Positions 1 to 64,000 of a stretch of DNA of 64,000 bases are shown here, piece after piece. Each line of letters begins with the position of its first letter. The first letter of the stretch is position 1. Position numbers and translations under genes: made by a program. Under the pieces are notes generated by a model that had not been told where the DNA came from, did not search any database, and worked only from the letters and a program-made list of their open reading frames with translations. Source of the DNA: Plantactinospora alkalitolerans (lineage in GTDB: Bacteria > Actinomycetota > Actinomycetes > Mycobacteriales > Micromonosporaceae); contig NZ_JADPUN010000148.1 of the NCBI RefSeq assembly GCF_015690345.1, positions 1 through 64,000 of the forward strand, written 5' to 3'.

Positions 1-55
1 GTAATGCACGCACGGCGTCCGCACCGCGTGCCGCGTTGCGAGCGCCGATCACCAC

Positions 56-400
56 GTGGGCTCCTTGATGGTGCTCGACCGTCTCCACGCCCTGACCGAC
101 AAGGCCCGTTCCGGCATCGACTTCGCCGAGTTCTTCACCGTCATGGTGGAGGCCGGACTCACCAATCGCGCCATCGCGGACGTTCTGGCCGGCGGCGGAT
201 ACCACATACCCGCCGATGCTGACGCCGCCCTCAACGCCGCCTTCGCCGAACTCCTCCAAGAGGCGCAGCAACGCGGAACCATCCGTCCGGACGTCACGCC
301 CGACGACATTCAAGCCCTCGTGATCGGCTGCGTCGCGACCGCGCGACACCGCGGCGCCACCGTCCTCGTTCAGATCGTCGTCGCCGGCCTACGCGCCTGA
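56..400 (+). CDS. TetR/AcrR-type regulator, C-terminal ligand domain only (truncated or edge-cut)
   Basis: The 114-residue product is all-helical and ends in a pattern (ADADAALNAAF, RPDVTPDDIQALV) typical of the C-terminal ligand-binding domain of TetR regulators, with no helix-turn-helix. The same frame remains readable back to position 5, but a TAA sits at positions 2-4, so the DNA-binding half must lie upstream in another frame or the gene is broken. The GTG at 56 has no convincing ribosome binding site. I read it as a 5'-truncated or frameshifted TetR gene at the window edge; the family assignment rests on the general C-terminal pattern only. Confidence 0.4.
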   Translation: MGSLMVLDRLHALTDKARSGIDFAEFFTVMVEAGLTNRAIADVLAGGGYHIPADADAALNAAFAELLQEAQQRGTIRPDVTPDDIQALVIGCVATARHRGATVLVQIVVAGLRA

Positions 401-565
401 TGCCGGGAGTCCCTCAGTTCCGCTTCGGCCCACCCAGAGTGCCAAGATCGAGTGCGCGATCAGCGGCAGGAGCGGATGGTCCCGCCCGCCGCGCTCGCCA
501 GCCGCCAACCGTACCGGGGCTGAAATGCGTCGCGCTTTCGGCAGGGTGCCCGGCAAACTGCTGGC

Positions 566-1198
566 GTGTTGCTGACGATCGCGGGCTCGAGTTGTTCCGG
601 GAAGACGACTGCGGTTCGGGCGTGCGCGGAGATTGACGGGCTCGTCGTGCACGACTTCGACGAGATCGGCGTCCCGGCCGGCGCGGACATCAAGTGGCGT
701 CAGCGCAGCACGGAGGAGTGGATCCAGCGGGTGCTGAGTTACCAGGCTGTCGGCCTCGACGTGATCCTCACTGGGCAGTCGCCCCTGGGTGAGGTGTTGG
801 CAAGTCCTTCGGCCACTGAGCTGAACGGTATCGCGGCCTGCCTGCTCGACGTCGACGACGGGGTGCGCTGGCAACGGATTGAGGGCCGTGACCCCGGTAA
901 ATGGGATGTCGATGCGAAGCGGTCGTTTGTCGACTGGGCGCGGTGGCACCGCGGGCACGCCACCGATCCCCACCACCACCCTGAAGTGGTCACTGCCAAC
1001 GGGTATGAGGGGATGAAGTGGGCGCGCTGGAGCGGCTGGCCCAGCACTGATCACCGCTGGGTGGTGCGGGTCATCGACACGACCGGACGAACGGCAGAGC
1101 AGTCGGCGGCGGACATCGGACGGTGGGTCGCCGAAGCCCGCTGCGACCTTGCTGCCGGCCGGCTTGCGTTGGCAGGAACGTGGGCCTCCGGTTCCTGA
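566..1198 (+). CDS. P-loop NTPase, small-molecule kinase-like
   Basis: A Walker A motif (GSSCSGKTT, residues 7-15) opens a 210-residue cytosolic protein, immediately after a first beta strand (MLLTIA). This arrangement is typical of AAA_18/AAA_33-type nucleotide kinases and antibiotic kinases that move a phosphate to a small molecule. A later segment rich in Trp, His and Arg (WARWHRGH) may form the lid. The start is a GTG, chosen because the P-loop lies at the extreme N terminus in this fold. No operon partner is evident; the next gene is 385 bp away. The substrate cannot be told from sequence. Confidence 0.7.
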   Translation: MLLTIAGSSCSGKTTAVRACAEIDGLVVHDFDEIGVPAGADIKWRQRSTEEWIQRVLSYQAVGLDVILTGQSPLGEVLASPSATELNGIAACLLDVDDGVRWQRIEGRDPGKWDVDAKRSFVDWARWHRGHATDPHHHPEVVTANGYEGMKWARWSGWPSTDHRWVVRVIDTTGRTAEQSAADIGRWVAEARCDLAAGRLALAGTWASGS

Positions 1199-1582
1199 CC
1201 GACGGGGTGTCCAGCGCAGTACCGCCTCGAGATCCTGGGCGACAGCGCCGTAGCGGCTACGCATAGTCGCCGTGGCGTCGTCGGTGGCCGATCAACCGAG
1301 CATCTGATGCCGGCCACTCGCAACGGGTTTCGGCGCGCGGGAAAGCGACGTGGCCGCTCGTCGGCTACGTCCGGGCGGCAGCCGGGCCAGCTTGGCGTGA
1401 GGCTGCGTACCGCGCGGATCGCGGCAGAACAAGGTGGTTGATCCTTGAATGAATTCCGAGAATCGTAGGGATACTCCACCGGTGCCAGTTACGACATCGG
1501 CGGCGGGCCGCGCCACCTATTGATCCGATTGCTTGTGCCGCACATCTAGATTGGAGGCTCGGCCTCAACCGCGGGGGTTCTC
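1199..1582. other. intergenic stretch without a supported gene
   Basis: 384 bp between the P-loop gene and the hydrolase gene. Open frames on both strands show no recognisable domain and lack ribosome binding sites. The AT-richer patch near 1445-1475 may hold the hydrolase promoter, but I see no convincing -35/-10 pair. Confidence 0.4.
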
Positions 1583-3106
1583 ATGCCACCACAACAGTTG
1601 TCCCGTCGCAACCTCCTACGCGCCACCGCGGCCGGTGGATTCGTCACCGCCGTCGCCACGCCGCAACGACTCACCCGGGTCCCGTCCGCCGTCCGGGAGC
1701 TTGAAGAGAAGATCCAGACCGGGATGGAGAAGTACGGCGTCGCCGGCGTCGGCCTCGGCCTCTGGTATCGCGGAAAGGAATATGTCCGCGGTTTCGGCGT
1801 CACTCGCACCGATGCTCCCGAGGACGTGGACGGCGATACGGTGTTCCGCGTCGGCTCGACCACCAAGACGTTTACCGGTGCGGCCATCATGCGTCTCGTG
1901 GAGCAGGGCAGCATCGATCTTGATCGTACGGTCCGGAGCTACCTTCCCGGCTTCCGGACCACCGACGCTGCGGCCTCGTCGCGGGTGACCGTCCGGCAGA
2001 CGCTCAACCACACGGCTGGCTGGCTCGGCGACTTCTTCCTGGATACCGGCGACGACGCCGGGGCGCTCGCCCGCTACGTCGCCGCGATGGACCGCCTCCC
2101 GCAGCTCAACCCGCCCGGCCGGGTGTTCGCCTACAACAACGCCGCGCTATCCCTGGCCGGGCGGTTGATCGAGGTAGTGACGCGCCGCTCGTACGAGGAA
2201 GAGGTGCGGCGGGGGCTGCTCGATCCGCTCCGCCTGACCCGGTCGGGGTTCTTCCTCGACGAGATCCCCGGCGCCCGGGTCGCGCAGCCGCACGTCTACG
2301 ACCCGGCCACCGGCGGCATCGTGGTCTCGCCGGACTCCTGGTGGATTCCGCGCTCGCTCCACCCGGCCGGCGCGCTCATCTCCAGCGCACGCGACCAGAT
2401 CCGGTGGGCCCGATTCCATCTCGGCGACGGCGGTCGCGTGCTGAGCGGCCGCTCGATCCGGGCGATGCGGTCCCGTCCCGGCCCCGGGGGCACCCTGTTC
2501 GTCGAGCTGGACGGCGTCGGCGTCACCTGGATGCTGCGGCCGACCGCCGAGGGACCGACAGTGGTGCAGCACGGGGGCGACTGGGCCGGGCAGCACAGCG
2601 GCTTCCTGATGGTGCCCGCCCGCGACTTCGCCATCACGGTGCTCACCAACTCCGACGCCGGGACAGCGTTGCTCGACGACCTGTTCGTCGACGATTGGAC
2701 GCTGCGCCGATTCGCCGGGGTCAGCAACATCCCCGCACCGCCGCTCAAGCTCACCGACGCCGAGCTCGCGCCGTATTTGGGCCGCTACTCCGGTCAGCAG
2801 ATCGACATCGACGGCACCATCTACACGCGGGAGTTCGAGTTCGTCGCCGACAATGGCCGGCTGGTGCTGATGTTCGGCGGCCAGGCGGTGGACGGGTTCG
2901 CGTTCTACCGCAAGGACTACGTGGTAGACCTGCCCCTGAACGGCGGCACCGAGGAGGGCATACGCGCCAACTTCGTCCGCGGCCCGGACGGGACGGTCCA
3001 GTGGTTCCGTTTCGGCGGCCGCCTCCTCCACCGCGGCGCGCCTTCCGCCGCCGCCCGTGGCGGACGGCGGGCCACCACCTTCAACCCGCGGTCGCTCCTG
3101 TCCTAG
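1583..3106 (+). CDS. Tat-exported serine hydrolase of the beta-lactamase/penicillin-binding (class C) fold
   Basis: 507 residues. The N terminus has a twin-arginine motif (SRRNLLRA, residues 7-14) and a hydrophobic stretch, so folded export is likely. The serine-hydrolase active-site set is complete: S92-T-T-K95 (SxxK), Y184-N-N186 (YxN) and H330-G-G332 (the KTG equivalent). The region after about residue 370 is an extra beta-rich lipocalin-like domain, as seen in many esterase/D-aminopeptidase-like members (PF00144). The ATG at 1583 follows a G-rich ribosome binding site. True beta-lactamase activity is not implied; esterase or peptidase activity on a cell-wall or exogenous substrate is as likely. 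Confidence 0.85.
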   Translation: MPPQQLSRRNLLRATAAGGFVTAVATPQRLTRVPSAVRELEEKIQTGMEKYGVAGVGLGLWYRGKEYVRGFGVTRTDAPEDVDGDTVFRVGSTTKTFTGAAIMRLVEQGSIDLDRTVRSYLPGFRTTDAAASSRVTVRQTLNHTAGWLGDFFLDTGDDAGALARYVAAMDRLPQLNPPGRVFAYNNAALSLAGRLIEVVTRRSYEEEVRRGLLDPLRLTRSGFFLDEIPGARVAQPHVYDPATGGIVVSPDSWWIPRSLHPAGALISSARDQIRWARFHLGDGGRVLSGRSIRAMRSRPGPGGTLFVELDGVGVTWMLRPTAEGPTVVQHGGDWAGQHSGFLMVPARDFAITVLTNSDAGTALLDDLFVDDWTLRRFAGVSNIPAPPLKLTDAELAPYLGRYSGQQIDIDGTIYTREFEFVADNGRLVLMFGGQAVDGFAFYRKDYVVDLPLNGGTEEGIRANFVRGPDGTVQWFRFGGRLLHRGAPSAAARGGRRATTFNPRSLLS

Positions 3107-3213
3107 CTTGGCGGGGCTTCCTCGTCGAAGGTCGGATCCAGAACGAACCGCGAGCCGGCGTAGTCGAGGACAGCGGTCGGTCCGCCGATGAGCTGTACGG
3201 TCGGCCTACCCAT
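3103..3213 (-). pseudogene. MBL-fold metallo-hydrolase, N-terminal remnant
   Basis: An ATG at 3213 preceded by a strong GGAGGAG ribosome binding site opens a frame of only 36 codons. Its product (MGRPTVQLIGGPTAVLDYAG..., then LDPTFD) matches the first two strands of UlaG-like beta-lactamase-fold hydrolases, which are normally 230-300 residues and carry an HxHxDH motif farther on. Here the frame ends at 3103, abutting the tail-to-tail hydrolase gene, so all metal ligands are missing. This is the intact translation start of a deleted gene. Confidence 0.55.
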
Positions 3214-3361
3214 GTCTCCTCCTCGGGTGCCTGGCTGGCGCTCGCGGCTGTCGCGATGTGCTGCGCCATACCACCAACTCACCCCCGTAGGGTCCATGAG
3301 GAGTGAGAAGCCTATGACCGAGGCGGCACGGTGCATGGCGTGGGCGCCGCCGAAGTTGGCG

Positions 3362-3501
3362 TTCAGCGGGTTCCGGTTTCCGGCTGAGGAGATCGTCGTC
3401 ACGTCCGCTGGTACCTGCGTTACAACCTTTCCTGTCGAGAGGTGCAGGAGTTATTCGTGATGGCGTGTGGGAACGAGGTGGGGCGCGGCGGCCTGGTGTG
3501 A
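3362..3501 (+). mobile_element. IS6-family transposase fragment, frameshifted
   Basis: Two overlapping frames together read like the N terminus of an IS6/IS240-type DDE transposase. One frame gives FSGFRFPAEEIVV (from 3362); the next, from about 3406, gives RWYLRYNLSCREVQELF, the conserved WYLRY-LS-R-VEEL segment that follows in these enzymes. A single frameshift separates them and the frame ends after about 30 residues, with no DDE catalytic triad. I infer a degraded insertion sequence; terminal inverted repeats are not visible. Confidence 0.5.
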
Positions 3502-3527
3502 TGCCGCCGAACCTTGCTGCTCGATCG

Positions 3528-4307
3528 TCAGGAGCGGTAGCGGGTCGCCAGTTGCGGGGACTGGCCGCCGAATGCGGCGAGGTCGGCGTCGAACACACTC
3601 TGCAGGAGGTCGTTCTGCTCGACGCCCGGTGCGGTGACGGTCTCACCGAGCTCAAGACCACGAAGACTCGCGGTGACGACGTCGGCCGCGCTCATCCGCG
3701 GGGCTGCGCTGAGGTCCATGCCCTGCCGTTCGTGGAACTCGGTCGCGACGACGCCCGGACAGAGCGCCTGGACGTGGATCCCGTGCGGCGACAGCTCGGC
3801 ATGCAGCGTCTGCGACAGGGCGACGCTGTGCGCAAGGCTGGCCGCGTACACCGCACGGCGCAGCGGGACCTGCTCCAGGCTCGCCGGGCCGCTGAACGCG
3901 ATCATCCCGGACACGTTGACGATCCGCCCGGCGCCACGGGCGACCATGCCGGGGGCGATCGCACGGGTCAGCAGGGTCGGCGCGAGCACCTTCACCCCGA
4001 CCAGTTCCGCGGCCTGCTCCGGTGGGAGTTCGACGAACGCCATGTAGTGCGCCACACCGGCGTTGTTGATCAGCATCGTCACCGGCTGGTCCGCGACCGC
4101 GGCGATCGCCTGCTCGATGCCGTCCCGCGTCGCCAGGTCCGCGACCACCGTCTGCACGGTGACATCGGGGAACTCGGCCTTCAATTCGTCGAGTCGCTCC
4201 CGCCGGCGCCCGACCGCGATCAGTGACACGTCCTGCGACGCCAGCCGGCGCGCGTACTCGCGGCCGATCCCTGACGACGCACCAGTCACTACTGCCAGCC
4301 CAGTCAC
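3528..4307 (-). CDS. short-chain dehydrogenase/reductase lacking the usual catalytic lysine
   Basis: A 259-residue classical-size SDR. The Rossmann nucleotide motif TGASSGIG is at residues 8-15, NNAG at 81-84 and the catalytic serine at about 133 (NVSG). Tyr154 is present, but the YxxxK motif reads YAASL, so the lysine that lowers the tyrosine pKa is leucine 158. I start it at the GTG at 4307, which has a GAAGGGAAGA ribosome binding site just upstream; the longer open frame to 4418 adds only unrelated residues. It is divergent from the XRE regulator at 4493, which is likely its controller. It may be a non-catalytic or altered SDR, or carry a recent mutation. Confidence 0.8.
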   Translation of the reverse strand: MTGLAVVTGASSGIGREYARRLASQDVSLIAVGRRRERLDELKAEFPDVTVQTVVADLATRDGIEQAIAAVADQPVTMLINNAGVAHYMAFVELPPEQAAELVGVKVLAPTLLTRAIAPGMVARGAGRIVNVSGMIAFSGPASLEQVPLRRAVYAASLAHSVALSQTLHAELSPHGIHVQALCPGVVATEFHERQGMDLSAAPRMSAADVVTASLRGLELGETVTAPGVEQNDLLQSVFDADLAAFGGQSPQLATRYRS

Positions 4308-4492
4308 AGTTCTTCCCTTCGTTCGCAGCCGCATACGCGGCATTGAGAGCGCCCGCACCTCCGATGGGGAAGCCGGTCGCGCTCGATCTGTTACCAATGG
4401 TGGTCTCGCCGCTGTCACCGCGGGTATGCCCCCGAAATACTGGTCCCCGCAGGGCTACGACCAGCCCCGCTCCGGCGATCTACGATCAAGAC

Positions 4493-5362
4493 ATGGCCTC
4501 CGGCAAGAACATGCTCGGCGACTACCTGCGCGCCCACCGGGCGCGGGTACGCCCCGATCAGGTCGGCCTGCCCGTTACGGGTAACCGCCGGGTACCGGGC
4601 CTGCGCCGGGCGGAAGTGGCCCTCGTCGCGGGGATCAGCCCCGACTACTACCTCCGCCTCGAGCAAGGCCGCGACCGGCACCCCTCGCCGCAGGTCCTCG
4701 AAGCCCTCGCTCGCGTCTTCGGGCTCGACCCGACCGGAACCGCCTACCTGCTCTCCCTCACCGAGCAGGCCCCGGCGCGGGCGCGCCGGCGGCCGCGCGA
4801 AACCGTCCCGGAAGGCATCCGGAAGCTCCTGGTAGCCCTGCACCTGCCTGCTTTCGTCGAGGGCCGCTATCTCGACGTCCTGGCCGCCAACCCGCTCGCC
4901 ACCGCGCTCTCGCCCCGGCTCACCCCGGGGGAGAACCGTCTTCGCGCGGTCTTTCTCGACCCCGATGAGCAAGCCCTCTTCCCGGACTGGGACGACACGA
5001 CCGCCCGGCTCGTCGCCGGATTCCGCCGCTCCGTCGGGGCCGACACCAACGACACCAGATTCGTCGAGCTCGTCGGCGAGCTCTCCCTCGCCAGCGAACG
5101 GTTCCGGACCCTCTGGGCACAGCACGACGTCCAAGCCCAGCAGAACTGGCCGGTCACCATCGACCACCCCCTTGTCGGGCCTCTCACCCTCAACCGCGCG
5201 AAGCTCATCGTCGGCGACACCGCGCAGACCCTCGCCCTTGCCGTCTACCACCCCGACCCGGGGACCGACAGCGCCGACAAGCTCGCTCTGCTCGCCTCCT
5301 GTACAGCATCTGCACCGGTTGGCGTTCCCGCAGGAGAATCGCCGCACCGTCAAGAAGCGTGA
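4493..5362 (+). CDS. XRE-family regulator with MmyB-like ligand-binding domain
   Basis: 289 residues. Residues about 5-75 form a helix-turn-helix of the XRE class (LGDYLRAHRARV, LRRAEVALVAGIS-DYYLRLEQGR, then LEALARVFGL). The rest (FVEGRYLDVLAANPLATAL, LSLASERFRTLWAQHDV) matches the MmyB-like domain (PF17765) common in actinomycete regulators that sit beside and control a divergent oxidoreductase. The gene faces away from the SDR across 185 bp. The last 15 residues look unlike the family, which may reflect a late frameshift. An alternative ATG lies at 4511. Confidence 0.88.
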   Translation: MASGKNMLGDYLRAHRARVRPDQVGLPVTGNRRVPGLRRAEVALVAGISPDYYLRLEQGRDRHPSPQVLEALARVFGLDPTGTAYLLSLTEQAPARARRRPRETVPEGIRKLLVALHLPAFVEGRYLDVLAANPLATALSPRLTPGENRLRAVFLDPDEQALFPDWDDTTARLVAGFRRSVGADTNDTRFVELVGELSLASERFRTLWAQHDVQAQQNWPVTIDHPLVGPLTLNRAKLIVGDTAQTLALAVYHPDPGTDSADKLALLASCTASAPVGVPAGESPHRQEA

Positions 5363-5420
5363 CCGGATGCTGCGCAACAAGCACGATCGTCGGCAGATCG
5401 GTGCGTCTGGGGGCGCGGTG

Positions 5421-5876
5421 TCAGGTCGACGTGGTGGCGGCCGAGTTGACGGCTGCGACAAGCCCGTCGAGTTGGCCGCGGATTCGAGCGGCGGTGAGAT
5501 GGTCGAAGTAGTCGTGGGAGCTGACGATCTCGCCGTTGCGCACACGGAGCACGAAGATGCCGGGCAGTGCGAACCGCTCGCCGGTCTCAGCGACGGTGCC
5601 CTGATACTCGAACTCGGCGATGATGACTTCAGGATCGGTTGTTTCGTGGATGGTGATGTTGGCCGCCCGACGATGCAGCCGCGGGCTGGCGTCGGTTGGC
5701 CGGAAGTGCTCGCGAAGTTCGTCGCGGGTGCGCAGCGCAGGGGCGCGGAGCGGGTCGAACGGGTGCACGACGTGGGTCTGTTCCGCGTAGAGGCTGGGAA
5801 GTTCGTCCCAACGGCCCTCCGCAACGCCGTTCACGAGCGCGAGGAAGACCTCTCGCGGGCTCAGGGGTCGGGCCAT
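5421..5876 (-). CDS. SnoaL/NTF2-like protein
   Basis: 151 residues with the cone-shaped NTF2 pattern: N-terminal helices (PREVFLALVNGVAEGRWDELPSLYAEQTHVVHPF), then strands ending in FVLRVRNGEIVSSHDYFDHL, the signature of ketosteroid-isomerase/SnoaL-like proteins. These bind or convert small hydrophobic molecules, but many have no known substrate. It is divergent from a TetR gene; a palindrome in the shared 109-bp gap suggests that regulator controls it. Confidence 0.8.
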   Translation of the reverse strand: MARPLSPREVFLALVNGVAEGRWDELPSLYAEQTHVVHPFDPLRAPALRTRDELREHFRPTDASPRLHRRAANITIHETTDPEVIIAEFEYQGTVAETGERFALPGIFVLRVRNGEIVSSHDYFDHLTAARIRGQLDGLVAAVNSAATTST

Positions 5877-5923
5877 GGGATTCTCCTGTCATCGGCGCGG
5901 GTCCGTCCGCGAACGAGTACGAT

Positions 5924-5963
5924 CCGAAGTGTCGACTCCGATTATGCGGAGTTGGGACTTCGG
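5924..5963. promoter_or_regulatory. palindromic operator candidate between NTF2-like and TetR genes
   Basis: Two 17-bp arms (CCGAAGTGTCGACTCCG at 5924-5940 and CGGAGTTGGGACTTCGG at 5947-5963) are reverse complements at 14 of 17 positions, separated by ATTATG. It lies in the gap between the divergent genes at 5876 and 5986, where TetR repressors normally bind. Autoregulation and control of the NTF2-like gene are inferred. Confidence 0.6.
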
Positions 5964-5985
5964 ATATCAAGCGGGCGAAGGAGCG

Positions 5986-6642
5986 ATGAGTACCTCCGAC
6001 ATGAGCCAGACTGGCGACGGGCGGGCGCGACGCGTCGATGCGCGAGCCAACCGCCGCCGCATCCTGGACGTTGCCGAAGAGGTCTTCGGCAAGGGCGGCG
6101 AGTCCGCATCGACGGAGGAGGTGGCCCGCCTGGCCGGGGTCGGCATCGCCACGGTCTTCCGCCACTTCCCCACCAAGGCAGCACTGCTGCAGGCCGTTCT
6201 CGTCAGGCGGTTCGATCGCCTGCGCGAGCAGGCCGAAGCGTTGCTCGGTACCACGGATCCCGGCAGCGCGTTCTTCGAGTTCTTTCGCCACCTCGTCGCC
6301 GACGCGGCAACGAAGATCGCCATAGCCGAGGCTCTGCTCGACGCCGGCGGTGACAGCGACGGCGAAGCCACTCAAGCATCAAACGGACTACGCCGAGCCG
6401 TCGGCGCGCTTCTCCAGCATGCCCAGCAAGCCGGCGCCGTCCGGGACGATGTCGAATTACCCGAGGTCTACGCCTTGCTGGTTGCCACATCCCGAGCCGC
6501 CGCGCACACAAACCTCGACGACGAGGTGAAAGCCCGCGCGCTCGCCATCGTCTTCGACGGCCTCGCGCCACACCGGAACGCACGGGTGCAAGCACACCAG
6601 CAGCCCGAACTGTCCCAGCCTCATGGCCAACCACCTACATGA
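5986..6642 (+). CDS. TetR/AcrR-family transcriptional regulator
   Basis: 218 residues. The N-terminal helix-turn-helix is clear (ANRRRILDVAEEVFGKGG, STEEVARLAGVGIATVFRHFPTKAALLQAVL, about residues 19-66), followed by an all-helical ligand domain (residues about 80-200). The ATG at 5986 has a GAAGGAG ribosome binding site. It is divergent from the SnoaL-like gene and probably represses it through the palindrome at 5924-5963. The ligand is unknown. Confidence 0.9.
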   Translation: MSTSDMSQTGDGRARRVDARANRRRILDVAEEVFGKGGESASTEEVARLAGVGIATVFRHFPTKAALLQAVLVRRFDRLREQAEALLGTTDPGSAFFEFFRHLVADAATKIAIAEALLDAGGDSDGEATQASNGLRRAVGALLQHAQQAGAVRDDVELPEVYALLVATSRAAAHTNLDDEVKARALAIVFDGLAPHRNARVQAHQQPELSQPHGQPPT

Positions 6643-6895
6643 CGAGCCCGGGCTGTCGTACCAGCCGTTGAGGAAACCGTGGTTCGGTACCCCCACGAGA
6701 GGATGCTGGCGGGCGGGCAGTCGACGACGAGGGACGGCCGTCGAGGGCCCGCCGATGGACAGAACGCGTATCTCGGCCTCGTGCTCCGACTCTGCGCCAG
6801 GTCTCGCAGCGCCGCGACGCTGGGCCGGCACGGGCCGCGAACTCGCGCTGGGTCAGCCCGCTACGCAGGCGGATCGTCCGTGAGAGCCGGCCCAC
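6635..6895 (-). pseudogene. possible XRE helix-turn-helix remnant
   Basis: The first about 25 residues (RTIRLRSGLTQREFAARAG) look like helices 1-2 of an XRE DNA-binding domain, but the rest loses any pattern. It probably marks a broken regulator gene; weakly supported. Confidence 0.2.
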
Positions 6896-6975
6896 CGTCG
6901 TTCGCTCTGGCGTGCTCGGAGCATCCCTTGAGGGTGCACCGTCCGTCCGCCGGACTGTGATGCTAGATCAACAAG

Positions 6976-7017
6976 GTCATGGCGGTGGGTATCCGCGCCG
7001 ATACCCACCGCCATGAC
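6976..7017 (-). terminator. stem-loop terminator of the NucA/B-like gene
   Basis: A perfect 18-bp inverted repeat (GTCATGGCGGTGGGTATC, loop CGCGCC, then its complement) lies 10 bp beyond the stop codon of the minus-strand gene ending at 7028. There is no clear T-run, as is common in actinomycetes. Confidence 0.75.
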
Positions 7018-7027
7018 AGTCGGCCGA

Positions 7028-8197
7028 CTAGGCGCGCACGTTGAAGTTGTCCCGGTCGATGACCCGGTTGTCGAGGAAGAACGACTGTAGGTCGGAGCCG
7101 CCGAGGCTGTTCTGCGCCGCGGGGATCATGCACACGCTGTGGCCACGGTTGGTGGTGCTGCGGTGTTCGGTCAGCCATGGCACCTGGCAGACGAGCCTTC
7201 CCAACCGTTTGGTGTCGAAGTTGAAGGTGAACCCGGCGGGATTGGCGACGGCGCCCTGGGTGGTGGAGGCGAAGGGGTACTCGTCGCAGGTGTGGCCGGC
7301 CGGGCGCGGGTAGCTCGGGCCCGTGGGGCAGGAGGTACTCCGGTTGGCGTCGATCACGGCGCTGTTGGTCGTTCGGGTGAGCTGCGACGGCAGGTTGGTG
7401 GTGTTGATGGCATGTCTGATGTGGAAGGCGTACATGGGATAGCGGCTTTCGGGGACCTCGAGGGTCGGGACGAAGTCCTGGTTGGCACAGCCCTCGGAGC
7501 CGCCCGGAAGCGCGTCGTCGCAGCGGTGGCCCGGGTAGTTGGCCCACAGCGTGGGGGTCACCTTGTTGAGCGTCGCCGGGTTGACGATCCAGAATCCCCA
7601 GTCCGACCTCGCACCCCAGACCTGGCCGGGCAAGCGCGTCGAGGTGAACGTCGCCGATCCGGAAAGGTTGTTCAGCGGACTGCCGGTCGGCGGGTTGCCA
7701 CCCACGAGGGTGCAGTAGAACATGCAATCGGGTACGGACCAGAGCGTCGGCGTCCCGAGCAAACCCCAGGCGTAGGTCGGGGAGTACTCGAAGGACTGGG
7801 TCCACCGCAGGTCTCTGGCTGACAGCGTCACCATGCTGGAGTAATTGAAGTAGATTTCGCCCACTACTGTGCCGCCCTCCGCCAGAATTACCTGGTACAC
7901 GCCACCGGTCGCCTTGCACATCGCGAAGCGCGACATGTTGGCCCAAGCGCCATCGCCGCACCCCGCCGGAGCCGCAGCGGGCGCGGCGGTCGTACGGACG
8001 GAGGCTGGCGGGCTCACCCCGAGCCGGAGGCAGCCCATGGTCCCGTCCGGAGCGCCCGACGCGGTGCACCCAGGGGCCGGGGCCACCTTTCCAGGCGCCG
8101 CCGCCGCGGTCACCGGGCTCACCGCGAAGGTCGTGCCTGCGGCCACAAGCAGGCCGACGCCCAGGCGTGCGAGCCATCTTGCCGGCAATCCATCCAT
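7028..8197 (-). CDS. secreted protein with NucA/NucB-type DNase motif
   Basis: 389 residues. A Sec-type signal peptide is evident (RWLARLGVGLLVAAGTTFAV, residues 8-27, then AAAAP). The C-terminal third carries CDEYPFAST (residues 304-312), the hallmark of NucA/NucB-type extracellular deoxyribonucleases (PF14040), preceded by a conserved RP-GHTC segment. The central region (about 80-250, many paired Cys and Trp) is not recognised and may bind substrate. The start is the ATG at 8197 behind a GGAGGT site, rather than the longer open frame to 8293. It is divergent from the NB-ARC regulator at 8351. Nuclease activity is inferred from the motif only. Confidence 0.7.
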   Translation of the reverse strand: MDGLPARWLARLGVGLLVAAGTTFAVSPVTAAAAPGKVAPAPGCTASGAPDGTMGCLRLGVSPPASVRTTAAPAAAPAGCGDGAWANMSRFAMCKATGGVYQVILAEGGTVVGEIYFNYSSMVTLSARDLRWTQSFEYSPTYAWGLLGTPTLWSVPDCMFYCTLVGGNPPTGSPLNNLSGSATFTSTRLPGQVWGARSDWGFWIVNPATLNKVTPTLWANYPGHRCDDALPGGSEGCANQDFVPTLEVPESRYPMYAFHIRHAINTTNLPSQLTRTTNSAVIDANRSTSCPTGPSYPRPAGHTCDEYPFASTTQGAVANPAGFTFNFDTKRLGRLVCQVPWLTEHRSTTNRGHSVCMIPAAQNSLGGSDLQSFFLDNRVIDRDNFNVRA

Positions 8198-8350
8198 AGA
8201 TACCTCCAGACGAAGCGATCCCCGCTGGCATGGTGGCCCGGATGACCATCCGAAGGCCCGGTACTCCGTTGATCGGCGAACATCAGCGAACATCGGCGAA
8301 CGCCTTTCACCGCCACCGGCCGTCCGGGTAGGCTGCCGGCACCGGCGTCT

Positions 8351-10681
8351 GTGGCGAGAGCGGCGATGAGACAGGGCCCCGAGGAGCAGCTTCCGAACAG
8401 GGCGGCGGACGCCGTCACGACCGGCCAGATGGCAGCACTTCTGCGCGCCCTACGCCGCAGGCACGCCCGGCACAACCGGGATCGCGAGCTGACCTACCGG
8501 GAGATCGCTTCGCGTACCGGATGGTCAACCACGGCCGTCGCCGAATACTTCACCGGGCACACACTCGCCCCCACTGACCGCCTCGACGCGCTGGTACGCC
8601 TGCTCGGTGCGACCTCGGTCGAGCAGGGCGCGCTGGCTACCGCCCGGGACCGGATCGACGAGCACCGGCGCAGCGGTCGCCCGAGAGCTCCCATTTCCGC
8701 CCGGCCGGTGCTTCGCCAGCTCCCGCCGCCGCCCCGGCATTTCAGCGGCCGCGACGAGGAACTGGCGGTCCTTGATGGGCTGATCGACGGCACCAGGGCG
8801 GCGGGCGTCGTGGCGATCGCCGCGATCGACGGTGCCGCGGGCGTCGGCAAGACCACCCTGGCGGCGCATTGGGCGCACCGGACCGCTGACCTGTACCTGG
8901 ACGGGCAGCTCTATGTGGACCTTCGGGGATTCGACCCGAGCGGCCGCACGGTGACGGCCGCGCATGCCCTGCGGTCATTCCTGTCCGCGCTCGGTGTGCC
9001 GGACTCGCAGGTGCCCGCGAGTGAGGACGCCGCCGCGGCACTTTATCGCAGCCTGCTGACCGGACGGCGGGTGTCGATCCTGCTCGACAACGCCTACGAC
9101 AGTGCCCACGTGCGCCCGCTGCTTCCCGCGACGGCCACGTGCACGGCGGTGGTCACCAGCCGCAACCGGCTCACCGGCCTGGTGGCCCTCGACGGCGCAC
9201 ACCCGATCACGCTCGGCCCGCTCCCGCAGGCAGCCGCCCACATCGTGTTCGCCACGCGAATCGGGGACGGCCGAGCCGAAGCCGAGCCCGCCGCGACCGC
9301 CACAATCGTCGGACTCTGCGCCGGCCTGCCACTGGCACTCGGCGTGGCCGCGGCTCGGGCCGCCACCAACCCGCACACCCCGCTGCAAGCCCTCGCCGCG
9401 GAGCTGAGCGCGGCCCGCCTCGACGCGCTGACCGGCGACGACCCGCGAAGCGATACCCGGGCGGTGTTCTCCTGGTCCTATCACGCCCTCACGGTGGCGG
9501 CGGCGCGCCTGTTCCGGATGCTCGGCCTGCATCCCGGAACGCCGATCTCGGTCGCGGCCGCCGCCAGCCTCGCCGCGGTGAGCGTCACCGAAGCTGGTGC
9601 GGCGCTCGCCGAACTGGTGCGAGGCAACCTGCTCAGCCATCGCGGCGCCGACCGCTACCTCATCCACGACCTTTTTCACTGGTACGCCGCCGAACTGGTC
9701 CGCGATACCGAACCGGACGGCGTGCGGGAGGCGGCAACACATCGCCTGCTCCACCACTACCTGCACACCGCCCACGCCGCAGCACGCCCGGTCGAGCCTC
9801 CGCTCCAAGCACCGGCGCCCGGCGTCGTGGCCGGGGACCCCGGCGACGACGCCTCAGCCTGGTTCGCCGCCGAACACACGGCCTTGCTACGCGCCATCGA
9901 CATCGCCGTCGCCCGCGGCCAGGACGCGATCACCTGGCAGCTCGCCGAGAAGCTCGGCGACTACCTCGACCGGCGGGGCCACTGGAACGACCTGGCCTCC
10001 ATCCAGGAGGCGGCACTCACCGCCGCCCGGCGGCTGCGCGAACCACTCAGCGAGGCCGGCGCACACCGGCATCTCGCCCGCGCGCACCTCAGACTCGGAC
10101 ACTACGGCCAGGCACGCACACATTTGAGTGCGGCACTCGAACTTGCTCAGCGGCATGGCGACCGGCACGCGGAGGGACGTACCTGGCTGAGTCTGGCTCT
10201 ACTCAGCGAGCGGGAAGGCCGGCTGGATGCGGCGCGCGACCAGGCACGACACGCGCTCGGCATCTGCGTCGAGATGGAAGACCGGCCGGGACAGGCCCGC
10301 GCGCTCAACGCCGTCGGCTGGTATCAGGCGCTGCTGGGAGAGTACGCCGACGCGCTCGCACACTGCGAGCGCTCCGTGACACTCGCCGCCGAAGTCGACG
10401 ACCCGATCTGTCAGGCCAACGCCTGGCACAGCCTCGGCTACTCGCATCACCGTCTCGGGGACTACCACCAGGCGCTGACCTGCTATCACCAAGCCCTGGG
10501 CCGTTTTCGTCAGGCAGGCGACGACCACCTCGCCGGGCTCATCCTCACCGACCTCGGCGACGCCCACTCCTGCCTGGGCGATACGGTCGCCGCGGGCGGG
10601 GCTTGGCGCGAGGCGCTCGCACTGCTCGACAACGTGCGCCATCAGGACGCCGAGAAGGTGCGGGCCCGGCTGGCACATTGA
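8351..10681 (+). CDS. HTH-NB-ARC-TPR regulator (AfsR-like STAND protein without SARP domain)
   Basis: 776 residues. Residues about 20-100 form an HTH-like region (REIASRTGWSTTAVAEYFTG). The NB-ARC ATPase starts near 130 with Walker A GAAGVGKTT (161-169) and continues with ILLDNAYDS (Walker B) and TSRNRLTGL (sensor). Residues about 500-770 hold tetratricopeptide repeats (QARALNAVGWYQALLGEYADALAHCERSV). Such signal-transduction ATPases with numerous domains act as ATP-dependent transcriptional switches. The start may instead be the ATG at 8366. It faces the NucA/B-like gene across 153 bp, which it may control. Confidence 0.85.
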   Translation: MARAAMRQGPEEQLPNRAADAVTTGQMAALLRALRRRHARHNRDRELTYREIASRTGWSTTAVAEYFTGHTLAPTDRLDALVRLLGATSVEQGALATARDRIDEHRRSGRPRAPISARPVLRQLPPPPRHFSGRDEELAVLDGLIDGTRAAGVVAIAAIDGAAGVGKTTLAAHWAHRTADLYLDGQLYVDLRGFDPSGRTVTAAHALRSFLSALGVPDSQVPASEDAAAALYRSLLTGRRVSILLDNAYDSAHVRPLLPATATCTAVVTSRNRLTGLVALDGAHPITLGPLPQAAAHIVFATRIGDGRAEAEPAATATIVGLCAGLPLALGVAAARAATNPHTPLQALAAELSAARLDALTGDDPRSDTRAVFSWSYHALTVAAARLFRMLGLHPGTPISVAAAASLAAVSVTEAGAALAELVRGNLLSHRGADRYLIHDLFHWYAAELVRDTEPDGVREAATHRLLHHYLHTAHAAARPVEPPLQAPAPGVVAGDPGDDASAWFAAEHTALLRAIDIAVARGQDAITWQLAEKLGDYLDRRGHWNDLASIQEAALTAARRLREPLSEAGAHRHLARAHLRLGHYGQARTHLSAALELAQRHGDRHAEGRTWLSLALLSEREGRLDAARDQARHALGICVEMEDRPGQARALNAVGWYQALLGEYADALAHCERSVTLAAEVDDPICQANAWHSLGYSHHRLGDYHQALTCYHQALGRFRQAGDDHLAGLILTDLGDAHSCLGDTVAAGGAWREALALLDNVRHQDAEKVRARLAH

Positions 10682-11209
10682 CGGTTTGTGCTGTCGAGGC
10701 GCCGGTGATGGCAGACGGTGAGCTGTCCGGCGAGGCGCGGGGCACCACGGACGACGTCAGCGAGCGTGCGGTGCCGACATCGGGCCGGGGTCGGCGAACA
10801 TGCGTGGCCCGCCGGGTTCGAGGTGGTTGGCCCATCGGTCGGCGACAGGGCGCCATCGGCGGCGCGACCGCTACAGCATCGGCGTCCCTGTGCCCGCCAG
10901 CGGTACCACCGCCGGCACTCCGAATGCTGGATCGCATCGGATCCGGACGCCAGGATCACTCGCTCGCTCATCATCGGTACGCCACCAGACGCGCGCGATC
11001 GGCGGCATGACAGTGAACGTGACCAGGCGCGGCCAGGTGCCAGGGGCGGCTGGTCGCGGAGTGGCGGCGCAGGGGGTGAGCCCAGCAGGTCGGCGGGAGT
11101 GCCCGGATGAAGGTTCGCTCGTACCGAGGACACCCGCAGGTAGCCGAACTTCCGTGCGGGTGGCATCGCCACGCTGGTGAGTTCGGCCGGAGCGCCGGAA
11201 GATTCGGCG
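10682..11209. other. intergenic stretch between convergent genes, no gene seen
   Basis: 528 bp between the ends of the NB-ARC regulator and the LysR gene. Long open frames occur on both strands but are arginine/proline-rich and pattern-free, as expected for GC-rich noncoding DNA. I see no strong stem-loop. Confidence 0.4.
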
Positions 11210-12094
11210 TCAGCCGAGCTCCCGACTGTCCAGCGTGGTGGCGGCGCGGGTGAGGGCGTCGAGGAGCGCCGCGGTGGCGGGTGGGTCGGGTGGTTCGCCG
11301 TAGGTGGCGGCGTAGATCCGGCGGGGTGGCGTGGGTAGTCGGGTGGCGGTGATCGCGGGGTGTCGGTGTGCGCGCAGTGCCAGTCCGGGGATGGTGGTGA
11401 CGCCCATGCCTGCGGCGACGAGGCTTTGCATGACGACCATGTCGTCGGTGGTGTAGGCCAGGTTGGGGGAGAAGCCGGCGTCCAGGCACATCTCGACGAG
11501 GTGGCTGCGGCAGCGTTCGCAGCCGGCGATCCATGGTGTGTCGGCGTGGTCGGCGAGGGTGATCCCGCCGCTGATGGTGAGCAGGTAGAGCGGATCGTCG
11601 AGCAGGTGGGTCAGTCGGACGGTGTCGTCTTCCGGGGTGGTGTCGTAGCGGAAGATGACGGCGACGTCGACGTGGCCGGTCCGGAGTTGTTGCAGTGCCT
11701 CTTCGGGGTGGGTGTCGGTCAGGCCGAGTTGGAGGCCGGGATGCTGCTGGGCGAGGACGGTGCCTGCCTGCGGGACCAGTGAGCTCATGACGGAGTTGAA
11801 GCCGGCCAGCCTGACCCGTCCGGCGTCCAGCCCGACAAGGGTGGAGAGTTCCGTCGTCGCCGAGTCGACCCGACCGATGATCTCGGCTGCCCGGTCGGCG
11901 AGGAGACGGCCGGCCGGGGTGAGCCGGATCCCGCGGCCGACCCGCTGGAGAAGCTGGGCACCGAGCTGGCTCTCCAGCCTGGACAGGTGATGGCTGATCG
12001 CCGGCTGGGTGTAGCACAGCTCTTTACCGGCCGCGGTGACCGACCCGTGGCGGTGGACGGCGTCGATCACGCGGAGCTGGACGAGGGTCACCAT
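11210..12094 (-). CDS. LysR-family transcriptional regulator (LysE-linked)
   Basis: 294 residues. The winged HTH is at residues 3-62 (LRVIDAVHRHGSVTAAGKELCYTQPAISHHLSRLESQLGAQL in two parts), followed by the periplasmic-binding-like effector domain (VRLAGFNSV through DMVVMQSLVAAGMGVTTIPG). It starts at the ATG at 12094, just beside an AT-rich patch (CATAAATTTTAGGCATAGG) that may be its LysR box. The divergent partner is a LysE-type exporter remnant, the classical target of such regulators, so the regulator has probably lost its exporter. Confidence 0.9.
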   Translation of the reverse strand: MVTLVQLRVIDAVHRHGSVTAAGKELCYTQPAISHHLSRLESQLGAQLLQRVGRGIRLTPAGRLLADRAAEIIGRVDSATTELSTLVGLDAGRVRLAGFNSVMSSLVPQAGTVLAQQHPGLQLGLTDTHPEEALQQLRTGHVDVAVIFRYDTTPEDDTVRLTHLLDDPLYLLTISGGITLADHADTPWIAGCERCRSHLVEMCLDAGFSPNLAYTTDDMVVMQSLVAAGMGVTTIPGLALRAHRHPAITATRLPTPPRRIYAATYGEPPDPPATAALLDALTRAATTLDSRELG

Positions 12095-12188
12095 TCATAA
12101 ATTTTAGGCATAGGTACGCGCCGGTATTGGCATTGGACTTCTCAATCGGCCGCCGGCATCGTGACTGTCGTACCGGAGGGAAGTGGTG

Positions 12189-12417
12189 ATGACGACGTTC
12201 GCGATCGCGGCACTGGTGTTGATCATGCTGGTGTTGATCATGCAACCAGGTCCCGACCAGGCCCTGATCACCCGCAACGCCCTGGGCGTCGGGAGGCACG
12301 GCGGGCTGCTGACCATGGTCGGCGGCGTCCTTGGACTGGCCTGGCTCGGGCTGATCCTGGCCACCGTCGCCGTCCGGCTGGCCAGCGCAAGCCACGGATC
12401 CGCAACGAAGGAGAATG
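12189..12417 (+). pseudogene. LysE/RhtB-type exporter collapsed by an internal deletion
   Basis: The frame opens with a GGAGGG ribosome binding site and a first membrane segment leading to PGPDQALITRNAL-G-GRHGGLLTM, the family signature of LysE/RhtB amino-acid exporters. After GGVLGLA it jumps directly to WLGLILATVAVRLA, which resembles the final helix, so some 120 middle residues are gone. No stop follows in frame and the next gene starts inside it. A 15-bp tandem duplication at 12213-12242 adds five residues (LVLIM) to helix 1. Transport function must be lost. Confidence 0.6.
12213..12242 (+). repeat. 15-bp perfect tandem duplication inside the LysE remnant
   Basis: CTGGTGTTGATCATG occurs twice, head to tail, in frame, lengthening the first membrane helix by LVLIM. 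Confidence 0.85.
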
Positions 12418-12921
12418 ATGAGGCAACCGAACGAGCTAACCGAGGTTCTCAACGGACCGATCAGCCGGGAACTGTTGGCACGCGACATAACCCGCCTGGC
12501 CTACGTCGCCAAGGACGGCACCCCGCGGAACGTTCCGATCGGGTTCACCTGGAACGGCTCGGAGATCGTCATGTGCACTCCGCCCAACGCCCCGAAGCTC
12601 CCGGCCCTGCGGGCGAACCCGGCGGTTGCCCTGACGATCGACACCGAGGTGCACCCGCCCAAGATCCTGCTCCTCCGGGGCCGGGCCGACCTGGACGTCG
12701 TCGATGGCATCCCGGACGAGTACATGAAGGTGACCACGAGCTACGAGATGTCGCCTGAGCAACGGGTCGAGTGGGAGGCGGGGGTGCGTTCGCTTTACCG
12801 CGACGGCATGGTCCGGATCGTCGTGACCCCGACCTGGGCCAAGCTGATCGACTTCGAAACGACGCTGCCGAGCGCGGTCGAGGAACTCATCCAACGACGG
12901 GACGAGCGCCAGCGTGTCTGA
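12418..12921 (+). CDS. pyridoxamine 5'-phosphate oxidase-like (split beta-barrel) flavin/F420-binding protein
   Basis: 167 residues with the PNPOx-like barrel pattern: RLAYVAKDGTPRNVPIGFTWNG near residues 25-47, LPALRANPAVALTID, and VRIVVTPTWAKLIDFETTLP at the end. Members bind FMN, F420 or heme and reduce or oxidise small molecules. Two adjacent ATG codons (12415 and 12418) follow the GAAGGAG site; 12418 has the better spacing. It overlaps the end of the LysE remnant, so its expression probably uses the old exporter promoter. The true substrate is unknown. Confidence 0.8.
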   Translation: MRQPNELTEVLNGPISRELLARDITRLAYVAKDGTPRNVPIGFTWNGSEIVMCTPPNAPKLPALRANPAVALTIDTEVHPPKILLLRGRADLDVVDGIPDEYMKVTTSYEMSPEQRVEWEAGVRSLYRDGMVRIVVTPTWAKLIDFETTLPSAVEELIQRRDERQRV

Positions 12922-12984
12922 GGTCGACCCCGGCCGGCCGATCATCCAGGTAACGAGACAAGGAACAGAAGGACAGTTGGCGTC

Positions 12985-13550
12985 ATGCGAAAGCTCATAG
13001 TCCAGCAGTGGGTTACCGTCGACAACATCGCTGCGGAGGAGGATGGCGGGCTCAGTTTCGTGTCAGGGGAGCCCTTTTCCGAGAAGACCGACCCTGCGTT
13101 CAAGGCAAGCGTGATGGGGTTCATCGACTCGGTCGACACGATGATTCTCGGCGCGAACACCTACGCCCAGCCCAAGGACTACTGGCCGGACGCCGAGGAG
13201 CAGGGCGAGTACGGCGAGAAGCTCAACAACCTCACCAAGTTCGTCGCCTCGTCGAAGCTCGTGGAGGCCCCTTGGGGCGACTTTCCTGCCGCGACAGTGA
13301 CGCGCGACCCGGCCGCCATGATCTGGGAACTCAAGGAGCAGAGCGGCAAGGACATCTGGCTGTGGGGGAGCCTGACACTCATGCGCTCCGTGTTGGCCGC
13401 CGGCCTCGTCGACGAAATCCGGATGTTGGTCTGCCCGGTGTCGCGAGGCAGGGAATCCGCATTTTCCAGGATCGGCAGGACCTGAAGCCGGTCGAGGCCA
13501 CCTTGTTCGGCAATGGCATAGCACTTCTGCGATACGGGATCAGGAAATAG
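12985..13550 (+). pseudogene. dihydrofolate reductase-family (RibD C-terminal-like) protein, frameshifted
   Basis: The first frame (12985 to 13485) gives MRKLIVQQWVTVDNIAAEEDG, then IWLWGSLTLMRSVLAAGLVDEIRMLVCPV, the RibD/DHFR-like pattern of actinomycete yyaP-type proteins. It then ends abnormally as SRGRESAFSRIGRT. The expected C terminus (IRIFQDRQDLKPVEATLF, NGIALLRYGI) is present in the neighbouring frame to 13550. A single-base indel near 13445-13460 explains both. The product lacks its final strands and is probably inactive, unless a sequencing error is responsible. Confidence 0.65.
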
Positions 13551-13729
13551 GCGGAGAGATCCGCCAGCCAGGACACCGCGGTTGAACGCGGCAAGCGCGT
13601 CTCCCGCCTCAGCGGCGGCCCGAGAGAGCACGGCTGCCCGGGTGTCGTCCCGTGTCGTGCCGATGCCGTGCTGAAGCAGGTAGGCGAGCGTGCGCCGAGC
13701 GACCGGTGGCTCGATGGCACGATGCGGCG

Positions 13730-14752
13730 ATGCTCCTCACCCGGCGATCCCGCCATGACCGCGTCGTGGCGTCGCTGGCAGCCCACACCGACGGCGAACT
13801 GGCGGCGTTGTTGCGGGCCTCATCACTCAACGGCGTCGGCGTCGGCGTGGGCGTGGGCGGCGGCTCGTTGATCGCCGACATCGACGGTGTGCCCGTGTTC
13901 GTCAAGCGGATCCCTGTCAGCGACCGGGAGCTGGCTCATCCCCACAGCACGGCGAACCTGTTCGACCTTCCGGTCCGCTGGCAATACGGCATGTACCGCC
14001 TGGCCGGCCCGAGCTTCAACGCGTGGCGCGAGCTGGCTGCGAACCTGAGCGTCACCGAGGGCGTCCTCGCCGGCGAGGCGGAATCGTTCCCGCTGCTGCA
14101 CCACTGGCGGGTGCTGCCCGGCCGCCCGCCGGTCGCACCCGAGCACCTCGACATCGACGCCGTCGTCGCCCAGTTCGGCGATAGCCAGGCCGTGCGTGGG
14201 CGACTCGAAGCGCTCGCGGGGGCCACCGCGAGCCTCGTGTTGTTTTTCGAACACCTCCCCAACGGGCTGCCCCGGTGGCTTGACGACCCGGTCGGCAACG
14301 CCGTGACGGTCGAGCGGCAACTGTTCGAGGTAGTGGCGTTTCTGCGTCACCGCGAGATGCTGCATTTGGACGGACACTTCGGCAACATTAGGGCCGACGA
14401 CCACCGGCTCTACCTCGTTGACTTCGGACTCGCCACCTCCCCGCGCTTCGACCTGTCGGACGCCGAGCGCGACTTCGTCGCCCGCAACGCCGGCCACGAT
14501 GCCGACTACGCTTCGATGCGGCTGGTGAACTGGCTGGTCACATCGGTATGCGGTGTGCCCGTGCCGTCCGACAGCGGTCCCGTCGCCCGCGACGAGTTCG
14601 TGCGTGGATGCGCGACCGGCGACATCCCACCGGACGTACCGCCGTCTGTAGCGGAGATCATCGCCAGACACGCGCCAGCCGCCGCCCGGATGAACAACTT
14701 CTGCTGGCGCCTGTTCGCCGGTGACCTTCACGCGGAGTATCCCGGCCTGTAG
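13730..14752 (+). CDS. protein kinase-fold phosphotransferase
   Basis: 340 residues. The kinase core is recognisable: Lys59 (VFVKRIP) as the ATP-anchoring lysine, a catalytic loop HLDGHFGNI (residues 212-220, with D214 and N219), and DFG at 231-233. A glycine/valine-rich run (NGVGVGVGVGGGS, residues 34-46) precedes the lysine, as a P-loop would. These features fit aminoglycoside-phosphotransferase/eukaryotic-like kinases, but no substrate domain or membrane anchor is present. The ATG at 13730 was chosen over an upstream GTG-rich extension because the fold begins there. It lies alone on its strand. Confidence 0.7.
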   Translation: MLLTRRSRHDRVVASLAAHTDGELAALLRASSLNGVGVGVGVGGGSLIADIDGVPVFVKRIPVSDRELAHPHSTANLFDLPVRWQYGMYRLAGPSFNAWRELAANLSVTEGVLAGEAESFPLLHHWRVLPGRPPVAPEHLDIDAVVAQFGDSQAVRGRLEALAGATASLVLFFEHLPNGLPRWLDDPVGNAVTVERQLFEVVAFLRHREMLHLDGHFGNIRADDHRLYLVDFGLATSPRFDLSDAERDFVARNAGHDADYASMRLVNWLVTSVCGVPVPSDSGPVARDEFVRGCATGDIPPDVPPSVAEIIARHAPAAARMNNFCWRLFAGDLHAEYPGL

Positions 14753-15066
14753 CGTCGCTGGATCAGCGCAGCCAGAGAAACCAGTGCCAGCGTTGAGGGC
14801 CGGTGCGCTGCCTCTGGTACCTGCTCCGACACCTCGGCCGCCGACGTGGGGCCTGGCCGGGCGCCTTACGGTGACTGTCGAAGTTCCGGGGAACCAGGTG
14901 GATGTTCGACAACCGTGGCAGCTCCCTCGCCGAGACTTTGCAGCCGAGGTCGTGTTCCTCCGGACCTCGCGTGATCAGCATCTGCATCGACCTGAGCCTG
15001 GAGATTCGCATCGGAGCCAGGCGGTAGGTCGTCGGTTGTCCGCTGTGGCAGCGAAGCGAGCCGAGT
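14753..15066. other. intergenic stretch between convergent genes, no gene seen
   Basis: 314 bp between the kinase-fold gene and the end of the beta-propeller gene. No domain, repeat or terminator stands out. Confidence 0.4.
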
Positions 15067-16056
15067 TCACCAGAGCTGGAGTTGTCCGGGTACCTCGTCG
15101 GTGATCCGCTCGGGGAGTTGCCACAGCCGTATGGTGCCGTCCGCCCCTTCAGTGACCCAGCGGCCTTGGCCGTCGGCAGCCGCAATGGCGTTGTGCTTCA
15201 TGTCGTGGCCGTAGTTGACGTCGGCCTGCCAGCGCAGATTGCGGGTAGAGAGCAGTAGGTGGTCCTCGAAGTCGCTGGCGAAATCATCGGTGTTGACGGC
15301 CACGAGGACGTAGTCGTCGTCGACCAGCGCGGCGGCCTCCATGAGGCGGTGGTCGCCGTTGCAGTCGTAGCCCGCGATCTCGGTGGGATCGCAGGCGGCA
15401 ACGATCGCGCCGGTGGCAACGTCACGGATCGCAATTTCCGGTACGTCGGCGTGCGGTAGCGCCAGGTAACGGTCGCCGGTACTGGTGAAGCCGCTGAGGA
15501 ACGCCCCGGGAACCGTCCGTCCGTGGATCCGCCCGTCGGATACCCAGGCCAGATGGCTGAGCGGGCTGTCCTGCCCCATCGCGACGTGTAGTCCGAGCCG
15601 CTGGCGATCCGGGTGAGGAAAGAAGTAGGCCGCGCCTACCGAGGAATCCAGCCGGGCGCGGTCAATCTCCTTACCACTCGCCGCGTCGTAGACGACCAAC
15701 TCGTCGCCGGCTGGCAGATACACCCACAGGTTTCCTTGGCTGTCGAGATGACAGTTCGGCCGGCAGGGCAGGCCCGTACGGGGGATCGTGTGCTCTCTGT
15801 GCCAAAGCGTCCGGCCGAGCCGGTCACAGACAACGAGTTCGTCGAGGGTCACCGCAGCCAGGTGGCGCTCGCTGGCACTCGCCATGAACTGCTGCGCCGT
15901 CACGGGGACGGGCACTTGCGCGACGACGCGTAGGTCGGCGTCCAGGACTGTCACCGACCGTTCGGCCGGGTGAGTGGCCAGCCATCCGGTCCCGGCGACG
16001 TAGATGATCCATCCTGTTGGCGGGAGAGTGACTTCGGCGATCACGACCGGACGCAC
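15067..16056 (-). CDS. beta-propeller (WD40-like) hypothetical protein
   Basis: 329 residues with recurring short strands, e.g. ERSVTVLDADLRVVAQVPV, LWVYLPAGDELVVYDAASGKEIDRARL, and a final WVTEGADGTIRLWQLPE, each resembling a propeller blade of the WD40/quinoprotein type. There is no signal peptide or membrane segment, so a cytosolic protein-interaction role is likely. I do not recognise a named family. It sits alone on its strand. Confidence 0.6.
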   Translation of the reverse strand: MRPVVIAEVTLPPTGWIIYVAGTGWLATHPAERSVTVLDADLRVVAQVPVPVTAQQFMASASERHLAAVTLDELVVCDRLGRTLWHREHTIPRTGLPCRPNCHLDSQGNLWVYLPAGDELVVYDAASGKEIDRARLDSSVGAAYFFPHPDRQRLGLHVAMGQDSPLSHLAWVSDGRIHGRTVPGAFLSGFTSTGDRYLALPHADVPEIAIRDVATGAIVAACDPTEIAGYDCNGDHRLMEAAALVDDDYVLVAVNTDDFASDFEDHLLLSTRNLRWQADVNYGHDMKHNAIAAADGQGRWVTEGADGTIRLWQLPERITDEVPGQLQLW

Positions 16057-16291
16057 CCGGGCAGGATAACGCTGGTGCGGCAGACGATAACCACGACCGT
16101 CTACGCCGGCGAACGGACCAGCGTCATCCCGTCGAGGGCGGCGTCGTGACCACCGCCACCGCCACCGCCATCGCCGACGCCCGCGATCCGCGTCCCCCCG
16201 GGGGACGTCTACGGCGTGTTCGCATGAGGATGATCGTTGGGGACCGGTGGTCCGGGGACGACCAGGATCGCAGGGGCCGCACCTTCCCGGC

Positions 16292-18262
16292 TCATCGGAT
16301 GCGGTTGAGGGCCGCTACCAGGCGGTCGAGATGATGCGAAACGGGGCCGATGGTGAGCATGCCACTGCCGGCCCCGGCCAGCTCGTTGGCAGCCGGCGTG
16401 AGCTCGCTCCGGGCGCGTTCCATCGCGGTCCGGTCGCCTAGCGCGATTGCAGCCTGGGCGGTGAGGCACCACAGGGCCTCGAACAGCAGGTCGCGTGGCG
16501 GATCCGGGGTCCGACGCAGCGCCGCGGCCGCATCGGCCGGGCGGTCCCGGGTCAGCAGGACCAGCGGGCGTACCCAGGGCGTGTAGGGGCCCCAGTCAGG
16601 GTCGTCGTCGAAGCAGACCGGGTCGCCGTGCCACACGCGCAAGCCCAGCAGGGCCAGCGGGAGAAGGCCCCGCTCGACGCCGGGCATGCCGGCGTCGGCA
16701 AGCTGTGCTGCCGCGTCGCGGTAGGCGGCCTCCGCAGCCTGCGGCGACGGCCCGGTCGCGGCCAGTCGTAGTGCGCGGTACCACTGGATGAACACGTCGA
16801 CCAGCGGGCGTTCGTGCCGCTCGGCAAGCTGGGCCGCGGCGGCGGCGTGCTCGTCGGCAACGGCGAAGTCCGCGAGCGCGCTGCGGGCCTGCAGTCGGAC
16901 GAGATGACCAAGGATCTCGAACGTCACCAGGCCGTGCCGGGCGGAGAGCGCAACCAGCTCGGCACCGATCTCGTCGCGCTCGGGAGCCAGGCCCGCACGG
17001 TGGAAGGTCTGCATGAACACGCCGTTCAGGGCGAAGGCCAGCAGGACCGGATCGCCAAGTCTGCGCGCGATCCGCTCCGCTTCCCGGGCCGCCTCGGGCC
17101 CGCGTGCCGCGCGCGTGCCGCGTGACTCCATCGCGATCGTGGCCAGCAGCCGGGCCCGGATGGCCTCGGGCGGGCCGGGGCGAAGGGCGGCCAGGGCCCG
17201 CTCGGCCGCCGTCACGATCTGCGCCGCCTGCGCCGGATCATCCGAGCGCGTCCAGATCGCAGGCACGTCGTAGCCGCCGATCACCCGGGCGGTGAGCTCA
17301 GGATCGGCCCACCGCTCGGCTGCGGCGATGGCCGCGATCCGCTGCTCCCGCGCCGCCTCGAGCCCGCCCGCCCCCGTCACCGCGAGGCTTCGCAGCAGGC
17401 CGACCGTCGATTCCAGCCGAGCCCCGGAACCGGAGGCCACCGTACGGTCGTACGCCGCTGCGGTCTCCGCCCAGACCCGTTCCGGTCCCGGCCCGTCGGG
17501 ACCGTCGCTGACCCGATCGGCCTGGCGGAGGATGTCGGCCTCCAAGCGACGCAGCCGCGGGCTCGGATCGACGCCGAGCTGTTCCAGCAGCAGGCTGCGC
17601 GCTCGGCGCAAAACCGCAAGCGCGTCACCCTGACGTCCTGCGCGGTACAGGGCAAGCGCCAGCAGCCGCCACGCCTCCTCCCGCCACGGATTCTCGGCCA
17701 CGTGCGCGTCGAGATCCGGTACGACGTCGGAGGCACGCCCGACGGTCAGTCGCGCCTCGGCCCGCTGCTCGATCGCGTTCAGCCGTAGCTGCTCGAGCCG
17801 GGAACGCTCGGCGCGCGCCCACGGTTCGTCGTCGAAGTCGGCGAAAGCGGGCCCCCGCCACCAGCTCAGGGCACGCTCGATCCGTTCGAGTGCCTTGTGC
17901 GGCGGCGCGGCGACCGCGGCGGCGACCGCGTCCTCGAACCGCCAGGCGTCGACCGCGTCCGGTGCGGGCCGAAGCGCGTAGCCCGGTCCCTCGGTAACCA
18001 GCAACCGAGCCGGCTCACGCGGTGGACGCTGCGGCTCGAGCGCGCGCCGCAACGCCGCGACGAACGTGCGGACGGCGCTCACCGCGCCCGGCGGCGGCTC
18101 CCGCCACAGATCATCGACGAGACGGCTGACCGGTACGACCTGGCTGCGCGCGACGACGAGTCGCGCCAGCACCGCACGGTGTTTCGGCCCTTTCAGGTCT
18201 ATCGGCGCACCGACGCCGTCCCAGGCGACAACCGGTCCGAGTACACCGAATCTGACCTGCAC
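16292..18262 (-). CDS. SARP-family (AfsR/BTAD-type) transcriptional regulator, without NB-ARC domain
   Basis: 656 residues beginning at a GTG. Residues 1-95 are an OmpR-like winged helix (RFGVLGPVVAWDG, KHRAVLARLVV, AVRTFVAALRRALEP), residues 96-245 the bacterial transcriptional activation domain (ALERIERALSWWRGPAFADF, then ARSLLLEQLGVDPSPRLRRLEADIL). The remaining about 400 residues are alpha-helical repeats with no P-loop. SARPs switch on secondary-metabolite or local genes by binding direct repeats. It is divergent from the alpha/beta hydrolase gene (gap 109 bp), its probable target. Confidence 0.85.
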   Translation of the reverse strand: MQVRFGVLGPVVAWDGVGAPIDLKGPKHRAVLARLVVARSQVVPVSRLVDDLWREPPPGAVSAVRTFVAALRRALEPQRPPREPARLLVTEGPGYALRPAPDAVDAWRFEDAVAAAVAAPPHKALERIERALSWWRGPAFADFDDEPWARAERSRLEQLRLNAIEQRAEARLTVGRASDVVPDLDAHVAENPWREEAWRLLALALYRAGRQGDALAVLRRARSLLLEQLGVDPSPRLRRLEADILRQADRVSDGPDGPGPERVWAETAAAYDRTVASGSGARLESTVGLLRSLAVTGAGGLEAAREQRIAAIAAAERWADPELTARVIGGYDVPAIWTRSDDPAQAAQIVTAAERALAALRPGPPEAIRARLLATIAMESRGTRAARGPEAAREAERIARRLGDPVLLAFALNGVFMQTFHRAGLAPERDEIGAELVALSARHGLVTFEILGHLVRLQARSALADFAVADEHAAAAAQLAERHERPLVDVFIQWYRALRLAATGPSPQAAEAAYRDAAAQLADAGMPGVERGLLPLALLGLRVWHGDPVCFDDDPDWGPYTPWVRPLVLLTRDRPADAAAALRRTPDPPRDLLFEALWCLTAQAAIALGDRTAMERARSELTPAANELAGAGSGMLTIGPVSHHLDRLVAALNRIR

Positions 18263-18371
18263 TGATCGAACCGCCCTTCCGCGTCTCGGCTCAACGTAGC
18301 GCGCTCATCGGTTGCTCATCCGCTATCGGCACGCTGGAGTCGTCCACCGACGAGACGAGAAAAGGACGATC

Positions 18372-19247
18372 ATGACAGCTGCCATTCCCGGATTCGGCTA
18401 CCAGCGCATCGCGGTTGACGACGTGACACTGAACGTGGCGGTGGGCGGCACCGGCAGCCCGATCGTGCTGTTGCACGGCTTTCCGCAGACCCACCTGATG
18501 TGGCGGCACATCGCCGTCGACCTGGCCGTCGACCACACCGTGATCTGTCCCGACCTGCGCGGCTACGGCGCCAGCGACAAGCCCGATGCGCGCGACGCCG
18601 ACACGTACTCCAAGCGGACCATGGCCGCCGACATCGTCACCCTCGCCAGCAGGCTCGGCCACGAGCGCTTCGCCCTGGCCGGACACGACCGCGGTGCCCT
18701 CGTCGCCATCCGCGCCGGCCTCGACCATCCCGCTACGATCACCCACCTCGCCATCCTCGACGTCCTGCCGACCCTGGACATGTGGGACATCCTGCACGGG
18801 TCCACCGCAGCAGTCGCCTTCCACCTGTACCTGATGGCCCAGCCACCCGGCCTGCCCGAACAGATGATCAGCGCCAGCGCGGACGCCTTCTTCGGCTACT
18901 TCCTCGACGTATGGGCTCAGAAGCCGCAGGCCATTCCTGGAGACCTGCGGGCGGAGTACCTGAGAGCCTCCCGCGAGGCGATCCCCTCCATCGTCGCCGA
19001 CTACCGCGCCTCGGCCGGCATCGACATCGAACACGACCAGGCCGACCGAGCCGCCGGCAACCGACTGCCCATGCCGGTCACCGTGGTCCAGCAGGACTGG
19101 GGAACCGCACTCGGCTACGACGCCGCCGCGCTGTGGCGCACCTGGGCCGCTGATCTTGAGCACCGCACCACCTCGGCCGGGCACTTCATGGCCGAGGAAG
19201 CACCTGATGAGATCATCAGAGTGCTGCGCTCCCTGCTCGTACGGTAG
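18372..19247 (+). CDS. alpha/beta hydrolase, haloacetate dehalogenase/epoxide hydrolase-like
   Basis: 291 residues. HGFPQTHLMW (oxyanion region), DLRGYGASDKP and the nucleophile elbow GHDRGA are visible; the nucleophile is Asp, as in haloalkane/fluoroacetate dehalogenases and epoxide hydrolases rather than Ser esterases. The catalytic His is in TSAGHFMAEEAP near residue 275. A cap region rich in aromatic residues lies in between. The ATG at 18372 has an AAAGGACG site. It is divergent from the SARP regulator, and expression may depend on it. The physiological substrate is unknown. Confidence 0.85.
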   Translation: MTAAIPGFGYQRIAVDDVTLNVAVGGTGSPIVLLHGFPQTHLMWRHIAVDLAVDHTVICPDLRGYGASDKPDARDADTYSKRTMAADIVTLASRLGHERFALAGHDRGALVAIRAGLDHPATITHLAILDVLPTLDMWDILHGSTAAVAFHLYLMAQPPGLPEQMISASADAFFGYFLDVWAQKPQAIPGDLRAEYLRASREAIPSIVADYRASAGIDIEHDQADRAAGNRLPMPVTVVQQDWGTALGYDAAALWRTWAADLEHRTTSAGHFMAEEAPDEIIRVLRSLLVR

Positions 19248-19337
19248 CGAATCGCCTGGTCACCGGCGACGCGGTGACGTCACGCATCCGGCGGGCTCAG
19301 GATCAGTACGGTCTGTGCGGAGGAGGTGTGCAGGATC

Positions 19338-20087
19338 GTGGGAGTGAGCGCGGACGGGCCGGAGCCGCTGCCCGGCGGTTTCGTCAATGCTGTGGTGCGG
19401 GTGGGTGACACGGTGCGGCGACCGGTCCCGCCGTCCGGTGGGTTCGTCCGGGACCTCCTGCGGTTTCTTGAGCATCGCCACTGGCCGGGCGCGCCCCGTC
19501 ACCTCGGCTTCGATGAGCTGGGCCGTGAGATCCTCACCTTCCTGGCCGGGCACGTGGCCTGGGAGGAGGCGCAGCCGGCTGAGGTGCGATCGGACGAGAG
19601 TCTGGTGGCGGTGGCCCGCTTGGTGCGTCAGCTACATGATCTGACCGCGGGGACCGATCTCGCCGGTGATCAGGAGGTTGTTTGTCACAACGACTTGTCC
19701 CTGAAGAACACCGTCTACCGCGATCTCGGAGAGGGTCTGCGTCCGGTGGCTTTCATCGATTGGGATCTTGCGGCGCCGGGGTCTCGGGTGCACGACGTGG
19801 CCCACGTGTGCTGGCAGTTTGTCGGTCTGGGACCGGGCATGGACGTCGGTGAGGCCGCGAGGCGGGTGCGACTCATCGCGGACGCCTACGGCCTGCGGGC
19901 CCGAGGAGAACTGATTCGAACGGTTCTGTGGTGGCAGGACCGCTGCTGGAGGGGAATCGAGGCCGGCGCGGTGGCCGGCGAGCCAGCGATGATGCGGCTA
20001 CGCGCGCTCGGCGCGGTAAACGAGGTACGGGGGGCCTATCAGTGGACAGCCGAGCACCACGTCGCGTTGGAGCGGGCGATGTTGTAG
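19338..20087 (+). CDS. aminoglycoside phosphotransferase-like kinase
   Basis: 249 residues. The catalytic loop is CHNDLSLKNTV (residues 116-126) and the metal-binding motif is FIDWD (139-143), both diagnostic for the APH/choline kinase fold (PF01636). The N-lobe is short (PGGFVNAVVRVGDTVRRP). I start at GTG 19338, 11 bp after a strong GGAGGAGG site, rather than the in-frame GTG at 19326. Resistance is not implied: many such genes in actinomycetes act on unknown small molecules. Confidence 0.82.
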   Translation: MGVSADGPEPLPGGFVNAVVRVGDTVRRPVPPSGGFVRDLLRFLEHRHWPGAPRHLGFDELGREILTFLAGHVAWEEAQPAEVRSDESLVAVARLVRQLHDLTAGTDLAGDQEVVCHNDLSLKNTVYRDLGEGLRPVAFIDWDLAAPGSRVHDVAHVCWQFVGLGPGMDVGEAARRVRLIADAYGLRARGELIRTVLWWQDRCWRGIEAGAVAGEPAMMRLRALGAVNEVRGAYQWTAEHHVALERAML

Positions 20088-20176
20088 GCATGAGCGTGCA
20101 TCCATTCCGGCTCTGGACGGCCGACCAGGGCAGCCGGGAACCCTGTGATGTCGTGCGGCGCCCGAGCTGTTGACGC

Positions 20177-21019
20177 CTACTCCAGGTCTGTTCCACGGCT
20201 GACCTTTTCCCATCTTGCCAAGTCGGTTCGCAGCAGTTCGTGATGCGCTGCGATGTGGTCGACCGCGTCGTTGCCGAGCGCCAGTCGCAGCGGTGGGTCA
20301 GGACTGTCGAGTACCTCCAGAATGGCCCGCGCCGCCTTGGCGGGGTCGCCTGGCTGGGTGCCGTCCATGGCGTCGACTGCGGCGCGAGTGGCCGCCGTCG
20401 ACACGGCGTATTCCTCAATGATCCGCGATCTGTGCATCCGCTGGCCGCCAAACTCGGTCCGGAACGCACCCGGCTCCACGATCAATACGCGGATGCCGAA
20501 CGGTACGACCTCAGCCGCCAAGGCCTCGGACAGACCCTCGAGCGCGAATTTCGCCGCGCAGTATGCTCCGAAGCCCGGCATGCTCAACTGCCCGCCCATC
20601 GAGCTGAGCTGGATAATCGCTCCGCTGCGCCGGGCACGCATGTGCGGCAGGGCGGCCTTGGTCACTGCGACCGCACCGAAGAACATCACGTCCATCAAGG
20701 CCCGCAGGTCGGCAAGGTCGAGTTCCTCGACAGCGCCGACACTCCCGTGGCCGGCGTTGTTCACCAGCACATCGACCCGGCCGAACTCGGCAATTGTCTG
20801 CGCGACCGCGGCAGCGACCTGCGCATCGTCGGTGACGTCGAGCGGTGCCGTCCGCAGCCGGCCTCGCCCGATGGTGACGAGATCGTTCAGCTGGTGCGGT
20901 TGGCGCGCTGTGGCCATCACCCGGTCTCCGGCGCCGAGGGCCGCCAAGGCCAACTCTCGACCAAATCCGGCCGAAGAACCGGTGATCAGCCACACCCTGC
21001 CTGGTTCCATCATCGTCAC
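20177..21019 (-). CDS. short-chain dehydrogenase/reductase
   Basis: 280 residues with a complete SDR active site: TGSSAGFG nucleotide motif near residue 14-21, NNAG near 89-92, Ser in LSSMGG and YCAAK (Tyr and Lys both present). The first acidic residue after the glycine motif suggests a choice between NADP and NAD, with ATARQ favouring NADP. The start is a GTG with an AGGAG site. It is divergent from the LysR gene at 21123 and is likely its target. Confidence 0.88.
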   Translation of the reverse strand: MTMMEPGRVWLITGSSAGFGRELALAALGAGDRVMATARQPHQLNDLVTIGRGRLRTAPLDVTDDAQVAAAVAQTIAEFGRVDVLVNNAGHGSVGAVEELDLADLRALMDVMFFGAVAVTKAALPHMRARRSGAIIQLSSMGGQLSMPGFGAYCAAKFALEGLSEALAAEVVPFGIRVLIVEPGAFRTEFGGQRMHRSRIIEEYAVSTAATRAAVDAMDGTQPGDPAKAARAILEVLDSPDPPLRLALGNDAVDHIAAHHELLRTDLARWEKVSRGTDLE

Positions 21020-21122
21020 TGTCGCTCCTACATGCGTCGTCCAGGTCTCTCGGGTCTACATTGCCCAGCCGCCCCGAGACGCCGCCAACACAGCCTTCCT
21101 TCAGCGGTTACAGTCTCATCCT

Positions 21123-22025
21123 GTGACCGTCGAACTGCGGCAACTGCGCTATTTCGTCGCTGTTGCCGAGCACCTCAACTTCAGCCGCGCCGCGGAACGC
21201 CTGCACCTGGCCCAACAATCGCTGTCGCAGCAGATCAGAACACTCGAACGCGGTCTCGGTGTCCGCCTGTTCGACCGAGACACCCGCGGCACCCGGTTGA
21301 CAGCCGCCGGACAGGTGTTCCTGCCGGAAGCACGCGCCGTCCTCGCCCGCTTCGACACCGCAATCGCCGTAGTGCGGCGCGCCGGCCGCGGTGACGTCGG
21401 CCGCCTCAGCCTGGCATTCCTCACCTCTACCGCCAACTACATGCTGCCGCCAGTCGTGCGAGCCATGCGTCAGCGGTTCCCAGACCTCGAACTTACGACC
21501 CATGACGTACCGATCGGCGAACTCGTCGCGGGCCTGCGTAGCGGGCGGTTCGACGCCGCGTTCACCCGCCCGCCCCTGGTCACCGACCTTGCCACCCGGA
21601 CACTGGCCATCGAGCCGGTATGCGCGGTGCTACCTGTCCGGCACCCGCTCACCACCCGCGACGCACTCCAACTATCCGACCTCGCTGACGAGGACTGGGT
21701 CCTAACCCCGAGGGAGTCGTGGCCGCCCTGGCATGCGAAGTATGACCACGACTTCGCCGCCGCCGGGTTCACCCCCAGGGTCGTCCAACGGGCCACCGGC
21801 GTGCCCAACCTGCTCGGCCTCGTCGCCGCCGGCGTCGGAGTAACCCGCCTCGCCCGCTCAGCCCGCAGCATCCGCCGCACCGGAGTCGTATTCGTACCGC
21901 TGGTGAACGACCATGCCGAAACCGTCGTCGCATGGACGCCCACTCGCGAAGGACCGATGCTACAAAACCTTCTCGACATCACTACGAACCTCACCGCAAC
22001 CGCCGACCTCACGTCCGAGGGCTGA
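21123..22025 (+). CDS. LysR-family transcriptional regulator
   Basis: 300 residues. The HTH (LRQLRYFVAVAEHLNFSRAAERLHLAQQSLSQQIRTLE in segments, residues 5-42) and the effector domain (LSLAFLTSTANYMLPPVVRAM onwards) are both typical. The start is the GTG at 21123, in the 103-bp gap shared with the divergent SDR gene. Control of that SDR in response to an unknown small molecule is likely. Confidence 0.9.
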   Translation: MTVELRQLRYFVAVAEHLNFSRAAERLHLAQQSLSQQIRTLERGLGVRLFDRDTRGTRLTAAGQVFLPEARAVLARFDTAIAVVRRAGRGDVGRLSLAFLTSTANYMLPPVVRAMRQRFPDLELTTHDVPIGELVAGLRSGRFDAAFTRPPLVTDLATRTLAIEPVCAVLPVRHPLTTRDALQLSDLADEDWVLTPRESWPPWHAKYDHDFAAAGFTPRVVQRATGVPNLLGLVAAGVGVTRLARSARSIRRTGVVFVPLVNDHAETVVAWTPTREGPMLQNLLDITTNLTATADLTSEG

Positions 22026-22222
22026 GCATTCGAGATGCCGCCTCAACGTCCGCACATCGGCACGAGCGTGCGTCCGACACGTTGAAGGACCGTGTACGGA
22101 GAGTGACAAGGGAGTCGGCGTGTGACGTACACGATCGGCGGCAGGTCCGGACGTGACGCTGACGACGCGAGGGGCCGCCGGGTGCGGAGAATAAGCCGAT
22201 GGACGATCACCGGTAGTGTCAT

Positions 22223-22840
22223 ATGTCCTGTCTCTCGGTCGATAACGCTTCAAATCAGGACGTCGGAGGGCATGCGTTGTTCGTGGATGAGGCGCCGTAT
22301 CCGTTCCTCGAGGACCTGCGTGGTGCGTGGTCCGACATCCGGACCGAGTGTCTGGCGTTGGGCGACGATTTGTTCGAGCCGTGGGTACAGCGTGAGATGT
22401 ACGGCACGGGTTGGAGCGTGTACGGCCTCGTTGCGTTCGGCACGCGTATTGACGCCGCGCTGGCCGCCTGCCCGAGCACAGCCGAGGCGTTGTGCCGCGT
22501 TCCCGGCCTGACAACTGCCGGCTTTTCCCGGATGGCTCCGGGCACTCACATCAAGCCCCACGAGGGTTGGGTCACGACCGTCTATCGTGCCCATCTCGGA
22601 CTTGTGGTGCCGGACGGTGACTGTGCGCTGCGGGTGGGCTCGCAGACCCGGCCCTGGCAGGAAGGTGGTTTGTTCCTGTTCGACGACACGGTCGATCACG
22701 AGGCCTGGAACTACGCTGACAGCAGCCGCACGGTGCTGCTGTTCGACTTTCTCCGCCCGGGACGGACCATGGACGAGCTTGACGAACTGCCGCCGGCGGT
22801 TGCGGCTGATCTGCGCCGCAGGAATGAGTCCCAGCGGTAG
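22223..22840 (+). CDS. aspartyl/asparaginyl beta-hydroxylase-like Fe(II)/2-oxoglutarate dioxygenase
   Basis: 205 residues. The double-stranded beta-helix signature is clear: KPHEGW (His113), YRAHLGLVVP (R122) and LFLFDDTVDHEAWN (His159, N163), followed by an Arg (SSRTVLLFD) that would bind 2-oxoglutarate (PF05118). The two His residues are the iron ligands; as is normal in this family, there is no carboxylate ligand in between. Bacterial members hydroxylate residues in peptides or nonribosomal peptide building blocks, so a free or peptide substrate is possible, but none is apparent next door. The ATG has only a weak ribosome binding site. Confidence 0.8.
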   Translation: MSCLSVDNASNQDVGGHALFVDEAPYPFLEDLRGAWSDIRTECLALGDDLFEPWVQREMYGTGWSVYGLVAFGTRIDAALAACPSTAEALCRVPGLTTAGFSRMAPGTHIKPHEGWVTTVYRAHLGLVVPDGDCALRVGSQTRPWQEGGLFLFDDTVDHEAWNYADSSRTVLLFDFLRPGRTMDELDELPPAVAADLRRRNESQR

Positions 22841-23017
22841 CGGCGCGGGGTGCGGCCGACCATGTTGCCTCGCGGTGTGGCCCTGCGCTGCGCCTCGTTG
22901 TGGTACGCCGCGTTGTCCGGCGCCGCCGCGACGCGAATCTCGACTCAACTGGGTGCCGAACGCCGCTGCTCCTTGCGGCGCGACGCCCGGTTGGCGGCAG
23001 ATCCGTGGACCTCGAAC

Positions 23018-23632
23018 TCATGGGCCGAGGGGCGTCGGCCGGTCGTCGAGCTCACGGCGCCAGGCCCGTTGCCAGCGTTCCTCGATTCGGGAGGCACGCC
23101 AGCGTGCGGCGGGGCCGTCCGGATGGACGCCGCAGGTCGGGCAGGCACGGCCCGGGCGGCATCGTTCGGTGCCGCATGCCAGGCAGTGCCTGTCGACGTC
23201 GACCCCGGCATCGTAGCGATGGAAGACCGCCCGGACGACCGTGACGAGGGGTCCCGTCGGGTGGTGCTCAGGGTCGGGACAGTAGGCGATCCCGGACCAG
23301 CCCCACGAGTTCCAGGGCGGTGGCGTCCGTGGGGTTCGCCTGCCAGCCGCCTTCTCGCGATGCCGCAAGGCGGCGTACTCCTGCGCACGATGTAGGACCA
23401 CGTCGCGCGTCCGCTGTAGTTCGTCAGCGGCGCGCACGAGCGCGTCGGGATCGTCGGTGAGTCTGCTCGGGATACGGGCGGCGACGACCAGGTGGTGCCA
23501 GGTGGCGCGGAATCCGTATGGGGCGCAGTGCAGGGTGCACTCCCGCAATGCGTAGAGCCTGCGCTGCGGTGAGAGCGCGCTGTCGCGGACGCGGCGCGCC
23601 TGCGCAGGGAAGCTGGTCACGGAGCCAATCAT
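23018..23632 (-). CDS. hypothetical protein with C-terminal Cys cluster (putative zinc site)
   Basis: 204 residues. It begins with an Arg-rich helical region (RRVRDSALSPQRRLYALREC) and ends with CLACGTERCRPG-ACPTCG, a set of four to five Cys likely to bind zinc as a ribbon. I do not recognise the family. The start ATG at 23632 has a GGAAGG site. It is convergent with the beta-hydroxylase-like gene. Confidence 0.5.
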   Translation of the reverse strand: MIGSVTSFPAQARRVRDSALSPQRRLYALRECTLHCAPYGFRATWHHLVVAARIPSRLTDDPDALVRAADELQRTRDVVLHRAQEYAALRHREKAAGRRTPRTPPPWNSWGWSGIAYCPDPEHHPTGPLVTVVRAVFHRYDAGVDVDRHCLACGTERCRPGRACPTCGVHPDGPAARWRASRIEERWQRAWRRELDDRPTPLGP

Positions 23633-24138
23633 GGCGCCTTCCGGAGGAGGGCACGACTACGTTTCGGTGCCCGGACGAACCACAACGCAGGACGAGACGG
23701 CCATCATGACAGCCGGATGCGGCATCAACTCAACATCGACGAGGCGGTTGGCCTGACCGCTGAGCCCCGCCATGACGGCGCCTGCCAGCCGACTCGGCCG
23801 CAACGGGACCGCGACGTTCCAGGCAGGTACACCGACGCGGGCCGGCCCGCAGATCGCACCTCACGATCGTACGCATCATCTCGAACGGCTCCGGGTCAGT
23901 ACATCCACATCGGCACGTCCGAACGTCGACCGCACCGGCTCGCCCCAACGCTGAGTTGGGCGCGATCGGGGCAGATGAGCGCACTGGACTCTGGCCCGGG
24001 TCGCGGTGAAAAGCGCCGCGCTGCCGATCGGGACCAGACAGCTCGACTCTGCGAGCGGCGATTCGTATCCGGGTAGGTCACGAAGGCGCGGCTCGCCTCC
24101 GCCCACAGCACCTCCGCCTCGTGTCGGCAGTCAGCCGA
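23633..24138. other. intergenic stretch upstream of the CHAT gene end, no gene seen
   Basis: 506 bp with open frames on both strands but no recognisable protein pattern. The CHAT gene ends just to the right on the minus strand, so its terminator should lie here; I see no strong stem-loop. Confidence 0.35.
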
Positions 24139-27100
24139 CTACGGTCCGATGTGTACGTATGCTGCCCAGCGGGTGGGTATGCCAGGGTAGCGGTGACGCA
24201 ACTGTCGGACGGCATCGTGCAACGCCTGCGCGCTTCGGCCCGCATCGGGTATCCGGCCGATCCCCTCGTAGAAGAGTCGGGCGGTCTCCGTCGCGGTGCC
24301 GTCGGTGACTTGCCACAGCGTGCCGACGACGTGCTGAAAGCCGGTGATATGAAACGCCGTCCCAAGGTGGATCACCTCGGCGGGAACGGCCGGGCTGCTG
24401 AGGACCGTCGCGCAGGCGGACAGGTAGACCAGCTCTCCGTGGGTTGCGCGTTCCGCCAGCAGTTGGCGTATGGACAGGGGCCCGTCGTACAGGTGCAGCG
24501 CACTGTCCGCCGGGGCGTTCGGATAGCTGCTGGCATGGCACGCCACGTGCAACCATCCGCCTGCTCGGAGCCTGGAGCGCACCCGTGCGCACGTCGCCTC
24601 GCCGTCGAGGAGCTGCTGCGCGTGCGGAACGCGTCTGAGGATCCGCTTCACCTCGGCGGTGACACCCGACAGTGAGGGCCGCCCGGGAGCCGCGCGGATC
24701 CCAATCAGTTGCACAGCGGGCGAAGCCGGTTCGGCAGCGCCGTAACGGTTTGCCGCTCGTAGCAGGGAGGTGACCGTCGGAGCGTACGAGGAGACAGCCA
24801 GGTCGAGCACCGACTGACCGGGGGACGTTCCGGCGGCGTGCAGAGGAAGTGCGGCGAGGCTGCCCGTAGGGATCCACCAGATCCGAGAAGGTGGGCTTCC
24901 GTCTCGGCCGAGGTGCGCCAGCACCGGACCGGCCACCGTACTCCACAGCCAAGACAGCACATCCCGCAACGGCTGCTGGGCGTCATGAGTCGCATGCTCA
25001 TTTTCCGCTTGGAGTTCGGCGAAGGGCAGCGCGTTGAGAAAGGCCGCCGCCTGCTCCTGTAAAGCCTCGACGGTCACCTGCGGCAGGGGGACCGCGTCGA
25101 CGCCGTCCCGGGTGAGCACCAGGGCGTGGCTGCCGTACCGGCTGACGTTGACGGTAACCACAGGACCAGCGGCAGCCGCAGGCATCAACTGGTCGATGGT
25201 GACCGGCGCCAGGAAATTCGCGCAGCCCGGCAGGCGGCGGATCCGAACGACGGTCTGATCCCAGGCCCTGACCAGGGCACGTCGGCGGTCAACGTCGCTT
25301 TGTCGGGCGTGCGGCGTGTTCGGATCGGGGCTACCTTCCGAGACAGCTAGCTCGTCGCCGATCCGGCGGAGATCCGCGATGAGCTGCGGAGCCTGCTCCG
25401 GGTCCGCTGCCAGGATCTGGTCGAGGTCCCCGCGTGAGTCGAGGGCCCGCCCGAGGAGCAGGCCACGGCCTCGCTCCAGCAGTTCGAGTGCCTCGTGGGG
25501 CGCGCCAGCCCGCACTGCCACGGCTGCCGCGTCCGAGGCGAGCTCCGACCAGATCGCGGTTTCGCGCAGGTGGTCGTCGGGAGCGAGCGAGCGGCCTACC
25601 AGCCGCGGCAACAGGCTGATGGCCCTTCCGAAAGCCTCGTGAGCGGTCTGCCAGTGGCCGAAGTCAGCGGTGCGGCCGATCAAGCACGCTGCCCGGATGC
25701 GAAATTGAGTGGCCGCGGCCTCGTCATCGACGATTCGCCGGCACTGGTCTACGGCAGCGTCGAGGTCCGCGGGGCGACCGGCCAGGCGGAAACGGTCCTG
25801 CAGCGCAAGACCCAGACAGAGCCGATGCGCCACGCGGTGTCCACGCTGGTGCTCGGGGATTTCGGCAATGATCATGGGCAACTCGGCGATGAGTTCATCC
25901 AGGAGAACAGGTTCGGGTACGGCCATGTGCCTGCCCATAAGGGCGTCGACTAGTCCTTCGCGAAGCTCCATCCGGGCGGTATCGGAGGTCGGGCCGTTGA
26001 TCGCCTGCCTGAGCCGGGTGATCGTCTCGTCCATCTCCTGGACGAGTGCGAGATCAGGTTGACCGTCGGTTCTGCGTTTCGCCGCCAAGACCGAGTAAGG
26101 CCGCTGCAGCACGGCCTTGGATATGCCGATCAGCCTCGAATCCTGCCCGGTATCACGTCTGATAGACAGCTGATAACGTAGGAAGTGAGCCACGGCGCTG
26201 TCTACCGAACTAGCAGTCAGCTCCCCGCGCAAGGTCAGGGCCCTGGCGAGGGTGGAAGCGACGGGTGAGGCAAGGGCAGCGGACACATCGGGCTGCCTGT
26301 CATAGACACCTTGACCACGATCGATGACCTCGTCCAGGTCGCCCCACTGGCGGCTAGCCTCGAAGCGTTGGAGCAGCAATGAGCACAGTCGCGTCGACGC
26401 TGCGTCCTGCTCCTCCCCGGTGCTGCTCGCCCGTAGGGCCGTTCGCATCGCCCACACTGCAGCATCCAGGTCGTCAGCCGTACTCGGCCCACCCGCTTCG
26501 GCCCGCAGGCCCAGCGCGTGCCCGAGCATGGCGAAGAATGCCGGCTGTGGCGTCGGCTCAGCCTCCGCAGCCTCCGCAGCCGCGCTCAGGGCGTCGATCG
26601 CCATATCGAGGTCCGATGCCGAACCACTCGCCAGGTGACGCTGAAGCACCTGGTCGCCGATGTGGTAGAGAACGTTGCGGGCGTGCCCATCCGCCACCTG
26701 CGCAGTGACGAGGACCTGCCGCCAAGCCGTTACTTCCTCAGACAGCGAGACCGAGTCGCCACGCTCACGGATGAGCCGCAGCGTCTCGGCGTGGGCGCGG
26801 GCGCTCTCGCGTTCGACCTCCCCGCCGGCGGGAGCCCTACCCAACGCCCGGCGGAACGACTCGGCCAGCACCTGTAGGCCGAGGTCCCCGCCCAGCGGAG
26901 GCATCTCTAGTCTCAGCAGGGCGGCCGCGCTCTGTAAGGCATACAGAAGGTGGGGGTGGTCGGCGGGCAGCACGTCGAGGGCTTGCGCGCTGACGACCAC
27001 GGCGTCGTGTACGGCCCTCGCGTCGTTCGGCAGCTCAATGCAACGGGCGAAGTGCGCCTGCGCAAGATGTCCCAGTAACGCGAAAAGGTCAGCGCCCTCC

Positions 27101-27414
27101 GGCAGTAGTTCGAGGGCGGCCCTGTACAGGATGATCGCCTGGTCGATGTCCTCGACTCGCGCAGTGCCGTGCTCCAATTGCTGAATGAAGCGGGACTTCA
27201 ACGCGCCTGCGAGTGTCGACCACACCCGGATGGCCACGTCCGGGTAGAGGAGACCACGACGAGCATCGGCTACCGACGCAAGCGCTTCGATGCTGGCGTC
27301 CAACAGCGCCGGTGGGATCTCGTAAGCAGGCTTGCCCAACTGGAATGACACGTTCCGTTCCAGATCTGCGACCTCGGCATTTATCCTCGCGACAGCCTCT
27401 GGCGTCGATCCCAT
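24139..27414 (-). CDS. TPR-CHAT protein (caspase-like protease candidate)
   Basis: About 1091 residues. The first 700 are helical tetratricopeptide-like repeats (ALELLPEGADLFALLGHLAQAHF, ALALQDRF-LAG, ALELLERGRGLLLGRAL). The C-terminal CHAT domain (PF12770, clan CD cysteine peptidase) has both catalytic positions: His at about 960 (LHVACHASS) and Cys at about 1001 (LVYLSACATV), plus GTLWQVTDGTATETA, typical of the domain. CHAT proteins act in conflict, signalling and programmed-death systems by cleaving specific partners. The start ATG at 27414 was chosen because longer in-frame residues add no pattern. It is divergent from a small protein across a 47-bp gap filled by a perfect palindrome. 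Confidence 0.85.
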   Translation of the reverse strand: MGSTPEAVARINAEVADLERNVSFQLGKPAYEIPPALLDASIEALASVADARRGLLYPDVAIRVWSTLAGALKSRFIQQLEHGTARVEDIDQAIILYRAALELLPEGADLFALLGHLAQAHFARCIELPNDARAVHDAVVVSAQALDVLPADHPHLLYALQSAAALLRLEMPPLGGDLGLQVLAESFRRALGRAPAGGEVERESARAHAETLRLIRERGDSVSLSEEVTAWRQVLVTAQVADGHARNVLYHIGDQVLQRHLASGSASDLDMAIDALSAAAEAAEAEPTPQPAFFAMLGHALGLRAEAGGPSTADDLDAAVWAMRTALRASSTGEEQDAASTRLCSLLLQRFEASRQWGDLDEVIDRGQGVYDRQPDVSAALASPVASTLARALTLRGELTASSVDSAVAHFLRYQLSIRRDTGQDSRLIGISKAVLQRPYSVLAAKRRTDGQPDLALVQEMDETITRLRQAINGPTSDTARMELREGLVDALMGRHMAVPEPVLLDELIAELPMIIAEIPEHQRGHRVAHRLCLGLALQDRFRLAGRPADLDAAVDQCRRIVDDEAAATQFRIRAACLIGRTADFGHWQTAHEAFGRAISLLPRLVGRSLAPDDHLRETAIWSELASDAAAVAVRAGAPHEALELLERGRGLLLGRALDSRGDLDQILAADPEQAPQLIADLRRIGDELAVSEGSPDPNTPHARQSDVDRRRALVRAWDQTVVRIRRLPGCANFLAPVTIDQLMPAAAAGPVVTVNVSRYGSHALVLTRDGVDAVPLPQVTVEALQEQAAAFLNALPFAELQAENEHATHDAQQPLRDVLSWLWSTVAGPVLAHLGRDGSPPSRIWWIPTGSLAALPLHAAGTSPGQSVLDLAVSSYAPTVTSLLRAANRYGAAEPASPAVQLIGIRAAPGRPSLSGVTAEVKRILRRVPHAQQLLDGEATCARVRSRLRAGGWLHVACHASSYPNAPADSALHLYDGPLSIRQLLAERATHGELVYLSACATVLSSPAVPAEVIHLGTAFHITGFQHVVGTLWQVTDGTATETARLFYEGIGRIPDAGRSAQALHDAVRQLRHRYPGIPTRWAAYVHIGP

Positions 27415-27420
27415 ACGGCG

Positions 27421-27454
27421 AGTCTGGCAGGACCGCCATCGGTCCTGCCAGACT
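27421..27454. promoter_or_regulatory. perfect 14-bp palindrome in the CHAT divergent promoter gap
   Basis: AGTCTGGCAGGACC (27421-27434), loop GCCATC, then its exact complement (27441-27454). It fills most of the 47 bp between the start codons at 27414 and 27462, so both transcripts would begin with the same sequence. It may be an operator for a repressor or an RNA hairpin; which is not decidable from sequence. Confidence 0.7.
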
Positions 27455-27461
27455 GAAGCAT

Positions 27462-27902
27462 ATGAACATCGATCGCCTGCCAGCAGACGGCGTCTATCCC
27501 CGCCCGGGGAGCGGTGCACAACGAGGCGGAGGCGACCTGTTCCTCGCTGTGCTCGCCGGATCGGCGCTCGCGCCCTTCGTCCAAGCTGTCGCCACCAGGG
27601 CCGGAGAGGATGTCTACGCGAAGATTCGTGGCCTCCTCACCCGCCAACGCGCCGACTCGACTCGCGAGCCACAGTCGGTCGCGGCACCGATCGTTCTCGC
27701 GGACCCAGGGGCAAGGATCATCCTCCGGTTTCCGGTGACGCTGTCGACGTCGGACGCCGGTGCGCTAGCCGGCGTGCGACTACCGAAGACCGACGGTCAG
27801 GCATGGCTCCTGGTGGAGCACCTCGCAGAGGGCTCGACCTGGACCGTGCGGCAGGTTCACCAACCTCCAGCCGGGGCGATTGTCCTTCGGGGTGAACCGT
27901 GA
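27462..27902 (+). CDS. small hypothetical protein divergent from the CHAT gene (EACC1-like effector partner candidate)
   Basis: 146 residues. A Gly-rich turn then a hydrophobic helix (GGGDLFLAVLAGSALAPFVQAVATRA, near residues 23-48 overall) precede a beta-rich region ending in WLLVEHLAEGSTWTVRQVHQPP. The pattern, position and size resemble the small effector-associated components (EACC1-type) found next to CHAT proteases in actinomycete conflict systems. This family link is tentative: no single motif proves it. There is no ribosome binding site before the ATG at 27462. Confidence 0.4.
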   Translation: MNIDRLPADGVYPRPGSGAQRGGGDLFLAVLAGSALAPFVQAVATRAGEDVYAKIRGLLTRQRADSTREPQSVAAPIVLADPGARIILRFPVTLSTSDAGALAGVRLPKTDGQAWLLVEHLAEGSTWTVRQVHQPPAGAIVLRGEP

Positions 27903-27941
27903 CGCCTGAAGCTCATGGCGGCAGACGCCGGGTCGACGCGG

Positions 27942-30842
27942 TCACGCCCTCGCCAGGGGTGAGCGGGTCAGCCGAGCCTGGACCTCGGCCGCTCGCGGGT
28001 GGTCCAGTTCGGTGAGGATGGCCAGCGACCGCGACCAGTCGGCCCGAGCCGCTCTCAGGTCACCGGCCATCTCGCGGGTGTCGCCGAGCCGGGTCAGTGA
28101 CACCGCTTCGCCGAGACGGTCGCCCACCTTCTGGAACAACAGGATGGCCTGCTGGAAGCAGCGGACGGCCGGTCGGTACCGGCCCAGGCCGTGGTTGGCC
28201 CGGCCGATGCTGTCCCAGGTGTCCGCCGCGGCCCGGTGGTCGCCGATCAGTTGGTGTTGCCGCAGCGCCCGGGCGCAGTACGTCAGCGCGGCCGGGTGGT
28301 CACCGAGGAGGCTGTGGCACCAGCCGATCGCGTTCAGCGCGTTGGCCCGGCCCGGACGGTAGCCCACGGCGCGGTACAGCACGAGCGCGCGCTTCGCGTG
28401 TGCCAGCGCGTCCCGGTACCGGCCCTGCCGCTCGCACGAGTCGGCGAGGCTCATCTCCGTGTTCGCCCGGCCCGCGTCGTCGCCGAGTTCCTCGTACCAG
28501 CGGAGTACCTGCTGCAACTCCCGCCGGGCGTCGTCGTGCAGTCCGAGACGCAGGTACGCACGGGCGAGTTCACGCCGGGCCCGGGCCTCCAGTAGCCGGT
28601 CCCCGAGCCGCCCGGCCGCTGACAGCGCGGTCCGCTGTACCGTCGCCTGGTCGTGCCGGTAAGCCCGCCGGTCGAAGTACGAGCACAGGTACCAGGCCAG
28701 CTCGCAGACCTCCCGATCGAGTCCGGCCGTGGCCGCCTGGTCGATCAGGGCGAGCAGCACCGGGTGTTCGGTGGAGAACCATCCGAACGCCGCCTCGGCA
28801 TCGCCCGGCTGTTCGGCACCGGCCCGCTGTGCTGCCGGAACGTCGTCGAGCGCGGCAGGGAGCCGCGCCGGAACGGATCCCGCGTGCCGGTACGGTGAGA
28901 TCAGCCGGTCCGCGATCGCGGCCACGTCCAGGTAGTGGTCGAGAATCCGCCGCAGCACGGCCCGGCGTACCCGCTCCGGTTCGACCGTCCGGGCGAGTTC
29001 GGCGGCGTAGGCGCGCAGCAGATCGTGACAGCCGAACCGTACGGGCCGGTGCTCGACCAGCAGATGGGCCCGAGCCAGCTGCGCCAGCAGTGGACGGACC
29101 CGGTCCAGCGGCAGGCCGACCAGAGCTGCCGCCGCGTTGGCCGAGAGTTCCGGGCCGGGATGCAGACCGATCAGCCGGAACAGCGTCGCCGCCTCGGTGG
29201 AGAGCAGCCGGTACGACCAGGAGAACACGGTCCGGACGTCGAACGCCGCCTCGTCGTCGGACAACACCGCCAGGTCGCCGGAGCCCTCCCGCAATTCCCC
29301 GACCAGCGCATTGAGCGGGAACGCCGGCTGGGTACTGGCCCGGGCGGCCACAATGGCCAACGCCAGCGGCAGCCGGGCACAGGTGGCGATGATCTGGCCG
29401 ACCGCGTCGGGTTCCGCCGCGACCCGCTCCGGACCGATCCGGTCGACCAGCATCTGCCGGGCATCGACATCGGTCATCAGGCCCAGACTGAGTGGACGGG
29501 CGCCGGAGGCCACCAGACCGGACAGCTCGTTCCGACTGGTGACGATGACGAGGCAGTCGGCCGAGCCGGGCAGCAGCGGACGGACCTGATCGGCCCGGCG
29601 GGCGTTGTCGAGCAGGATCAGTACCCGTCGCCGGGCGAGCAGACTGCGGTAGAGGCCGATCTGCGCGGTCGGACTGACCGGGACGCGTTCCGGCGCGACC
29701 CCGAACGCGTCGAGGAACTCGCGTACCACCTCGTCCGGCCGGACCGGGTCGGCACTGGCGTCGAAGCCCGCGAGGTCGGCGTAGAGCTGCCCGTCGGGAA
29801 ACCGCTCGGCGATCTGGTGTCCCCAGTGCACGGCCAGCGTCGTCTTGCCCACGCCGGCCGTCCCGGTCAGGGCGACCACCGTCGGCCCGCCCTCCTTCTC
29901 CGCCGTGATCAGCTCGTCGAGCCACCGCAACTGCGCGACCCGCCCGGTGAAGGCTGCCGTGTCGGGCGGAAGCTGGGCCGGGACCACCACCGGAGGCATC
30001 GCCGCCGACGCGGACCCGCCGACCGCGTTCGGCGACCGCTCGACCGGCCCGCAGGGCACACCGGCGGACGAGTCCGATTCGAGCAACTCCTGGTGGGCGT
30101 CGGCGAGCACCGCACCCGGATCCGCGCCCAACTCGGCAACCAGGCGCTTCCGCGCGGTGTCGAAGACCGCGAAGGCGTCCGACCGGCGGCCCAGGGCGAT
30201 GTAGCACCGCATCAGGTGGGCCTGGGCCTGTTCGTCCAGCGGCCGGGCCTCGGCCCACTCGCGCACCACGCCGAGCACCTCCTCGGCCCGGCCCAGCCTG
30301 ATCGCGGCGTCAACCCGCCAGGAGAACGCGAACTGCGCCTCCGCGATCAGGGGCGCCGTCCGGGGATGCCCGGCGAGCACCGGTACGTCGGCCAGCGGCG
30401 GCTGCCACAACCGCAGCGCCTCCCCGGCCAGCTCCCAGACCCGCGCCTGGTCGGCGCGGGCGCGCGCCGTGCGGGCCTCGGCCACCAGTCGCCTGAACTG
30501 GAGCACGTCGATGGCGATCGGGTCCACCACCAGCCGGTATCCGGTGCCCACCGACGGCAGCAGTTGGCTCGCCATCCGCAGCGGACGGCCCGGTTCCAGC
30601 ACCCGGCGCAGGTACTTCACGTGGGTGTGGATAACGTTCGCACCGCTGCGCGGCGCGCCGGTCGGCCAGAGCGCGTCGACCAACTCGTCCCGGCCGACGG
30701 GTTGACCCTCGGCCGGCGCGAGGAGACCCAGTACCGCCCGCCGCTGCGGTGGACCGACCGGCAGTTCCACCGTGCCCCGCCACAGGCGTACCCGGCCCAG
30801 CAGACAGAGCCGCAGCTTTTCCGACCCGTCGTCCAGTTCCAA
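27942..30842 (-). CDS. AfsR-type SARP/NB-ARC/TPR regulator of the cysteine-rich peptide cluster
   Basis: 966 residues. The winged-helix DNA-binding part is at 10-100 (RLCLLGRVRLWRG, HTHVKYLRRVLEPG), BTAD at about 105-255, NB-ARC from about 300 with Walker A GTAGVGKTT (327-335), ILLDNARRADQVRPLLPG and TSRNELSG, and C-terminal TPRs (ALNAIGWCHSLLGDHPAALTYC). It is divergent from the small Cys-rich gene across 131 bp, which is the typical position for a cluster-situated activator. Regulation of that cluster is inferred; SARP boxes are not certain in the gap. Confidence 0.9.
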   Translation of the reverse strand: MELDDGSEKLRLCLLGRVRLWRGTVELPVGPPQRRAVLGLLAPAEGQPVGRDELVDALWPTGAPRSGANVIHTHVKYLRRVLEPGRPLRMASQLLPSVGTGYRLVVDPIAIDVLQFRRLVAEARTARARADQARVWELAGEALRLWQPPLADVPVLAGHPRTAPLIAEAQFAFSWRVDAAIRLGRAEEVLGVVREWAEARPLDEQAQAHLMRCYIALGRRSDAFAVFDTARKRLVAELGADPGAVLADAHQELLESDSSAGVPCGPVERSPNAVGGSASAAMPPVVVPAQLPPDTAAFTGRVAQLRWLDELITAEKEGGPTVVALTGTAGVGKTTLAVHWGHQIAERFPDGQLYADLAGFDASADPVRPDEVVREFLDAFGVAPERVPVSPTAQIGLYRSLLARRRVLILLDNARRADQVRPLLPGSADCLVIVTSRNELSGLVASGARPLSLGLMTDVDARQMLVDRIGPERVAAEPDAVGQIIATCARLPLALAIVAARASTQPAFPLNALVGELREGSGDLAVLSDDEAAFDVRTVFSWSYRLLSTEAATLFRLIGLHPGPELSANAAAALVGLPLDRVRPLLAQLARAHLLVEHRPVRFGCHDLLRAYAAELARTVEPERVRRAVLRRILDHYLDVAAIADRLISPYRHAGSVPARLPAALDDVPAAQRAGAEQPGDAEAAFGWFSTEHPVLLALIDQAATAGLDREVCELAWYLCSYFDRRAYRHDQATVQRTALSAAGRLGDRLLEARARRELARAYLRLGLHDDARRELQQVLRWYEELGDDAGRANTEMSLADSCERQGRYRDALAHAKRALVLYRAVGYRPGRANALNAIGWCHSLLGDHPAALTYCARALRQHQLIGDHRAAADTWDSIGRANHGLGRYRPAVRCFQQAILLFQKVGDRLGEAVSLTRLGDTREMAGDLRAARADWSRSLAILTELDHPRAAEVQARLTRSPLARA

Positions 30843-30973
30843 CGTGACTCCCCGGTGCCGTAACGGCCAGTAGCGGAGTAATGGCGTTGCGGTCGTCCAT
30901 TGTGCATCCAGTCAATAACCAGTGCGGAGATCCACGATGGCACAGCTGAGTCGATCGAGAGGAGGTGAACCAA
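30843..30973. promoter_or_regulatory. shared promoter region of SARP and cysteine-rich peptide genes
   Basis: 131 bp between divergent starts. The end carries a strong GGAGG site (30961-30965) for the peptide ATG at 30974. The left part has short repeats of TAC/TTAC-type words at irregular spacing (30852-30890), a possible SARP site, but no clean heptamer direct repeat is present. Confidence 0.3.
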
Positions 30974-31168
30974 ATGTTGCGAGTCATGAACGAACTGGGT
31001 GACCGGATGCTTGCCGCCTTCGTCCCACGGGCAACCGCCGCAGCCGCTGACTGCGGTAGCGCCCACTGGAAGAACATCTGCAAGGACAACGTCTGGCAGT
31101 TCTGCCGCTGCTGGAGCAACAGCAACTGCAAGTGTGACGCCTGCGACCCATCGACCCATCGTTGCTGA
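30974..31168 (+). CDS. small 8-cysteine peptide, candidate precursor of a secreted disulfide-rich or modified peptide
   Basis: 64 residues starting at the ATG, 8 bp after GGAGG (an in-frame GTG at 30965 overlaps that site and is less likely). Residues 1-26 form an amphipathic, non-Sec-like leader (LGDRMLAAFVPRATAAAA) whose end has an AxA pattern suiting signal peptidase. Residues 27-64 hold all eight Cys (27, 36, 44, 46, 52, 54, 57, 64) with three Trp, ending in C. It lies at the head of redoxin, ABC-exporter and signal-peptidase genes. I interpret it as a ribosomally made peptide matured by oxidation, cleavage and export. No family I know matches, so the product class is inferred. Confidence 0.65.
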   Translation: MLRVMNELGDRMLAAFVPRATAAAADCGSAHWKNICKDNVWQFCRCWSNSNCKCDACDPSTHRC

Positions 31169-31308
31169 ACAACGAGCAGTAGAACGGTCCCGGATATCCG
31201 GACGGTCAGCAGGTCCCAGTGATCGACCGAGCCGTAGACGAACTGCGGCGGCAACGGGGGCCGTGGCAGCGGGACAACCAACCACGCGCGCTGGCGTGGG
31301 AATCGACC

Positions 31309-31355
31309 ACGAGGTCCGGCGGCGAGTTGCCCCCCAGCCCGCCGCCGGACCTCGT
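31309..31355 (+). terminator. attenuator-like stem-loop after the peptide gene
   Basis: A perfect 15-bp inverted repeat (ACGAGGTCCGGCGGC and complement, loop 17 nt) lies 140 bp after the peptide stop and 51 bp before the redoxin start. As it sits inside the presumed operon, partial termination would give excess peptide mRNA over the maturation genes, as in many precursor-peptide clusters. The role is inferred. Confidence 0.6.
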
Positions 31356-31406
31356 TCTCCCCGCCGGCCACGCGGATCGGCCCGGGTCCACGAACAAGGA
31401 GCATTC

Positions 31407-31946
31407 ATGCCATATCTTGTCGCCGCCGTGGTCCTGGCAAGCGCGCTGGGCACGCTGAACCTGCTGCTCACCCTGGCCGTCATCCGTCGGCTGCGGGAGC
31501 ACACCGAACTGTTGGCCGGGCTCGCGACCGGTGCTGGCAGCGGAATCATCGAGGCTGGGCAGACGCCCGGCGACTTCGCGGTCACCGACACCGACGGCAG
31601 CGTCGTACGCCGGGAGAACCTCGGCGGTGACGTCTTGGTCGCCTTCTTCTCCCCGGACTGCCCCGCATGCACGGACGCGTTGCCACGGTTCGTGACGCAG
31701 GCGGCCGGGTTTCCCGGCGGGCGTGTCCAGGTGCTCGGGGTGGTGACCGGCGACGGGCCGGGGGTAACCGGACTCGCGGATCGGCTGAACGGCGTGGCGC
31801 GGGTGGTCGTCGACGGCATCGACGGCAAACTCGCCACGGCCTTCCAGGCACGCGCCTTCCCTTCCTGGTGCCTGCTGGACGCGACCGGCACCGTCGCGCG
31901 CAGCGGCAGCGGTTGGACCGAGCTTCCGGTCCCCGTCCCCGCATGA
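31407..31946 (+). CDS. membrane-anchored thioredoxin-like protein (TlpA/MauD-type) with CPAC motif
   Basis: 179 residues. One N-terminal transmembrane helix (residues 2-25) anchors an extracytoplasmic thioredoxin fold. The redox motif C85-P-A-C88 lies in VAFFSPDCPACTDALP, as in TlpA/MauD-type proteins that make or isomerise disulfides in secreted partners. The ABC exporter starts inside its stop codon (ATGA overlap), so the two are translationally coupled. With the eight-cysteine peptide upstream, a role in its cysteine oxidation or shuffling is the natural inference. Confidence 0.8.
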   Translation: MPYLVAAVVLASALGTLNLLLTLAVIRRLREHTELLAGLATGAGSGIIEAGQTPGDFAVTDTDGSVVRRENLGGDVLVAFFSPDCPACTDALPRFVTQAAGFPGGRVQVLGVVTGDGPGVTGLADRLNGVARVVVDGIDGKLATAFQARAFPSWCLLDATGTVARSGSGWTELPVPVPA

Positions 31947-33781
31947 CCTCGGGAGGCACCCGGCCGAAGGTGGACTTCCGGTTGGTGACCGCCGCCGTCC
32001 GCCTGGCCTACCGGGCCGCGCCGGGAGCGGCCGTGGCGCAGGCACTGATCGCGATCGGCGGTGGCCTGCTCCCGGTCCTGGTAGGTGTGCTCACCAAGAT
32101 GGTGGTGGACCGGCTTGCCGGTTTGGACGGCGGCCCGGTAACGACGGTGATCGGCCTCGCGGTCGGGCTCGGCGTTGCCGGCGTTGCCGTGGCCACCCTG
32201 CCGCATCTGTTCGGATACGTGGATGCCGAGTGGCGCCGGGCGGTCGCGGTGCGGGCACAGGCGGACCTCTACGCGGCGGTCGACCGCTTACCCGGCCTCG
32301 TCCGCCTGGAAGACCCGGCCTTCCGCGACCATCTGAACGTGGCTGACTCTGCCGGCCGGCACAGCCCGGTCACCATCGCCGGTAGCAGCCTGGAACTGCT
32401 GCGCTCCATCGTGACAATCGCCGGCTTCGCTGGCACTCTGGCCCTGCTCAACCCGTGGATGGTCGGCGTTCTCGCGCTGGCCGCCCTCCCCACCGCCCAA
32501 GCCGAGCTGAGACTCGCCCGGCAGCGGGCCGGCCTGTTCTGGCGACTCAGCCCGATCGAGCGGCGCCAGTACTTCTACGCCAATCTGCTCACCGGCCTCG
32601 CCGCTGCCAAGGAGATCCGGCTGTTCGATCTCGGCGGCCTGTTCGGGCAACGGATGATCAAGGAACTCCGCACGCTCAATGCCGAGAACCGCAGGATGGA
32701 CCGCCGAGAGGTTCTCGTGCAGGCCGGGCTCGCGGTGGTCGGTGCGGTCGTCGCCGGCGCCGGTCTGATCTGGGCAATCGTCGCCGCCCGCGGCGGCCGG
32801 TTGAGCATCGGCGACGTGACGATCTTCGTCGCTGCCCTGGCCGGCATACAGGGAGCGGTCGCCAGCGGGATCGGCCAGGTGGCCACCGCACACGAGGGCC
32901 TGCTGCGGTTCACCCACTACCGGGAGGTGCTGGGCACCGCCCCGGACCTGCCCCTGCCCGCCGAGCCGGTGCCGGTGCCGCCGTTGCGCGGCGGCATCGA
33001 ACTGCGCGACGTCTGGTTCCGGTACGGGGACGGGCACCCGTGGGTGCTGCGCGGCGTCGACCTGACCATTCCGCCGGGGCGGACGGTGGCCCTCGTCGGG
33101 CTGAACGGCGCCGGCAAGAGCACTCTGGTCAAGCTGTTGGCACGGTTCTACGACCCCACCCGGGGCAGCCTGAGCTGGGACGGCGTCGACTACCGCGAGC
33201 TGGACGTCGTCCAACTTCGGAACCGGATCGGAGCGGCGTTCCAGGATTACATGTCCTACGATCTGTCCGCCGAGGAGAACATCGGCCTCGGCGACACCAC
33301 GGCATTCGGCGACACCGGACGGATCGTCACCGCGGCAGAACGGGCCGGCGTGCACGACGTACTGACCGCGCTTCCGCACGGGTACGCCACCCAGCTGAGC
33401 AGGACGTTCGCCGACCCGGACGACCGGGATGACGAGAGCAGCGGAGTACTGCTTTCCGGCGGGCAGTGGCAGCGCCTCGCGCTGGCCCGATCCTTCCTGC
33501 GGGCCGGCCGGGACCTGTTGATCCTGGACGAGCCGAGCGCCGGTCTGGACGCGGAGGCAGAGGCGGACCTGCACCAGCGGCTGCGCGGGCTCCGGGAGGG
33601 CCGGACCACCCTGCTGATCTCACATCGGCTGGGTACGGTCCGGGACGCCGACCACATCGTCGTGCTGCGCGACGGGGTGATCGCCGAGCAGGGCAGCCAC
33701 GACGAGCTGCTGACGAACCAGGGCGCGTACGCCCGGTTGTTCAACCTCCAGGCTGCCGGTTACCAGCCGGTGCCCGGCTGA
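31943..33781 (+). CDS. ABC exporter half-transporter (fused permease-ATPase), without peptidase domain
   Basis: 612 residues. A six-helix permease region (residues about 10-320) precedes the ATPase: Walker A GLNGAGKST (386-394), Q-loop in AFQDYMSYDL, signature LSGGQWQR (504-511), Walker B LLILDE (525-530) and H-loop ISHR. There is no N-terminal C39 peptidase, so this transporter exports but does not cleave; a separate signal-peptidase gene follows. It overlaps the redoxin stop by ATGA. A homodimer is likely. The substrate is probably the Cys-rich peptide. Confidence 0.85.
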   Translation: MTSGGTRPKVDFRLVTAAVRLAYRAAPGAAVAQALIAIGGGLLPVLVGVLTKMVVDRLAGLDGGPVTTVIGLAVGLGVAGVAVATLPHLFGYVDAEWRRAVAVRAQADLYAAVDRLPGLVRLEDPAFRDHLNVADSAGRHSPVTIAGSSLELLRSIVTIAGFAGTLALLNPWMVGVLALAALPTAQAELRLARQRAGLFWRLSPIERRQYFYANLLTGLAAAKEIRLFDLGGLFGQRMIKELRTLNAENRRMDRREVLVQAGLAVVGAVVAGAGLIWAIVAARGGRLSIGDVTIFVAALAGIQGAVASGIGQVATAHEGLLRFTHYREVLGTAPDLPLPAEPVPVPPLRGGIELRDVWFRYGDGHPWVLRGVDLTIPPGRTVALVGLNGAGKSTLVKLLARFYDPTRGSLSWDGVDYRELDVVQLRNRIGAAFQDYMSYDLSAEENIGLGDTTAFGDTGRIVTAAERAGVHDVLTALPHGYATQLSRTFADPDDRDDESSGVLLSGGQWQRLALARSFLRAGRDLLILDEPSAGLDAEAEADLHQRLRGLREGRTTLLISHRLGTVRDADHIVVLRDGVIAEQGSHDELLTNQGAYARLFNLQAAGYQPVPG

Positions 33782-33795
33782 ACGGCACGGCACCC

Positions 33796-34290
33796 ATGAT
33801 CTACGTCGTGCTCGCCGGGGCGGTCGGGGCCGCCCTGGCCGGTCTCGTCACCCGGTTCCGGCGCAGGTGGGTCCTGGTCACCGTGCACGGTCGGTCCATG
33901 GTGCCGACGCTCGAACCGGGCGACCGCGTTCTGGTCCGCCGCGTCCCGCCCGGTGCGGTGCGGATCGGTCAGGTGGTCGTCGTCGAGGAACCCGTCGGTG
34001 GCGCCTGGCACACGTGGCCGCTGGTCGGCGGTGTCGCACCCGGGCCCGAACGTCGGTGGATCGTGAAGCGGGCCGTTGCCGGTCCCGGTGATCCGGTGCC
34101 GGCGACGGTCGTGCCGGCCGCCGGCTCCGCTCTGTCCCGGGTTCCGCCAGGAAGGTTCGTGCTGCTCGGTGACAACCAACCCGAGAGCTGCGACTCGCGG
34201 AACTTCGGCCTGGTCCCCGGTGACCGGCTCCTCGGAGCGGTACGCCGGGTCTTCCGCCCGGCCGGCCGACGCGCCACCAGCGTGAGGTGA
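33796..34290 (+). CDS. S26-type signal peptidase I-like protease
   Basis: 164 residues. An N-terminal transmembrane helix (3-19) precedes box B GRSMVPTLEPGD (Ser34 nucleophile), box D WIVKRAVAGPGD (Lys91 general base) and box E GDNQPESCDSRNFG (125-138). The serine/lysine dyad is complete. It starts 14 bp after the ABC exporter, in the same direction. A dedicated signal peptidase suits removal of a peptide leader at an AxA site outside the membrane. It is shorter than housekeeping SPase I, as expected for a specialised enzyme. Confidence 0.82.
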   Translation: MIYVVLAGAVGAALAGLVTRFRRRWVLVTVHGRSMVPTLEPGDRVLVRRVPPGAVRIGQVVVVEEPVGGAWHTWPLVGGVAPGPERRWIVKRAVAGPGDPVPATVVPAAGSALSRVPPGRFVLLGDNQPESCDSRNFGLVPGDRLLGAVRRVFRPAGRRATSVR

Positions 34291-34806
34291 CCGGACAGCG
34301 CGGGGAGATTCGGGCTGGTTCCCGATGACGTCCGCTGGCCCGTCGGCGGCCGTCCGGCCTTGACGGATGGTCGCCGGCAGACCGACCGACTCCTACCTGC
34401 CGGTGGACCGGACGGACGGACCACGGTCGACGTCACCACTACCGCCCCGGAGGTAGTTCTCCGCCCGGCTACGTCGCGGGCGGCAGCGGCAACTGTCCTC
34501 CCCGGCCCGACGACTCACGGCCGTCCCGGGCGGCATCGTGACCGGGTACATGCGGGCACGTGGTCGGCGCTCGTCGAGGGCACCGGCCGGCGCCGTCCGC
34601 GGCCGGCGGTCCTCCGGAGGGGTCGGGACAGATCCTTCCGGGACCGGCTCGCCGCCGGAGCGTCCGCCCACCGGGAACGACGTAGGAGACGCGATGCGCA
34701 GATGTGAGGGCACGGATCAGGTCGATCGTCAGGTCCGCGACGGCAGAGCGCGCCGGGGACGGCACGACCTCCCGCCCGTGCCGCGGGCCACCCGCCGGGT
34801 CGCGGC
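34291..34806. other. intergenic stretch before the MMPL gene, no gene seen
   Basis: 516 bp. Open frames on both strands are Arg/Pro-rich and unrecognised. The size allows a separate promoter for the MMPL gene, so its membership of the peptide operon is uncertain. Confidence 0.4.
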
Positions 34807-36960
34807 ATGATCCGCCTCTCGCGTTTCGTGCTGCGGCACAGACTCGCGGTGACCCTGTCGTGGCTCGTACTCTTCCTCGCCGGTGCGGTGGCCGCCAGCC
34901 AGTTGTCGGATCAACTGACCCGCGACTTCTCGTTCCCGAGTACGGCCGCCGACGAGGCCAACGGAGCGATCCTGGCCACGTACGGCAACGGCGCCGGGAC
35001 GTACCCGCTGGTGCCCGTGGTCGTCCTGCCCGACGGGACCGGCGCCGACGCTCCCGCGCTCCGGCAGGCCTTCGACGCGGCGGCGGTACGCCCGCAACTG
35101 CGGGTGGTGTCGTACCCCTCGACCGGCGACCGCCGCTTCGTCGGCGCCGACGGACGTACCGTGTTCGGGCTTGTCTTCCTGCCGCCCGCGACCGGCGGGC
35201 CGGCACCCGACTACGGGGCGGAGATCACCCAGGCGATGTCCCGGGTGCTGCCGGCAGGCGCGACGGTGCACGTCACCGGGCTCGGCGAGCTGGCCACGGC
35301 GGACGACACCGGCTCGGGCAGCAGCGTGCTGACCGAGACCCTGATCGGCGCGCTCGGCGCCCTGGTCGTGCTGGCGTTCGTCTTCAGCTCGCTGCTGGCC
35401 CTGGTGCCACTGCTGGTGGCCGCCGTGTCGATCCTCACCACGTTCCTCATCGTGCTCGGGCTGACCGCCTTCTCCGACGTCAGCTTCATCGTGCAGTTCC
35501 TCGTCGCGCTGGTCGGCCTCGGCGTCGCCATCGACTACTCGCTGCTGCTGGTCACCCGGTGGCGGGAGGAACGTGCCCATGGCCATCCCGGCGACGAGGC
35601 GGTCCACCGGGCGATGGCCACCGCCGGACAGGCCGTGCTGTTCAGCGGCGTCACCGTGGCCATCGGGCTGGTCGCGCTGGTGGTGCTGCCCGTGCCGTTT
35701 CTGCGCAGCGTCGGTTACGGCGGCATGCTCGTCCCCCTGGTCAGCGTGCTGGTCACCCTGACCCTGCTGCCGGTGCTGCTGGCCACCGTCGGACGCCGGG
35801 TCGACTGGCCCCGACTACGCCGGGAGGAGACCGCCAGCCGCGCCTGGCGGGCCTGGGCCGGCGGCGTGGTCCGGTTCCGCTGGCTGGCCGCCACCGTCGG
35901 CGTGCTGATCCTCGGCGCCCTCGCCGTCTCGGCGACCGGCCTCAAGCTCGGCGATGCCGACTCCGAGGCGCTGGCCCGCTCGGCCAGACCGGACGCGGCG
36001 GCCGGACTGGCCGACCTGACCCGGGCCGGGATCCCCACCGGTGTGCTGACCCCGATCGAGGTGCTGATTCCGGCCGGCACGGCACCCCCGACCGGGCTGG
36101 ACGCACTGCCCGGCAGCTACGCGGCCGTGGTGCCTCCGGACGCCGGCTGGCAGCGGGGTGGGACGCGGCTGCTGGTCGTGCTTCCGCGCGACGAGGCGAG
36201 CAGCGACGGCGGCAAGAGCACGATCACCCGGGTACGCGACACGCTGACGGGCGTCCCCGGAGCCCGGGTGGGCGGGTTCGGCGTGCTGGAGAAGGACGCC
36301 CAACAGGCCCTCTACGGGCCGTTCCCCGTCCTGCTGGCCGTCATCGGACTGATCACCTTCATCCTGCTCGCCCGGGCGTTCCGTTCGCTGCTCCTGGCGC
36401 TCAAGGCGGTGCTGCTCAACCTCCTGTCCCTGGCCGCCAGCTACGGCGTGCTGGTCCTCGTCTGGCAGCACGGCTACGGATCGGAGGTCGTCTGGGACAT
36501 CCCGGCGACCGGTGCCATCACCTTCTGGGTGCCGCTGATGTGCTTCGCCTTCCTCTACGGACTGTCGATGGACTACGAGGTGTTCATCCTCGCCCGGATC
36601 CGCGAGGAGTACGACCGCACCGGCGACACCCGTACCGCGATCGTCGAGGGCATCGGCCGGACCGGCCGACTGGTCACCAGTGCCGGCCTGATCCTCTTCC
36701 TCGCCTTCCTGTCGCTGTCCACCGCGCCGAGTACCGAGATCAAGATTCTGGCCACCGGACTGGGCGCGGGAATCCTGCTCGACGCGACGGTGGTGCGCTG
36801 TCTGCTGGTCCCGGCCACGGTGTCGCTGTTCGGTCGCGGGAACTGGTGGCTGCCCAACTGGGCCGCCCGGCTGCTGTTCCTCCCCGTGCCGACGTCCGAT
36901 CTCCCGGCCGACAGCCCGGCCGACGCTCCCGAGCGCACGCCGTTCACCACGGTCGGCTGA
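34807..36960 (+). CDS. MMPL/RND-family exporter
   Basis: 717 residues, about 11-12 transmembrane helices arranged as TM1, an outside loop (about 35-175), five helices, then the repeat. The paired family motifs are present: GLGVAIDYSLLLVTRWREE (D243-Y244) and FLYGLSMDYEVFILARIREE near residue 584. The family moves lipids, siderophores or secondary metabolites with the proton gradient. It follows the peptide cluster on the same strand after 516 bp, so a role in product export or resistance is possible but unproven. A strong terminator follows. Confidence 0.88.
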   Translation: MIRLSRFVLRHRLAVTLSWLVLFLAGAVAASQLSDQLTRDFSFPSTAADEANGAILATYGNGAGTYPLVPVVVLPDGTGADAPALRQAFDAAAVRPQLRVVSYPSTGDRRFVGADGRTVFGLVFLPPATGGPAPDYGAEITQAMSRVLPAGATVHVTGLGELATADDTGSGSSVLTETLIGALGALVVLAFVFSSLLALVPLLVAAVSILTTFLIVLGLTAFSDVSFIVQFLVALVGLGVAIDYSLLLVTRWREERAHGHPGDEAVHRAMATAGQAVLFSGVTVAIGLVALVVLPVPFLRSVGYGGMLVPLVSVLVTLTLLPVLLATVGRRVDWPRLRREETASRAWRAWAGGVVRFRWLAATVGVLILGALAVSATGLKLGDADSEALARSARPDAAAGLADLTRAGIPTGVLTPIEVLIPAGTAPPTGLDALPGSYAAVVPPDAGWQRGGTRLLVVLPRDEASSDGGKSTITRVRDTLTGVPGARVGGFGVLEKDAQQALYGPFPVLLAVIGLITFILLARAFRSLLLALKAVLLNLLSLAASYGVLVLVWQHGYGSEVVWDIPATGAITFWVPLMCFAFLYGLSMDYEVFILARIREEYDRTGDTRTAIVEGIGRTGRLVTSAGLILFLAFLSLSTAPSTEIKILATGLGAGILLDATVVRCLLVPATVSLFGRGNWWLPNWAARLLFLPVPTSDLPADSPADAPERTPFTTVG

Positions 36961-36964
36961 GCAT

Positions 36965-36998
36965 GGGTGGACGGCCCGCGACCGAGGGCCGTCCACCC
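36965..36998 (+). terminator. stem-loop terminator of the MMPL gene
   Basis: A perfect 13-bp inverted repeat (GGGTGGACGGCCC and complement, 8-nt loop) begins 4 bp after the MMPL stop codon. Confidence 0.8.
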
Positions 36999-37201
36999 GA
37001 CAAGGGCACCGCGGCGGTGATGCGACACCGGTACCGGAAGGCGGCGGCTTTCATCGGCGGGGGAAACACGGTGATCGGTGCGGGTACCACTGCGGATGCC
37101 GGTTATGACGAGCTGCAGGCCATGGTCGAAGTGCTGTTCATGGTGCGGGGCGGGAACATGGGCGAGCGCGGCGAACAGGTGCGGCCTCAAGTCGGTCATC
37201 G

Positions 37202-37396
37202 GGTTTCTCCATCGGTCTGGTCAGCCGGGAGCGAACCGAGCTGATCGACCAGCGCCGGGCCGAACTTTGGGAGCTTCTCGCCACCGGCGAGCTGCGCCCG
37301 CAGCACATCGACTTCCCGCTCGAAGAGATCGACAACGCGATCGAAGTGATCGAAACCCGCAGCAACCTTGGCAGGGTCGTGCTGCGCACCAACTGA
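37202..37396 (+). pseudogene. zinc-binding (quinone oxidoreductase-like) dehydrogenase, C-terminal remnant
   Basis: One frame without a start codon reads GFSIGLVSRERTELIDQ, then AELWELLATGELRP, FPLEEIDNAIEVIETR and SNLGRVVLRTN before the stop, the C terminus of MDR-type zinc dehydrogenases. The N-terminal two thirds and cofactor domain are missing; upstream in that frame a stop lies near 37110. It is a deletion remnant. Confidence 0.6.
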
Positions 37397-37433
37397 TCCG
37401 CCGCACCGGTCGCCGCCGCTGCGGCCGGGCTTT

Positions 37434-37626
37434 TCAGCGTGCGTGCTCGATGGCGTACGCCCGGATGATGGTCTGTTCGACGGAGTTGCCGGTGCTGTCG
37501 GTCGCGGTCGCCCTCAGCGAGACGTGGTTGGCTTCGGTCGGATGGTCAACCACCATCGTCAGGTTCGGCCCCGAGCCGGTGACCCGCGCCGGATGCCAGG
37601 TCCTTCCCGCCGAGGGCTGGCACTGG
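37434..37626 (-). pseudogene. tail of a secreted subtilisin-like (S8) peptidase
   Basis: The minus strand gives TWHPARVTGSG, then VDHPTEANHVSLRATATDSTGNSVEQTIIRAYAI and a stop. This VSLR-ATD-GN-VEQT-IRAY ending is characteristic of the C-terminal domain of large actinomycete S8 proteases. The catalytic domain is absent, and there is no start codon with a ribosome site. Moderately supported as a remnant. Confidence 0.4.
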
Positions 37627-37739
37627 CCGCCTACGATCGCATGATCGGCCTGTCGCTCCAGGACCTCGCCACCGACGGCATACCCCTGGGCATCAGCTCG
37701 GGACCAGGCCCAGAACCGCCAGGTTCTTCCTCCCGAGGG

Positions 37740-38561
37740 TCAAAGGACCGGCGGCGGGGACTCCAGCGAGTGGTCGGCGAAGGTCCGGTACCGACGCAGG
37801 GCCCAGAACAGCCAGCCCAAGCTGATGATCGCCAGCAGCACGAAGACCGGCGCGCTGGTGAACGTGTCCCAGAGTGTGTGCAGGATGACCACACCCACGA
37901 AGGTGGCGGCCAAGGCCAGCAGTCGCCGGGCGCCCGGGGCGGCCAGAAACGCCCAGAGCGCCCCGGCGGTGAGTCCGGTCCACGCGGTGTGCCCGGCCGG
38001 GGCGGTCAGCCCGCGCACGAACAGGGTCTGTTCGACGGCACCGATGTTGCCCTTCGACGACAGCAACGCGGTGAACGCGTAGCCCATCGTCTCCAGGGCG
38101 GCGAATCCGAAGCCGGCGGCGACCCCGATGACGAGTCCGTCGGAGGGCAGCCGCCGGGCGTGCCGGGCCAGCACGGTGAACAGCAGTACGATCGGGACGA
38201 TCAGCTTTGCTGACTCCTCGATCAACCCCACGAACAGGGTGGGCACGGTGCCGAGATCGCGCCGGGTGTCGTACTCCAGCGTGCCGGCGACCACGGTGCC
38301 GATGACGCCGCCGAAGAACGCCGCCGTAACCAGTGCCCACGCTGGCACTTGCCAGCGGCCGGTGCGGGCCTGCGCGAACGTGAGGAACGCCAACGGTACG
38401 ACGGTGGCGCCGAGCAGAATCAGCGCCGGCACGAAGTTGGGGTTCTGGGTGACCACGAGGGTGCGCAGCACAACCAGATAGAGGAGTAGGCCGACGGCGA
38501 GTACTCCGAGCCACGACCATCGCCTCACCCGATCGCCACGCATGGCAGCATTCTGCGGCAC
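37740..38561 (-). CDS. PrsW-type intramembrane metalloprotease
   Basis: 273 residues with about eight transmembrane helices. The PrsW motifs are present: EESAK (near 120), ETMGYAF (near 157), HTAWTG (near 192) and HTLWD (near 230); their His and Glu residues form the metal site. PrsW proteases cleave membrane proteins, for example anti-sigma factors; the substrate here is not obvious. The start could be the ATG at 38543 instead. It is downstream of the large SARP regulator on the same strand (240-bp gap). Confidence 0.85.
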   Translation of the reverse strand: MPQNAAMRGDRVRRWSWLGVLAVGLLLYLVVLRTLVVTQNPNFVPALILLGATVVPLAFLTFAQARTGRWQVPAWALVTAAFFGGVIGTVVAGTLEYDTRRDLGTVPTLFVGLIEESAKLIVPIVLLFTVLARHARRLPSDGLVIGVAAGFGFAALETMGYAFTALLSSKGNIGAVEQTLFVRGLTAPAGHTAWTGLTAGALWAFLAAPGARRLLALAATFVGVVILHTLWDTFTSAPVFVLLAIISLGWLFWALRRYRTFADHSLESPPPVL

Positions 38562-38800
38562 TGTGGGGCGGTTTACCAGAGCGCCTGTGGCGCCCTGCCG
38601 GTCGGTACCCGGCCGAGGATCCGTGACCTGTCACTTCACCTGGTCTTGGAGCATTGACGGCACGGCCAACGAGATCTTGCCCGTACCCAGGATGGCCAAC
38701 GACGTGCGGTCCGCGACTCAGCGCCCAGGCGATCCGGACCCGTGGCGCCGTGGCGCCGTGGTGCCTGTCTTGCGTCGAAACGGCCGGGACCGGTACCGAC

Positions 38801-41800
38801 CTACGACTCCTTGGACCTGCCTGAAACGGGCATGTCTCGACCTTGCGATAGCCCCGCTGAGGCCCTGGCCAGTAGGGACAGGGCGCGCTCCTCGCCAGGA
38901 AGATGCCCGGTGCGTCGGTGACTGTTGCGCGCGCGTGTCGCGTACGCCCTAGCCTCCCCGTGTTGGCCGTCGGACAGGTGAGCTTCGGCGAGGGCGGTCA
39001 AGGCCAGTCCCTTCAGGATGGCGTATCGGTATCGGTCGGCTAGCGCCAGGGCTTCGGAAGCGTGTCTGTTCGCTACGGCGGAATGTCCAAGTCGCCCGAA
39101 ACTCGTGGCCAGTCCCAGCTTGGCCACGATCCTCGGATGGGCCCTCATGGCGGGCCGGAACGACAGCGCACGTTCGTAACAGCGAATCGCTTGTTTCTCG
39201 TCGTCCCCTGCCGCACTGATCGCGCCCATCAGGATGAAGAATTCGCCGTCGTTGCAGCTTCCCTTCAGGTGTAGGAACAAGGTTTCTATCTCCGTCGCCA
39301 GTTCGGATGCTGTCTCAAGGTCACCCGCTGCCAGGTGAATGGTGGCGATTCCGATCAGAGCGTTCAGTTCTTGTCGCAGGTTGCCGCGATCGTGTGAGAT
39401 GGTCAGTGACTCTGACAGCAGGGTCAAGGCTCTTTGGCGCTGGCCGAGGTCGTGGTAGGTGTTTCCGAGGGATTCGAGTGCAACGGCCCATGCAACTCCT
39501 GTTTGTGCGCTTTCGTCGATCAGGCTCAGCGCTCTGGTCAGTGCCTCCACGGACTCCTCGAGGCGCCCCATGAATCGATAACCGATACCCAAGTTGATAA
39601 GAGACGTCGACTGGTCCAGTGTCCGCCCTTGCCGCTGCCAGTGTTTCGCGACTAGTAGGTGGAGCCTCGTCGCGACCTCCGTCTGTCCGAAATCCGCATA
39701 AATTATTCCGAGATTTGTGATGGCACCCAGGTGGCGGGCCGACCAGGCAGTACGAGAGCTGATCTTCATTGCTTGGGTGGTGTGTTCGATGGCGGCTCGG
39801 AAGTGGCCGAGAACGTATGAGACCTGCCCTAGGCTGGTGTGCATCGCCGCCGTGGCGACCGGATTCTCCGAATCCTTGGCGGCCGCCAACCCCAATTGCG
39901 ACACCTTCAGCCAGCTGGTAAGGTCGGCCCGTTGCCAAAGATAGCCGCGGAGACCGTCGGCCAGCAGCCACACTATCGCCGATCTGCCGTGGTCCGCGGC
40001 GAATTGAATGATCGAGCGGAGATTACTCCACTCATCGTCCAGCCACGCCAGAGCCTCGGATCTACTCCGGAGGACAAGCGAAGGAGTGATGCTGGTGCCC
40101 GTCGGCTCGGCTAGGCGGAGTAGCTGAGGATAGAGTATCTGGGCAGCGAGAACCACGCCGTGCACGTACCAGTTGAACAAATTGTCGAGGGCTTCGGTGT
40201 CGCCGGGCTCAGCCAGTGAGGTGCTGCGTTCGCGTGCGTAGTGACGGAGCAGGTCGTGGAATGTATAGCGACTCGGCGCGGACTCCTCGACCAGATGGGC
40301 TGCCGCGAGCTGATCCAGCATGTGGACCGCATGAGCTTGCGTCGTGCCATAGAGCGCGGCGGCGGCATCCGTCGTGAAGGTCTGGCCGGGGATCAGGCCG
40401 AGTAGCCGGAAGAGTCGCTGCGATTCGCGTGGAATCGCAGCGTAGGACAGGTCGAAGGCGATCCTGACCGCAGAGCCCGCATCATCCGCGACACCCAGGG
40501 TTGCGATGCGATCGGACCCCTGCAGCAGGTCGACGTAGTCGGCGATGGTCCGGCAACGGCGGTCTGCGAGATGTGCCGCCGCGATGCGCAGCGCGAGCGG
40601 AAGGTGAGCGCAGATACTGGCAAGCTGGTCGGCGACATCGAGTTCCGCCAGCACCCGCTCTTCGTTGAGCACGTGACTGAGTAGCCGACGGGATTCATAC
40701 GGCGTGAGGACGTCCAGTGAGACGCGATGTGCCCCCTCGCGCGCCACCAGCCCGGTGAGCCGGTCGCGGCTGGTGACGAGGACGAGGCAACCAGTACTGC
40801 CGGGTATCAGCGGACGCAGTTGCTCCGCCGAGCGGGCGTTGTCCAAGAGAATCAACATTCGTCGGCCAGCCAGGAGCGATCGATACATCGCAGCTGCTCG
40901 GTCAGTGTCCGCCGGCATCGCGTCCGGGCGAACTCCCAGCGAACGAAGGAAAGCACCGAGCACCTCGACCGGTTGCATCGAGGGTTTAGCGGAGTATCCA
41001 TGCAGATCGACGTAAAGTTGTCCGTCGGGGAAGTGGTCCACGACCCTACGTCCCCAATGAGTTGCGAGCGCTGTCTTACCTACACCAGCGGTGCCGACAA
41101 TCGCTACGATGGAGACTGCTGAACCAGCGACGAAACTGCTCGGCAGAATTCTGTCCAGTTCCGCTAGTGTGGCTGAGCGACCAATGAAACAACTCGAGAC
41201 GGCTGGTAACTCTTGAGGCGGTGAAGAGGTGAAGTTGAGTCCCGGGCCGGTCCCTTGGACGAATGGTGGAACTGGCGGAACCCCGGCCGTCTGCGGACGG
41301 GCCACCTCTTGGCGAAGCACGCGCTGGTGCAACTCGATAAGCTCTGGGCCAGGGTCGATGCCTAGATCATCTGCTAACCTGCTCCGGATTTTTTCATAGG
41401 TGGCCAATGCCTCGGCTTGGTGGCCACTCCCGGCCAATGCGGCGATCAGGCGCAGGTGCACGGGTTCGTGCAGGGTGTTGCCCGCGGACAAGGCCCGCAA
41501 CCACGGCAAGGCACGCTGGTGAGAGTTCTGAGCCGCACAGATTTCAGCGAGCAGCAGGGCTGCCGTGATTTTCTCGTCGTTCAGTTGAGACACCAACGGA
41601 TGACCACGGAGACACGGTATGTCAGAAAGTGGGTCGTCCCGCCATAGTTCAAGAGCGGTCTCGATCAGGGCCAGTGCCTGTGCCGGGTCGGCAGATTTCG
41701 CGGAATCCTTGACGAGCTGTCGGAACTGCCCGACGTCGAATTGGCTGGGAGTTCCGGTTAACTTGTATCCACCGGGCATCAGCATGAGGATCTGCGACTG

Positions 41801-42322
41801 CTCCCGTGGGGGTCGCAGTGGCTCGAGGGCTCGGCGGGCGCGTGTTACGTAGGCTTGCAGGAGTCGGACGGCTGCGGGCGGTGGGTCATCTCCCCAAAGG
41901 AGGTCGATAAGTTGAGCGCGCGGGACGGTGCGGTCCGGGCTCAGCGCGAGCCGGCCTACCACGGTCCGCGCCCCTGCAGATTGAAGGCGGACAGGGGCTG
42001 CGCCCCTCTTTATGACGAGCGGACCCAGCACCTCGATCCTGATCGGCGCTTCTGGGACCGTTACCGATTCAGGCTCCACGGATCTGGAGTCGGGGGTTAT
42101 CTTTGGCGTCGACCGAGCGCACTCTTGGAAAATCGCCGCCTGCTGACCGGTGAGGCGCAGTGCTTCGATGAGTGCTCGAAGCGACCTGGGATGCGGCTGT
42201 CGGGTGCGTCGTTGTTCTAAATCACGAATAGTGGCTAAATTGAGCCCGGCTATGTTGCTAAGTTCCTGCTGGCTCAAGTTCGCGATGTGGCGTTGTCGCC
42301 GCAGTGCGTCGGCGAAGTCCAT
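38801..42322 (-). CDS. HTH-SARP-NB-ARC-TPR giant regulator
   Basis: 1173 residues. An XRE helix-turn-helix (residues 1-60: DFADALRRQRH, LSQQELSNIAGLNLATIRDLEQRR) comes first, then a SARP winged helix (about 95-190), BTAD (about 195-340), NB-ARC with Walker A GTAGVGKTA (410-418), ILLDNARSAEQLRPLIPG and TSRDRLTG, then about 450 residues of TPRs. The fusion of an XRE domain to a SARP is seen in actinomycetes. Start at the ATG at 42322 because the HTH begins there; the open frame continues upstream to 42409. Which genes it controls is unknown; the PrsW gene follows. Confidence 0.88.
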   Translation of the reverse strand: MDFADALRRQRHIANLSQQELSNIAGLNLATIRDLEQRRTRQPHPRSLRALIEALRLTGQQAAIFQECARSTPKITPDSRSVEPESVTVPEAPIRIEVLGPLVIKRGAAPVRLQSAGARTVVGRLALSPDRTVPRAQLIDLLWGDDPPPAAVRLLQAYVTRARRALEPLRPPREQSQILMLMPGGYKLTGTPSQFDVGQFRQLVKDSAKSADPAQALALIETALELWRDDPLSDIPCLRGHPLVSQLNDEKITAALLLAEICAAQNSHQRALPWLRALSAGNTLHEPVHLRLIAALAGSGHQAEALATYEKIRSRLADDLGIDPGPELIELHQRVLRQEVARPQTAGVPPVPPFVQGTGPGLNFTSSPPQELPAVSSCFIGRSATLAELDRILPSSFVAGSAVSIVAIVGTAGVGKTALATHWGRRVVDHFPDGQLYVDLHGYSAKPSMQPVEVLGAFLRSLGVRPDAMPADTDRAAAMYRSLLAGRRMLILLDNARSAEQLRPLIPGSTGCLVLVTSRDRLTGLVAREGAHRVSLDVLTPYESRRLLSHVLNEERVLAELDVADQLASICAHLPLALRIAAAHLADRRCRTIADYVDLLQGSDRIATLGVADDAGSAVRIAFDLSYAAIPRESQRLFRLLGLIPGQTFTTDAAAALYGTTQAHAVHMLDQLAAAHLVEESAPSRYTFHDLLRHYARERSTSLAEPGDTEALDNLFNWYVHGVVLAAQILYPQLLRLAEPTGTSITPSLVLRSRSEALAWLDDEWSNLRSIIQFAADHGRSAIVWLLADGLRGYLWQRADLTSWLKVSQLGLAAAKDSENPVATAAMHTSLGQVSYVLGHFRAAIEHTTQAMKISSRTAWSARHLGAITNLGIIYADFGQTEVATRLHLLVAKHWQRQGRTLDQSTSLINLGIGYRFMGRLEESVEALTRALSLIDESAQTGVAWAVALESLGNTYHDLGQRQRALTLLSESLTISHDRGNLRQELNALIGIATIHLAAGDLETASELATEIETLFLHLKGSCNDGEFFILMGAISAAGDDEKQAIRCYERALSFRPAMRAHPRIVAKLGLATSFGRLGHSAVANRHASEALALADRYRYAILKGLALTALAEAHLSDGQHGEARAYATRARNSHRRTGHLPGEERALSLLARASAGLSQGRDMPVSGRSKES

Positions 42323-42949
42323 GAGTGATCCCCGTAAACGCTCTTTTGCTCTTCGACGTCCCGACCCAGGATAGCTCTGTTTGAAATTTCCATGATCCCT
42401 TCGCGTCAAACATGATCCAAAACCGTCTTACATGGACAGTTTTCTCAATCCGGGCGGCTTGGTGTCGGGTGGCGCTGGGCCGGCCGAGGTGGGGCACAAA
42501 CCCACCTCGGTTGATCGATGCGGGTCACCCACTCGGCACCCGGGCGCGTTTTGAACGGCACAGGGAGAACCGCCCGCATTGCGTCCGCGATGTCACGCTA
42601 CGTGAAGACGCTCATCAGGCCGGCACCGGCAACGGCCCCGCCGTCATGGCCACGCCGCATAACACGGCGATCGGATAACACCGCGGCAACGGCGAACCAA
42701 CCTCGCCGGAGCCACCCGATGCGCCGATCGTCGACCGCGCGACCTCATTCGAAACCGTAACCATAAGAAGTTCGACCGTGACAAGCGGTAATTCTCTCAG
42801 GCAATAGCCCTGCTTCCGTACCTGGCCCGTCTGGCCCGTCAAAGCGGCGAGTCACCGGCCGGCCAGGCGATCTCCGGTATGGGTTTCCTACGGGCGCTGC
42901 GGCGGTGCTGCGACGTGTGCGGAGCGCGGCACCCTGTATCGGCCGCTCA
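42323..42949. other. intergenic stretch upstream of the giant regulator
   Basis: About 630 bp. It holds the regulator's promoter and an isolated stem-loop at 42484-42510. I see no recognisable gene; frames on both strands are pattern-free. Confidence 0.4.
42484..42510. terminator. isolated terminator-like stem-loop
   Basis: A perfect 10-bp inverted repeat (CCGAGGTGGG and complement, 7-nt loop) with no intact gene ending next to it. It may be left from a lost gene or act on the upstream end of the regulator's leader. Confidence 0.4.
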
Positions 42950-42951
42950 GG

Positions 42952-43350
42952 AGTTCGCCTGGCCGGCGAAGTCAGCAGTTCGAGGGAGTGAAATGGCTAT
43001 ACCGCTCTACCGGCGCCTTCGCGCCCTACACGGTGGTCAACAAGCACCCGTTGCTGGCGGGCACCGGGCTTTCCGTCGGTGACCAGTTCGGTCAGAGCGG
43101 ATACAACGGCGGGGCCAGCGGTTGGGAGGTTGACTCCCTGCTCGGGCTGGAGGGCGAAGCGACCACCTCGCAGGTTCTCGCACGCGGCACCAACCCCGGC
43201 GGCGGTGCCTCAATGGTCTTCCTCGAGAAACCCAACGGAGGCTTCGTCTTCAGTGCGTCGTCCATCGCATTCAATGGCGCGCTCGCAACCGATGCCGTTG
43301 CATCGACGATCCTGCGGAATGTGTTCACGCTCGCCCGTAAGCCGAAATGA
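42952..43350 (+). pseudogene. N,N-dimethylformamidase beta subunit-like, C-terminal remnant
   Basis: From GTG 42988 the product (KWLYRSTGAFAPYTVVNKHPLLAGTGLSVGD, then GASGWEVDSLLGLEGEA and GGFVFSASSIAFNGALATD in parts) matches the C-terminal domain of dimethylformamidase beta subunit-like proteins, which are normally 450-800 residues. Upstream in frame (42952-42987) it reads GRRSQQFEG, also family-like. The catalytic main part is missing, so it is a truncated gene even though a start codon remains. Confidence 0.5.
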
Positions 43351-43689
43351 TCGCCGTGGGCCAAGGACAGTCACGCAGTCAGCAGTGCCCCGGAAAGGTC
43401 GTCAGGTGGCCGGCCTGATCGGGTGGAGTGAACGCGCCCTTGCTGGTGGTAACAGGGCGGGCAGGACCGGTTCAGTTACCAGCGCACCGCGACCGCGACC
43501 ACCTCCGGCGGGAATCGAGACCCGGCGAACGCCGACCTCGGGGGACAGCCACGGGCGGAAGCTACCCCCTCTCCTAGAGGCACCGGGGCTGTGCGATCGT
43601 TTGCCAACTAGACGCCGAACCGAAAGTGTCCACAATGGTGCGCCGTCCAGACCGGATGGTGCACTCGTCCATAGAACGGGGAGTTAAAC
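43351..43689. other. intergenic stretch with probable promoter of the next gene
   Basis: 339 bp before the beta-helix gene. A GGGGAG ribosome site lies at its end; no other feature is seen. Confidence 0.4.
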
Positions 43690-44769
43690 ATGTCGCAGTC
43701 TTCACCCGAACCGTCCGCTGGCCACGCTCGTCGCGCACTGTTGCGCGGTGGTGGGTTGGCGGTGGCCGGCCTGGCCGGCGTCTCCGCCGTGGCGCTCGAC
43801 GCGGCGCCCGCCTCGGCCGCCGCGGTCGGCCCGTGGGAATACGTCGCGCCCGGTGGATCCATCCAATCCGCAATCAATGCGGGTGCCAAGGCGATCCAGC
43901 TCGGTGCCGGCGTCTACACCATCACCACGCCGATCGTCCCGACCGCCGGCTGCACGATCCGTGGCGTCGGCCAGAAGACGGAGATCGTCGCTGGCAGCGC
44001 GATGGCGGCCATGATCGCGGTCGGACAGGGCAAGGCCATCGACGGGGTCTACCTCGGTGACCTGGTGCTCGACTGTGCCACCAAGGCGACTACCGGCATC
44101 GACCTCTACATCGTCGGCACCACCGGAAACTACAAGGGCGAACCCGACTCGATGTGCCGGCTGGACAACCTGTGGGTCTACAGCCCGGTGGTGGACGGCG
44201 TCGTCTACCGGGGGACCGACACCCAGGCGACCTCGACCAGCCGGGTGCGGGTGCGCGGCGCCGGGCAGTACGGGTTCCACATCGACGCGCCGGACAACTG
44301 GTGGACCTCGTGCGAGGCGACCACCCGGTCGTCGACCGGGGCCAACGCCGGCTTCTACGTCGGCACCAACGCGGCGAACAACTTCTTCCAGGCGTGCAAG
44401 GCGTGGTACGTCCGCGGATACGGGTGGCACGTCAAGGCCAACCGGAACAAGTTCATCGGCTGCGAGGCCCAGGACACGAAGTCCCACGGCTGGTACATCG
44501 AATGGGACCGAAACACCTTCGTCGGTTGTGTGGCCGACACCGCCGGGATGTACGACGTGGACGGCGCCGCGGACACCGCGGACGGGTTTTACGTGGCCGA
44601 CGGTGCGGCGACGGCGTTGGTCGGCTGCCAGTCGTTCGACCGGCGACCCGGTGGGCGAGCCGCGCAGCAGCGGTACGGCTTCAGTGTGCCGACCACCATG
44701 GTCAGCGGTGGCCGGCTGGTGGGTGCCACCGGTTGGGACAACACCGGCGGGCTGATCCGCCAGCGCTGA
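43690..44769 (+). CDS. Tat-exported right-handed beta-helix protein (pectate lyase-like fold)
   Basis: 359 residues. ARRALLRGGG (residues 13-22) plus a hydrophobic stretch is a Tat signal; cleavage near ASAAAVG. The mature part shows the coil-by-coil spacing of a parallel beta-helix: APGGSIQSAINAGAKAIQLGAGVYTITTPI, then repeats of VYLGDLVLDCAT, TSTSRVRVRGAGQYGFHID, NFFQACKAWYVRGYGWHVKAN, NKFIGCEAQDTKSHGWYIE. The final repeats are Asn/Cys ladders. Folds of this type act on polysaccharides, but no lyase catalytic residues can be assigned. Confidence 0.75.
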   Translation: MSQSSPEPSAGHARRALLRGGGLAVAGLAGVSAVALDAAPASAAAVGPWEYVAPGGSIQSAINAGAKAIQLGAGVYTITTPIVPTAGCTIRGVGQKTEIVAGSAMAAMIAVGQGKAIDGVYLGDLVLDCATKATTGIDLYIVGTTGNYKGEPDSMCRLDNLWVYSPVVDGVVYRGTDTQATSTSRVRVRGAGQYGFHIDAPDNWWTSCEATTRSSTGANAGFYVGTNAANNFFQACKAWYVRGYGWHVKANRNKFIGCEAQDTKSHGWYIEWDRNTFVGCVADTAGMYDVDGAADTADGFYVADGAATALVGCQSFDRRPGGRAAQQRYGFSVPTTMVSGGRLVGATGWDNTGGLIRQR

Positions 44770-45357
44770 CGGCGGGCTACGTGCCGGGTGGTGCCGTCCG
44801 AGGGGTTCGCCGTGACGGCCCGGTCGCCGCGCGGAAACCGATGCGTCGGTTCGCCCTCCGTCGACCGGAACGACATCGGCGACACCGGGTCCAGCAGCGG
44901 ATCGCCGTTCCGGAACCGTCCGCGGTCCACCAGGTCGGTCGACCGGGGTACGCCATCCTCGTCCGGCTTCGTCGTACGTCACCGTCCCGGCTGTCGGAGC
45001 TTGAGGAATAGGCCGTCCCGCCCCGCGTCGGACGCGCGGATGCCGCCCACCCGCGAAGGTGGCCGGCATCCGCGCGTTCAGCTACTCGCCGTCCTCCGGC
45101 GTGAACGTTCCCCGGGCTCGACGTCGGACGCCTACGTCGACACCGCCGTCTCGGAGGAAGCGCTGGCGAAGGATTACCTCGATGCCAAGGGGGATGGCTA
45201 CGGTGTCGTGCTGGGGGGCGACCCACCGAAATCCTGGTGCGATCGTTGGCTCAGAGTTGTTCACGTCCGGGAAGCCGACCCCTCTCCGCTAGACCGAGAG
45301 AGCTAGGCGAGCGGCACAGATACTTCAACAGCGTTACAGCTGTTCCGGTCTTGGGGT
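44770..45357. other. intergenic stretch between convergent genes, no supported gene
   Basis: 588 bp. A 60-codon frame on the minus strand (45082-45264) begins MNNSEPTIAPG but has no recognisable domain or ribosome site, so I do not call it. No clear terminator. Confidence 0.35.
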
Positions 45358-46248
45358 CTACTCGGTGAGCACCTTCACCGAGTCGACACTCCCGCCGTTT
45401 CGGTTGACACCGACGAGGAAGTCGCTCCCAATGTGGGTGATATCTTCGATCTCGTCGGTCAGGTTGTTCCCCGGAATTCCGATGTCGCTCTCCACGTCGC
45501 CTCCAGACCAGTTGTACTGGTATACCCAGTTCCATCCGGTATCGGGCGTCGAGTCGTTGATTGACTTGGTGTTCCAGATGTAGTTCTCGGAGCAGTCGAT
45601 GCCTTGGTCGGAACGATTATCGTGACTCGTCAGGTTGCTCTTGACCAGCGTCCATCCACTCGTAAGCGAACCGGCACCGGGATGGGTCCACAGTTTACCC
45701 AAACGTCGGGCGGCATATTTGCCGGCTCCGCCGGCCGCCGTCGCGCTGTAGCAGAGGCCACTGATGTTGCCTATAGGTAGATGGACCACCTCGCTTGCGC
45801 CAAAAGATCCGTTGGCGTTCAGGTGCACGATCGTCACATCGTCGCTCGGAAATGCGGATTGACTTCCTTGGGTGGCGATCAGGGCCGGGCCCTGGCCGAG
45901 ATAGTTCGGGTTGTAGGCGAGGTCGTTACCGTGGCCGAGCGAGGGCATGGAGGTTGGCGCCCCGGCGCAGGTCCAGCTAGCGCCGTCCCAGGTTGAGCCG
46001 TCGCGCAACCATCTGGACAGGACCGGCTCCCCGGCGCTGCCCTTCGAGAAAATGATGTAGAGCTGTCCGCCCGGCCCCGCCACCATGCCTTGCAGGACCG
46101 TACGACCCGCCCTGCATACACTGCTGTTCGGGATGTTCAGCCGTTCCGCCCCGCTCCTATCCGTCGCAGCGGAGGCAGGCGTTGTCGAGGCAATAGTGAC
46201 TCCGATTGAGAGTGCCAGCACGGCCGCGGTGCTTGATAGTTTCTTCAC
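45358..46248 (-). CDS. secreted hypothetical protein
   Basis: 296 residues from a GTG with a GAGGAGAG site. The signal peptide is clear (KKLSSTAAVLALSIGVTIAS, then TPASAA). The mature protein is Gly/Ser/Asn/Trp-rich with regular strands (VHLPIGNISGLCYSATAAGGAG, NWVYQYNWSGGDVESDIGI), suggesting an extracellular beta-propeller or lectin-like fold. I cannot assign a family. It is convergent with the beta-helix gene. Confidence 0.65.
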   Translation of the reverse strand: MKKLSSTAAVLALSIGVTIASTTPASAATDRSGAERLNIPNSSVCRAGRTVLQGMVAGPGGQLYIIFSKGSAGEPVLSRWLRDGSTWDGASWTCAGAPTSMPSLGHGNDLAYNPNYLGQGPALIATQGSQSAFPSDDVTIVHLNANGSFGASEVVHLPIGNISGLCYSATAAGGAGKYAARRLGKLWTHPGAGSLTSGWTLVKSNLTSHDNRSDQGIDCSENYIWNTKSINDSTPDTGWNWVYQYNWSGGDVESDIGIPGNNLTDEIEDITHIGSDFLVGVNRNGGSVDSVKVLTE

Positions 46249-46439
46249 GTCGGTGTCTCTCCTCGGGGGTAGGGCAAGGCAGTGTACCAAATGTGTCCAC
46301 TTGCTACTGTCGCTCTTCGATGGCATAAAGTCGTGCTTCGCGTGCTGCTGGGTAGCCGCCCCAGTGTCCACCGAGGTCGACTCCGGTTCAGTGACGACTG
46401 TGCCACCCGGTTAGGGCCGCGTGTTCGAAGTGATTCGAC

Positions 46440-46950
46440 GGCAGGGGTGCCGGACAACGGGGCACGACTGTTGCCGGGCACCTGCAGCGGGCGCGGCGGG
46501 TGTTGCTGGCCGCCGAGGTCTTGTCGAACACCGAACTCGGCCGGCGGGTGGGGGACTGGCTCCCGGTGGCCTCGACCGGCTCGACGTGCGCGACATCGAG
46601 GCGTCTCTGGCCACTGCGCCGAGAGCCCGCCACCGGAGACTGACCGCACTGCGCCAGTGCCTCCGCTTCGCGCACCGCTCCCGCCTGGTCCTGATCGACC
46701 CGGCCAACAGCCTGAGAGCCAAACAGATCAACGCCTTCCACGGCCGGGCGCCGCCCCCTCGACCAGCAGCGCCAGCTCCTTCGTCGCTGGACCAGCATTG
46801 AACCCGACGTCAACACGCTCGGCCCCGAGCTCGTCGCTCCGCGCTCGGCCTCGACCCGCAGGTCCCGCTTATCTACCTCGCCGAGCGGATCCAGCCCTGG
46901 CCGAATGAAGCTCCCGCTGCGGAGCCACCAGCTGTGACCTATAAACGCAC
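46440..46950 (+). pseudogene. decayed tyrosine recombinase (phage-type integrase)
   Basis: Several frames together match one integrase. Frame 1 gives DIEASLATAPRARHRRLTALRQCLRFAHRSRLVLIDPANSLRAKQ in two parts, the SAM-like core-binding region. A second frame continues LDQQRQLLRRWTSIEPDV; a third gives IYLAERIQPWPNEAP. The catalytic Arg/Tyr region is not intact. Frameshifts and deletions make it inactive; no attachment site is visible. It shows a past integration event here. Confidence 0.5.
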
Positions 46951-47011
46951 GAGAACCGATACTGGCCCATGAAACCCACGAACATGTCTTCGAAGCGGGA
47001 CGGTGATCGGG

Positions 47012-47530
47012 ATGCGGCACGCAACGGTGTTCGCTGATTACGGCCAGTTCTATCTACAGGACTCCCAAGCCCACAACGCGGCCATGCGGGCAGGTGCAGC
47101 GACCGACCCGACTCGTGCAGCAGGCGGCTGGACGGACGAAGCAGTGCGCCTGCACCGGATCGGGCTGGAACCTCACTCCATCTCCGTGGGCGCGGCGCGA
47201 TCAGACTTCGTCGAGACGGCATTATCGGTCCATGAGACTGCTCCGGCGATCGTGCCGGAGGCTGAGCATGTCGTCGAGGCAGACCTTGATGTCGTGACCG
47301 GGGCAGTTCTACTCGTGGGTTGCACAGCGCCACGCGACCTCACGCAGGCGCTGAACGTGGAGCCGGGACGGTACCGCGTTCGCGTGTCGTACGTACCAGC
47401 GGACCCGTTGCCGAACGCCGACCCCGACGTGGACGGTGACCACTTCACTCACCTGATCGAAATGTGGCCGATCAGTAGGGCCGAACGGCTGACAGTGATC
47501 CGGCAGGGCCCATACCCCTGGGCCAACTGA
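47012..47530 (+). CDS. hypothetical protein, actinomycete-type
   Basis: About 172 residues. Two beta-rich halves (RHATVFADYGQFYLQD; VVTGAVLLVGCTAPRDLTQALNVEPGRYRVRVSYVP) end in HFTHLIEMWPISRAERLTVIRQGP. Similar small proteins of unknown role are common in actinomycetes. The GTG at 47003 could be an earlier start. Nothing around it suggests a role. Confidence 0.55.
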   Translation: MRHATVFADYGQFYLQDSQAHNAAMRAGAATDPTRAAGGWTDEAVRLHRIGLEPHSISVGAARSDFVETALSVHETAPAIVPEAEHVVEADLDVVTGAVLLVGCTAPRDLTQALNVEPGRYRVRVSYVPADPLPNADPDVDGDHFTHLIEMWPISRAERLTVIRQGPYPWAN

Positions 47531-48039
47531 GAGTACTGTCGGCGCTCATCAGCCGACGAACCGTTCCCATGGCGAATCTGGCCACGTCTGGCGGCGCCTG
47601 ACACACGTTCGCGGAACATGGGTCACGATAGGTCTCGATCTGGAGGGTAGACGTTTGATGAATCTGGGCGCAAGGCTGTGGGCGAAACGACTCCCAAGCC
47701 GAAACTTCGGTGTAGTCGTCACCGGGCACAGGGCTTGCGCGCGCCCGTAGCCCATCTCGAGGATGGGGTTCTACCTGCCCACTTTCGACGTACAGACCTG
47801 GGCACCGTCGACTTCCTCGGCGCGCCGGACACGCGCGAAACAGCCGATCTAACGCTGTGCGATGGGAACGTCCGCAGCTCACTCGACCTCAGCATGCCTC
47901 TTCCCGCGTCGGCGTCCGGGAAGTTCGGCCCTCCGCCGGAAGCACTGAGCAGGGCTTCCGAGGGTCACCGTCCGGGGAATGTCAGTGCCGTGTGCAAGGC
48001 TGCTCCGCGATAAATGCGGTCAAGGCGAGAGGGTGCGAA
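47531..48039. other. intergenic stretch, no gene seen
   Basis: 509 bp. A frame around 47678-48013 has no recognised pattern. The promoter of the DUF3224-like gene is likely near its end. Confidence 0.35.
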
Positions 48040-48435
48040 ATGAGCACGACGGCTGGCGGAACATTTGACGTCACATCATTCGAGCCGGAGGTGCTCGACG
48101 AAGGCCCGGGGGGCGCGCTTGGCCGGGCGCGGATCACCAAGACCTTCCAGGGCGGCCTGGTCGGCATCAGCACGGTGACCATGCTGTCGGTGGCCGACAT
48201 CGAGGGCAGCCCCGCTGCTTATGTCGCCGTGGAGCGATTCACGGGCGAACTCGACGGCCTCAAGGGCTCGTTCGTCCTCCAACACAGCGCACCCGGCAGC
48301 CACGGTGAGCAACTCGCGATCCGCGTCGTCCCGGGAACGGGCTCCGGTGACCTCACCGGGATCGTGGGAGCTTTCGAGATCATCCAGTCCGACGACAGCA
48401 GCCACTCCTATGTCTTGGAGTACACCCTGGCCTGA
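48040..48435 (+). CDS. DUF3224-like protein
   Basis: 131 residues. The core (GALGRARITKTFQGGLVGISTVTML, then SFVLQHSA, GSGDLTGIVGAFEI, HSYVLEYTL) is the beta-barrel pattern of DUF3224 (lipocalin-like) proteins of unknown function. ATG 48040 follows a GAGAGG site. It lies alone. Confidence 0.75.
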   Translation: MSTTAGGTFDVTSFEPEVLDEGPGGALGRARITKTFQGGLVGISTVTMLSVADIEGSPAAYVAVERFTGELDGLKGSFVLQHSAPGSHGEQLAIRVVPGTGSGDLTGIVGAFEIIQSDDSSHSYVLEYTLA

Positions 48436-48569
48436 CGCATGCCGGCGACCCGGCTACGCCTACCCGAATAAACAAGGGGACTGCGCTCCCAACGGCGCTG
48501 CACCGCGCTCGGACGCAGGAACAGGAACCGCGTCCAGGGCGATGGACGCCCGGTCCGGGGGAGCGTGGG

Positions 48570-48986
48570 TCAGTGTGCGGCCGGTGTCGGCCTGCGGCGA
48601 ACCCGCCACCACATCTCGACGACGATCGGTGGCAGCACGATCGCGGCGCCGGCGATCGCAAGGGCCCGGATGCGCCGTTGCCGGATCTCTTCTCGTAGCT
48701 CTTCGTAGGTGGCCTGGTGCTCGATGACGTCACCACGGGACCGTACGCATTCGTCGCCCGGTCCGATCAGAACGTCATGGTTGGTCGGGTTGGCCTCGAA
48801 GCAGGCGATTCTGGTCGGCTTCAGTTCCCAGTTGACGCGGTCCCAGTCGACGTCGACCCACGAGTGCGATGTGCACTGGTCGCCTGAGCAGGAGGTACGC
48901 ACCGGCAGATCCCAGCCGACACGCAGCGTGAGAGCGCCGACGAGCAGGCCCAACAGGACGGAGCTGAGGAAGACGACCATGCGCAT
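48570..48986 (-). CDS. small two-helix membrane protein of unknown role
   Basis: About 138 residues. An N-terminal hydrophobic helix (MVVFLSSVLLGLLVGALTL) and a C-terminal one (ALAIAGAAIVLPPIVVEMWW) flank an outside-facing region with two Cys pairs (SCSGDQC, plus DECV). Start chosen at the ATG before the first helix; the open frame continues to 49064. No family recognised. Confidence 0.5.
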   Translation of the reverse strand: MRMVVFLSSVLLGLLVGALTLRVGWDLPVRTSCSGDQCTSHSWVDVDWDRVNWELKPTRIACFEANPTNHDVLIGPGDECVRSRGDVIEHQATYEELREEIRQRRIRALAIAGAAIVLPPIVVEMWWRVRRRPTPAAH

Positions 48987-49069
48987 GTCGGGTTGGACCG
49001 CCGGCCCTCGTGCCTGGTTCCACCAGAGGCCCTCGAGAATGAGCCCTTCCGTGCCCCTCGACAAGAGGT

Positions 49070-50149
49070 TCAGCGCTGACCCGGAGAGGCGACTGGGGAT
49101 GCGCTATCCGGGTCAGGACCGGGGTCGGCGCCTGAACGGGTGACGCACAGCCGGTGCAGCACCGCCAGCCGTCGGCCGGTCAATCCTGGCCGGCCAGGCC
49201 AGGCGGCTCCGTCGCGCAGCAGCGCCGCGAAGTCCTTCTCGGCCCGCCCGACGTCGTGATCGAACATCAGGCATGCTTCGGCCAGGACGGTCCGCCACGG
49301 CAGCCGCAGCGGCGCGTCGTTCCGGCCGGAACGGCGCAGGTGTCCGGGCAGCCCCTCGTGGTGAACGCTCAGCAGCCAGCCCGGCCACCGCTCGGCGAGC
49401 CGTGCCGACGCGAGGCGGCCGCTGCGCCCCTGCCAGGCGGTGACCGTCCGGCCCGCGACATCGACGAAGACCCCACCGTCGACGTACTGCTCGCCGGGCA
49501 CGGTCACAGTCGGCAGGTCCCGCAGCATTGTCAGCAGCTCCGGACCGGTCGCCAGCAGGGGCGTCAGCGACATCCCACCGACGTGGTCGCGGACAGTCCC
49601 CTCGACGTCACGCACACTCACGACCGTCAACTCGTACCCGCGCAGGTGCGACAGGTGCTCGAACGGGTCGACTGCGGCCACGTACTCGTCGAGGCTCAGT
49701 GGCCGGCCCAGGACGCCGCTCGGCGCGTTCATGCCGGCGACCAGGTCCGCGATGGTGAGCCCACGCAGCGGTCGGTCGGGCATCAGCAGGGTGCCCCCGT
49801 CGACCGGCAGGCCCGCGATCACGTCCACGTACCCGTGGTCGGCGTGTTCGACGGTCCAGCCGGGCCAGCGCCATCCGAGCAGCGGCAGAACGGCACGGCG
49901 CAGTCCGGCGCTGTCGTTGGCGATGCCCTGGCGGTTGTACCAGCGCAGGAGGCGCCGGTCGTGGTCGAGCAGCACACCGCCGGAGGCCCACACCTCGTCG
50001 TACGGCTCGGCCTCGACCCGACCCTTCGGATCCCTCCACGCGTCCGGGCCATCGAACAGCGACGCCGGCAGGCTCAACGCACCAGACCGGTCGAGCCGGA
50101 ACTCATGGCGTCCCCGCCGGACGACGACGTACAGTGCTGGGTCTGGCAT
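49070..50149 (-). CDS. hypothetical actinomycete protein
   Basis: 359 residues from an ATG with a GTAGGAGC site. Beta-rich repeats (ALYVVVRRGRHEFRLDRSG, GVLLDHDRRLLRWYNRQG) are followed by a Trp/Asp-rich segment (RWPGWTVEHADHGYVDVIAG). Recurring tryptophans suggest duplicated domains. I cannot name a function. It precedes the DUF885 gene end by 211 bp on opposite sides of a stop. Confidence 0.5.
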   Translation of the reverse strand: MPDPALYVVVRRGRHEFRLDRSGALSLPASLFDGPDAWRDPKGRVEAEPYDEVWASGGVLLDHDRRLLRWYNRQGIANDSAGLRRAVLPLLGWRWPGWTVEHADHGYVDVIAGLPVDGGTLLMPDRPLRGLTIADLVAGMNAPSGVLGRPLSLDEYVAAVDPFEHLSHLRGYELTVVSVRDVEGTVRDHVGGMSLTPLLATGPELLTMLRDLPTVTVPGEQYVDGGVFVDVAGRTVTAWQGRSGRLASARLAERWPGWLLSVHHEGLPGHLRRSGRNDAPLRLPWRTVLAEACLMFDHDVGRAEKDFAALLRDGAAWPGRPGLTGRRLAVLHRLCVTRSGADPGPDPDSASPVASPGQR

Positions 50150-50360
50150 AAGTGCTCCTACCGCAGGACCACCAGGTGTCCGCAAGCCTGCCAGCCCTCC
50201 GCACGTCCGTGTACCCCTGGTAGAGCCGCCGGACAACTGCCGCAACCACCGCGGTACCTCCGACGGAGGCTGGCTTGTCCGCGAAACGGTGCTGCGCTGC
50301 CGTAGCGAGCATGGCCTCGCTGATTCTGGTGGTGACGCCCCGTCTGGTCGAGTGACGCGG

Positions 50361-51974
50361 TCATCCGGCCAGCGCCTCCGCCAGCTGGTCCAGTCCCAGC
50401 GAGCCGACCTCCAGCGCCCGACGGTGGAATGCTCGCCGGTCGCCGGGGAAGGACGAGCGGCCTGCCAGCCACACCCGCTCGCCTACCTTGTAGGCCAGCG
50501 CCTGGCCTGGCCTACCCAGATAACGCGCGAGCTCCGCGGATGCGTACGGTCCTTGATGACAGCGGTCCCGCAGCAGTTGCAGCGCGGCATCCGGCGTCCA
50601 CGATGCGCCGTCACCGGACGGCACCGGCAGCCGCAGGTGCAGGCCGATGTCGAGCACGACCCGCGCCGCCCGCAGCAGTTGCATGAACAGGTACCCCAAT
50701 CGTGCGCCGGGCTGCTCGTAGCGCCCGAGCTCGTCCATGAACCGCTCGGCGTACAAGGCCCAACCCTCTCGGCAGCCGGAGAGCCCACCGAGCAGGTTCA
50801 GCCGCTGACCGAGGCCACCCTTGCAGGCCTCGTAGCCGACCTGGAGGTGGTGGCCGGGAACGCCCTCGTGGTACGCCGTGCTGTAGGCGTACCAGGTGGG
50901 GAAGCTCGCCTGGCCGTCGGGGAGGAACCACCAGACGCGGCCTGGCCGGGTCAGGTCCAGCGACGGCCCGGTGTAGCCCGTACCGGCCGACACGGTCACC
51001 CGGGACTCGATGCGCCGCAGCGGCGCGGGGATGTCGAAGTGCACGCCGTGGAGCTGCCCGGTGGTGACCTCCAACAACTCCTGCAGCCACGCACCGAACG
51101 CGGCCCGGCTGTGCAGGGTGCCTGGCGCGTCGGGCCCGTCGAGCCGGTCGAGCACCGCGGGCACGCTTCCGCCCAGGGTCTTCGCCTCCGCGACCAATTC
51201 CGCCTCGATGGTGGTGAACTCGTCCCAGCCCCAGTCGTAGAGTTCGCGCAGGTCCGGCTCGATGCCGAGGAAATTCCGCACCCAGAGTGCGTACCGCTGC
51301 GGCCCGAAAGCCTCCTCGCTGCGCGCCTGCGGTGCCAGCTCCGAGGTCAGCATCGCGGCCAGTTTCTGGTACGCCTCCCGCGCGCCCTGTGCCGCCGCCT
51401 GCAACGACGTCCGCTGCCGCCCATCGCCGTAGCGCTCCACCAGAGCGATGTCATCGTCAACCCAATTGCGGCAGCGCTGCGTCACGAGCTCCATCTGGCG
51501 CCGGGTCGGCAGGTGACGGCGCTCGGCGGCGAGCAGGAGACTGCGGGCGTACCCGTCGAGGGCTGCGGGGATCGCGGCCTGGCGCGCGCCGACACGGGCC
51601 CAGCCATCCTCGTAGGCGGTGCCCTCGGCGTCGCGGCCGGGCACCGCGGCCTCGACGGACTGGCGGATGAGCTGGAGCGGGCCGGTGGCCGCCGCATGCA
51701 GTTCGCGCAGATCCTCCCCGGCATCGTGGAAGGCGATGCGGGCGCGCAGCCGTTCGGCGAGGTGACCGTGCAGCGAGCTCGTCGCGGGCAGCACCCCGTG
51801 CAGGGTCTCGAGCTCGCGTAGGGCGCAGGCGGCGAGATCGGCGCGGGCCTGGTGGCCGTCCGGACTGTAGTCGGTGAGCCCGTCGACCTCCTGCTCGCCG
51901 ACCTCGACCACTGCCGCGCACGGGTCGAGGCGGGCCATATCAAGCAGGAGCCGGCTGGCGAAGTCCTCGATCAC
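50361..51974 (-). CDS. DUF885-family metallopeptidase-like protein
   Basis: About 537 residues from a GTG. The C-terminal half has YHEGVPGHHLQ, the HExxxHH-like zinc-binding signature of DUF885 (PF05960), and a Gly-rich GCREGWALYAERFMDELG where the third ligand Glu resides. N-terminal helices (ELETLHGVLP, RLRARIAFHDAGEDLREL) fit the family. There is no signal peptide. The start is uncertain because the open frame continues upstream to 52178 through a 24-bp triplicated repeat. The family are dipeptidase-like, with unclear substrates. Confidence 0.8.
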   Translation of the reverse strand: MIEDFASRLLLDMARLDPCAAVVEVGEQEVDGLTDYSPDGHQARADLAACALRELETLHGVLPATSSLHGHLAERLRARIAFHDAGEDLRELHAAATGPLQLIRQSVEAAVPGRDAEGTAYEDGWARVGARQAAIPAALDGYARSLLLAAERRHLPTRRQMELVTQRCRNWVDDDIALVERYGDGRQRTSLQAAAQGAREAYQKLAAMLTSELAPQARSEEAFGPQRYALWVRNFLGIEPDLRELYDWGWDEFTTIEAELVAEAKTLGGSVPAVLDRLDGPDAPGTLHSRAAFGAWLQELLEVTTGQLHGVHFDIPAPLRRIESRVTVSAGTGYTGPSLDLTRPGRVWWFLPDGQASFPTWYAYSTAYHEGVPGHHLQVGYEACKGGLGQRLNLLGGLSGCREGWALYAERFMDELGRYEQPGARLGYLFMQLLRAARVVLDIGLHLRLPVPSGDGASWTPDAALQLLRDRCHQGPYASAELARYLGRPGQALAYKVGERVWLAGRSSFPGDRRAFHRRALEVGSLGLDQLAEALAG

Positions 51975-52028
51975 GGAGGCGATGTTAGTGCCCTGGCCTG
52001 CTCGGGACGTAGGGGCTTGCGTCGAGGG

Positions 52029-52100
52029 CGGCAGACGAGCAGACGGCAGATGCGGCAGACGAGCAGACGGCAGATGCGGCAGACGAGCAGACGGCAGATG
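52029..52100. repeat. 24-bp unit repeated three times between DUF885 and serpin genes
   Basis: Three identical head-to-tail 24-bp copies (52029-52052, 52053-52076, 52077-52100). On the minus strand they would encode PHLPSARL three times in the extended DUF885 frame. Each unit ends in GGCAGATG, so they may be binding sites in the shared upstream region or a replication-slippage expansion. Confidence 0.85.
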
Positions 52101-52239
52101 CGGACGTCGGGCTACCGGCTCCCGGCTCCCGGTGAGGGAGTGCGGTTTGATCCAAGGCACCTGGCAAACATTGCTCAATATCGATGAATTCAGGACCTGT
52201 ACCTGGTGCCACCCCTTAGGACCGCTCTACCGTCGCTGC

Positions 52240-53532
52240 ATGGTCTCGCGTCGATCGGTCCTGCGGACGGTACCGCTTGCCGCCGCTGCCCTGACCACCG
52301 TCCCGGGCCATCCCCGTTGGCTCGGCGAGTCGTCCGCGTCGACGGATCCGGTACGCGTACCCCCCGACCCGGCCACGGTGGAGGCCGCCGCGACTGCGGT
52401 ACGCGGCTTCACGGCCGATCTCTACCGCACCCTGGCGTCCACCCGAGCGGGTGAGAACGTGGTGTGCGCGCCGTACTCGGTGGGGCTCGCCCTCGCCATG
52501 ACCAGGGCAGGCGCCGGCTCGACCACGGCGGACGAGATGGACGCCGTGCTCCACGCGCCGTATCCGCGACCCGGCGCGCTCGACAGCGGGCTCAACACCG
52601 TCGATCAGATGCTCGCCGGCCGGTACCGGGACGGCGACGGAACCAGGCAGCCCCGGCTGACCACGGCCAACGCCCTGTGGACACGGTCCGATCTGAGCCT
52701 GAGACCCGGGTTCCGGGACATCGTGGCCGGCCACTACGGTGCCGCGCCACACCCTGTCGACTTCCGTAACGCGCCGGAGGCGGCCCGTCAGGAGATCAAC
52801 ACCTGGGTCTCCGACCGGACCAACGCGAAGATTCCGGAGCTGTTGCTGTCCGGCACCGTGAGCCCCGACACCAGCCTGATCCTCACCAACGCGATCTACC
52901 TCATGGCGGCCTGGAAGTACCCGTTCACCGCGACGGCCACGGCGGTGGGGCCGTTCACCCGGGATGACGGCAGCGTCGTCGACGTCCCCGTCATGCGCGG
53001 GCCGTTCGATCGGATGGGCTACCTGGAGGGGGACGGGTGGCGCGCGGTCGACGTGCCTTACGCGGGCGGGGAACTGGCCATGGCCATCGTTCTGCCGACC
53101 CGGGACGATCTCGCCGCGGTCGAGGCGGATCTCGACGTGACGTGGCTCAGCGCGTTGCTGACCGGATTCCGGCTCGTCGACGTCCAACTGCGCCTGCCCC
53201 GATGGACGTTCCGCCTGCCGGCCGAGCTGGGTGCCGCGTTGGGCGGCCTCGGCATGCCCACGGCGTTCACGTCGCAGGCCGACCTCACCGGCATGAGCAC
53301 CGATCCGGCCCTGTGCATCGACGACGTGGTGCACGAGACGTTCATCGCGGTGGACGAGAAGGGTACCGAGGCCGCAGCCGCGTCGGCCGTCATCGTCCGG
53401 CCGCCGTCGATCCCGCAAGGGCCGCAGTTCTTCGTCAACCGGCCATTCCTGTACGTCATCCACGACCAGCTCACTGGCGTACCGCTCTTCCTCGGCCGGG
53501 TCCACGACCCGCTGGTCACCGGCCCAGCCTGA
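52240..53532 (+). CDS. Tat-exported serpin (serine protease inhibitor)
   Basis: 430 residues. SRRSVLRT plus a hydrophobic stretch (residues 3-20) is a Tat-like signal. Serpin markers: NVVCAPYSVGLALAMTRAGAGSTTADEM, FVSRTNAKIPELL-like text, TNAIYLMAAWKYPF, the hinge DEKGTEAAAASA of the reactive loop, then FFVNRPFLYVIHDQLTGVPLFLGRV. The Gly-Thr-Glu-Ala hinge with small residues predicts an inhibitory serpin that inserts its loop. By standard loop counting P1 falls near Arg-Pro-Pro-Ser, though the exact bond is uncertain. A secreted S1 protease lies 0.8 kb downstream on the other strand, a plausible target. Confidence 0.88.
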   Translation: MVSRRSVLRTVPLAAAALTTVPGHPRWLGESSASTDPVRVPPDPATVEAAATAVRGFTADLYRTLASTRAGENVVCAPYSVGLALAMTRAGAGSTTADEMDAVLHAPYPRPGALDSGLNTVDQMLAGRYRDGDGTRQPRLTTANALWTRSDLSLRPGFRDIVAGHYGAAPHPVDFRNAPEAARQEINTWVSDRTNAKIPELLLSGTVSPDTSLILTNAIYLMAAWKYPFTATATAVGPFTRDDGSVVDVPVMRGPFDRMGYLEGDGWRAVDVPYAGGELAMAIVLPTRDDLAAVEADLDVTWLSALLTGFRLVDVQLRLPRWTFRLPAELGAALGGLGMPTAFTSQADLTGMSTDPALCIDDVVHETFIAVDEKGTEAAAASAVIVRPPSIPQGPQFFVNRPFLYVIHDQLTGVPLFLGRVHDPLVTGPA

Positions 53533-53569
53533 CGGGACCGGAACGAGCGCACGGATTGCCCCAGAACTC

Positions 53570-53755
53570 ATGAGCACCATGCCGGACCGGGAACTGGTCG
53601 ACCGGTTCCGGGCCAACGGCGGCAGGCAGAAGCCGTGCCAGGCCGGCTTCAAGGCGGCGTACGCCGGCAGCGTCGAGGAGGGCGCCAGGATTGCGTACCA
53701 GCGGTGGCCCAACGGGCCGGCGCTCGTGGCGCCGGCCCCGCTGTTCTCGACTGGT
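53570..53755 (+). pseudogene. F420-dependent LLM-class oxidoreductase, C-terminal remnant
   Basis: The frame reads MPDRELVDRFRANGG, then KPCQAGFKAAYAGSVEEGARIAYQRWPN, the C-terminal segment of TIGR03557-type F420-dependent glucose-6-phosphate dehydrogenase-like proteins. The TIM-barrel core is missing, and after the WPN the frame runs into the end of the opposite-strand gene. Truncation remnant. Confidence 0.5.
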
Positions 53756-54316
53756 TCAGGCGCGGAAGAAGGTGCACTGGAAGGCCATGTCGTCCACCCG
53801 TACGGCACCGCTGCCACCGAGCAGGGAGACCCGGATGAACACCTGGGTCGGACCGTCCGCGTAGCTGGCCACGTCGTGCCGCCGCCAGGCGGTGTCGGTG
53901 ATGCGGACGGTGCGTAGTGCGAGATAGGTCCAGCTCGCCGGATCGATCACCTCGACGTTGAGCACCGCCGGTCCGCTCACCCCCCGGACGAAGAACCCTC
54001 CGCCGCAGGTGGTGGAGTGCCCGGCGGTACGCGGCCGGACGGTGAGCAGCTTGCCCACCCCGGACCAACCGCCGGCCGATGTCGTGAGGATGGCGTTGTT
54101 GGAACCGGATCGGGCCGTTCCCGTACCCAGCTCGAATGCGCCGCTGCCGGCGCCCGAGCGGTGGAACTCCCACACCGCTGCCGGATCCCCCTCGAATCCG
54201 TCAGTGTGCTGCCAGAGGTCCGCCTGAGCGGGGCCGACGGCCACGGTCAGGGCCACCGTCGTCGCCATGACGGCCGCGGCGGTGAGGCGTGCGGCTCTGG
54301 TGAATGCGGCTCTCAT
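53756..54316 (-). CDS. secreted protein, jelly-roll/lectin-like, in an operon with the S1 protease
   Basis: 186 residues. The signal peptide is clear (RLTAAAVMATTVALTVAVGPAQAD, residues 10-33 in parts). The rest has beta-sandwich character (GSGAFELGTGTARSGSNNAIL, VFIRVSLLGGSGAVRVDDMAFQC) like extracellular carbohydrate-binding or CUB-type modules. It lies 29 bp downstream of the S1 protease gene on the same strand and is probably co-transcribed with it, so it may accompany the protease outside the cell. Confidence 0.65.
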   Translation of the reverse strand: MRAAFTRAARLTAAAVMATTVALTVAVGPAQADLWQHTDGFEGDPAAVWEFHRSGAGSGAFELGTGTARSGSNNAILTTSAGGWSGVGKLLTVRPRTAGHSTTCGGGFFVRGVSGPAVLNVEVIDPASWTYLALRTVRITDTAWRRHDVASYADGPTQVFIRVSLLGGSGAVRVDDMAFQCTFFRA

Positions 54317-54344
54317 CCCTGTCTCCTTCGCTCGTCGCCGCTCG

Positions 54345-55595
54345 TCACGACGCGCCGTAGATGACGACCTGGTACGCGTTGATCGCCTCTCCCACCGGCT
54401 GGTGCCAGGTTCGCGGGGTGGCGTTGCACTGGCTGCCGTTCCGGTTCGCGTGCGAGTTCAGCCCGTACGCGGTGTTGTTGCCGAAAAGCGGTCCACCGCT
54501 GTCGCCGCCGAGGGTGCAGATGTTGGTCTCGACCATCTGGCGTACGGTGCCGCCCGTGCCGTTGACCGTCACGTTGGTCCTGAGCACGGAGCCGCACCTG
54601 AATCCGGTGGTCTTGCCCGAGTTGCAGACCGAGAGCCCGCTCACGGCCGTCGCCCAACCGTGGATGCTCCGGTTCGTGCCGTTCCACAGGTTGATGACGC
54701 CGGTCGGCCAGACCGACGCACCGTTCATCCAGATGAGGCCGTAGTCGTTCTCCGGGTAGTTGCTCTCCAGCGACGGCCCGACGTCCTGCCCGTTGGGCAG
54801 CGTCCAGTGCGGGAAGCCCTGCGTGCAGTGCCCGGCCGTGATGATGTAGTTGAAGGTGAAGTCGGTGGCGGTGAAGCCGACCGAGCAGCCGCCCAACGCG
54901 TCCGCGCTGGAGATCCCGACGTTCGGCTGGATCTGGCCGGCGCTGGTCTCGAACCGGACCGCCGCGCCGAACTTGCGCGCCGCCGAGCGTTGCGTGGCGT
55001 TCTTCGCCCCCGACGCCGGCAGGCTCACCACCACCTGGTTGGTCTCCGGGTCCACCCCCCAGGTCGTGTTCGGTTCGCTGGCCGCGGTCTCCAGGGCCTG
55101 CTGGATGGTCTGAAGTTGCCGTTCGCCACGGGCGACGAGCCGCGCCTTCGCGCCGGCGGCGGTCACCTTCGCGGCGGCCGAGGTGTCGGTGACCGTGACG
55201 ACGAGGTCGCCGTCGGACAGGTACGCGCCGCCGGAGCTGGCACCCAGCTCGGTGGTCAACCGGTTGGCGAGTCGCACATTGGCGTTCTCGGCGCGGAGCA
55301 GCTTCTCGGCGGCATCGCGGCTGATGCCCCGCTGCTCGGCGATCGCCCCGGCCATGTCCGCCGCCCCGTCCGCCCGGGACCCGTCGGCCACGCCGCCGGC
55401 CGGGGCCAGGGTCGCCGCGCCATCGGTCCGGGCCGAGTCTGCCGCACCCGCGGGCAGGACCGGCCGGTCGACCGGCCCGGCCGCCGCGGCCGTCGGGACG
55501 AGGGCCACCGTCGCCACGACGGCGAGTGCCATCGCGAGCGTGGACCTGCGGCTCGGTCTTTTCGTACGCGGGTGGCTGACAACACGTTCTGACAT
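54345..55595 (-). CDS. streptogrisin/alpha-lytic-type S1 protease with pro-region
   Basis: 416 residues. A signal peptide (residues 16-40) precedes a pro-region (about 41-225) rich in Ala, which in this family acts as a folding chaperone. The catalytic triad is complete: His256 (TAGHC), Asp284 (NDYGL) and Ser366 (GDSGGP), with disulfide-forming Cys nearby. It should be secreted and self-activated. The serpin gene at 52240 and a secreted beta-sandwich protein accompany it. Substrate preference is not clear from the sequence. Confidence 0.92.
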   Translation of the reverse strand: MSERVVSHPRTKRPSRRSTLAMALAVVATVALVPTAAAAGPVDRPVLPAGAADSARTDGAATLAPAGGVADGSRADGAADMAGAIAEQRGISRDAAEKLLRAENANVRLANRLTTELGASSGGAYLSDGDLVVTVTDTSAAAKVTAAGAKARLVARGERQLQTIQQALETAASEPNTTWGVDPETNQVVVSLPASGAKNATQRSAARKFGAAVRFETSAGQIQPNVGISSADALGGCSVGFTATDFTFNYIITAGHCTQGFPHWTLPNGQDVGPSLESNYPENDYGLIWMNGASVWPTGVINLWNGTNRSIHGWATAVSGLSVCNSGKTTGFRCGSVLRTNVTVNGTGGTVRQMVETNICTLGGDSGGPLFGNNTAYGLNSHANRNGSQCNATPRTWHQPVGEAINAYQVVIYGAS

Positions 55596-55925
55596 TCACC
55601 GCTCCCATCACGAGGGGACTGGTGCGCTGGGTCAGGAGCCGGACGGCCCGGACCGAGCGGTCATCGTCGCAATCGGGAGCGGCGCCCCGAGTGGAATGTT
55701 GGACGCGGCTGGACACGGCTGGACAGGTGACTCCGGCGGCTACGAGCGGACGTCGGCCGTTGTCGACGTGGTGCCGGGGCCAGTTCTACCAGCGGTTCAC
55801 CGACGAGGATCCGTTGTGCCGCCGGAGCGCGGTCGGCGAGGTCGTGGAAGATGTAGACATCGGCGGGGCGGCTCCGACGTACCAGGTGAGCGACGGAACG
55901 GCCGTCGTGCGCACTAGGAGGCCCG
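55596..55925. other. intergenic stretch between divergent units, no gene seen
   Basis: 330 bp. It holds promoters for the protease and the YciI-like gene; the latter has a GGAGG ribosome site at its end. A frame within is pattern-free. Confidence 0.4.
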
Positions 55926-56318
55926 ATGAAGTACGTCATTCTGATCCACTCGAACCCGCAGCCCTGGGGGCATCCGACGAGTGACTACCTCGCGGCCCAC
56001 CAGGCACTGCCCACCGACGTCCGCGACCGGCTGAACGCTGAGTTCGAGCAGGTGATGACCGAGCTGCAGGCCAACGGCGAACTGCTCGGCGGTGAGGCAC
56101 TCGGCGACCCGGCCAACGCCCGACTGTACCGGTGGCGTGACGGCGAACCGCTCGCGAGCGACGGGCCGTACTCGGAGGCGAAGGAGCATCTCGCCGGATT
56201 CTTCCTCGTCGACGTCGACAGCCAGGCGCGTGCCGAGGAGGTCGCCGCTCGGTTCTCCGGCCCGGACGAGACGGTGGAGCTGCGGCCGCTGATGTGGCCG
56301 GGTGGCGACGACCAGTGA
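55926..56318 (+). CDS. YciI/DGPF-domain protein, partner of an ECF42 sigma factor
   Basis: 130 residues. MKYVILIHSNP opens the YciI barrel; DGEPLASDGPYSEAKEHLAGFFLVD carries the DGP-F/Y motif that names the family. DGPF proteins are co-encoded with group ECF42 sigma factors and are thought to be their regulon members. The stop codon overlaps the GTG start of the sigma gene by four bases (GTGA), so the two are translationally coupled. Ribosome site GGAGG precedes the ATG. Confidence 0.88.
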   Translation: MKYVILIHSNPQPWGHPTSDYLAAHQALPTDVRDRLNAEFEQVMTELQANGELLGGEALGDPANARLYRWRDGEPLASDGPYSEAKEHLAGFFLVDVDSQARAEEVAARFSGPDETVELRPLMWPGGDDQ

Positions 56319-57529
56319 CGCGTTCGGTCCTCGAGGACGTGTGGCGCCGGGAGGCACCGCACGTCCTCGGGGCACTGCTGCGCCGGTACGGCGATCTCGG
56401 CGACTGCGAGGAGGCGCTGCAGGACGCCGCCGAGGCGGCCGCCGCCAGGTGGCCCGTCGACGGAGTGCCCGACGTGCCGAGAGCTTGGCTGATCACCGTT
56501 GCTTCGCGAAGGCTGATCGACCGGGCCCGGACGGACTCGGCCCGGGTCCGTCGCGAGACGCTGGACGCGGCCCGACGGCCGTACGCGATGGAGGAGGTAA
56601 CCACCCACGACCGTGACGACACGCTACGGCTGTTCTTCCTCTGCTGCCATCCTGCACTGACACGCCCATCGCAGGTCGCGCTCTGCCTACGGGCGGTGGC
56701 CGGCCTCGGCGTGGAGCAGATCGCGGCCGCATACCTCGTCCCGGTCCGCACGATGACGCAACGCCTCAGTCGTGCGCGTCTGGCGCTGCGCCAGGCCGGT
56801 GCGCGGTTCGTCCTGCCGTCGCAGCGGGACCTGCCCGACCGGGTCGCCGCGGTCATCGACGTGTGCCACCTGGTGTTCACCGAGGGGTACGCGCGGACAT
56901 CGGGCGAGGCGCTGCTCGACGTCCTGCTCGCCGAGGAGGCGATCCGGCTCGTCCGGCAGTTGCGCGCCGCGCTGCCCGACCATGCCGAGGTCGCCGGTGC
57001 GCTCGCCCTTCTGCTGCTCACCCACGCCCGATCTCCCGCCCGGGTCGACGCCGCCGGTGATCTCGTGCCGCTCGCGGAGCAGGACCGATCACTCTGGCGG
57101 CGCGACCTGATCACCGAGGGCGTCGAACTGCTGGAGCGGACCCTGCCCCGCGGCCACGTGGGCAGGTTCCAACTACAGGCCGCGATCTCCGCCGTACACG
57201 CGGAGGCCGTGATGTACCGGGAGACCGACTGGCTCCAGATCAGCCTGCTCTATGACATGTTGAGCCGGATCGCGCCGGGTCCGGCCGTCACCCTGAACCA
57301 CGCGGTCGCCGTCGCCATGGCACACGAACCCGCGGCCGGTCTCGCCATGCTCGAACCGCTACGGGAGCACCCCGCAATGCAACGCCACCACAGGCTGTAC
57401 GCCGTGCGCGGGCACCTGCTCGACCTCGACGGCGACGCCGAAGGCGCGAAGGAGCAGTACCGGATTGCCGCCCGGCTGACGGCGAGCCTGCCGGAGCAGC
57501 GGTACCTCAATCGGAAGCTGGCCGGCTGA
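56315..57529 (+). CDS. ECF42-type RNA polymerase sigma factor with C-terminal TPR extension
   Basis: 404 residues. Sigma-70 region 2 is at about 5-75 (LEDVWRREAPHVLGALLRRYGD, ALQDAAEAA, AWLITVASRRLIDRARTDS) and region 4 near 120-175 (RAVAGLGVEQIAAAYLVPVRTMTQRLSRARLAL). The remaining 220 residues are TPR-like helices (DFQL-type AISAVHAEA, LYDMLSRIAPGPAVTLNHAVAVAM), the long extension that marks ECF42. No anti-sigma factor is seen, as usual for this group. The GTG start overlaps the DGPF gene. Confidence 0.9.
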   Translation: MTRSVLEDVWRREAPHVLGALLRRYGDLGDCEEALQDAAEAAAARWPVDGVPDVPRAWLITVASRRLIDRARTDSARVRRETLDAARRPYAMEEVTTHDRDDTLRLFFLCCHPALTRPSQVALCLRAVAGLGVEQIAAAYLVPVRTMTQRLSRARLALRQAGARFVLPSQRDLPDRVAAVIDVCHLVFTEGYARTSGEALLDVLLAEEAIRLVRQLRAALPDHAEVAGALALLLLTHARSPARVDAAGDLVPLAEQDRSLWRRDLITEGVELLERTLPRGHVGRFQLQAAISAVHAEAVMYRETDWLQISLLYDMLSRIAPGPAVTLNHAVAVAMAHEPAAGLAMLEPLREHPAMQRHHRLYAVRGHLLDLDGDAEGAKEQYRIAARLTASLPEQRYLNRKLAG

Positions 57530-57846
57530 GGATCACGGGCTCGACCGGACCTACCGGAGATCTTGGCCGGCGCACAACCTTGGAGCGCACCTCCAGATCG
57601 TCACATCATGACTACTCGCTCGGAGCAGTCTTGATCGTTAGTTCTTGCAAGGGGGGGAGGCGCTGGTTTCGGCTGGTAGGCGCACCGGGACAACCAGCCG
57701 GGCGACTGCCGAGAACAGCGTGCCCCGCGTGACTTGGCTCGTTGGCTTCCGGTCCGTCTGGCGTGGTTCCCGATCTTTTGCGGCACGCCCCGGTCTCCAG
57801 CAACAGAGCTCCACATCGCCAACGAACAGAGACGAGGCCCCGAGAT
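57530..57846. other. intergenic stretch, no gene seen
   Basis: 317 bp between the sigma factor gene and the SnoaL-like gene. No clear signal; the SnoaL promoter is likely near its end. Confidence 0.35.
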
Positions 57847-58215
57847 ATGACGAGTGATCCGATGAAAGAAGTGCTGGACCGGTGGAAGGCGGCGTTCGAC
57901 GGCCATCAGGTGGACGCCATGGCGGACCTGTTCACTCCGGATGCCCTCTTCCAGGGGTTCGGGCCCGAGGTCGTGGTCGGCCGAGAGGCGGTGCACGACT
58001 ATTACGAGTCGGTGCCCGATAACCGGGATGCCGAGGTGACCCTGCTGCACACGTACATGATCGGGCAGGAGGTAGCCGGTGGGTTCGCGGGCGTCACCTT
58101 TCGGGACCCGACGGGTTGGGAAGCCCCGGTGCAACTGTCGCTGGTTCTTCAGCTCAGCGAGGGCGGCTGGCGGATCCGGCAGTACCACGTGTCCCGGATC
58201 AGTAAGGAGCACTGA
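57847..58215 (+). CDS. SnoaL/NTF2-like protein
   Basis: 122 residues. EVLDRWKAAFDGHQVDAMADLFTPDALFQGFGPEVVVGREAVHDYY is the usual start of a SnoaL-like cone, ending in GWRIRQYHVSRI. This family contains isomerases and many without assigned reactions. ATG 57847 has a GAGAT leader. Its neighbour on the other strand is a muconolactone isomerase-like gene. Confidence 0.82.
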   Translation: MTSDPMKEVLDRWKAAFDGHQVDAMADLFTPDALFQGFGPEVVVGREAVHDYYESVPDNRDAEVTLLHTYMIGQEVAGGFAGVTFRDPTGWEAPVQLSLVLQLSEGGWRIRQYHVSRISKEH

Positions 58216-58275
58216 GCCTTCACCGCGGCGCGACGCACCATCGCCGCGTGGCAAACAGTGGCAGCGGGTACCGAA

Positions 58276-58578
58276 TCACGCGGGCAGGTCGGCTTTGCCG
58301 GGGTCGTTGGGGTGGGCCTCCAACTCGGTGATGGCCGGTGTCATCCACGGGCGCAACGGCAGTGTCCCGAGTACCTTTTCGTGCAGTTCGGCCTCGTCGG
58401 CGGCACGCCACAGCCCGATGCTGCGCAACTCGCCGACAGGACGCCACAGCCGCACCAGGTGACCGGCGGCGGCCAGTTCCCCGGCCCGTGCCTTTTCGGC
58501 GGCACGGCGTCGATCGACCTCGGCCGGGTCGGTGCCCTCTGGGACATCAGTGACGAGCTCCACCAGAAACTCCTTCAT
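58276..58578 (-). CDS. muconolactone delta-isomerase-like protein
   Basis: 100 residues. MKEFLVELVTDVPEGTDPAEVDRRRAAEKARAGELAAAGHLVRLWRPVG in parts matches the ferredoxin-like MIase family (PF02426), which opens a lactone in aromatic-ring breakdown. The start ATG at 58578 has a GGAG site 9 bp away; ATG 58593 is an alternative. No other ring-cleavage gene is next to it, so the true substrate may differ. Confidence 0.75.
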   Translation of the reverse strand: MKEFLVELVTDVPEGTDPAEVDRRRAAEKARAGELAAAGHLVRLWRPVGELRSIGLWRAADEAELHEKVLGTLPLRPWMTPAITELEAHPNDPGKADLPA

Positions 58579-58730
58579 GTCCGCATACTCCATCTGCTCA
58601 GTTGGCTGCGGATTGCTTCTGCGGCGGTACCTGCAGTAGGTCGAGGCAATTACGCCACAGTGTCTCAAGGCGCGTCGGATCGTTTAGCAGTTTCGCGAGC
58701 AGCACGCGTCCCTCGATCGGTGGGTCGGGG

Positions 58731-59120
58731 TCACGCCTGGACGGCGCCCCGGGCGGCGGTGAACTGTGCTTCCATCGTGTCGCGCAGTGCGAGCATCCCG
58801 CTGAGTGGGCGGATCATCACCACGAGTTCGTCGATCGCGCCGTGGTCGTCGAGATGCAGGAAGTCGCTGCCCTCGATCTGCTGGTCGGCGACGCGTGCCT
58901 GGAAGACCAGCGCGTGGTCGGCCGCGTCCTCGGCGCCGATCTCGCGTACGTATCGGAAGTCCTGGAAGACCTGGGCGACGGCGCGCAGGATCGGCGCGAC
59001 GGCGGCCCGGCCCCGGTAGGGCTTGAACGCGATCGGGCTGCGGAAGACGACGTCGTCGGAGAGCAGCGCCACGGCCGCGTCGATGTCTCGGGCCTCGATG
59101 GCGACTCGGAAGGGATGCAT
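58731..59120 (-). CDS. SnoaL/NTF2-like protein, PadR-linked
   Basis: 129 residues. HPFRVAIEARDIDAAVALLSDDVVFRSP opens a typical SnoaL fold; YRGRAAVAPILRAVAQVFQDFRY follows. The start at 59120 has a GAGGTCA site. It is divergent from the PadR gene at 59194 across 73 bp, so it is likely the PadR target. Confidence 0.8.
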   Translation of the reverse strand: MHPFRVAIEARDIDAAVALLSDDVVFRSPIAFKPYRGRAAVAPILRAVAQVFQDFRYVREIGAEDAADHALVFQARVADQQIEGSDFLHLDDHGAIDELVVMIRPLSGMLALRDTMEAQFTAARGAVQA

Positions 59121-59193
59121 GACTTGACCTCTCATTAGACAACAAGTTGAATAGGTGCCAATGAGACTAATGCAATCTTCGGGAGTTGTGTAG

Positions 59194-59784
59194 ATGGCGC
59201 TGCGCCACGCTGTCCTGGCCGCCCTGTCCGAGGGCGAGGCGTCGGGATACGAGTTGTCCAAGAACTTCGACGTCTCGGTCGCCAACTTCTGGTCGGCCAC
59301 CCCGCAGCAGCTCTACCGCGAACTCGAACGCCTCGAGGCGGACGGACTGCTGCACGGGCGCGTGGTCGAGCAGCAGCGCCGGCCGAACAAGCGGGTGTTC
59401 CGGCTGACCGACGCCGGCCGCGCGGAGCTGCGCGCCTTCGTCGCGCAACCGGCCAGGCCGACCGCGATCCGCGACGACCTCCTGGTCAAGTTGCAGGCCG
59501 CCGACACCGAGGACCTGCCCTCGGTACGGAACGCCCTGACCAGCCGGCTGGAGCAGGCCCGCGACAAACTCGCCCGCTACGACCGCCTCCGCGACGCCCT
59601 CCTCGACGGACGCGACGAGGACACGTACCTGCGCGACACCGAACGGATCGGCCCCTATCTCACGCTGCTCGGCGGACGCATGTACGAGCAACAGAACATC
59701 TCCTGGTGCACGACCGTCCTCGGCCTGCTCGACGAGCGGATGCAGGGGCAGCACACGGGTGCGTCGAACGAGGAACGGACGTAG
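59194..59784 (+). CDS. PadR-family transcriptional regulator
   Basis: 196 residues. The winged helix is at 1-80 (LRHAVLAALSEGEASGYELSKNFDVSVANFWSATPQQLYRELERLEADGLL in segments), followed by a C-terminal helical dimerisation region (residues about 95-185), the layout of PadR subfamily 1. It is divergent from a SnoaL-like gene. Short words TCATTAG and CTAATG surround position 59136-59175 and could be part of its operator. Confidence 0.88.
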   Translation: MALRHAVLAALSEGEASGYELSKNFDVSVANFWSATPQQLYRELERLEADGLLHGRVVEQQRRPNKRVFRLTDAGRAELRAFVAQPARPTAIRDDLLVKLQAADTEDLPSVRNALTSRLEQARDKLARYDRLRDALLDGRDEDTYLRDTERIGPYLTLLGGRMYEQQNISWCTTVLGLLDERMQGQHTGASNEERT

Positions 59785-59954
59785 GGCGCCGCGCAGGGCC
59801 ATGGCACCCAAGCCGTACACCAATCTCATAGGGCCGGGCACCGAGGGCTGTAGCTGGTAACTGCACCCGGCATGGTCCGAACGCCGGTGCCAACTCGACC
59901 TGACCCAGTCCGACCTGGCCGACCTGCTCGCCAGGCGCGGCCTGCGGAACCGCC

Positions 59955-61079
59955 CTAGAAGGTGATCACCTGCCGGGTCAGGGTGGCGGAAGCGAGCGCG
60001 TCGAAGCCCGCGTTGATCTCGTTGAGCCGCAGGTGCCCGCCGAGCAGCAGGTCGGCCGGGAGCAGACCGGCCTGGTACAGGGCGACGTAGCGCGGGATGT
60101 CCCGGCGCGGGACGGCGCCGCCCAGATATGACCCGCGCAGCGTGCGCTCCTCCGCGACCAGGGAGACCGCCGGGATCGACAGGACCTGCCGCGGGTCCGG
60201 CAGCCCGACGGTGACGGTGGTGCCGCCCCGCCGGGTGGCGGCATAGGCCGTGGCGAGCACGGCGGCGCTACCGACCGCCTCGATCGCGATGTCGGCGCCG
60301 CCGGAGGTGAGGTCGCGTACCGCGGCGACCGTGTCCGGATCGCCGGCCAGCGTGTGGGTGGCGCCGGCGGCCAGCGCGACGGGGTGCTTGGCGGTCACGG
60401 GGTCGACGGCGACGATCGGATGACAACCGGCGGCCCGGGCGCCCATCACCGCCGCGAGGCCGACGCCGCCGAGGCCGAACACCACGGCGGCGGTACCGGG
60501 CCGGGCCTGCGCGGTGTTGACGACCGCGCCGACGCCGGTGAGCAGCGCGCAGCCGAACAGCGCCGCCCGGTCCATCGGCAGCGACCGGTCGACCGGTACG
60601 AGCGACTCCGCCGCCGCGACCGTGTACTCGCTGAACGCGGAGACGCCGAGATGGTGGTGCAGTTCGCGACCGGCGCGCCGGAACGGCCGGTGCCCGCGCA
60701 GCAGCGTCCCGGCGGTGTTGGCGGCGGCACCGGGCTCGCAGAGCGCCGGTCGCCCCGACTGGCAGGGCAGGCAGCCGCCGCAGGCTGGCACGAACGCGAA
60801 CACCACGTGGTCGTCGACGCGCACGCCGCGTACATCGGGGCCGACCTCGACCACCACGCCGGCGGCCTCGTGGCCGAGCACCATGGGCAGCGGTCGTGGC
60901 CGCGAACCGTCGACCACCGACAGGTCGGAGTGGCAGAGCCCGGCGGCACCGACCCGTACCAGCACCTCGCCGGCGCCGGGCGGGTGCAGCTCGAGGTCGC
61001 CGACGGTCAGGGGCCGGCTGTGCGCGTAGGGCCTCGGTCGGCCGCTCTCCTCCAGGACGGCCGCGCGGGCCGTGATCAC
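59955..61079 (-). CDS. zinc-dependent alcohol dehydrogenase (MDR family)
   Basis: 374 residues. Catalytic zinc ligands: C49 (GLCHSD), H70-E71 (GHEAAG) and a later Cys. Structural zinc ligands: C100, C103, C106 and C114 (CGGCLPCQSGRPALC). The Rossmann motif GLGGVG (near 200) binds NAD(P). This matches class-III-type alcohol/formaldehyde dehydrogenases of actinomycetes, some of which use mycothiol. The substrate is not determinable. It ends beside the PadR gene and starts divergent from the peptide-import operon. Confidence 0.88.
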   Translation of the reverse strand: MITARAAVLEESGRPRPYAHSRPLTVGDLELHPPGAGEVLVRVGAAGLCHSDLSVVDGSRPRPLPMVLGHEAAGVVVEVGPDVRGVRVDDHVVFAFVPACGGCLPCQSGRPALCEPGAAANTAGTLLRGHRPFRRAGRELHHHLGVSAFSEYTVAAAESLVPVDRSLPMDRAALFGCALLTGVGAVVNTAQARPGTAAVVFGLGGVGLAAVMGARAAGCHPIVAVDPVTAKHPVALAAGATHTLAGDPDTVAAVRDLTSGGADIAIEAVGSAAVLATAYAATRRGGTTVTVGLPDPRQVLSIPAVSLVAEERTLRGSYLGGAVPRRDIPRYVALYQAGLLPADLLLGGHLRLNEINAGFDALASATLTRQVITF

Positions 61080-61115
61080 AGTGCGGAACTACTACGCATG
61101 GCCCACCACCATCAG

Positions 61116-61132
61116 ATGGAACGACATTTCAT
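61116..61132. promoter_or_regulatory. 17-bp operator-like element, copy 1
   Basis: ATGGAACGACATTTCAT. It matches the reverse complement of the element at 61271-61287 at 14 of 17 positions, and its first nine bases are repeated inverted at 61152-61160. It lies in the gap between the alcohol dehydrogenase and the importer operon. Confidence 0.55.
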
Positions 61133-61270
61133 TTGGACGCTAGGCACGACATCGTTCCATGTCAACAGGCTGCCGGGAGCGGTTCGATCACCATCGTCGG
61201 CCTATGTGGACGGTCGTGAACTGCCTCTTGACAGAGCCGATCCCGGCCGCGAATGATCCCGGGTCACAAC

Positions 61271-61287
61271 ATGAAACGAAGTTCCAT
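61271..61287. promoter_or_regulatory. 17-bp operator-like element, copy 2
   Basis: ATGAAACGAAGTTCCAT, itself an imperfect palindrome of TGAAAC and GTTCCA around GAA. It lies 45 bp upstream of the substrate-binding protein gene, near where a repressor would act on the importer promoter. Confidence 0.55.
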
Positions 61288-61331
61288 TCGACTCGGTCGT
61301 GCTCTCTAACTCTGCTCACCTGGGGGCAGCA

Positions 61332-62945
61332 ATGCGCCGTGTTATACCGCTTCTAGCCATTGCCACGCTGCTGACCGCCGCCGCCGGCTGCGGCGGCGAC
61401 AGCACATCCGGCGACGCCGGCGACGCCCGGTCCAAGACCCTCGTCTACGGGGTCAACCTCAAGTCGCAGGGTCCGTGGGACCCGCACGTCGGCGCGGTCG
61501 GCCTCGACCGCGTGGTCAACCGGGCCGCCTACGACACGCTGGTCGCCTATGCCGGAACGGACTACGCCAAGGTCGTCCCCGACCTGGCCAAGGCGTGGAC
61601 CGTCGCGCCCGACGCGAAGACGTTCACGTTCAGTCTCGACCCCGCCGCCAAGTTCGCCACCGGACGCACCGTCACCGCCGATGACGTGCGGTGGAGCTTC
61701 ACCCGGTTGAAGAACCTCGCCGGTCCGCCGTCCTACCTCGCCGAGCCCATCGCGTCGGTCACCGCGCCGGATCCGGCCACCGTGGTCGTCACGCTGAAGA
61801 GCCCCGACGTCTCGTTCCTGCGGCAGTTCGTCGACGGCCACTTCTCCGTGCTCGACAAGGAGACCGCGACCGCGAACGGCGCCACCGACGCGGCCGACGC
61901 GGCGAAGACCGACACCGCCACCAACTGGCTCTCCGCCAACAGTGCGGGCTCGGGACAGTACAAGATCGAATCGTGGACCGCCGGCTCCCGGCTGGTCATG
62001 GTGAAGAACCCGAACGCGTGGCGGCCGACGTCCTACTTCGAAAAGATCATCCTGCAGGACATGCCGACACCGGACGCCCAGCTCGCCGCCCTCAAACGGG
62101 GCGAGATCGACCTTACCCAGCCGCTCGGGCAGAGCCTGCTGGAGCCGCTCGCGTCGGAGAGCAAGTTGCAGGTCGCCGGCTCGCCGGGCCTGACCTGGTT
62201 CCTGCTCGGCATGACCCGCGCGCCGAAGACCGACCCCAACCTCGCCAAGCAGCAGGTGCAGGAGGCGATCCACCTCGCCCTCGACTACCGGGGCATCGGC
62301 CAGCTCGCCGAGGGCGTGCAGCAGTGGTACGGGATGATCCCGCCGTTCATCCCCGGCGGGGTGGCCGAGCAGGACGCGCCGAAACAGGACGTCGAGAAAG
62401 CCAAGCGGCTGCTCGCCGAGGCCGGGCTCAGCGGCGGCTTCGACACCGAGCTGTGCACCACCACGTCGACCGACCACCAGCCGTCCGCGCTCGACCTTGC
62501 CCAGAAGGTGCAGGCCGACCTGAAGAACGTCGGTATCAGGGTCAAGATCGACGGCCAGGAGAACTCGGCGTTCCTGACCAAGTACCGGGCCGCCCAGTGC
62601 AAGATGGTGCTCACGATCGACGGGCCGGCGTTCCCGGACCCCTCGCACATCGTGCCCTACCTGCCCGACGGTGCCCGGGCGCTGCGGATGGGCTGGTCGA
62701 GCGCCAACCCGGGCTGGGACGGCGCGAAGTACTCGGCGGCCGCGAAGGACGCGCTGACGCGGACCGACGAGACGCAGCGGGTCCAGCTCTGGCACGACGT
62801 GGTGGCCGGGATGAATACCGACGGACCGTGGATCGGGCTCGCCTCGGTGCCGTACAAGTTCGCCGCGGACGCCCGGATCAAGGGCTTCGACCAGGCCACC
62901 AACCAGGTCGTGCTGTTGGACGTCGCGGCGCTGCGCCGTGACTGA
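61332..62945 (+). CDS. peptide/nickel-type ABC importer, substrate-binding lipoprotein
   Basis: 537 residues. The signal ends in a lipobox (LTAAAGC, Cys20), so it is lipid-anchored outside the membrane. The domain of SBP family 5 (PF00496) is evident: GPWDPHVGAVGLDRVVNRAAYDTLVAY, GRTVTADDVRWSFTRLKN, KNPNAWRPTSYFEKIIL. The ATG at 61332 follows a GGGGGC site. Its stop overlaps the permease start by 8 bp. Ligand unknown: oligopeptides or nickel complexes in related proteins. The two 17-bp elements upstream suggest regulation. Confidence 0.9.
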   Translation: MRRVIPLLAIATLLTAAAGCGGDSTSGDAGDARSKTLVYGVNLKSQGPWDPHVGAVGLDRVVNRAAYDTLVAYAGTDYAKVVPDLAKAWTVAPDAKTFTFSLDPAAKFATGRTVTADDVRWSFTRLKNLAGPPSYLAEPIASVTAPDPATVVVTLKSPDVSFLRQFVDGHFSVLDKETATANGATDAADAAKTDTATNWLSANSAGSGQYKIESWTAGSRLVMVKNPNAWRPTSYFEKIILQDMPTPDAQLAALKRGEIDLTQPLGQSLLEPLASESKLQVAGSPGLTWFLLGMTRAPKTDPNLAKQQVQEAIHLALDYRGIGQLAEGVQQWYGMIPPFIPGGVAEQDAPKQDVEKAKRLLAEAGLSGGFDTELCTTTSTDHQPSALDLAQKVQADLKNVGIRVKIDGQENSAFLTKYRAAQCKMVLTIDGPAFPDPSHIVPYLPDGARALRMGWSSANPGWDGAKYSAAAKDALTRTDETQRVQLWHDVVAGMNTDGPWIGLASVPYKFAADARIKGFDQATNQVVLLDVAALRRD

Positions 62946-64000
62946 TCAGGTGGTCACCCCGGCGCCGGCGGACGAGGCGGCCGTCGACACCCGGCGCCCG
63001 CTGCGTCGCGGGCGCCGGGGTGGCCGCCGCCGGTCGATCGCCCGGCGGCTGGTCACGCTGCCGTTCCTGCTGCTCGGCATGACCCTGCTGATGTTCCTGA
63101 TCAGCCGGTTCCTGCCAGCCGACCCCGCCGTCGCCTTCCTCGGCAACAACGGCGCCGACAACCAGCAGGCGGTCGACGCGTTCAACGCCAGGTACGGCCT
63201 GGACCGCCCGCTGTGGGAGCAGTACTGGATCTACCTGGACCGGCTGCTGCACGGCGACCTCGGCACCTCGATCTCCACCAGCCGCCCGGTGGCCGACGAA
63301 CTGGCCGCCGCCTTTCCGGCGACGCTCGAGCTGGCCGTGGCCGCGCTGCTGATCTCGCTGGTGGTCGGCATCCCGCTCGGCATCCTGGCAGCGGCGCGCC
63401 GGTCCTCGCTGTTCGACCGGCTCACCGGCGGCGCCACCCTGCTGGGTGTCTCGATGCCGCCGTTCGTGCTGGCCCTGCTCGCGCTCCAGGTCCTGTACCT
63501 GCAGCTCGGGTGGGTCGCCGGGCCGGGCCGGCTGGACCCCTTCCTCGACCCGCCGCCGACGGTCACCGGCCTGATGACGATCGACGCCCTACTGGCCGGG
63601 CGGCCGGCGGTCGCGCTGGACGTGCTGCACCACCTGGTGCTGCCGGCCGTGGTGCTGGGCGTCATCCACGGCGCCTTCTTCGCGCGGGTGGTCCGCTCCA
63701 CGATGGTCGACGCCCTGCGCGGCGACTTCGTGCGGACCGCCCGGGGCAAGGGCCTGTCCGGGCGCGTCATCGTCGGCCGGCACGCGTTCCGGTTCGCGCT
63801 CATCCCGACGTTGAGCCTCGTCGGCCTGACCTTCGGCGAACTCTTCGCCGGTGCCATCACGGTGGAGACCATCACCGGCTGGCCCGGCGTCGGACGCTAC
63901 ATGTACAACGCCGCCACCAAGCTGGACTTTCCGGCCGTGATGGCCGGAACCCTGCTGATCGGCATCGCGTACGTGCTGGTGAACCTGATAGTCGACCTGT
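62938..64000 (+). CDS. DppB-type ABC importer permease, cut by window end
   Basis: 354 residues are visible, starting at the GTG at 62938 within the preceding gene's end. An N-terminal Arg-rich tail precedes transmembrane helices (LLLGMTLLMFLISRFLPADP, VAALLISLVVGIPLGILAA, MPPFVLALLALQVLYLQLG). The EAA loop (ARGKGLSGRVIVGRHAFRFALIPT, then GWPGVGRYMYNA) contacts the ATPase. This is the first of the usual two permeases; DppC, DppD and DppF should follow outside the window. Confidence 0.9.
   Translation, partial: MTDQVVTPAPADEAAVDTRRPLRRGRRGGRRRSIARRLVTLPFLLLGMTLLMFLISRFLPADPAVAFLGNNGADNQQAVDAFNARYGLDRPLWEQYWIYLDRLLHGDLGTSISTSRPVADELAAAFPATLELAVAALLISLVVGIPLGILAAARRSSLFDRLTGGATLLGVSMPPFVLALLALQVLYLQLGWVAGPGRLDPFLDPPPTVTGLMTIDALLAGRPAVALDVLHHLVLPAVVLGVIHGAFFARVVRSTMVDALRGDFVRTARGKGLSGRVIVGRHAFRFALIPTLSLVGLTFGELFAGAITVETITGWPGVGRYMYNAATKLDFPAVMAGTLLIGIAYVLVNLIVDL

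What the first reader, a model, noticed from the sequence alone, without database searches (positions are those of the whole stretch)
27942..36960. Candidate undescribed cysteine-rich peptide maturation and export cluster
A SARP/NB-ARC activator is divergent from a 64-residue, 8-cysteine peptide gene, followed on one strand by a CPAC membrane thioredoxin-like protein, an ABC exporter without a peptidase domain, a signal peptidase I-like enzyme and, after a gap, an MMPL exporter. Together they supply oxidation, export and cleavage for one small peptide. No lanthionine, radical-SAM or cyclodehydratase enzyme is present, so this would be a disulfide-type peptide with a division of labour unlike known C39-coupled systems.
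Basis: partly seen in the sequence, partly recalled or inferred. Interest (0 to 1): 0.88.

Follow-up and report, generated by a model that had tools for sequence, protein, structure and literature searches.

The report
Actinomycete factory for disulfide-rich secreted peptides
A small gene set in soil actinomycetes encodes a hypervariable, cysteine-packed peptide together with the transporter, cutting enzyme and thiol-oxidising protein predicted to export, trim and fold it; the set recurs widely in many sequence variants, with up to about 50 such peptides in one genome, and none of the family libraries searched names the peptides.

Summary
The 64-residue, 8-Cys peptide gene (30974-31168) is followed by a membrane redoxin (CPAC), an ABC exporter without a C39 domain and an S26 peptidase; a SARP/NB-ARC regulator is divergent. 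It belongs to a large family that no Pfam, NCBIfam or PDB entry recognises. Leaders are conserved (L-G-D-R-[LM]-L-x3-V-P-x3-A-x-A) and cores hypervariable. Of 60 loci chosen by peptide alone, 47 carry redoxin+ABC+S26; loci chosen by redoxin alone carry a leader peptide in 19/20, 29/29 and 7/7 cases, random loci in 0/20. Cysteine number is even in 79 of 82 non-redundant cores, as full disulfide pairing predicts. Many loci add MauE. The MMPL gene is never conserved and does not belong. Some genomes hold dozens of precursors (54 matches, 47 checked in one) but one orthologous exporter, so maturation probably works in trans. Likely mechanism: reduced precursor is exported by the ABC protein, cut after AxA by the S26 enzyme, oxidised by redoxin/MauE. 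The mature product's function (I favour an antagonistic peptide) is untested. decRiPPter (2020) listed MauE-linked, >=8-Cys precursors in Streptomyces as candidates; I found no experimental description.

The parts
30960..30965 (+). ribosome-binding site AGGAGG of the precursor gene
   Evidence: sequence; similar purine-rich SD before nearly every homologue
30974..31168 (+). precursor peptide gene, 64 aa, 8 Cys
   Evidence: core dN/dS about 0.44, leader 0.17 against the M. zingiberis orthologue
30974..31045 (+). leader, residues 1-24, ending P18-R-A-T-A22-A-A24; predicted cut after A24 (or A25)
   Evidence: R11, P18, A22, A24 invariant in the 25-member alignment; 86 of 93 precursors fit the P...A-x-A pattern
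31046..31165 (+). core, residues 25-64, 40 aa, predicted four disulfides
   Evidence: even Cys count in 79/82 non-redundant cores; AlphaFold2 core pLDDT about 73-84 with three strands, leader disordered
31309..31355 (+). GC-rich hairpin (16-bp main stem) between precursor and redoxin genes, possible attenuator or terminator
   Evidence: z = -6.0; 51% of 107 precursors have z < -2 in the 90 nt downstream versus 7% of controls
31407..31946 (+). membrane-anchored thioredoxin-like protein (redoxin), CPAC
   Evidence: Pfam AhpC-TSA/Redoxin; both Cys invariant in 26 aligned relatives; AF2: helix 2-42 plus Trx fold, pLDDT 86; nearest folds ResA/TlpA-like/SdbA
31943..33781 (+). ABC exporter (ABCB-type half transporter), no C39 peptidase domain
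   Evidence: overlaps the redoxin stop by 4 nt (ATGA)
33796..34290 (+). S26 signal-peptidase-I-like protein, predicted leader peptidase
   Evidence: Pfam Peptidase_S26, TIGR02227 over cut-off; catalytic Ser (GxSM) and Lys (KR) conserved in the family consensus
27942..30842 (-). divergent SARP/NB-ARC/TPR regulator, AfsR-like, probable activator
   Evidence: SARP-type regulator within 6 kb in 30 of 60 related loci
34807..36960 (+). MMPL transporter: judged NOT part of the system
   Evidence: no homologue in the 60 related loci

Best explanation
The locus encodes one member of a large, hypervariable family of secreted disulfide-rich peptides with their own maturation line. SHOWN by sequence: conserved leader, hypervariable even-Cys core, and two-way genetic linkage to redoxin, ABC exporter, S26 peptidase and often MauE and a SARP. 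INFERRED: the reduced precursor is recognised through its leader (LGDRMLxxxVP) by the ABC exporter, which carries the whole precursor out instead of Sec; outside the membrane the S26 enzyme cuts after the A-x-A site; the redoxin, kept oxidised by MauE (here probably in trans), forms the disulfides, giving a 39-40 residue peptide with four disulfides in this strain. Where many orphan precursors exist, one exporter serves them in trans. The mature peptides most likely act outside the cell as antagonistic or inhibitory miniproteins (function inferred only, about 50%).
For: Peptide homologues with conserved leader and no family match. Forward test: 60 loci -> 51 redoxin, 51 ABC, 48 S26, 47 all three, 38 MauE, 30 SARP. 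Reverse test by redoxin: 19/20, 29/29 named genomes, 7/7 plasmids; random 0/20. Leader-only HMM, blind to the core: 0 hits in 9273 random small ORFs, 33 hits near redoxins, all with even Cys (4-10), 17.8% Cys against 2.2% background. Even Cys in 79/82 cores. CxxC invariant in 26 aligned redoxins. MauE is Pfam PF07291. S26 catalytic residues conserved. A-x-A pattern in 86/93; longest apolar run in leaders at most 7 residues, so no typical Sec h-region. Streptomyces clavuligerus and S. atratus plasmids show peptide-MauE-redoxin-ABC-S26 in one direction. One genome: 54 precursor matches, 47 checked, 2 redoxins, one orthologous exporter.
Against: No biochemistry. MauE is not in this locus and a SARP is only in half of the loci. 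Nine of 60 loci lack a linked redoxin and nine a linked ABC (explained as trans, not proven). About 7% of precursors lack a clear P...AxA. Some redoxins have lost the second Cys (e.g. L097). No immunity gene is conserved, which weakens the bacteriocin reading.
Confidence: 0.82

Rival explanations
1. Ordinary Sec-secreted small proteins cut by housekeeping signal peptidase; the ABC, redoxin and S26 neighbours are incidental.
For: AxA is the classical signal peptidase I site; cinnamycin's AFA is thought to be cut this way (PMC2843593).
Against: Two-way linkage; leaders have a conserved D/E-R in the middle and apolar runs of at most 7 residues; a dedicated S26 in most modules.
Confidence: 0.05
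2. A relative of methylamine dehydrogenase maturation: the peptide is a MauA-like cofactor subunit, since MauE and a MauD-like redoxin are present.
For: MauE is genuine PF07291; redoxin matches MauD weakly (19 bits, cut-off 189).
Against: None of 25 precursors matches PF02975, and no PDB chain matches the profile; cores are hypervariable, 29-73 aa. decRiPPter reports no other mau genes in its Streptomyces hosts.
Confidence: 0.03
3. Metal-binding (metallothionein-like or chalkophore-like) peptides.
For: 18% Cys in cores.
Against: Cores are rich in Tyr (9.1%) and Trp (3.7%); even Cys number and an oxidoreductase partner; no metal-related neighbour family recurs; MymT match E = 9.9 only.
Confidence: 0.05
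4. A lanthipeptide or other thioether RiPP modified by an enzyme encoded elsewhere.
For: Ser 8.7% and Thr 7.1% in cores; orphan precursors show that trans maturation is possible.
Against: No further enzyme family recurs within 7 kb of precursors in 60 loci; even Cys count and conserved oxidoreductases fit disulfides.
Confidence: 0.05
5. Same machinery, but the products are developmental or envelope peptides (signals, hyphal surface proteins) rather than antagonistic ones.
For: Found only in large-genome actinomycete families; no conserved immunity gene; one 10-Cys type is under purifying selection across several genomes of one genus; SARP control.
Against: Extreme core diversity, up to about 50 per genome, and plasmid carriage suit an arsenal better.
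Confidence: 0.3

Closest known systems
decRiPPter MauE/MauD candidate families in Streptomyces (PMC7794033)
   Same: MauE and once MauD next to precursors with at least 8 Cys; disulfide role proposed
   Different: Listed as predictions in three Streptomyces hosts; the main text gives no leader motif, S26, in-trans arsenal, wider families or experiment; the precursor table could not be read here, so identity with this family is likely but not proven
Pediocin-like class IIa bacteriocins (PedA/PedC/PedD; PMC4919988)
   Same: Small leader peptide, dedicated ABC exporter, Trx-fold CxxC helper for disulfides
   Different: Pediocin's leader is removed by its ABC transporter; here a separate S26 enzyme at AxA is predicted; MauE is not part of the pediocin operon; no immunity gene recurs here
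Mau system (MauD/MauE, methylamine dehydrogenase)
   Same: MauE family membrane protein plus membrane redoxin, linked to a disulfide-rich exported product
   Different: No MauA homology, ABC export, leader of another type
PCAT/C39 peptidase-transporters (reviewed in PMC10885120)
   Same: ABC export coupled to leader removal, conserved leader and diverse cores
   Different: No C39 domain; that review has no mention of signal peptidase or S26
Cinnamycin-type lanthipeptides with AFA/AYA leader site (PMC2843593, PMC12837462)
   Same: AxA leader site proposed for type I signal peptidase
   Different: General secretory peptidase assumed there; here a linked S26; no lanthionine enzymes
Prochlorosin-type one-enzyme-many-substrates RiPPs (own knowledge)
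   Same: Dozens of precursors with conserved leader served by one set
   Different: Disulfides and export rather than a lanthionine synthetase

Membership tests
RiPP-type precursor peptides (leader + core) | conserved leader and hypervariable core in one ribosomal ORF | tested here: met
RiPP-type precursor peptides (leader + core) | post-translational modification of the core | not testable with these tools
   disulfides only inferred, from Cys parity and linked oxidoreductases
C39 peptidase-containing ABC transporters (PCAT) | N-terminal C39 domain and double-Gly leader | tested here: not met
   no C39 Pfam match, 612 aa; leader ends A-x-A
Pediocin-like bacteriocins | recognised class II bacteriocin precursor and an immunity gene | tested here: not met
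   no family match; no recurring immunity gene
Methylamine dehydrogenase maturation (Mau) | MauA light chain PF02975 as substrate | tested here: not met
Methylamine dehydrogenase maturation (Mau) | MauE PF07291 present | tested here: met
   in related loci; absent from the window itself
Signal peptidase I (S26) | Ser/Lys dyad and S26 motifs | tested here: met
   activity untested
Sec signal-peptide substrates | apolar h-region of usual length before AxA | tested here: not met
   AxA present but longest apolar run is 7, mostly 3-6
decRiPPter MauE candidate families | same precursor sequences and gene order as in its S2 Table | not tested
Lanthipeptides / sactipeptides / azole RiPPs | class-defining modification enzyme in the cluster | tested here: not met
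   no such family among the genes of the finding or the recurring neighbours

The most novel reading that the evidence does not exclude
Mycelial actinomycetes own a dedicated non-Sec secretion and oxidative-folding pathway (ABC exporter + separate S26 leader peptidase + redoxin/MauE) for a venom-like arsenal of hypervariable disulfide miniproteins, with single genomes encoding about 50 of them in trans to one exporter.
Probability: 0.6. Interest if true: 0.92.

Novelty: new variant of a known kind. Interest (0 to 1): 0.82.

Why it matters
It points to a very large, barely annotated pool of genetically encoded disulfide-rich peptides in the best-known antibiotic producers, with a simple leader rule to find them and a compact set of genes predicted to make and export them. 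It also proposes a separate S26 enzyme as leader peptidase paired with an ABC exporter, and a use for MauE outside methylamine metabolism. Both are directly testable.

Tried and rejected
MMPL as second exporter: rejected, never conserved. MauA relationship: no match. Known fold for the peptide: AF2 model of moderate confidence, no PDB match better than E 1.2. Further conserved enzymes or immunity genes near precursors: nothing beyond the known genes and their antisense frames; only generic response regulators, kinases, LysR and MFS in 5-7 loci each. Peptide against plasmids by tblastn: no match, while the redoxin found 27 plasmids. First translations in wrong frames were corrected. L120, a redoxin/ABC/MauE/S26 module on a 7.8-kb contig, has no recognisable precursor. 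Rfam: nothing in the region.

Full report
OBSERVATION. The peptide starts at 30974 behind AGGAGG, has 64 codons and eight Cys, all after the leader. Pfam and NCBIfam place the neighbours: redoxin/AhpC-TSA, ABC_tran without C39, Peptidase_S26 (TIGR02227 over cut-off), MMPL, and BTAD + NB-ARC + TPR; the peptide matches nothing.

THE PEPTIDE IS REAL AND PART OF A LARGE FAMILY. A search of 301 genomes of the same bacterial family gave relatives at 2e-25 and 1e-13 and many near 1e-5. Twenty-five of them align with invariant R11, P18, A22 and A24 and a variable Cys-rich core. A profile of that alignment found 73 precursors in 60 loci, almost all with their own Shine-Dalgarno sequence. Class-wide 30 of 395 genomes match at E 0.01, phylum-wide 2 of 396 at 1e-4, this one included (only 15 first-look candidates per genome were scored, so these are lower bounds). 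Named carriers of the module include Micromonospora, Virgisporangium, Nonomuraea, Planomonospora, Sphaerisporangium, Actinomadura, Amycolatopsis, Kibdelosporangium and Streptomyces. Pfam, NCBIfam and the PDB give nothing for the aligned family.

LINKAGE, BOTH WAYS. Forward: of 60 loci picked only by the peptide, 51 have the redoxin, 51 the ABC, 48 the S26, 47 all three, 38 MauE, 30 a SARP; none has an MMPL homologue. Reverse: 20 loci picked only by the redoxin gave 19 with a leader peptide, against 0 of 20 arbitrary 20-kb stretches; 29 of 29 loci from named genomes and 7 of 7 plasmid loci also carry one. The sets overlap slightly (L215 from M. zingiberis appears to be the same contig as G107:C11, by its length of 119,500 bases). 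In this genome seven redoxin relatives exist and six lie beside a precursor; the seventh is on a short contig. The plasmid records call the peptides hypothetical proteins, with MauE/DoxX, ABC and S26 annotated beside them in S. clavuligerus and S. atratus.

WHY DISULFIDES. Cys number is even in 79 of 82 non-redundant cores (binomial p about 2e-20 against one half). A model built only from leaders, which cannot select for Cys, found 33 ORFs near redoxins of named genomes with 4, 6, 8 or 10 Cys and none odd, 46 in the multi-precursor genome with none odd, 17 of 19 even in a third set, and no hit among 9273 small ORFs of arbitrary loci. The redoxin's two Cys are invariant in 26 aligned relatives, though a few wider members have lost the second; its model is a membrane helix plus a ResA/TlpA-like domain. 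MauE is genuine PF07291; MauE has been speculated to act in disulfide formation (PMC7794033).

WHY A SEPARATE LEADER PEPTIDASE AND NON-SEC EXPORT. 86 of 93 precursors have the P...A-x-A pattern, the -3/-1 rule of signal peptidase I, and the linked S26 keeps Ser and Lys. The leader has D/E-R in its middle and no apolar stretch longer than seven residues, unlike a typical Sec signal. The ABC protein has no C39 domain. That the ABC carries the precursor and the S26 cuts it is inference from linkage.

ARSENAL IN TRANS. Genome G007 has 54 profile matches; 47 distinct precursors were confirmed in 37 separate stretches, nearly all without machinery beside them. It has two redoxins and only one clear exporter orthologue (48% identity, 573 bits; next 195 bits); G083 and G004 show the same exporter pattern with 26 and 14 precursor matches. 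The window's own genome has nine precursors.

SELECTION AND EXPRESSION. Against the M. zingiberis orthologue, dN/dS is about 0.17 in the leader and 0.44 in the core: constrained, faster in the core. A strong hairpin lies between precursor and redoxin genes here (z -6.0) and such structure is common downstream of the family (51% against 7% of controls), which would allow more precursor than enzyme to be made; it may simply be termination.

FUNCTION. Hypervariable, aromatic, slightly cationic cores (mean net charge +1.4), many per genome, plasmid carriage and SARP control suggest secreted antagonistic or inhibitory miniproteins. No immunity gene recurs, so signalling or surface roles stay open. 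The model of the window core shows three strands with moderate confidence and no structural match.

KNOWN OR NEW. It works like pediocin maturation (leader, ABC, thiol helper; PMC4919988) but fails its membership tests: no C39, no double glycine, no immunity gene. The only prior mention found is the decRiPPter list of MauE-linked candidates; ten literature searches found no experiment, within an open-access library only. A 2023 review of RiPP leader proteases has no mention of signal peptidase or S26 (PMC10885120).

Noticed in passing
window 31309-31355: 16-bp GC-rich hairpin between precursor and redoxin; structured 90-nt downstream regions are common in the family.
   Followed up: partly
window 24139-27519 (-): 1126-aa CHAT-domain protein beside the SARP gene; CHAT proteases are often effectors or signalling proteases. 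No PADLOC match.
   Followed up: no
window 8351-10681 (+) and 38801-42409 (-): Two further NB-ARC/TPR regulators, the second with HTH and BTAD domains, so three STAND-type regulators lie within about 35 kb.
   Followed up: no
L120 (G000:C243): S26-MauE-redoxin-ABC module without a recognisable precursor on a 7.8-kb contig.
   Followed up: partly
L097 10768-11319: A redoxin of the family with the second active-site Cys replaced (RPDCGPTRESLP); a second redoxin-like gene lies just upstream of the precursor.
   Followed up: no
L107 (G083), L137: Precursors lacking the A-x-A site (for example APRSVGPQAC); those of L107 have no machinery beside them. A possible leader subclass.
   Followed up: no
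L183, L205, L089, L090: Tandem arrays of three or four related precursors, suggesting local duplication and divergence.
   Followed up: no
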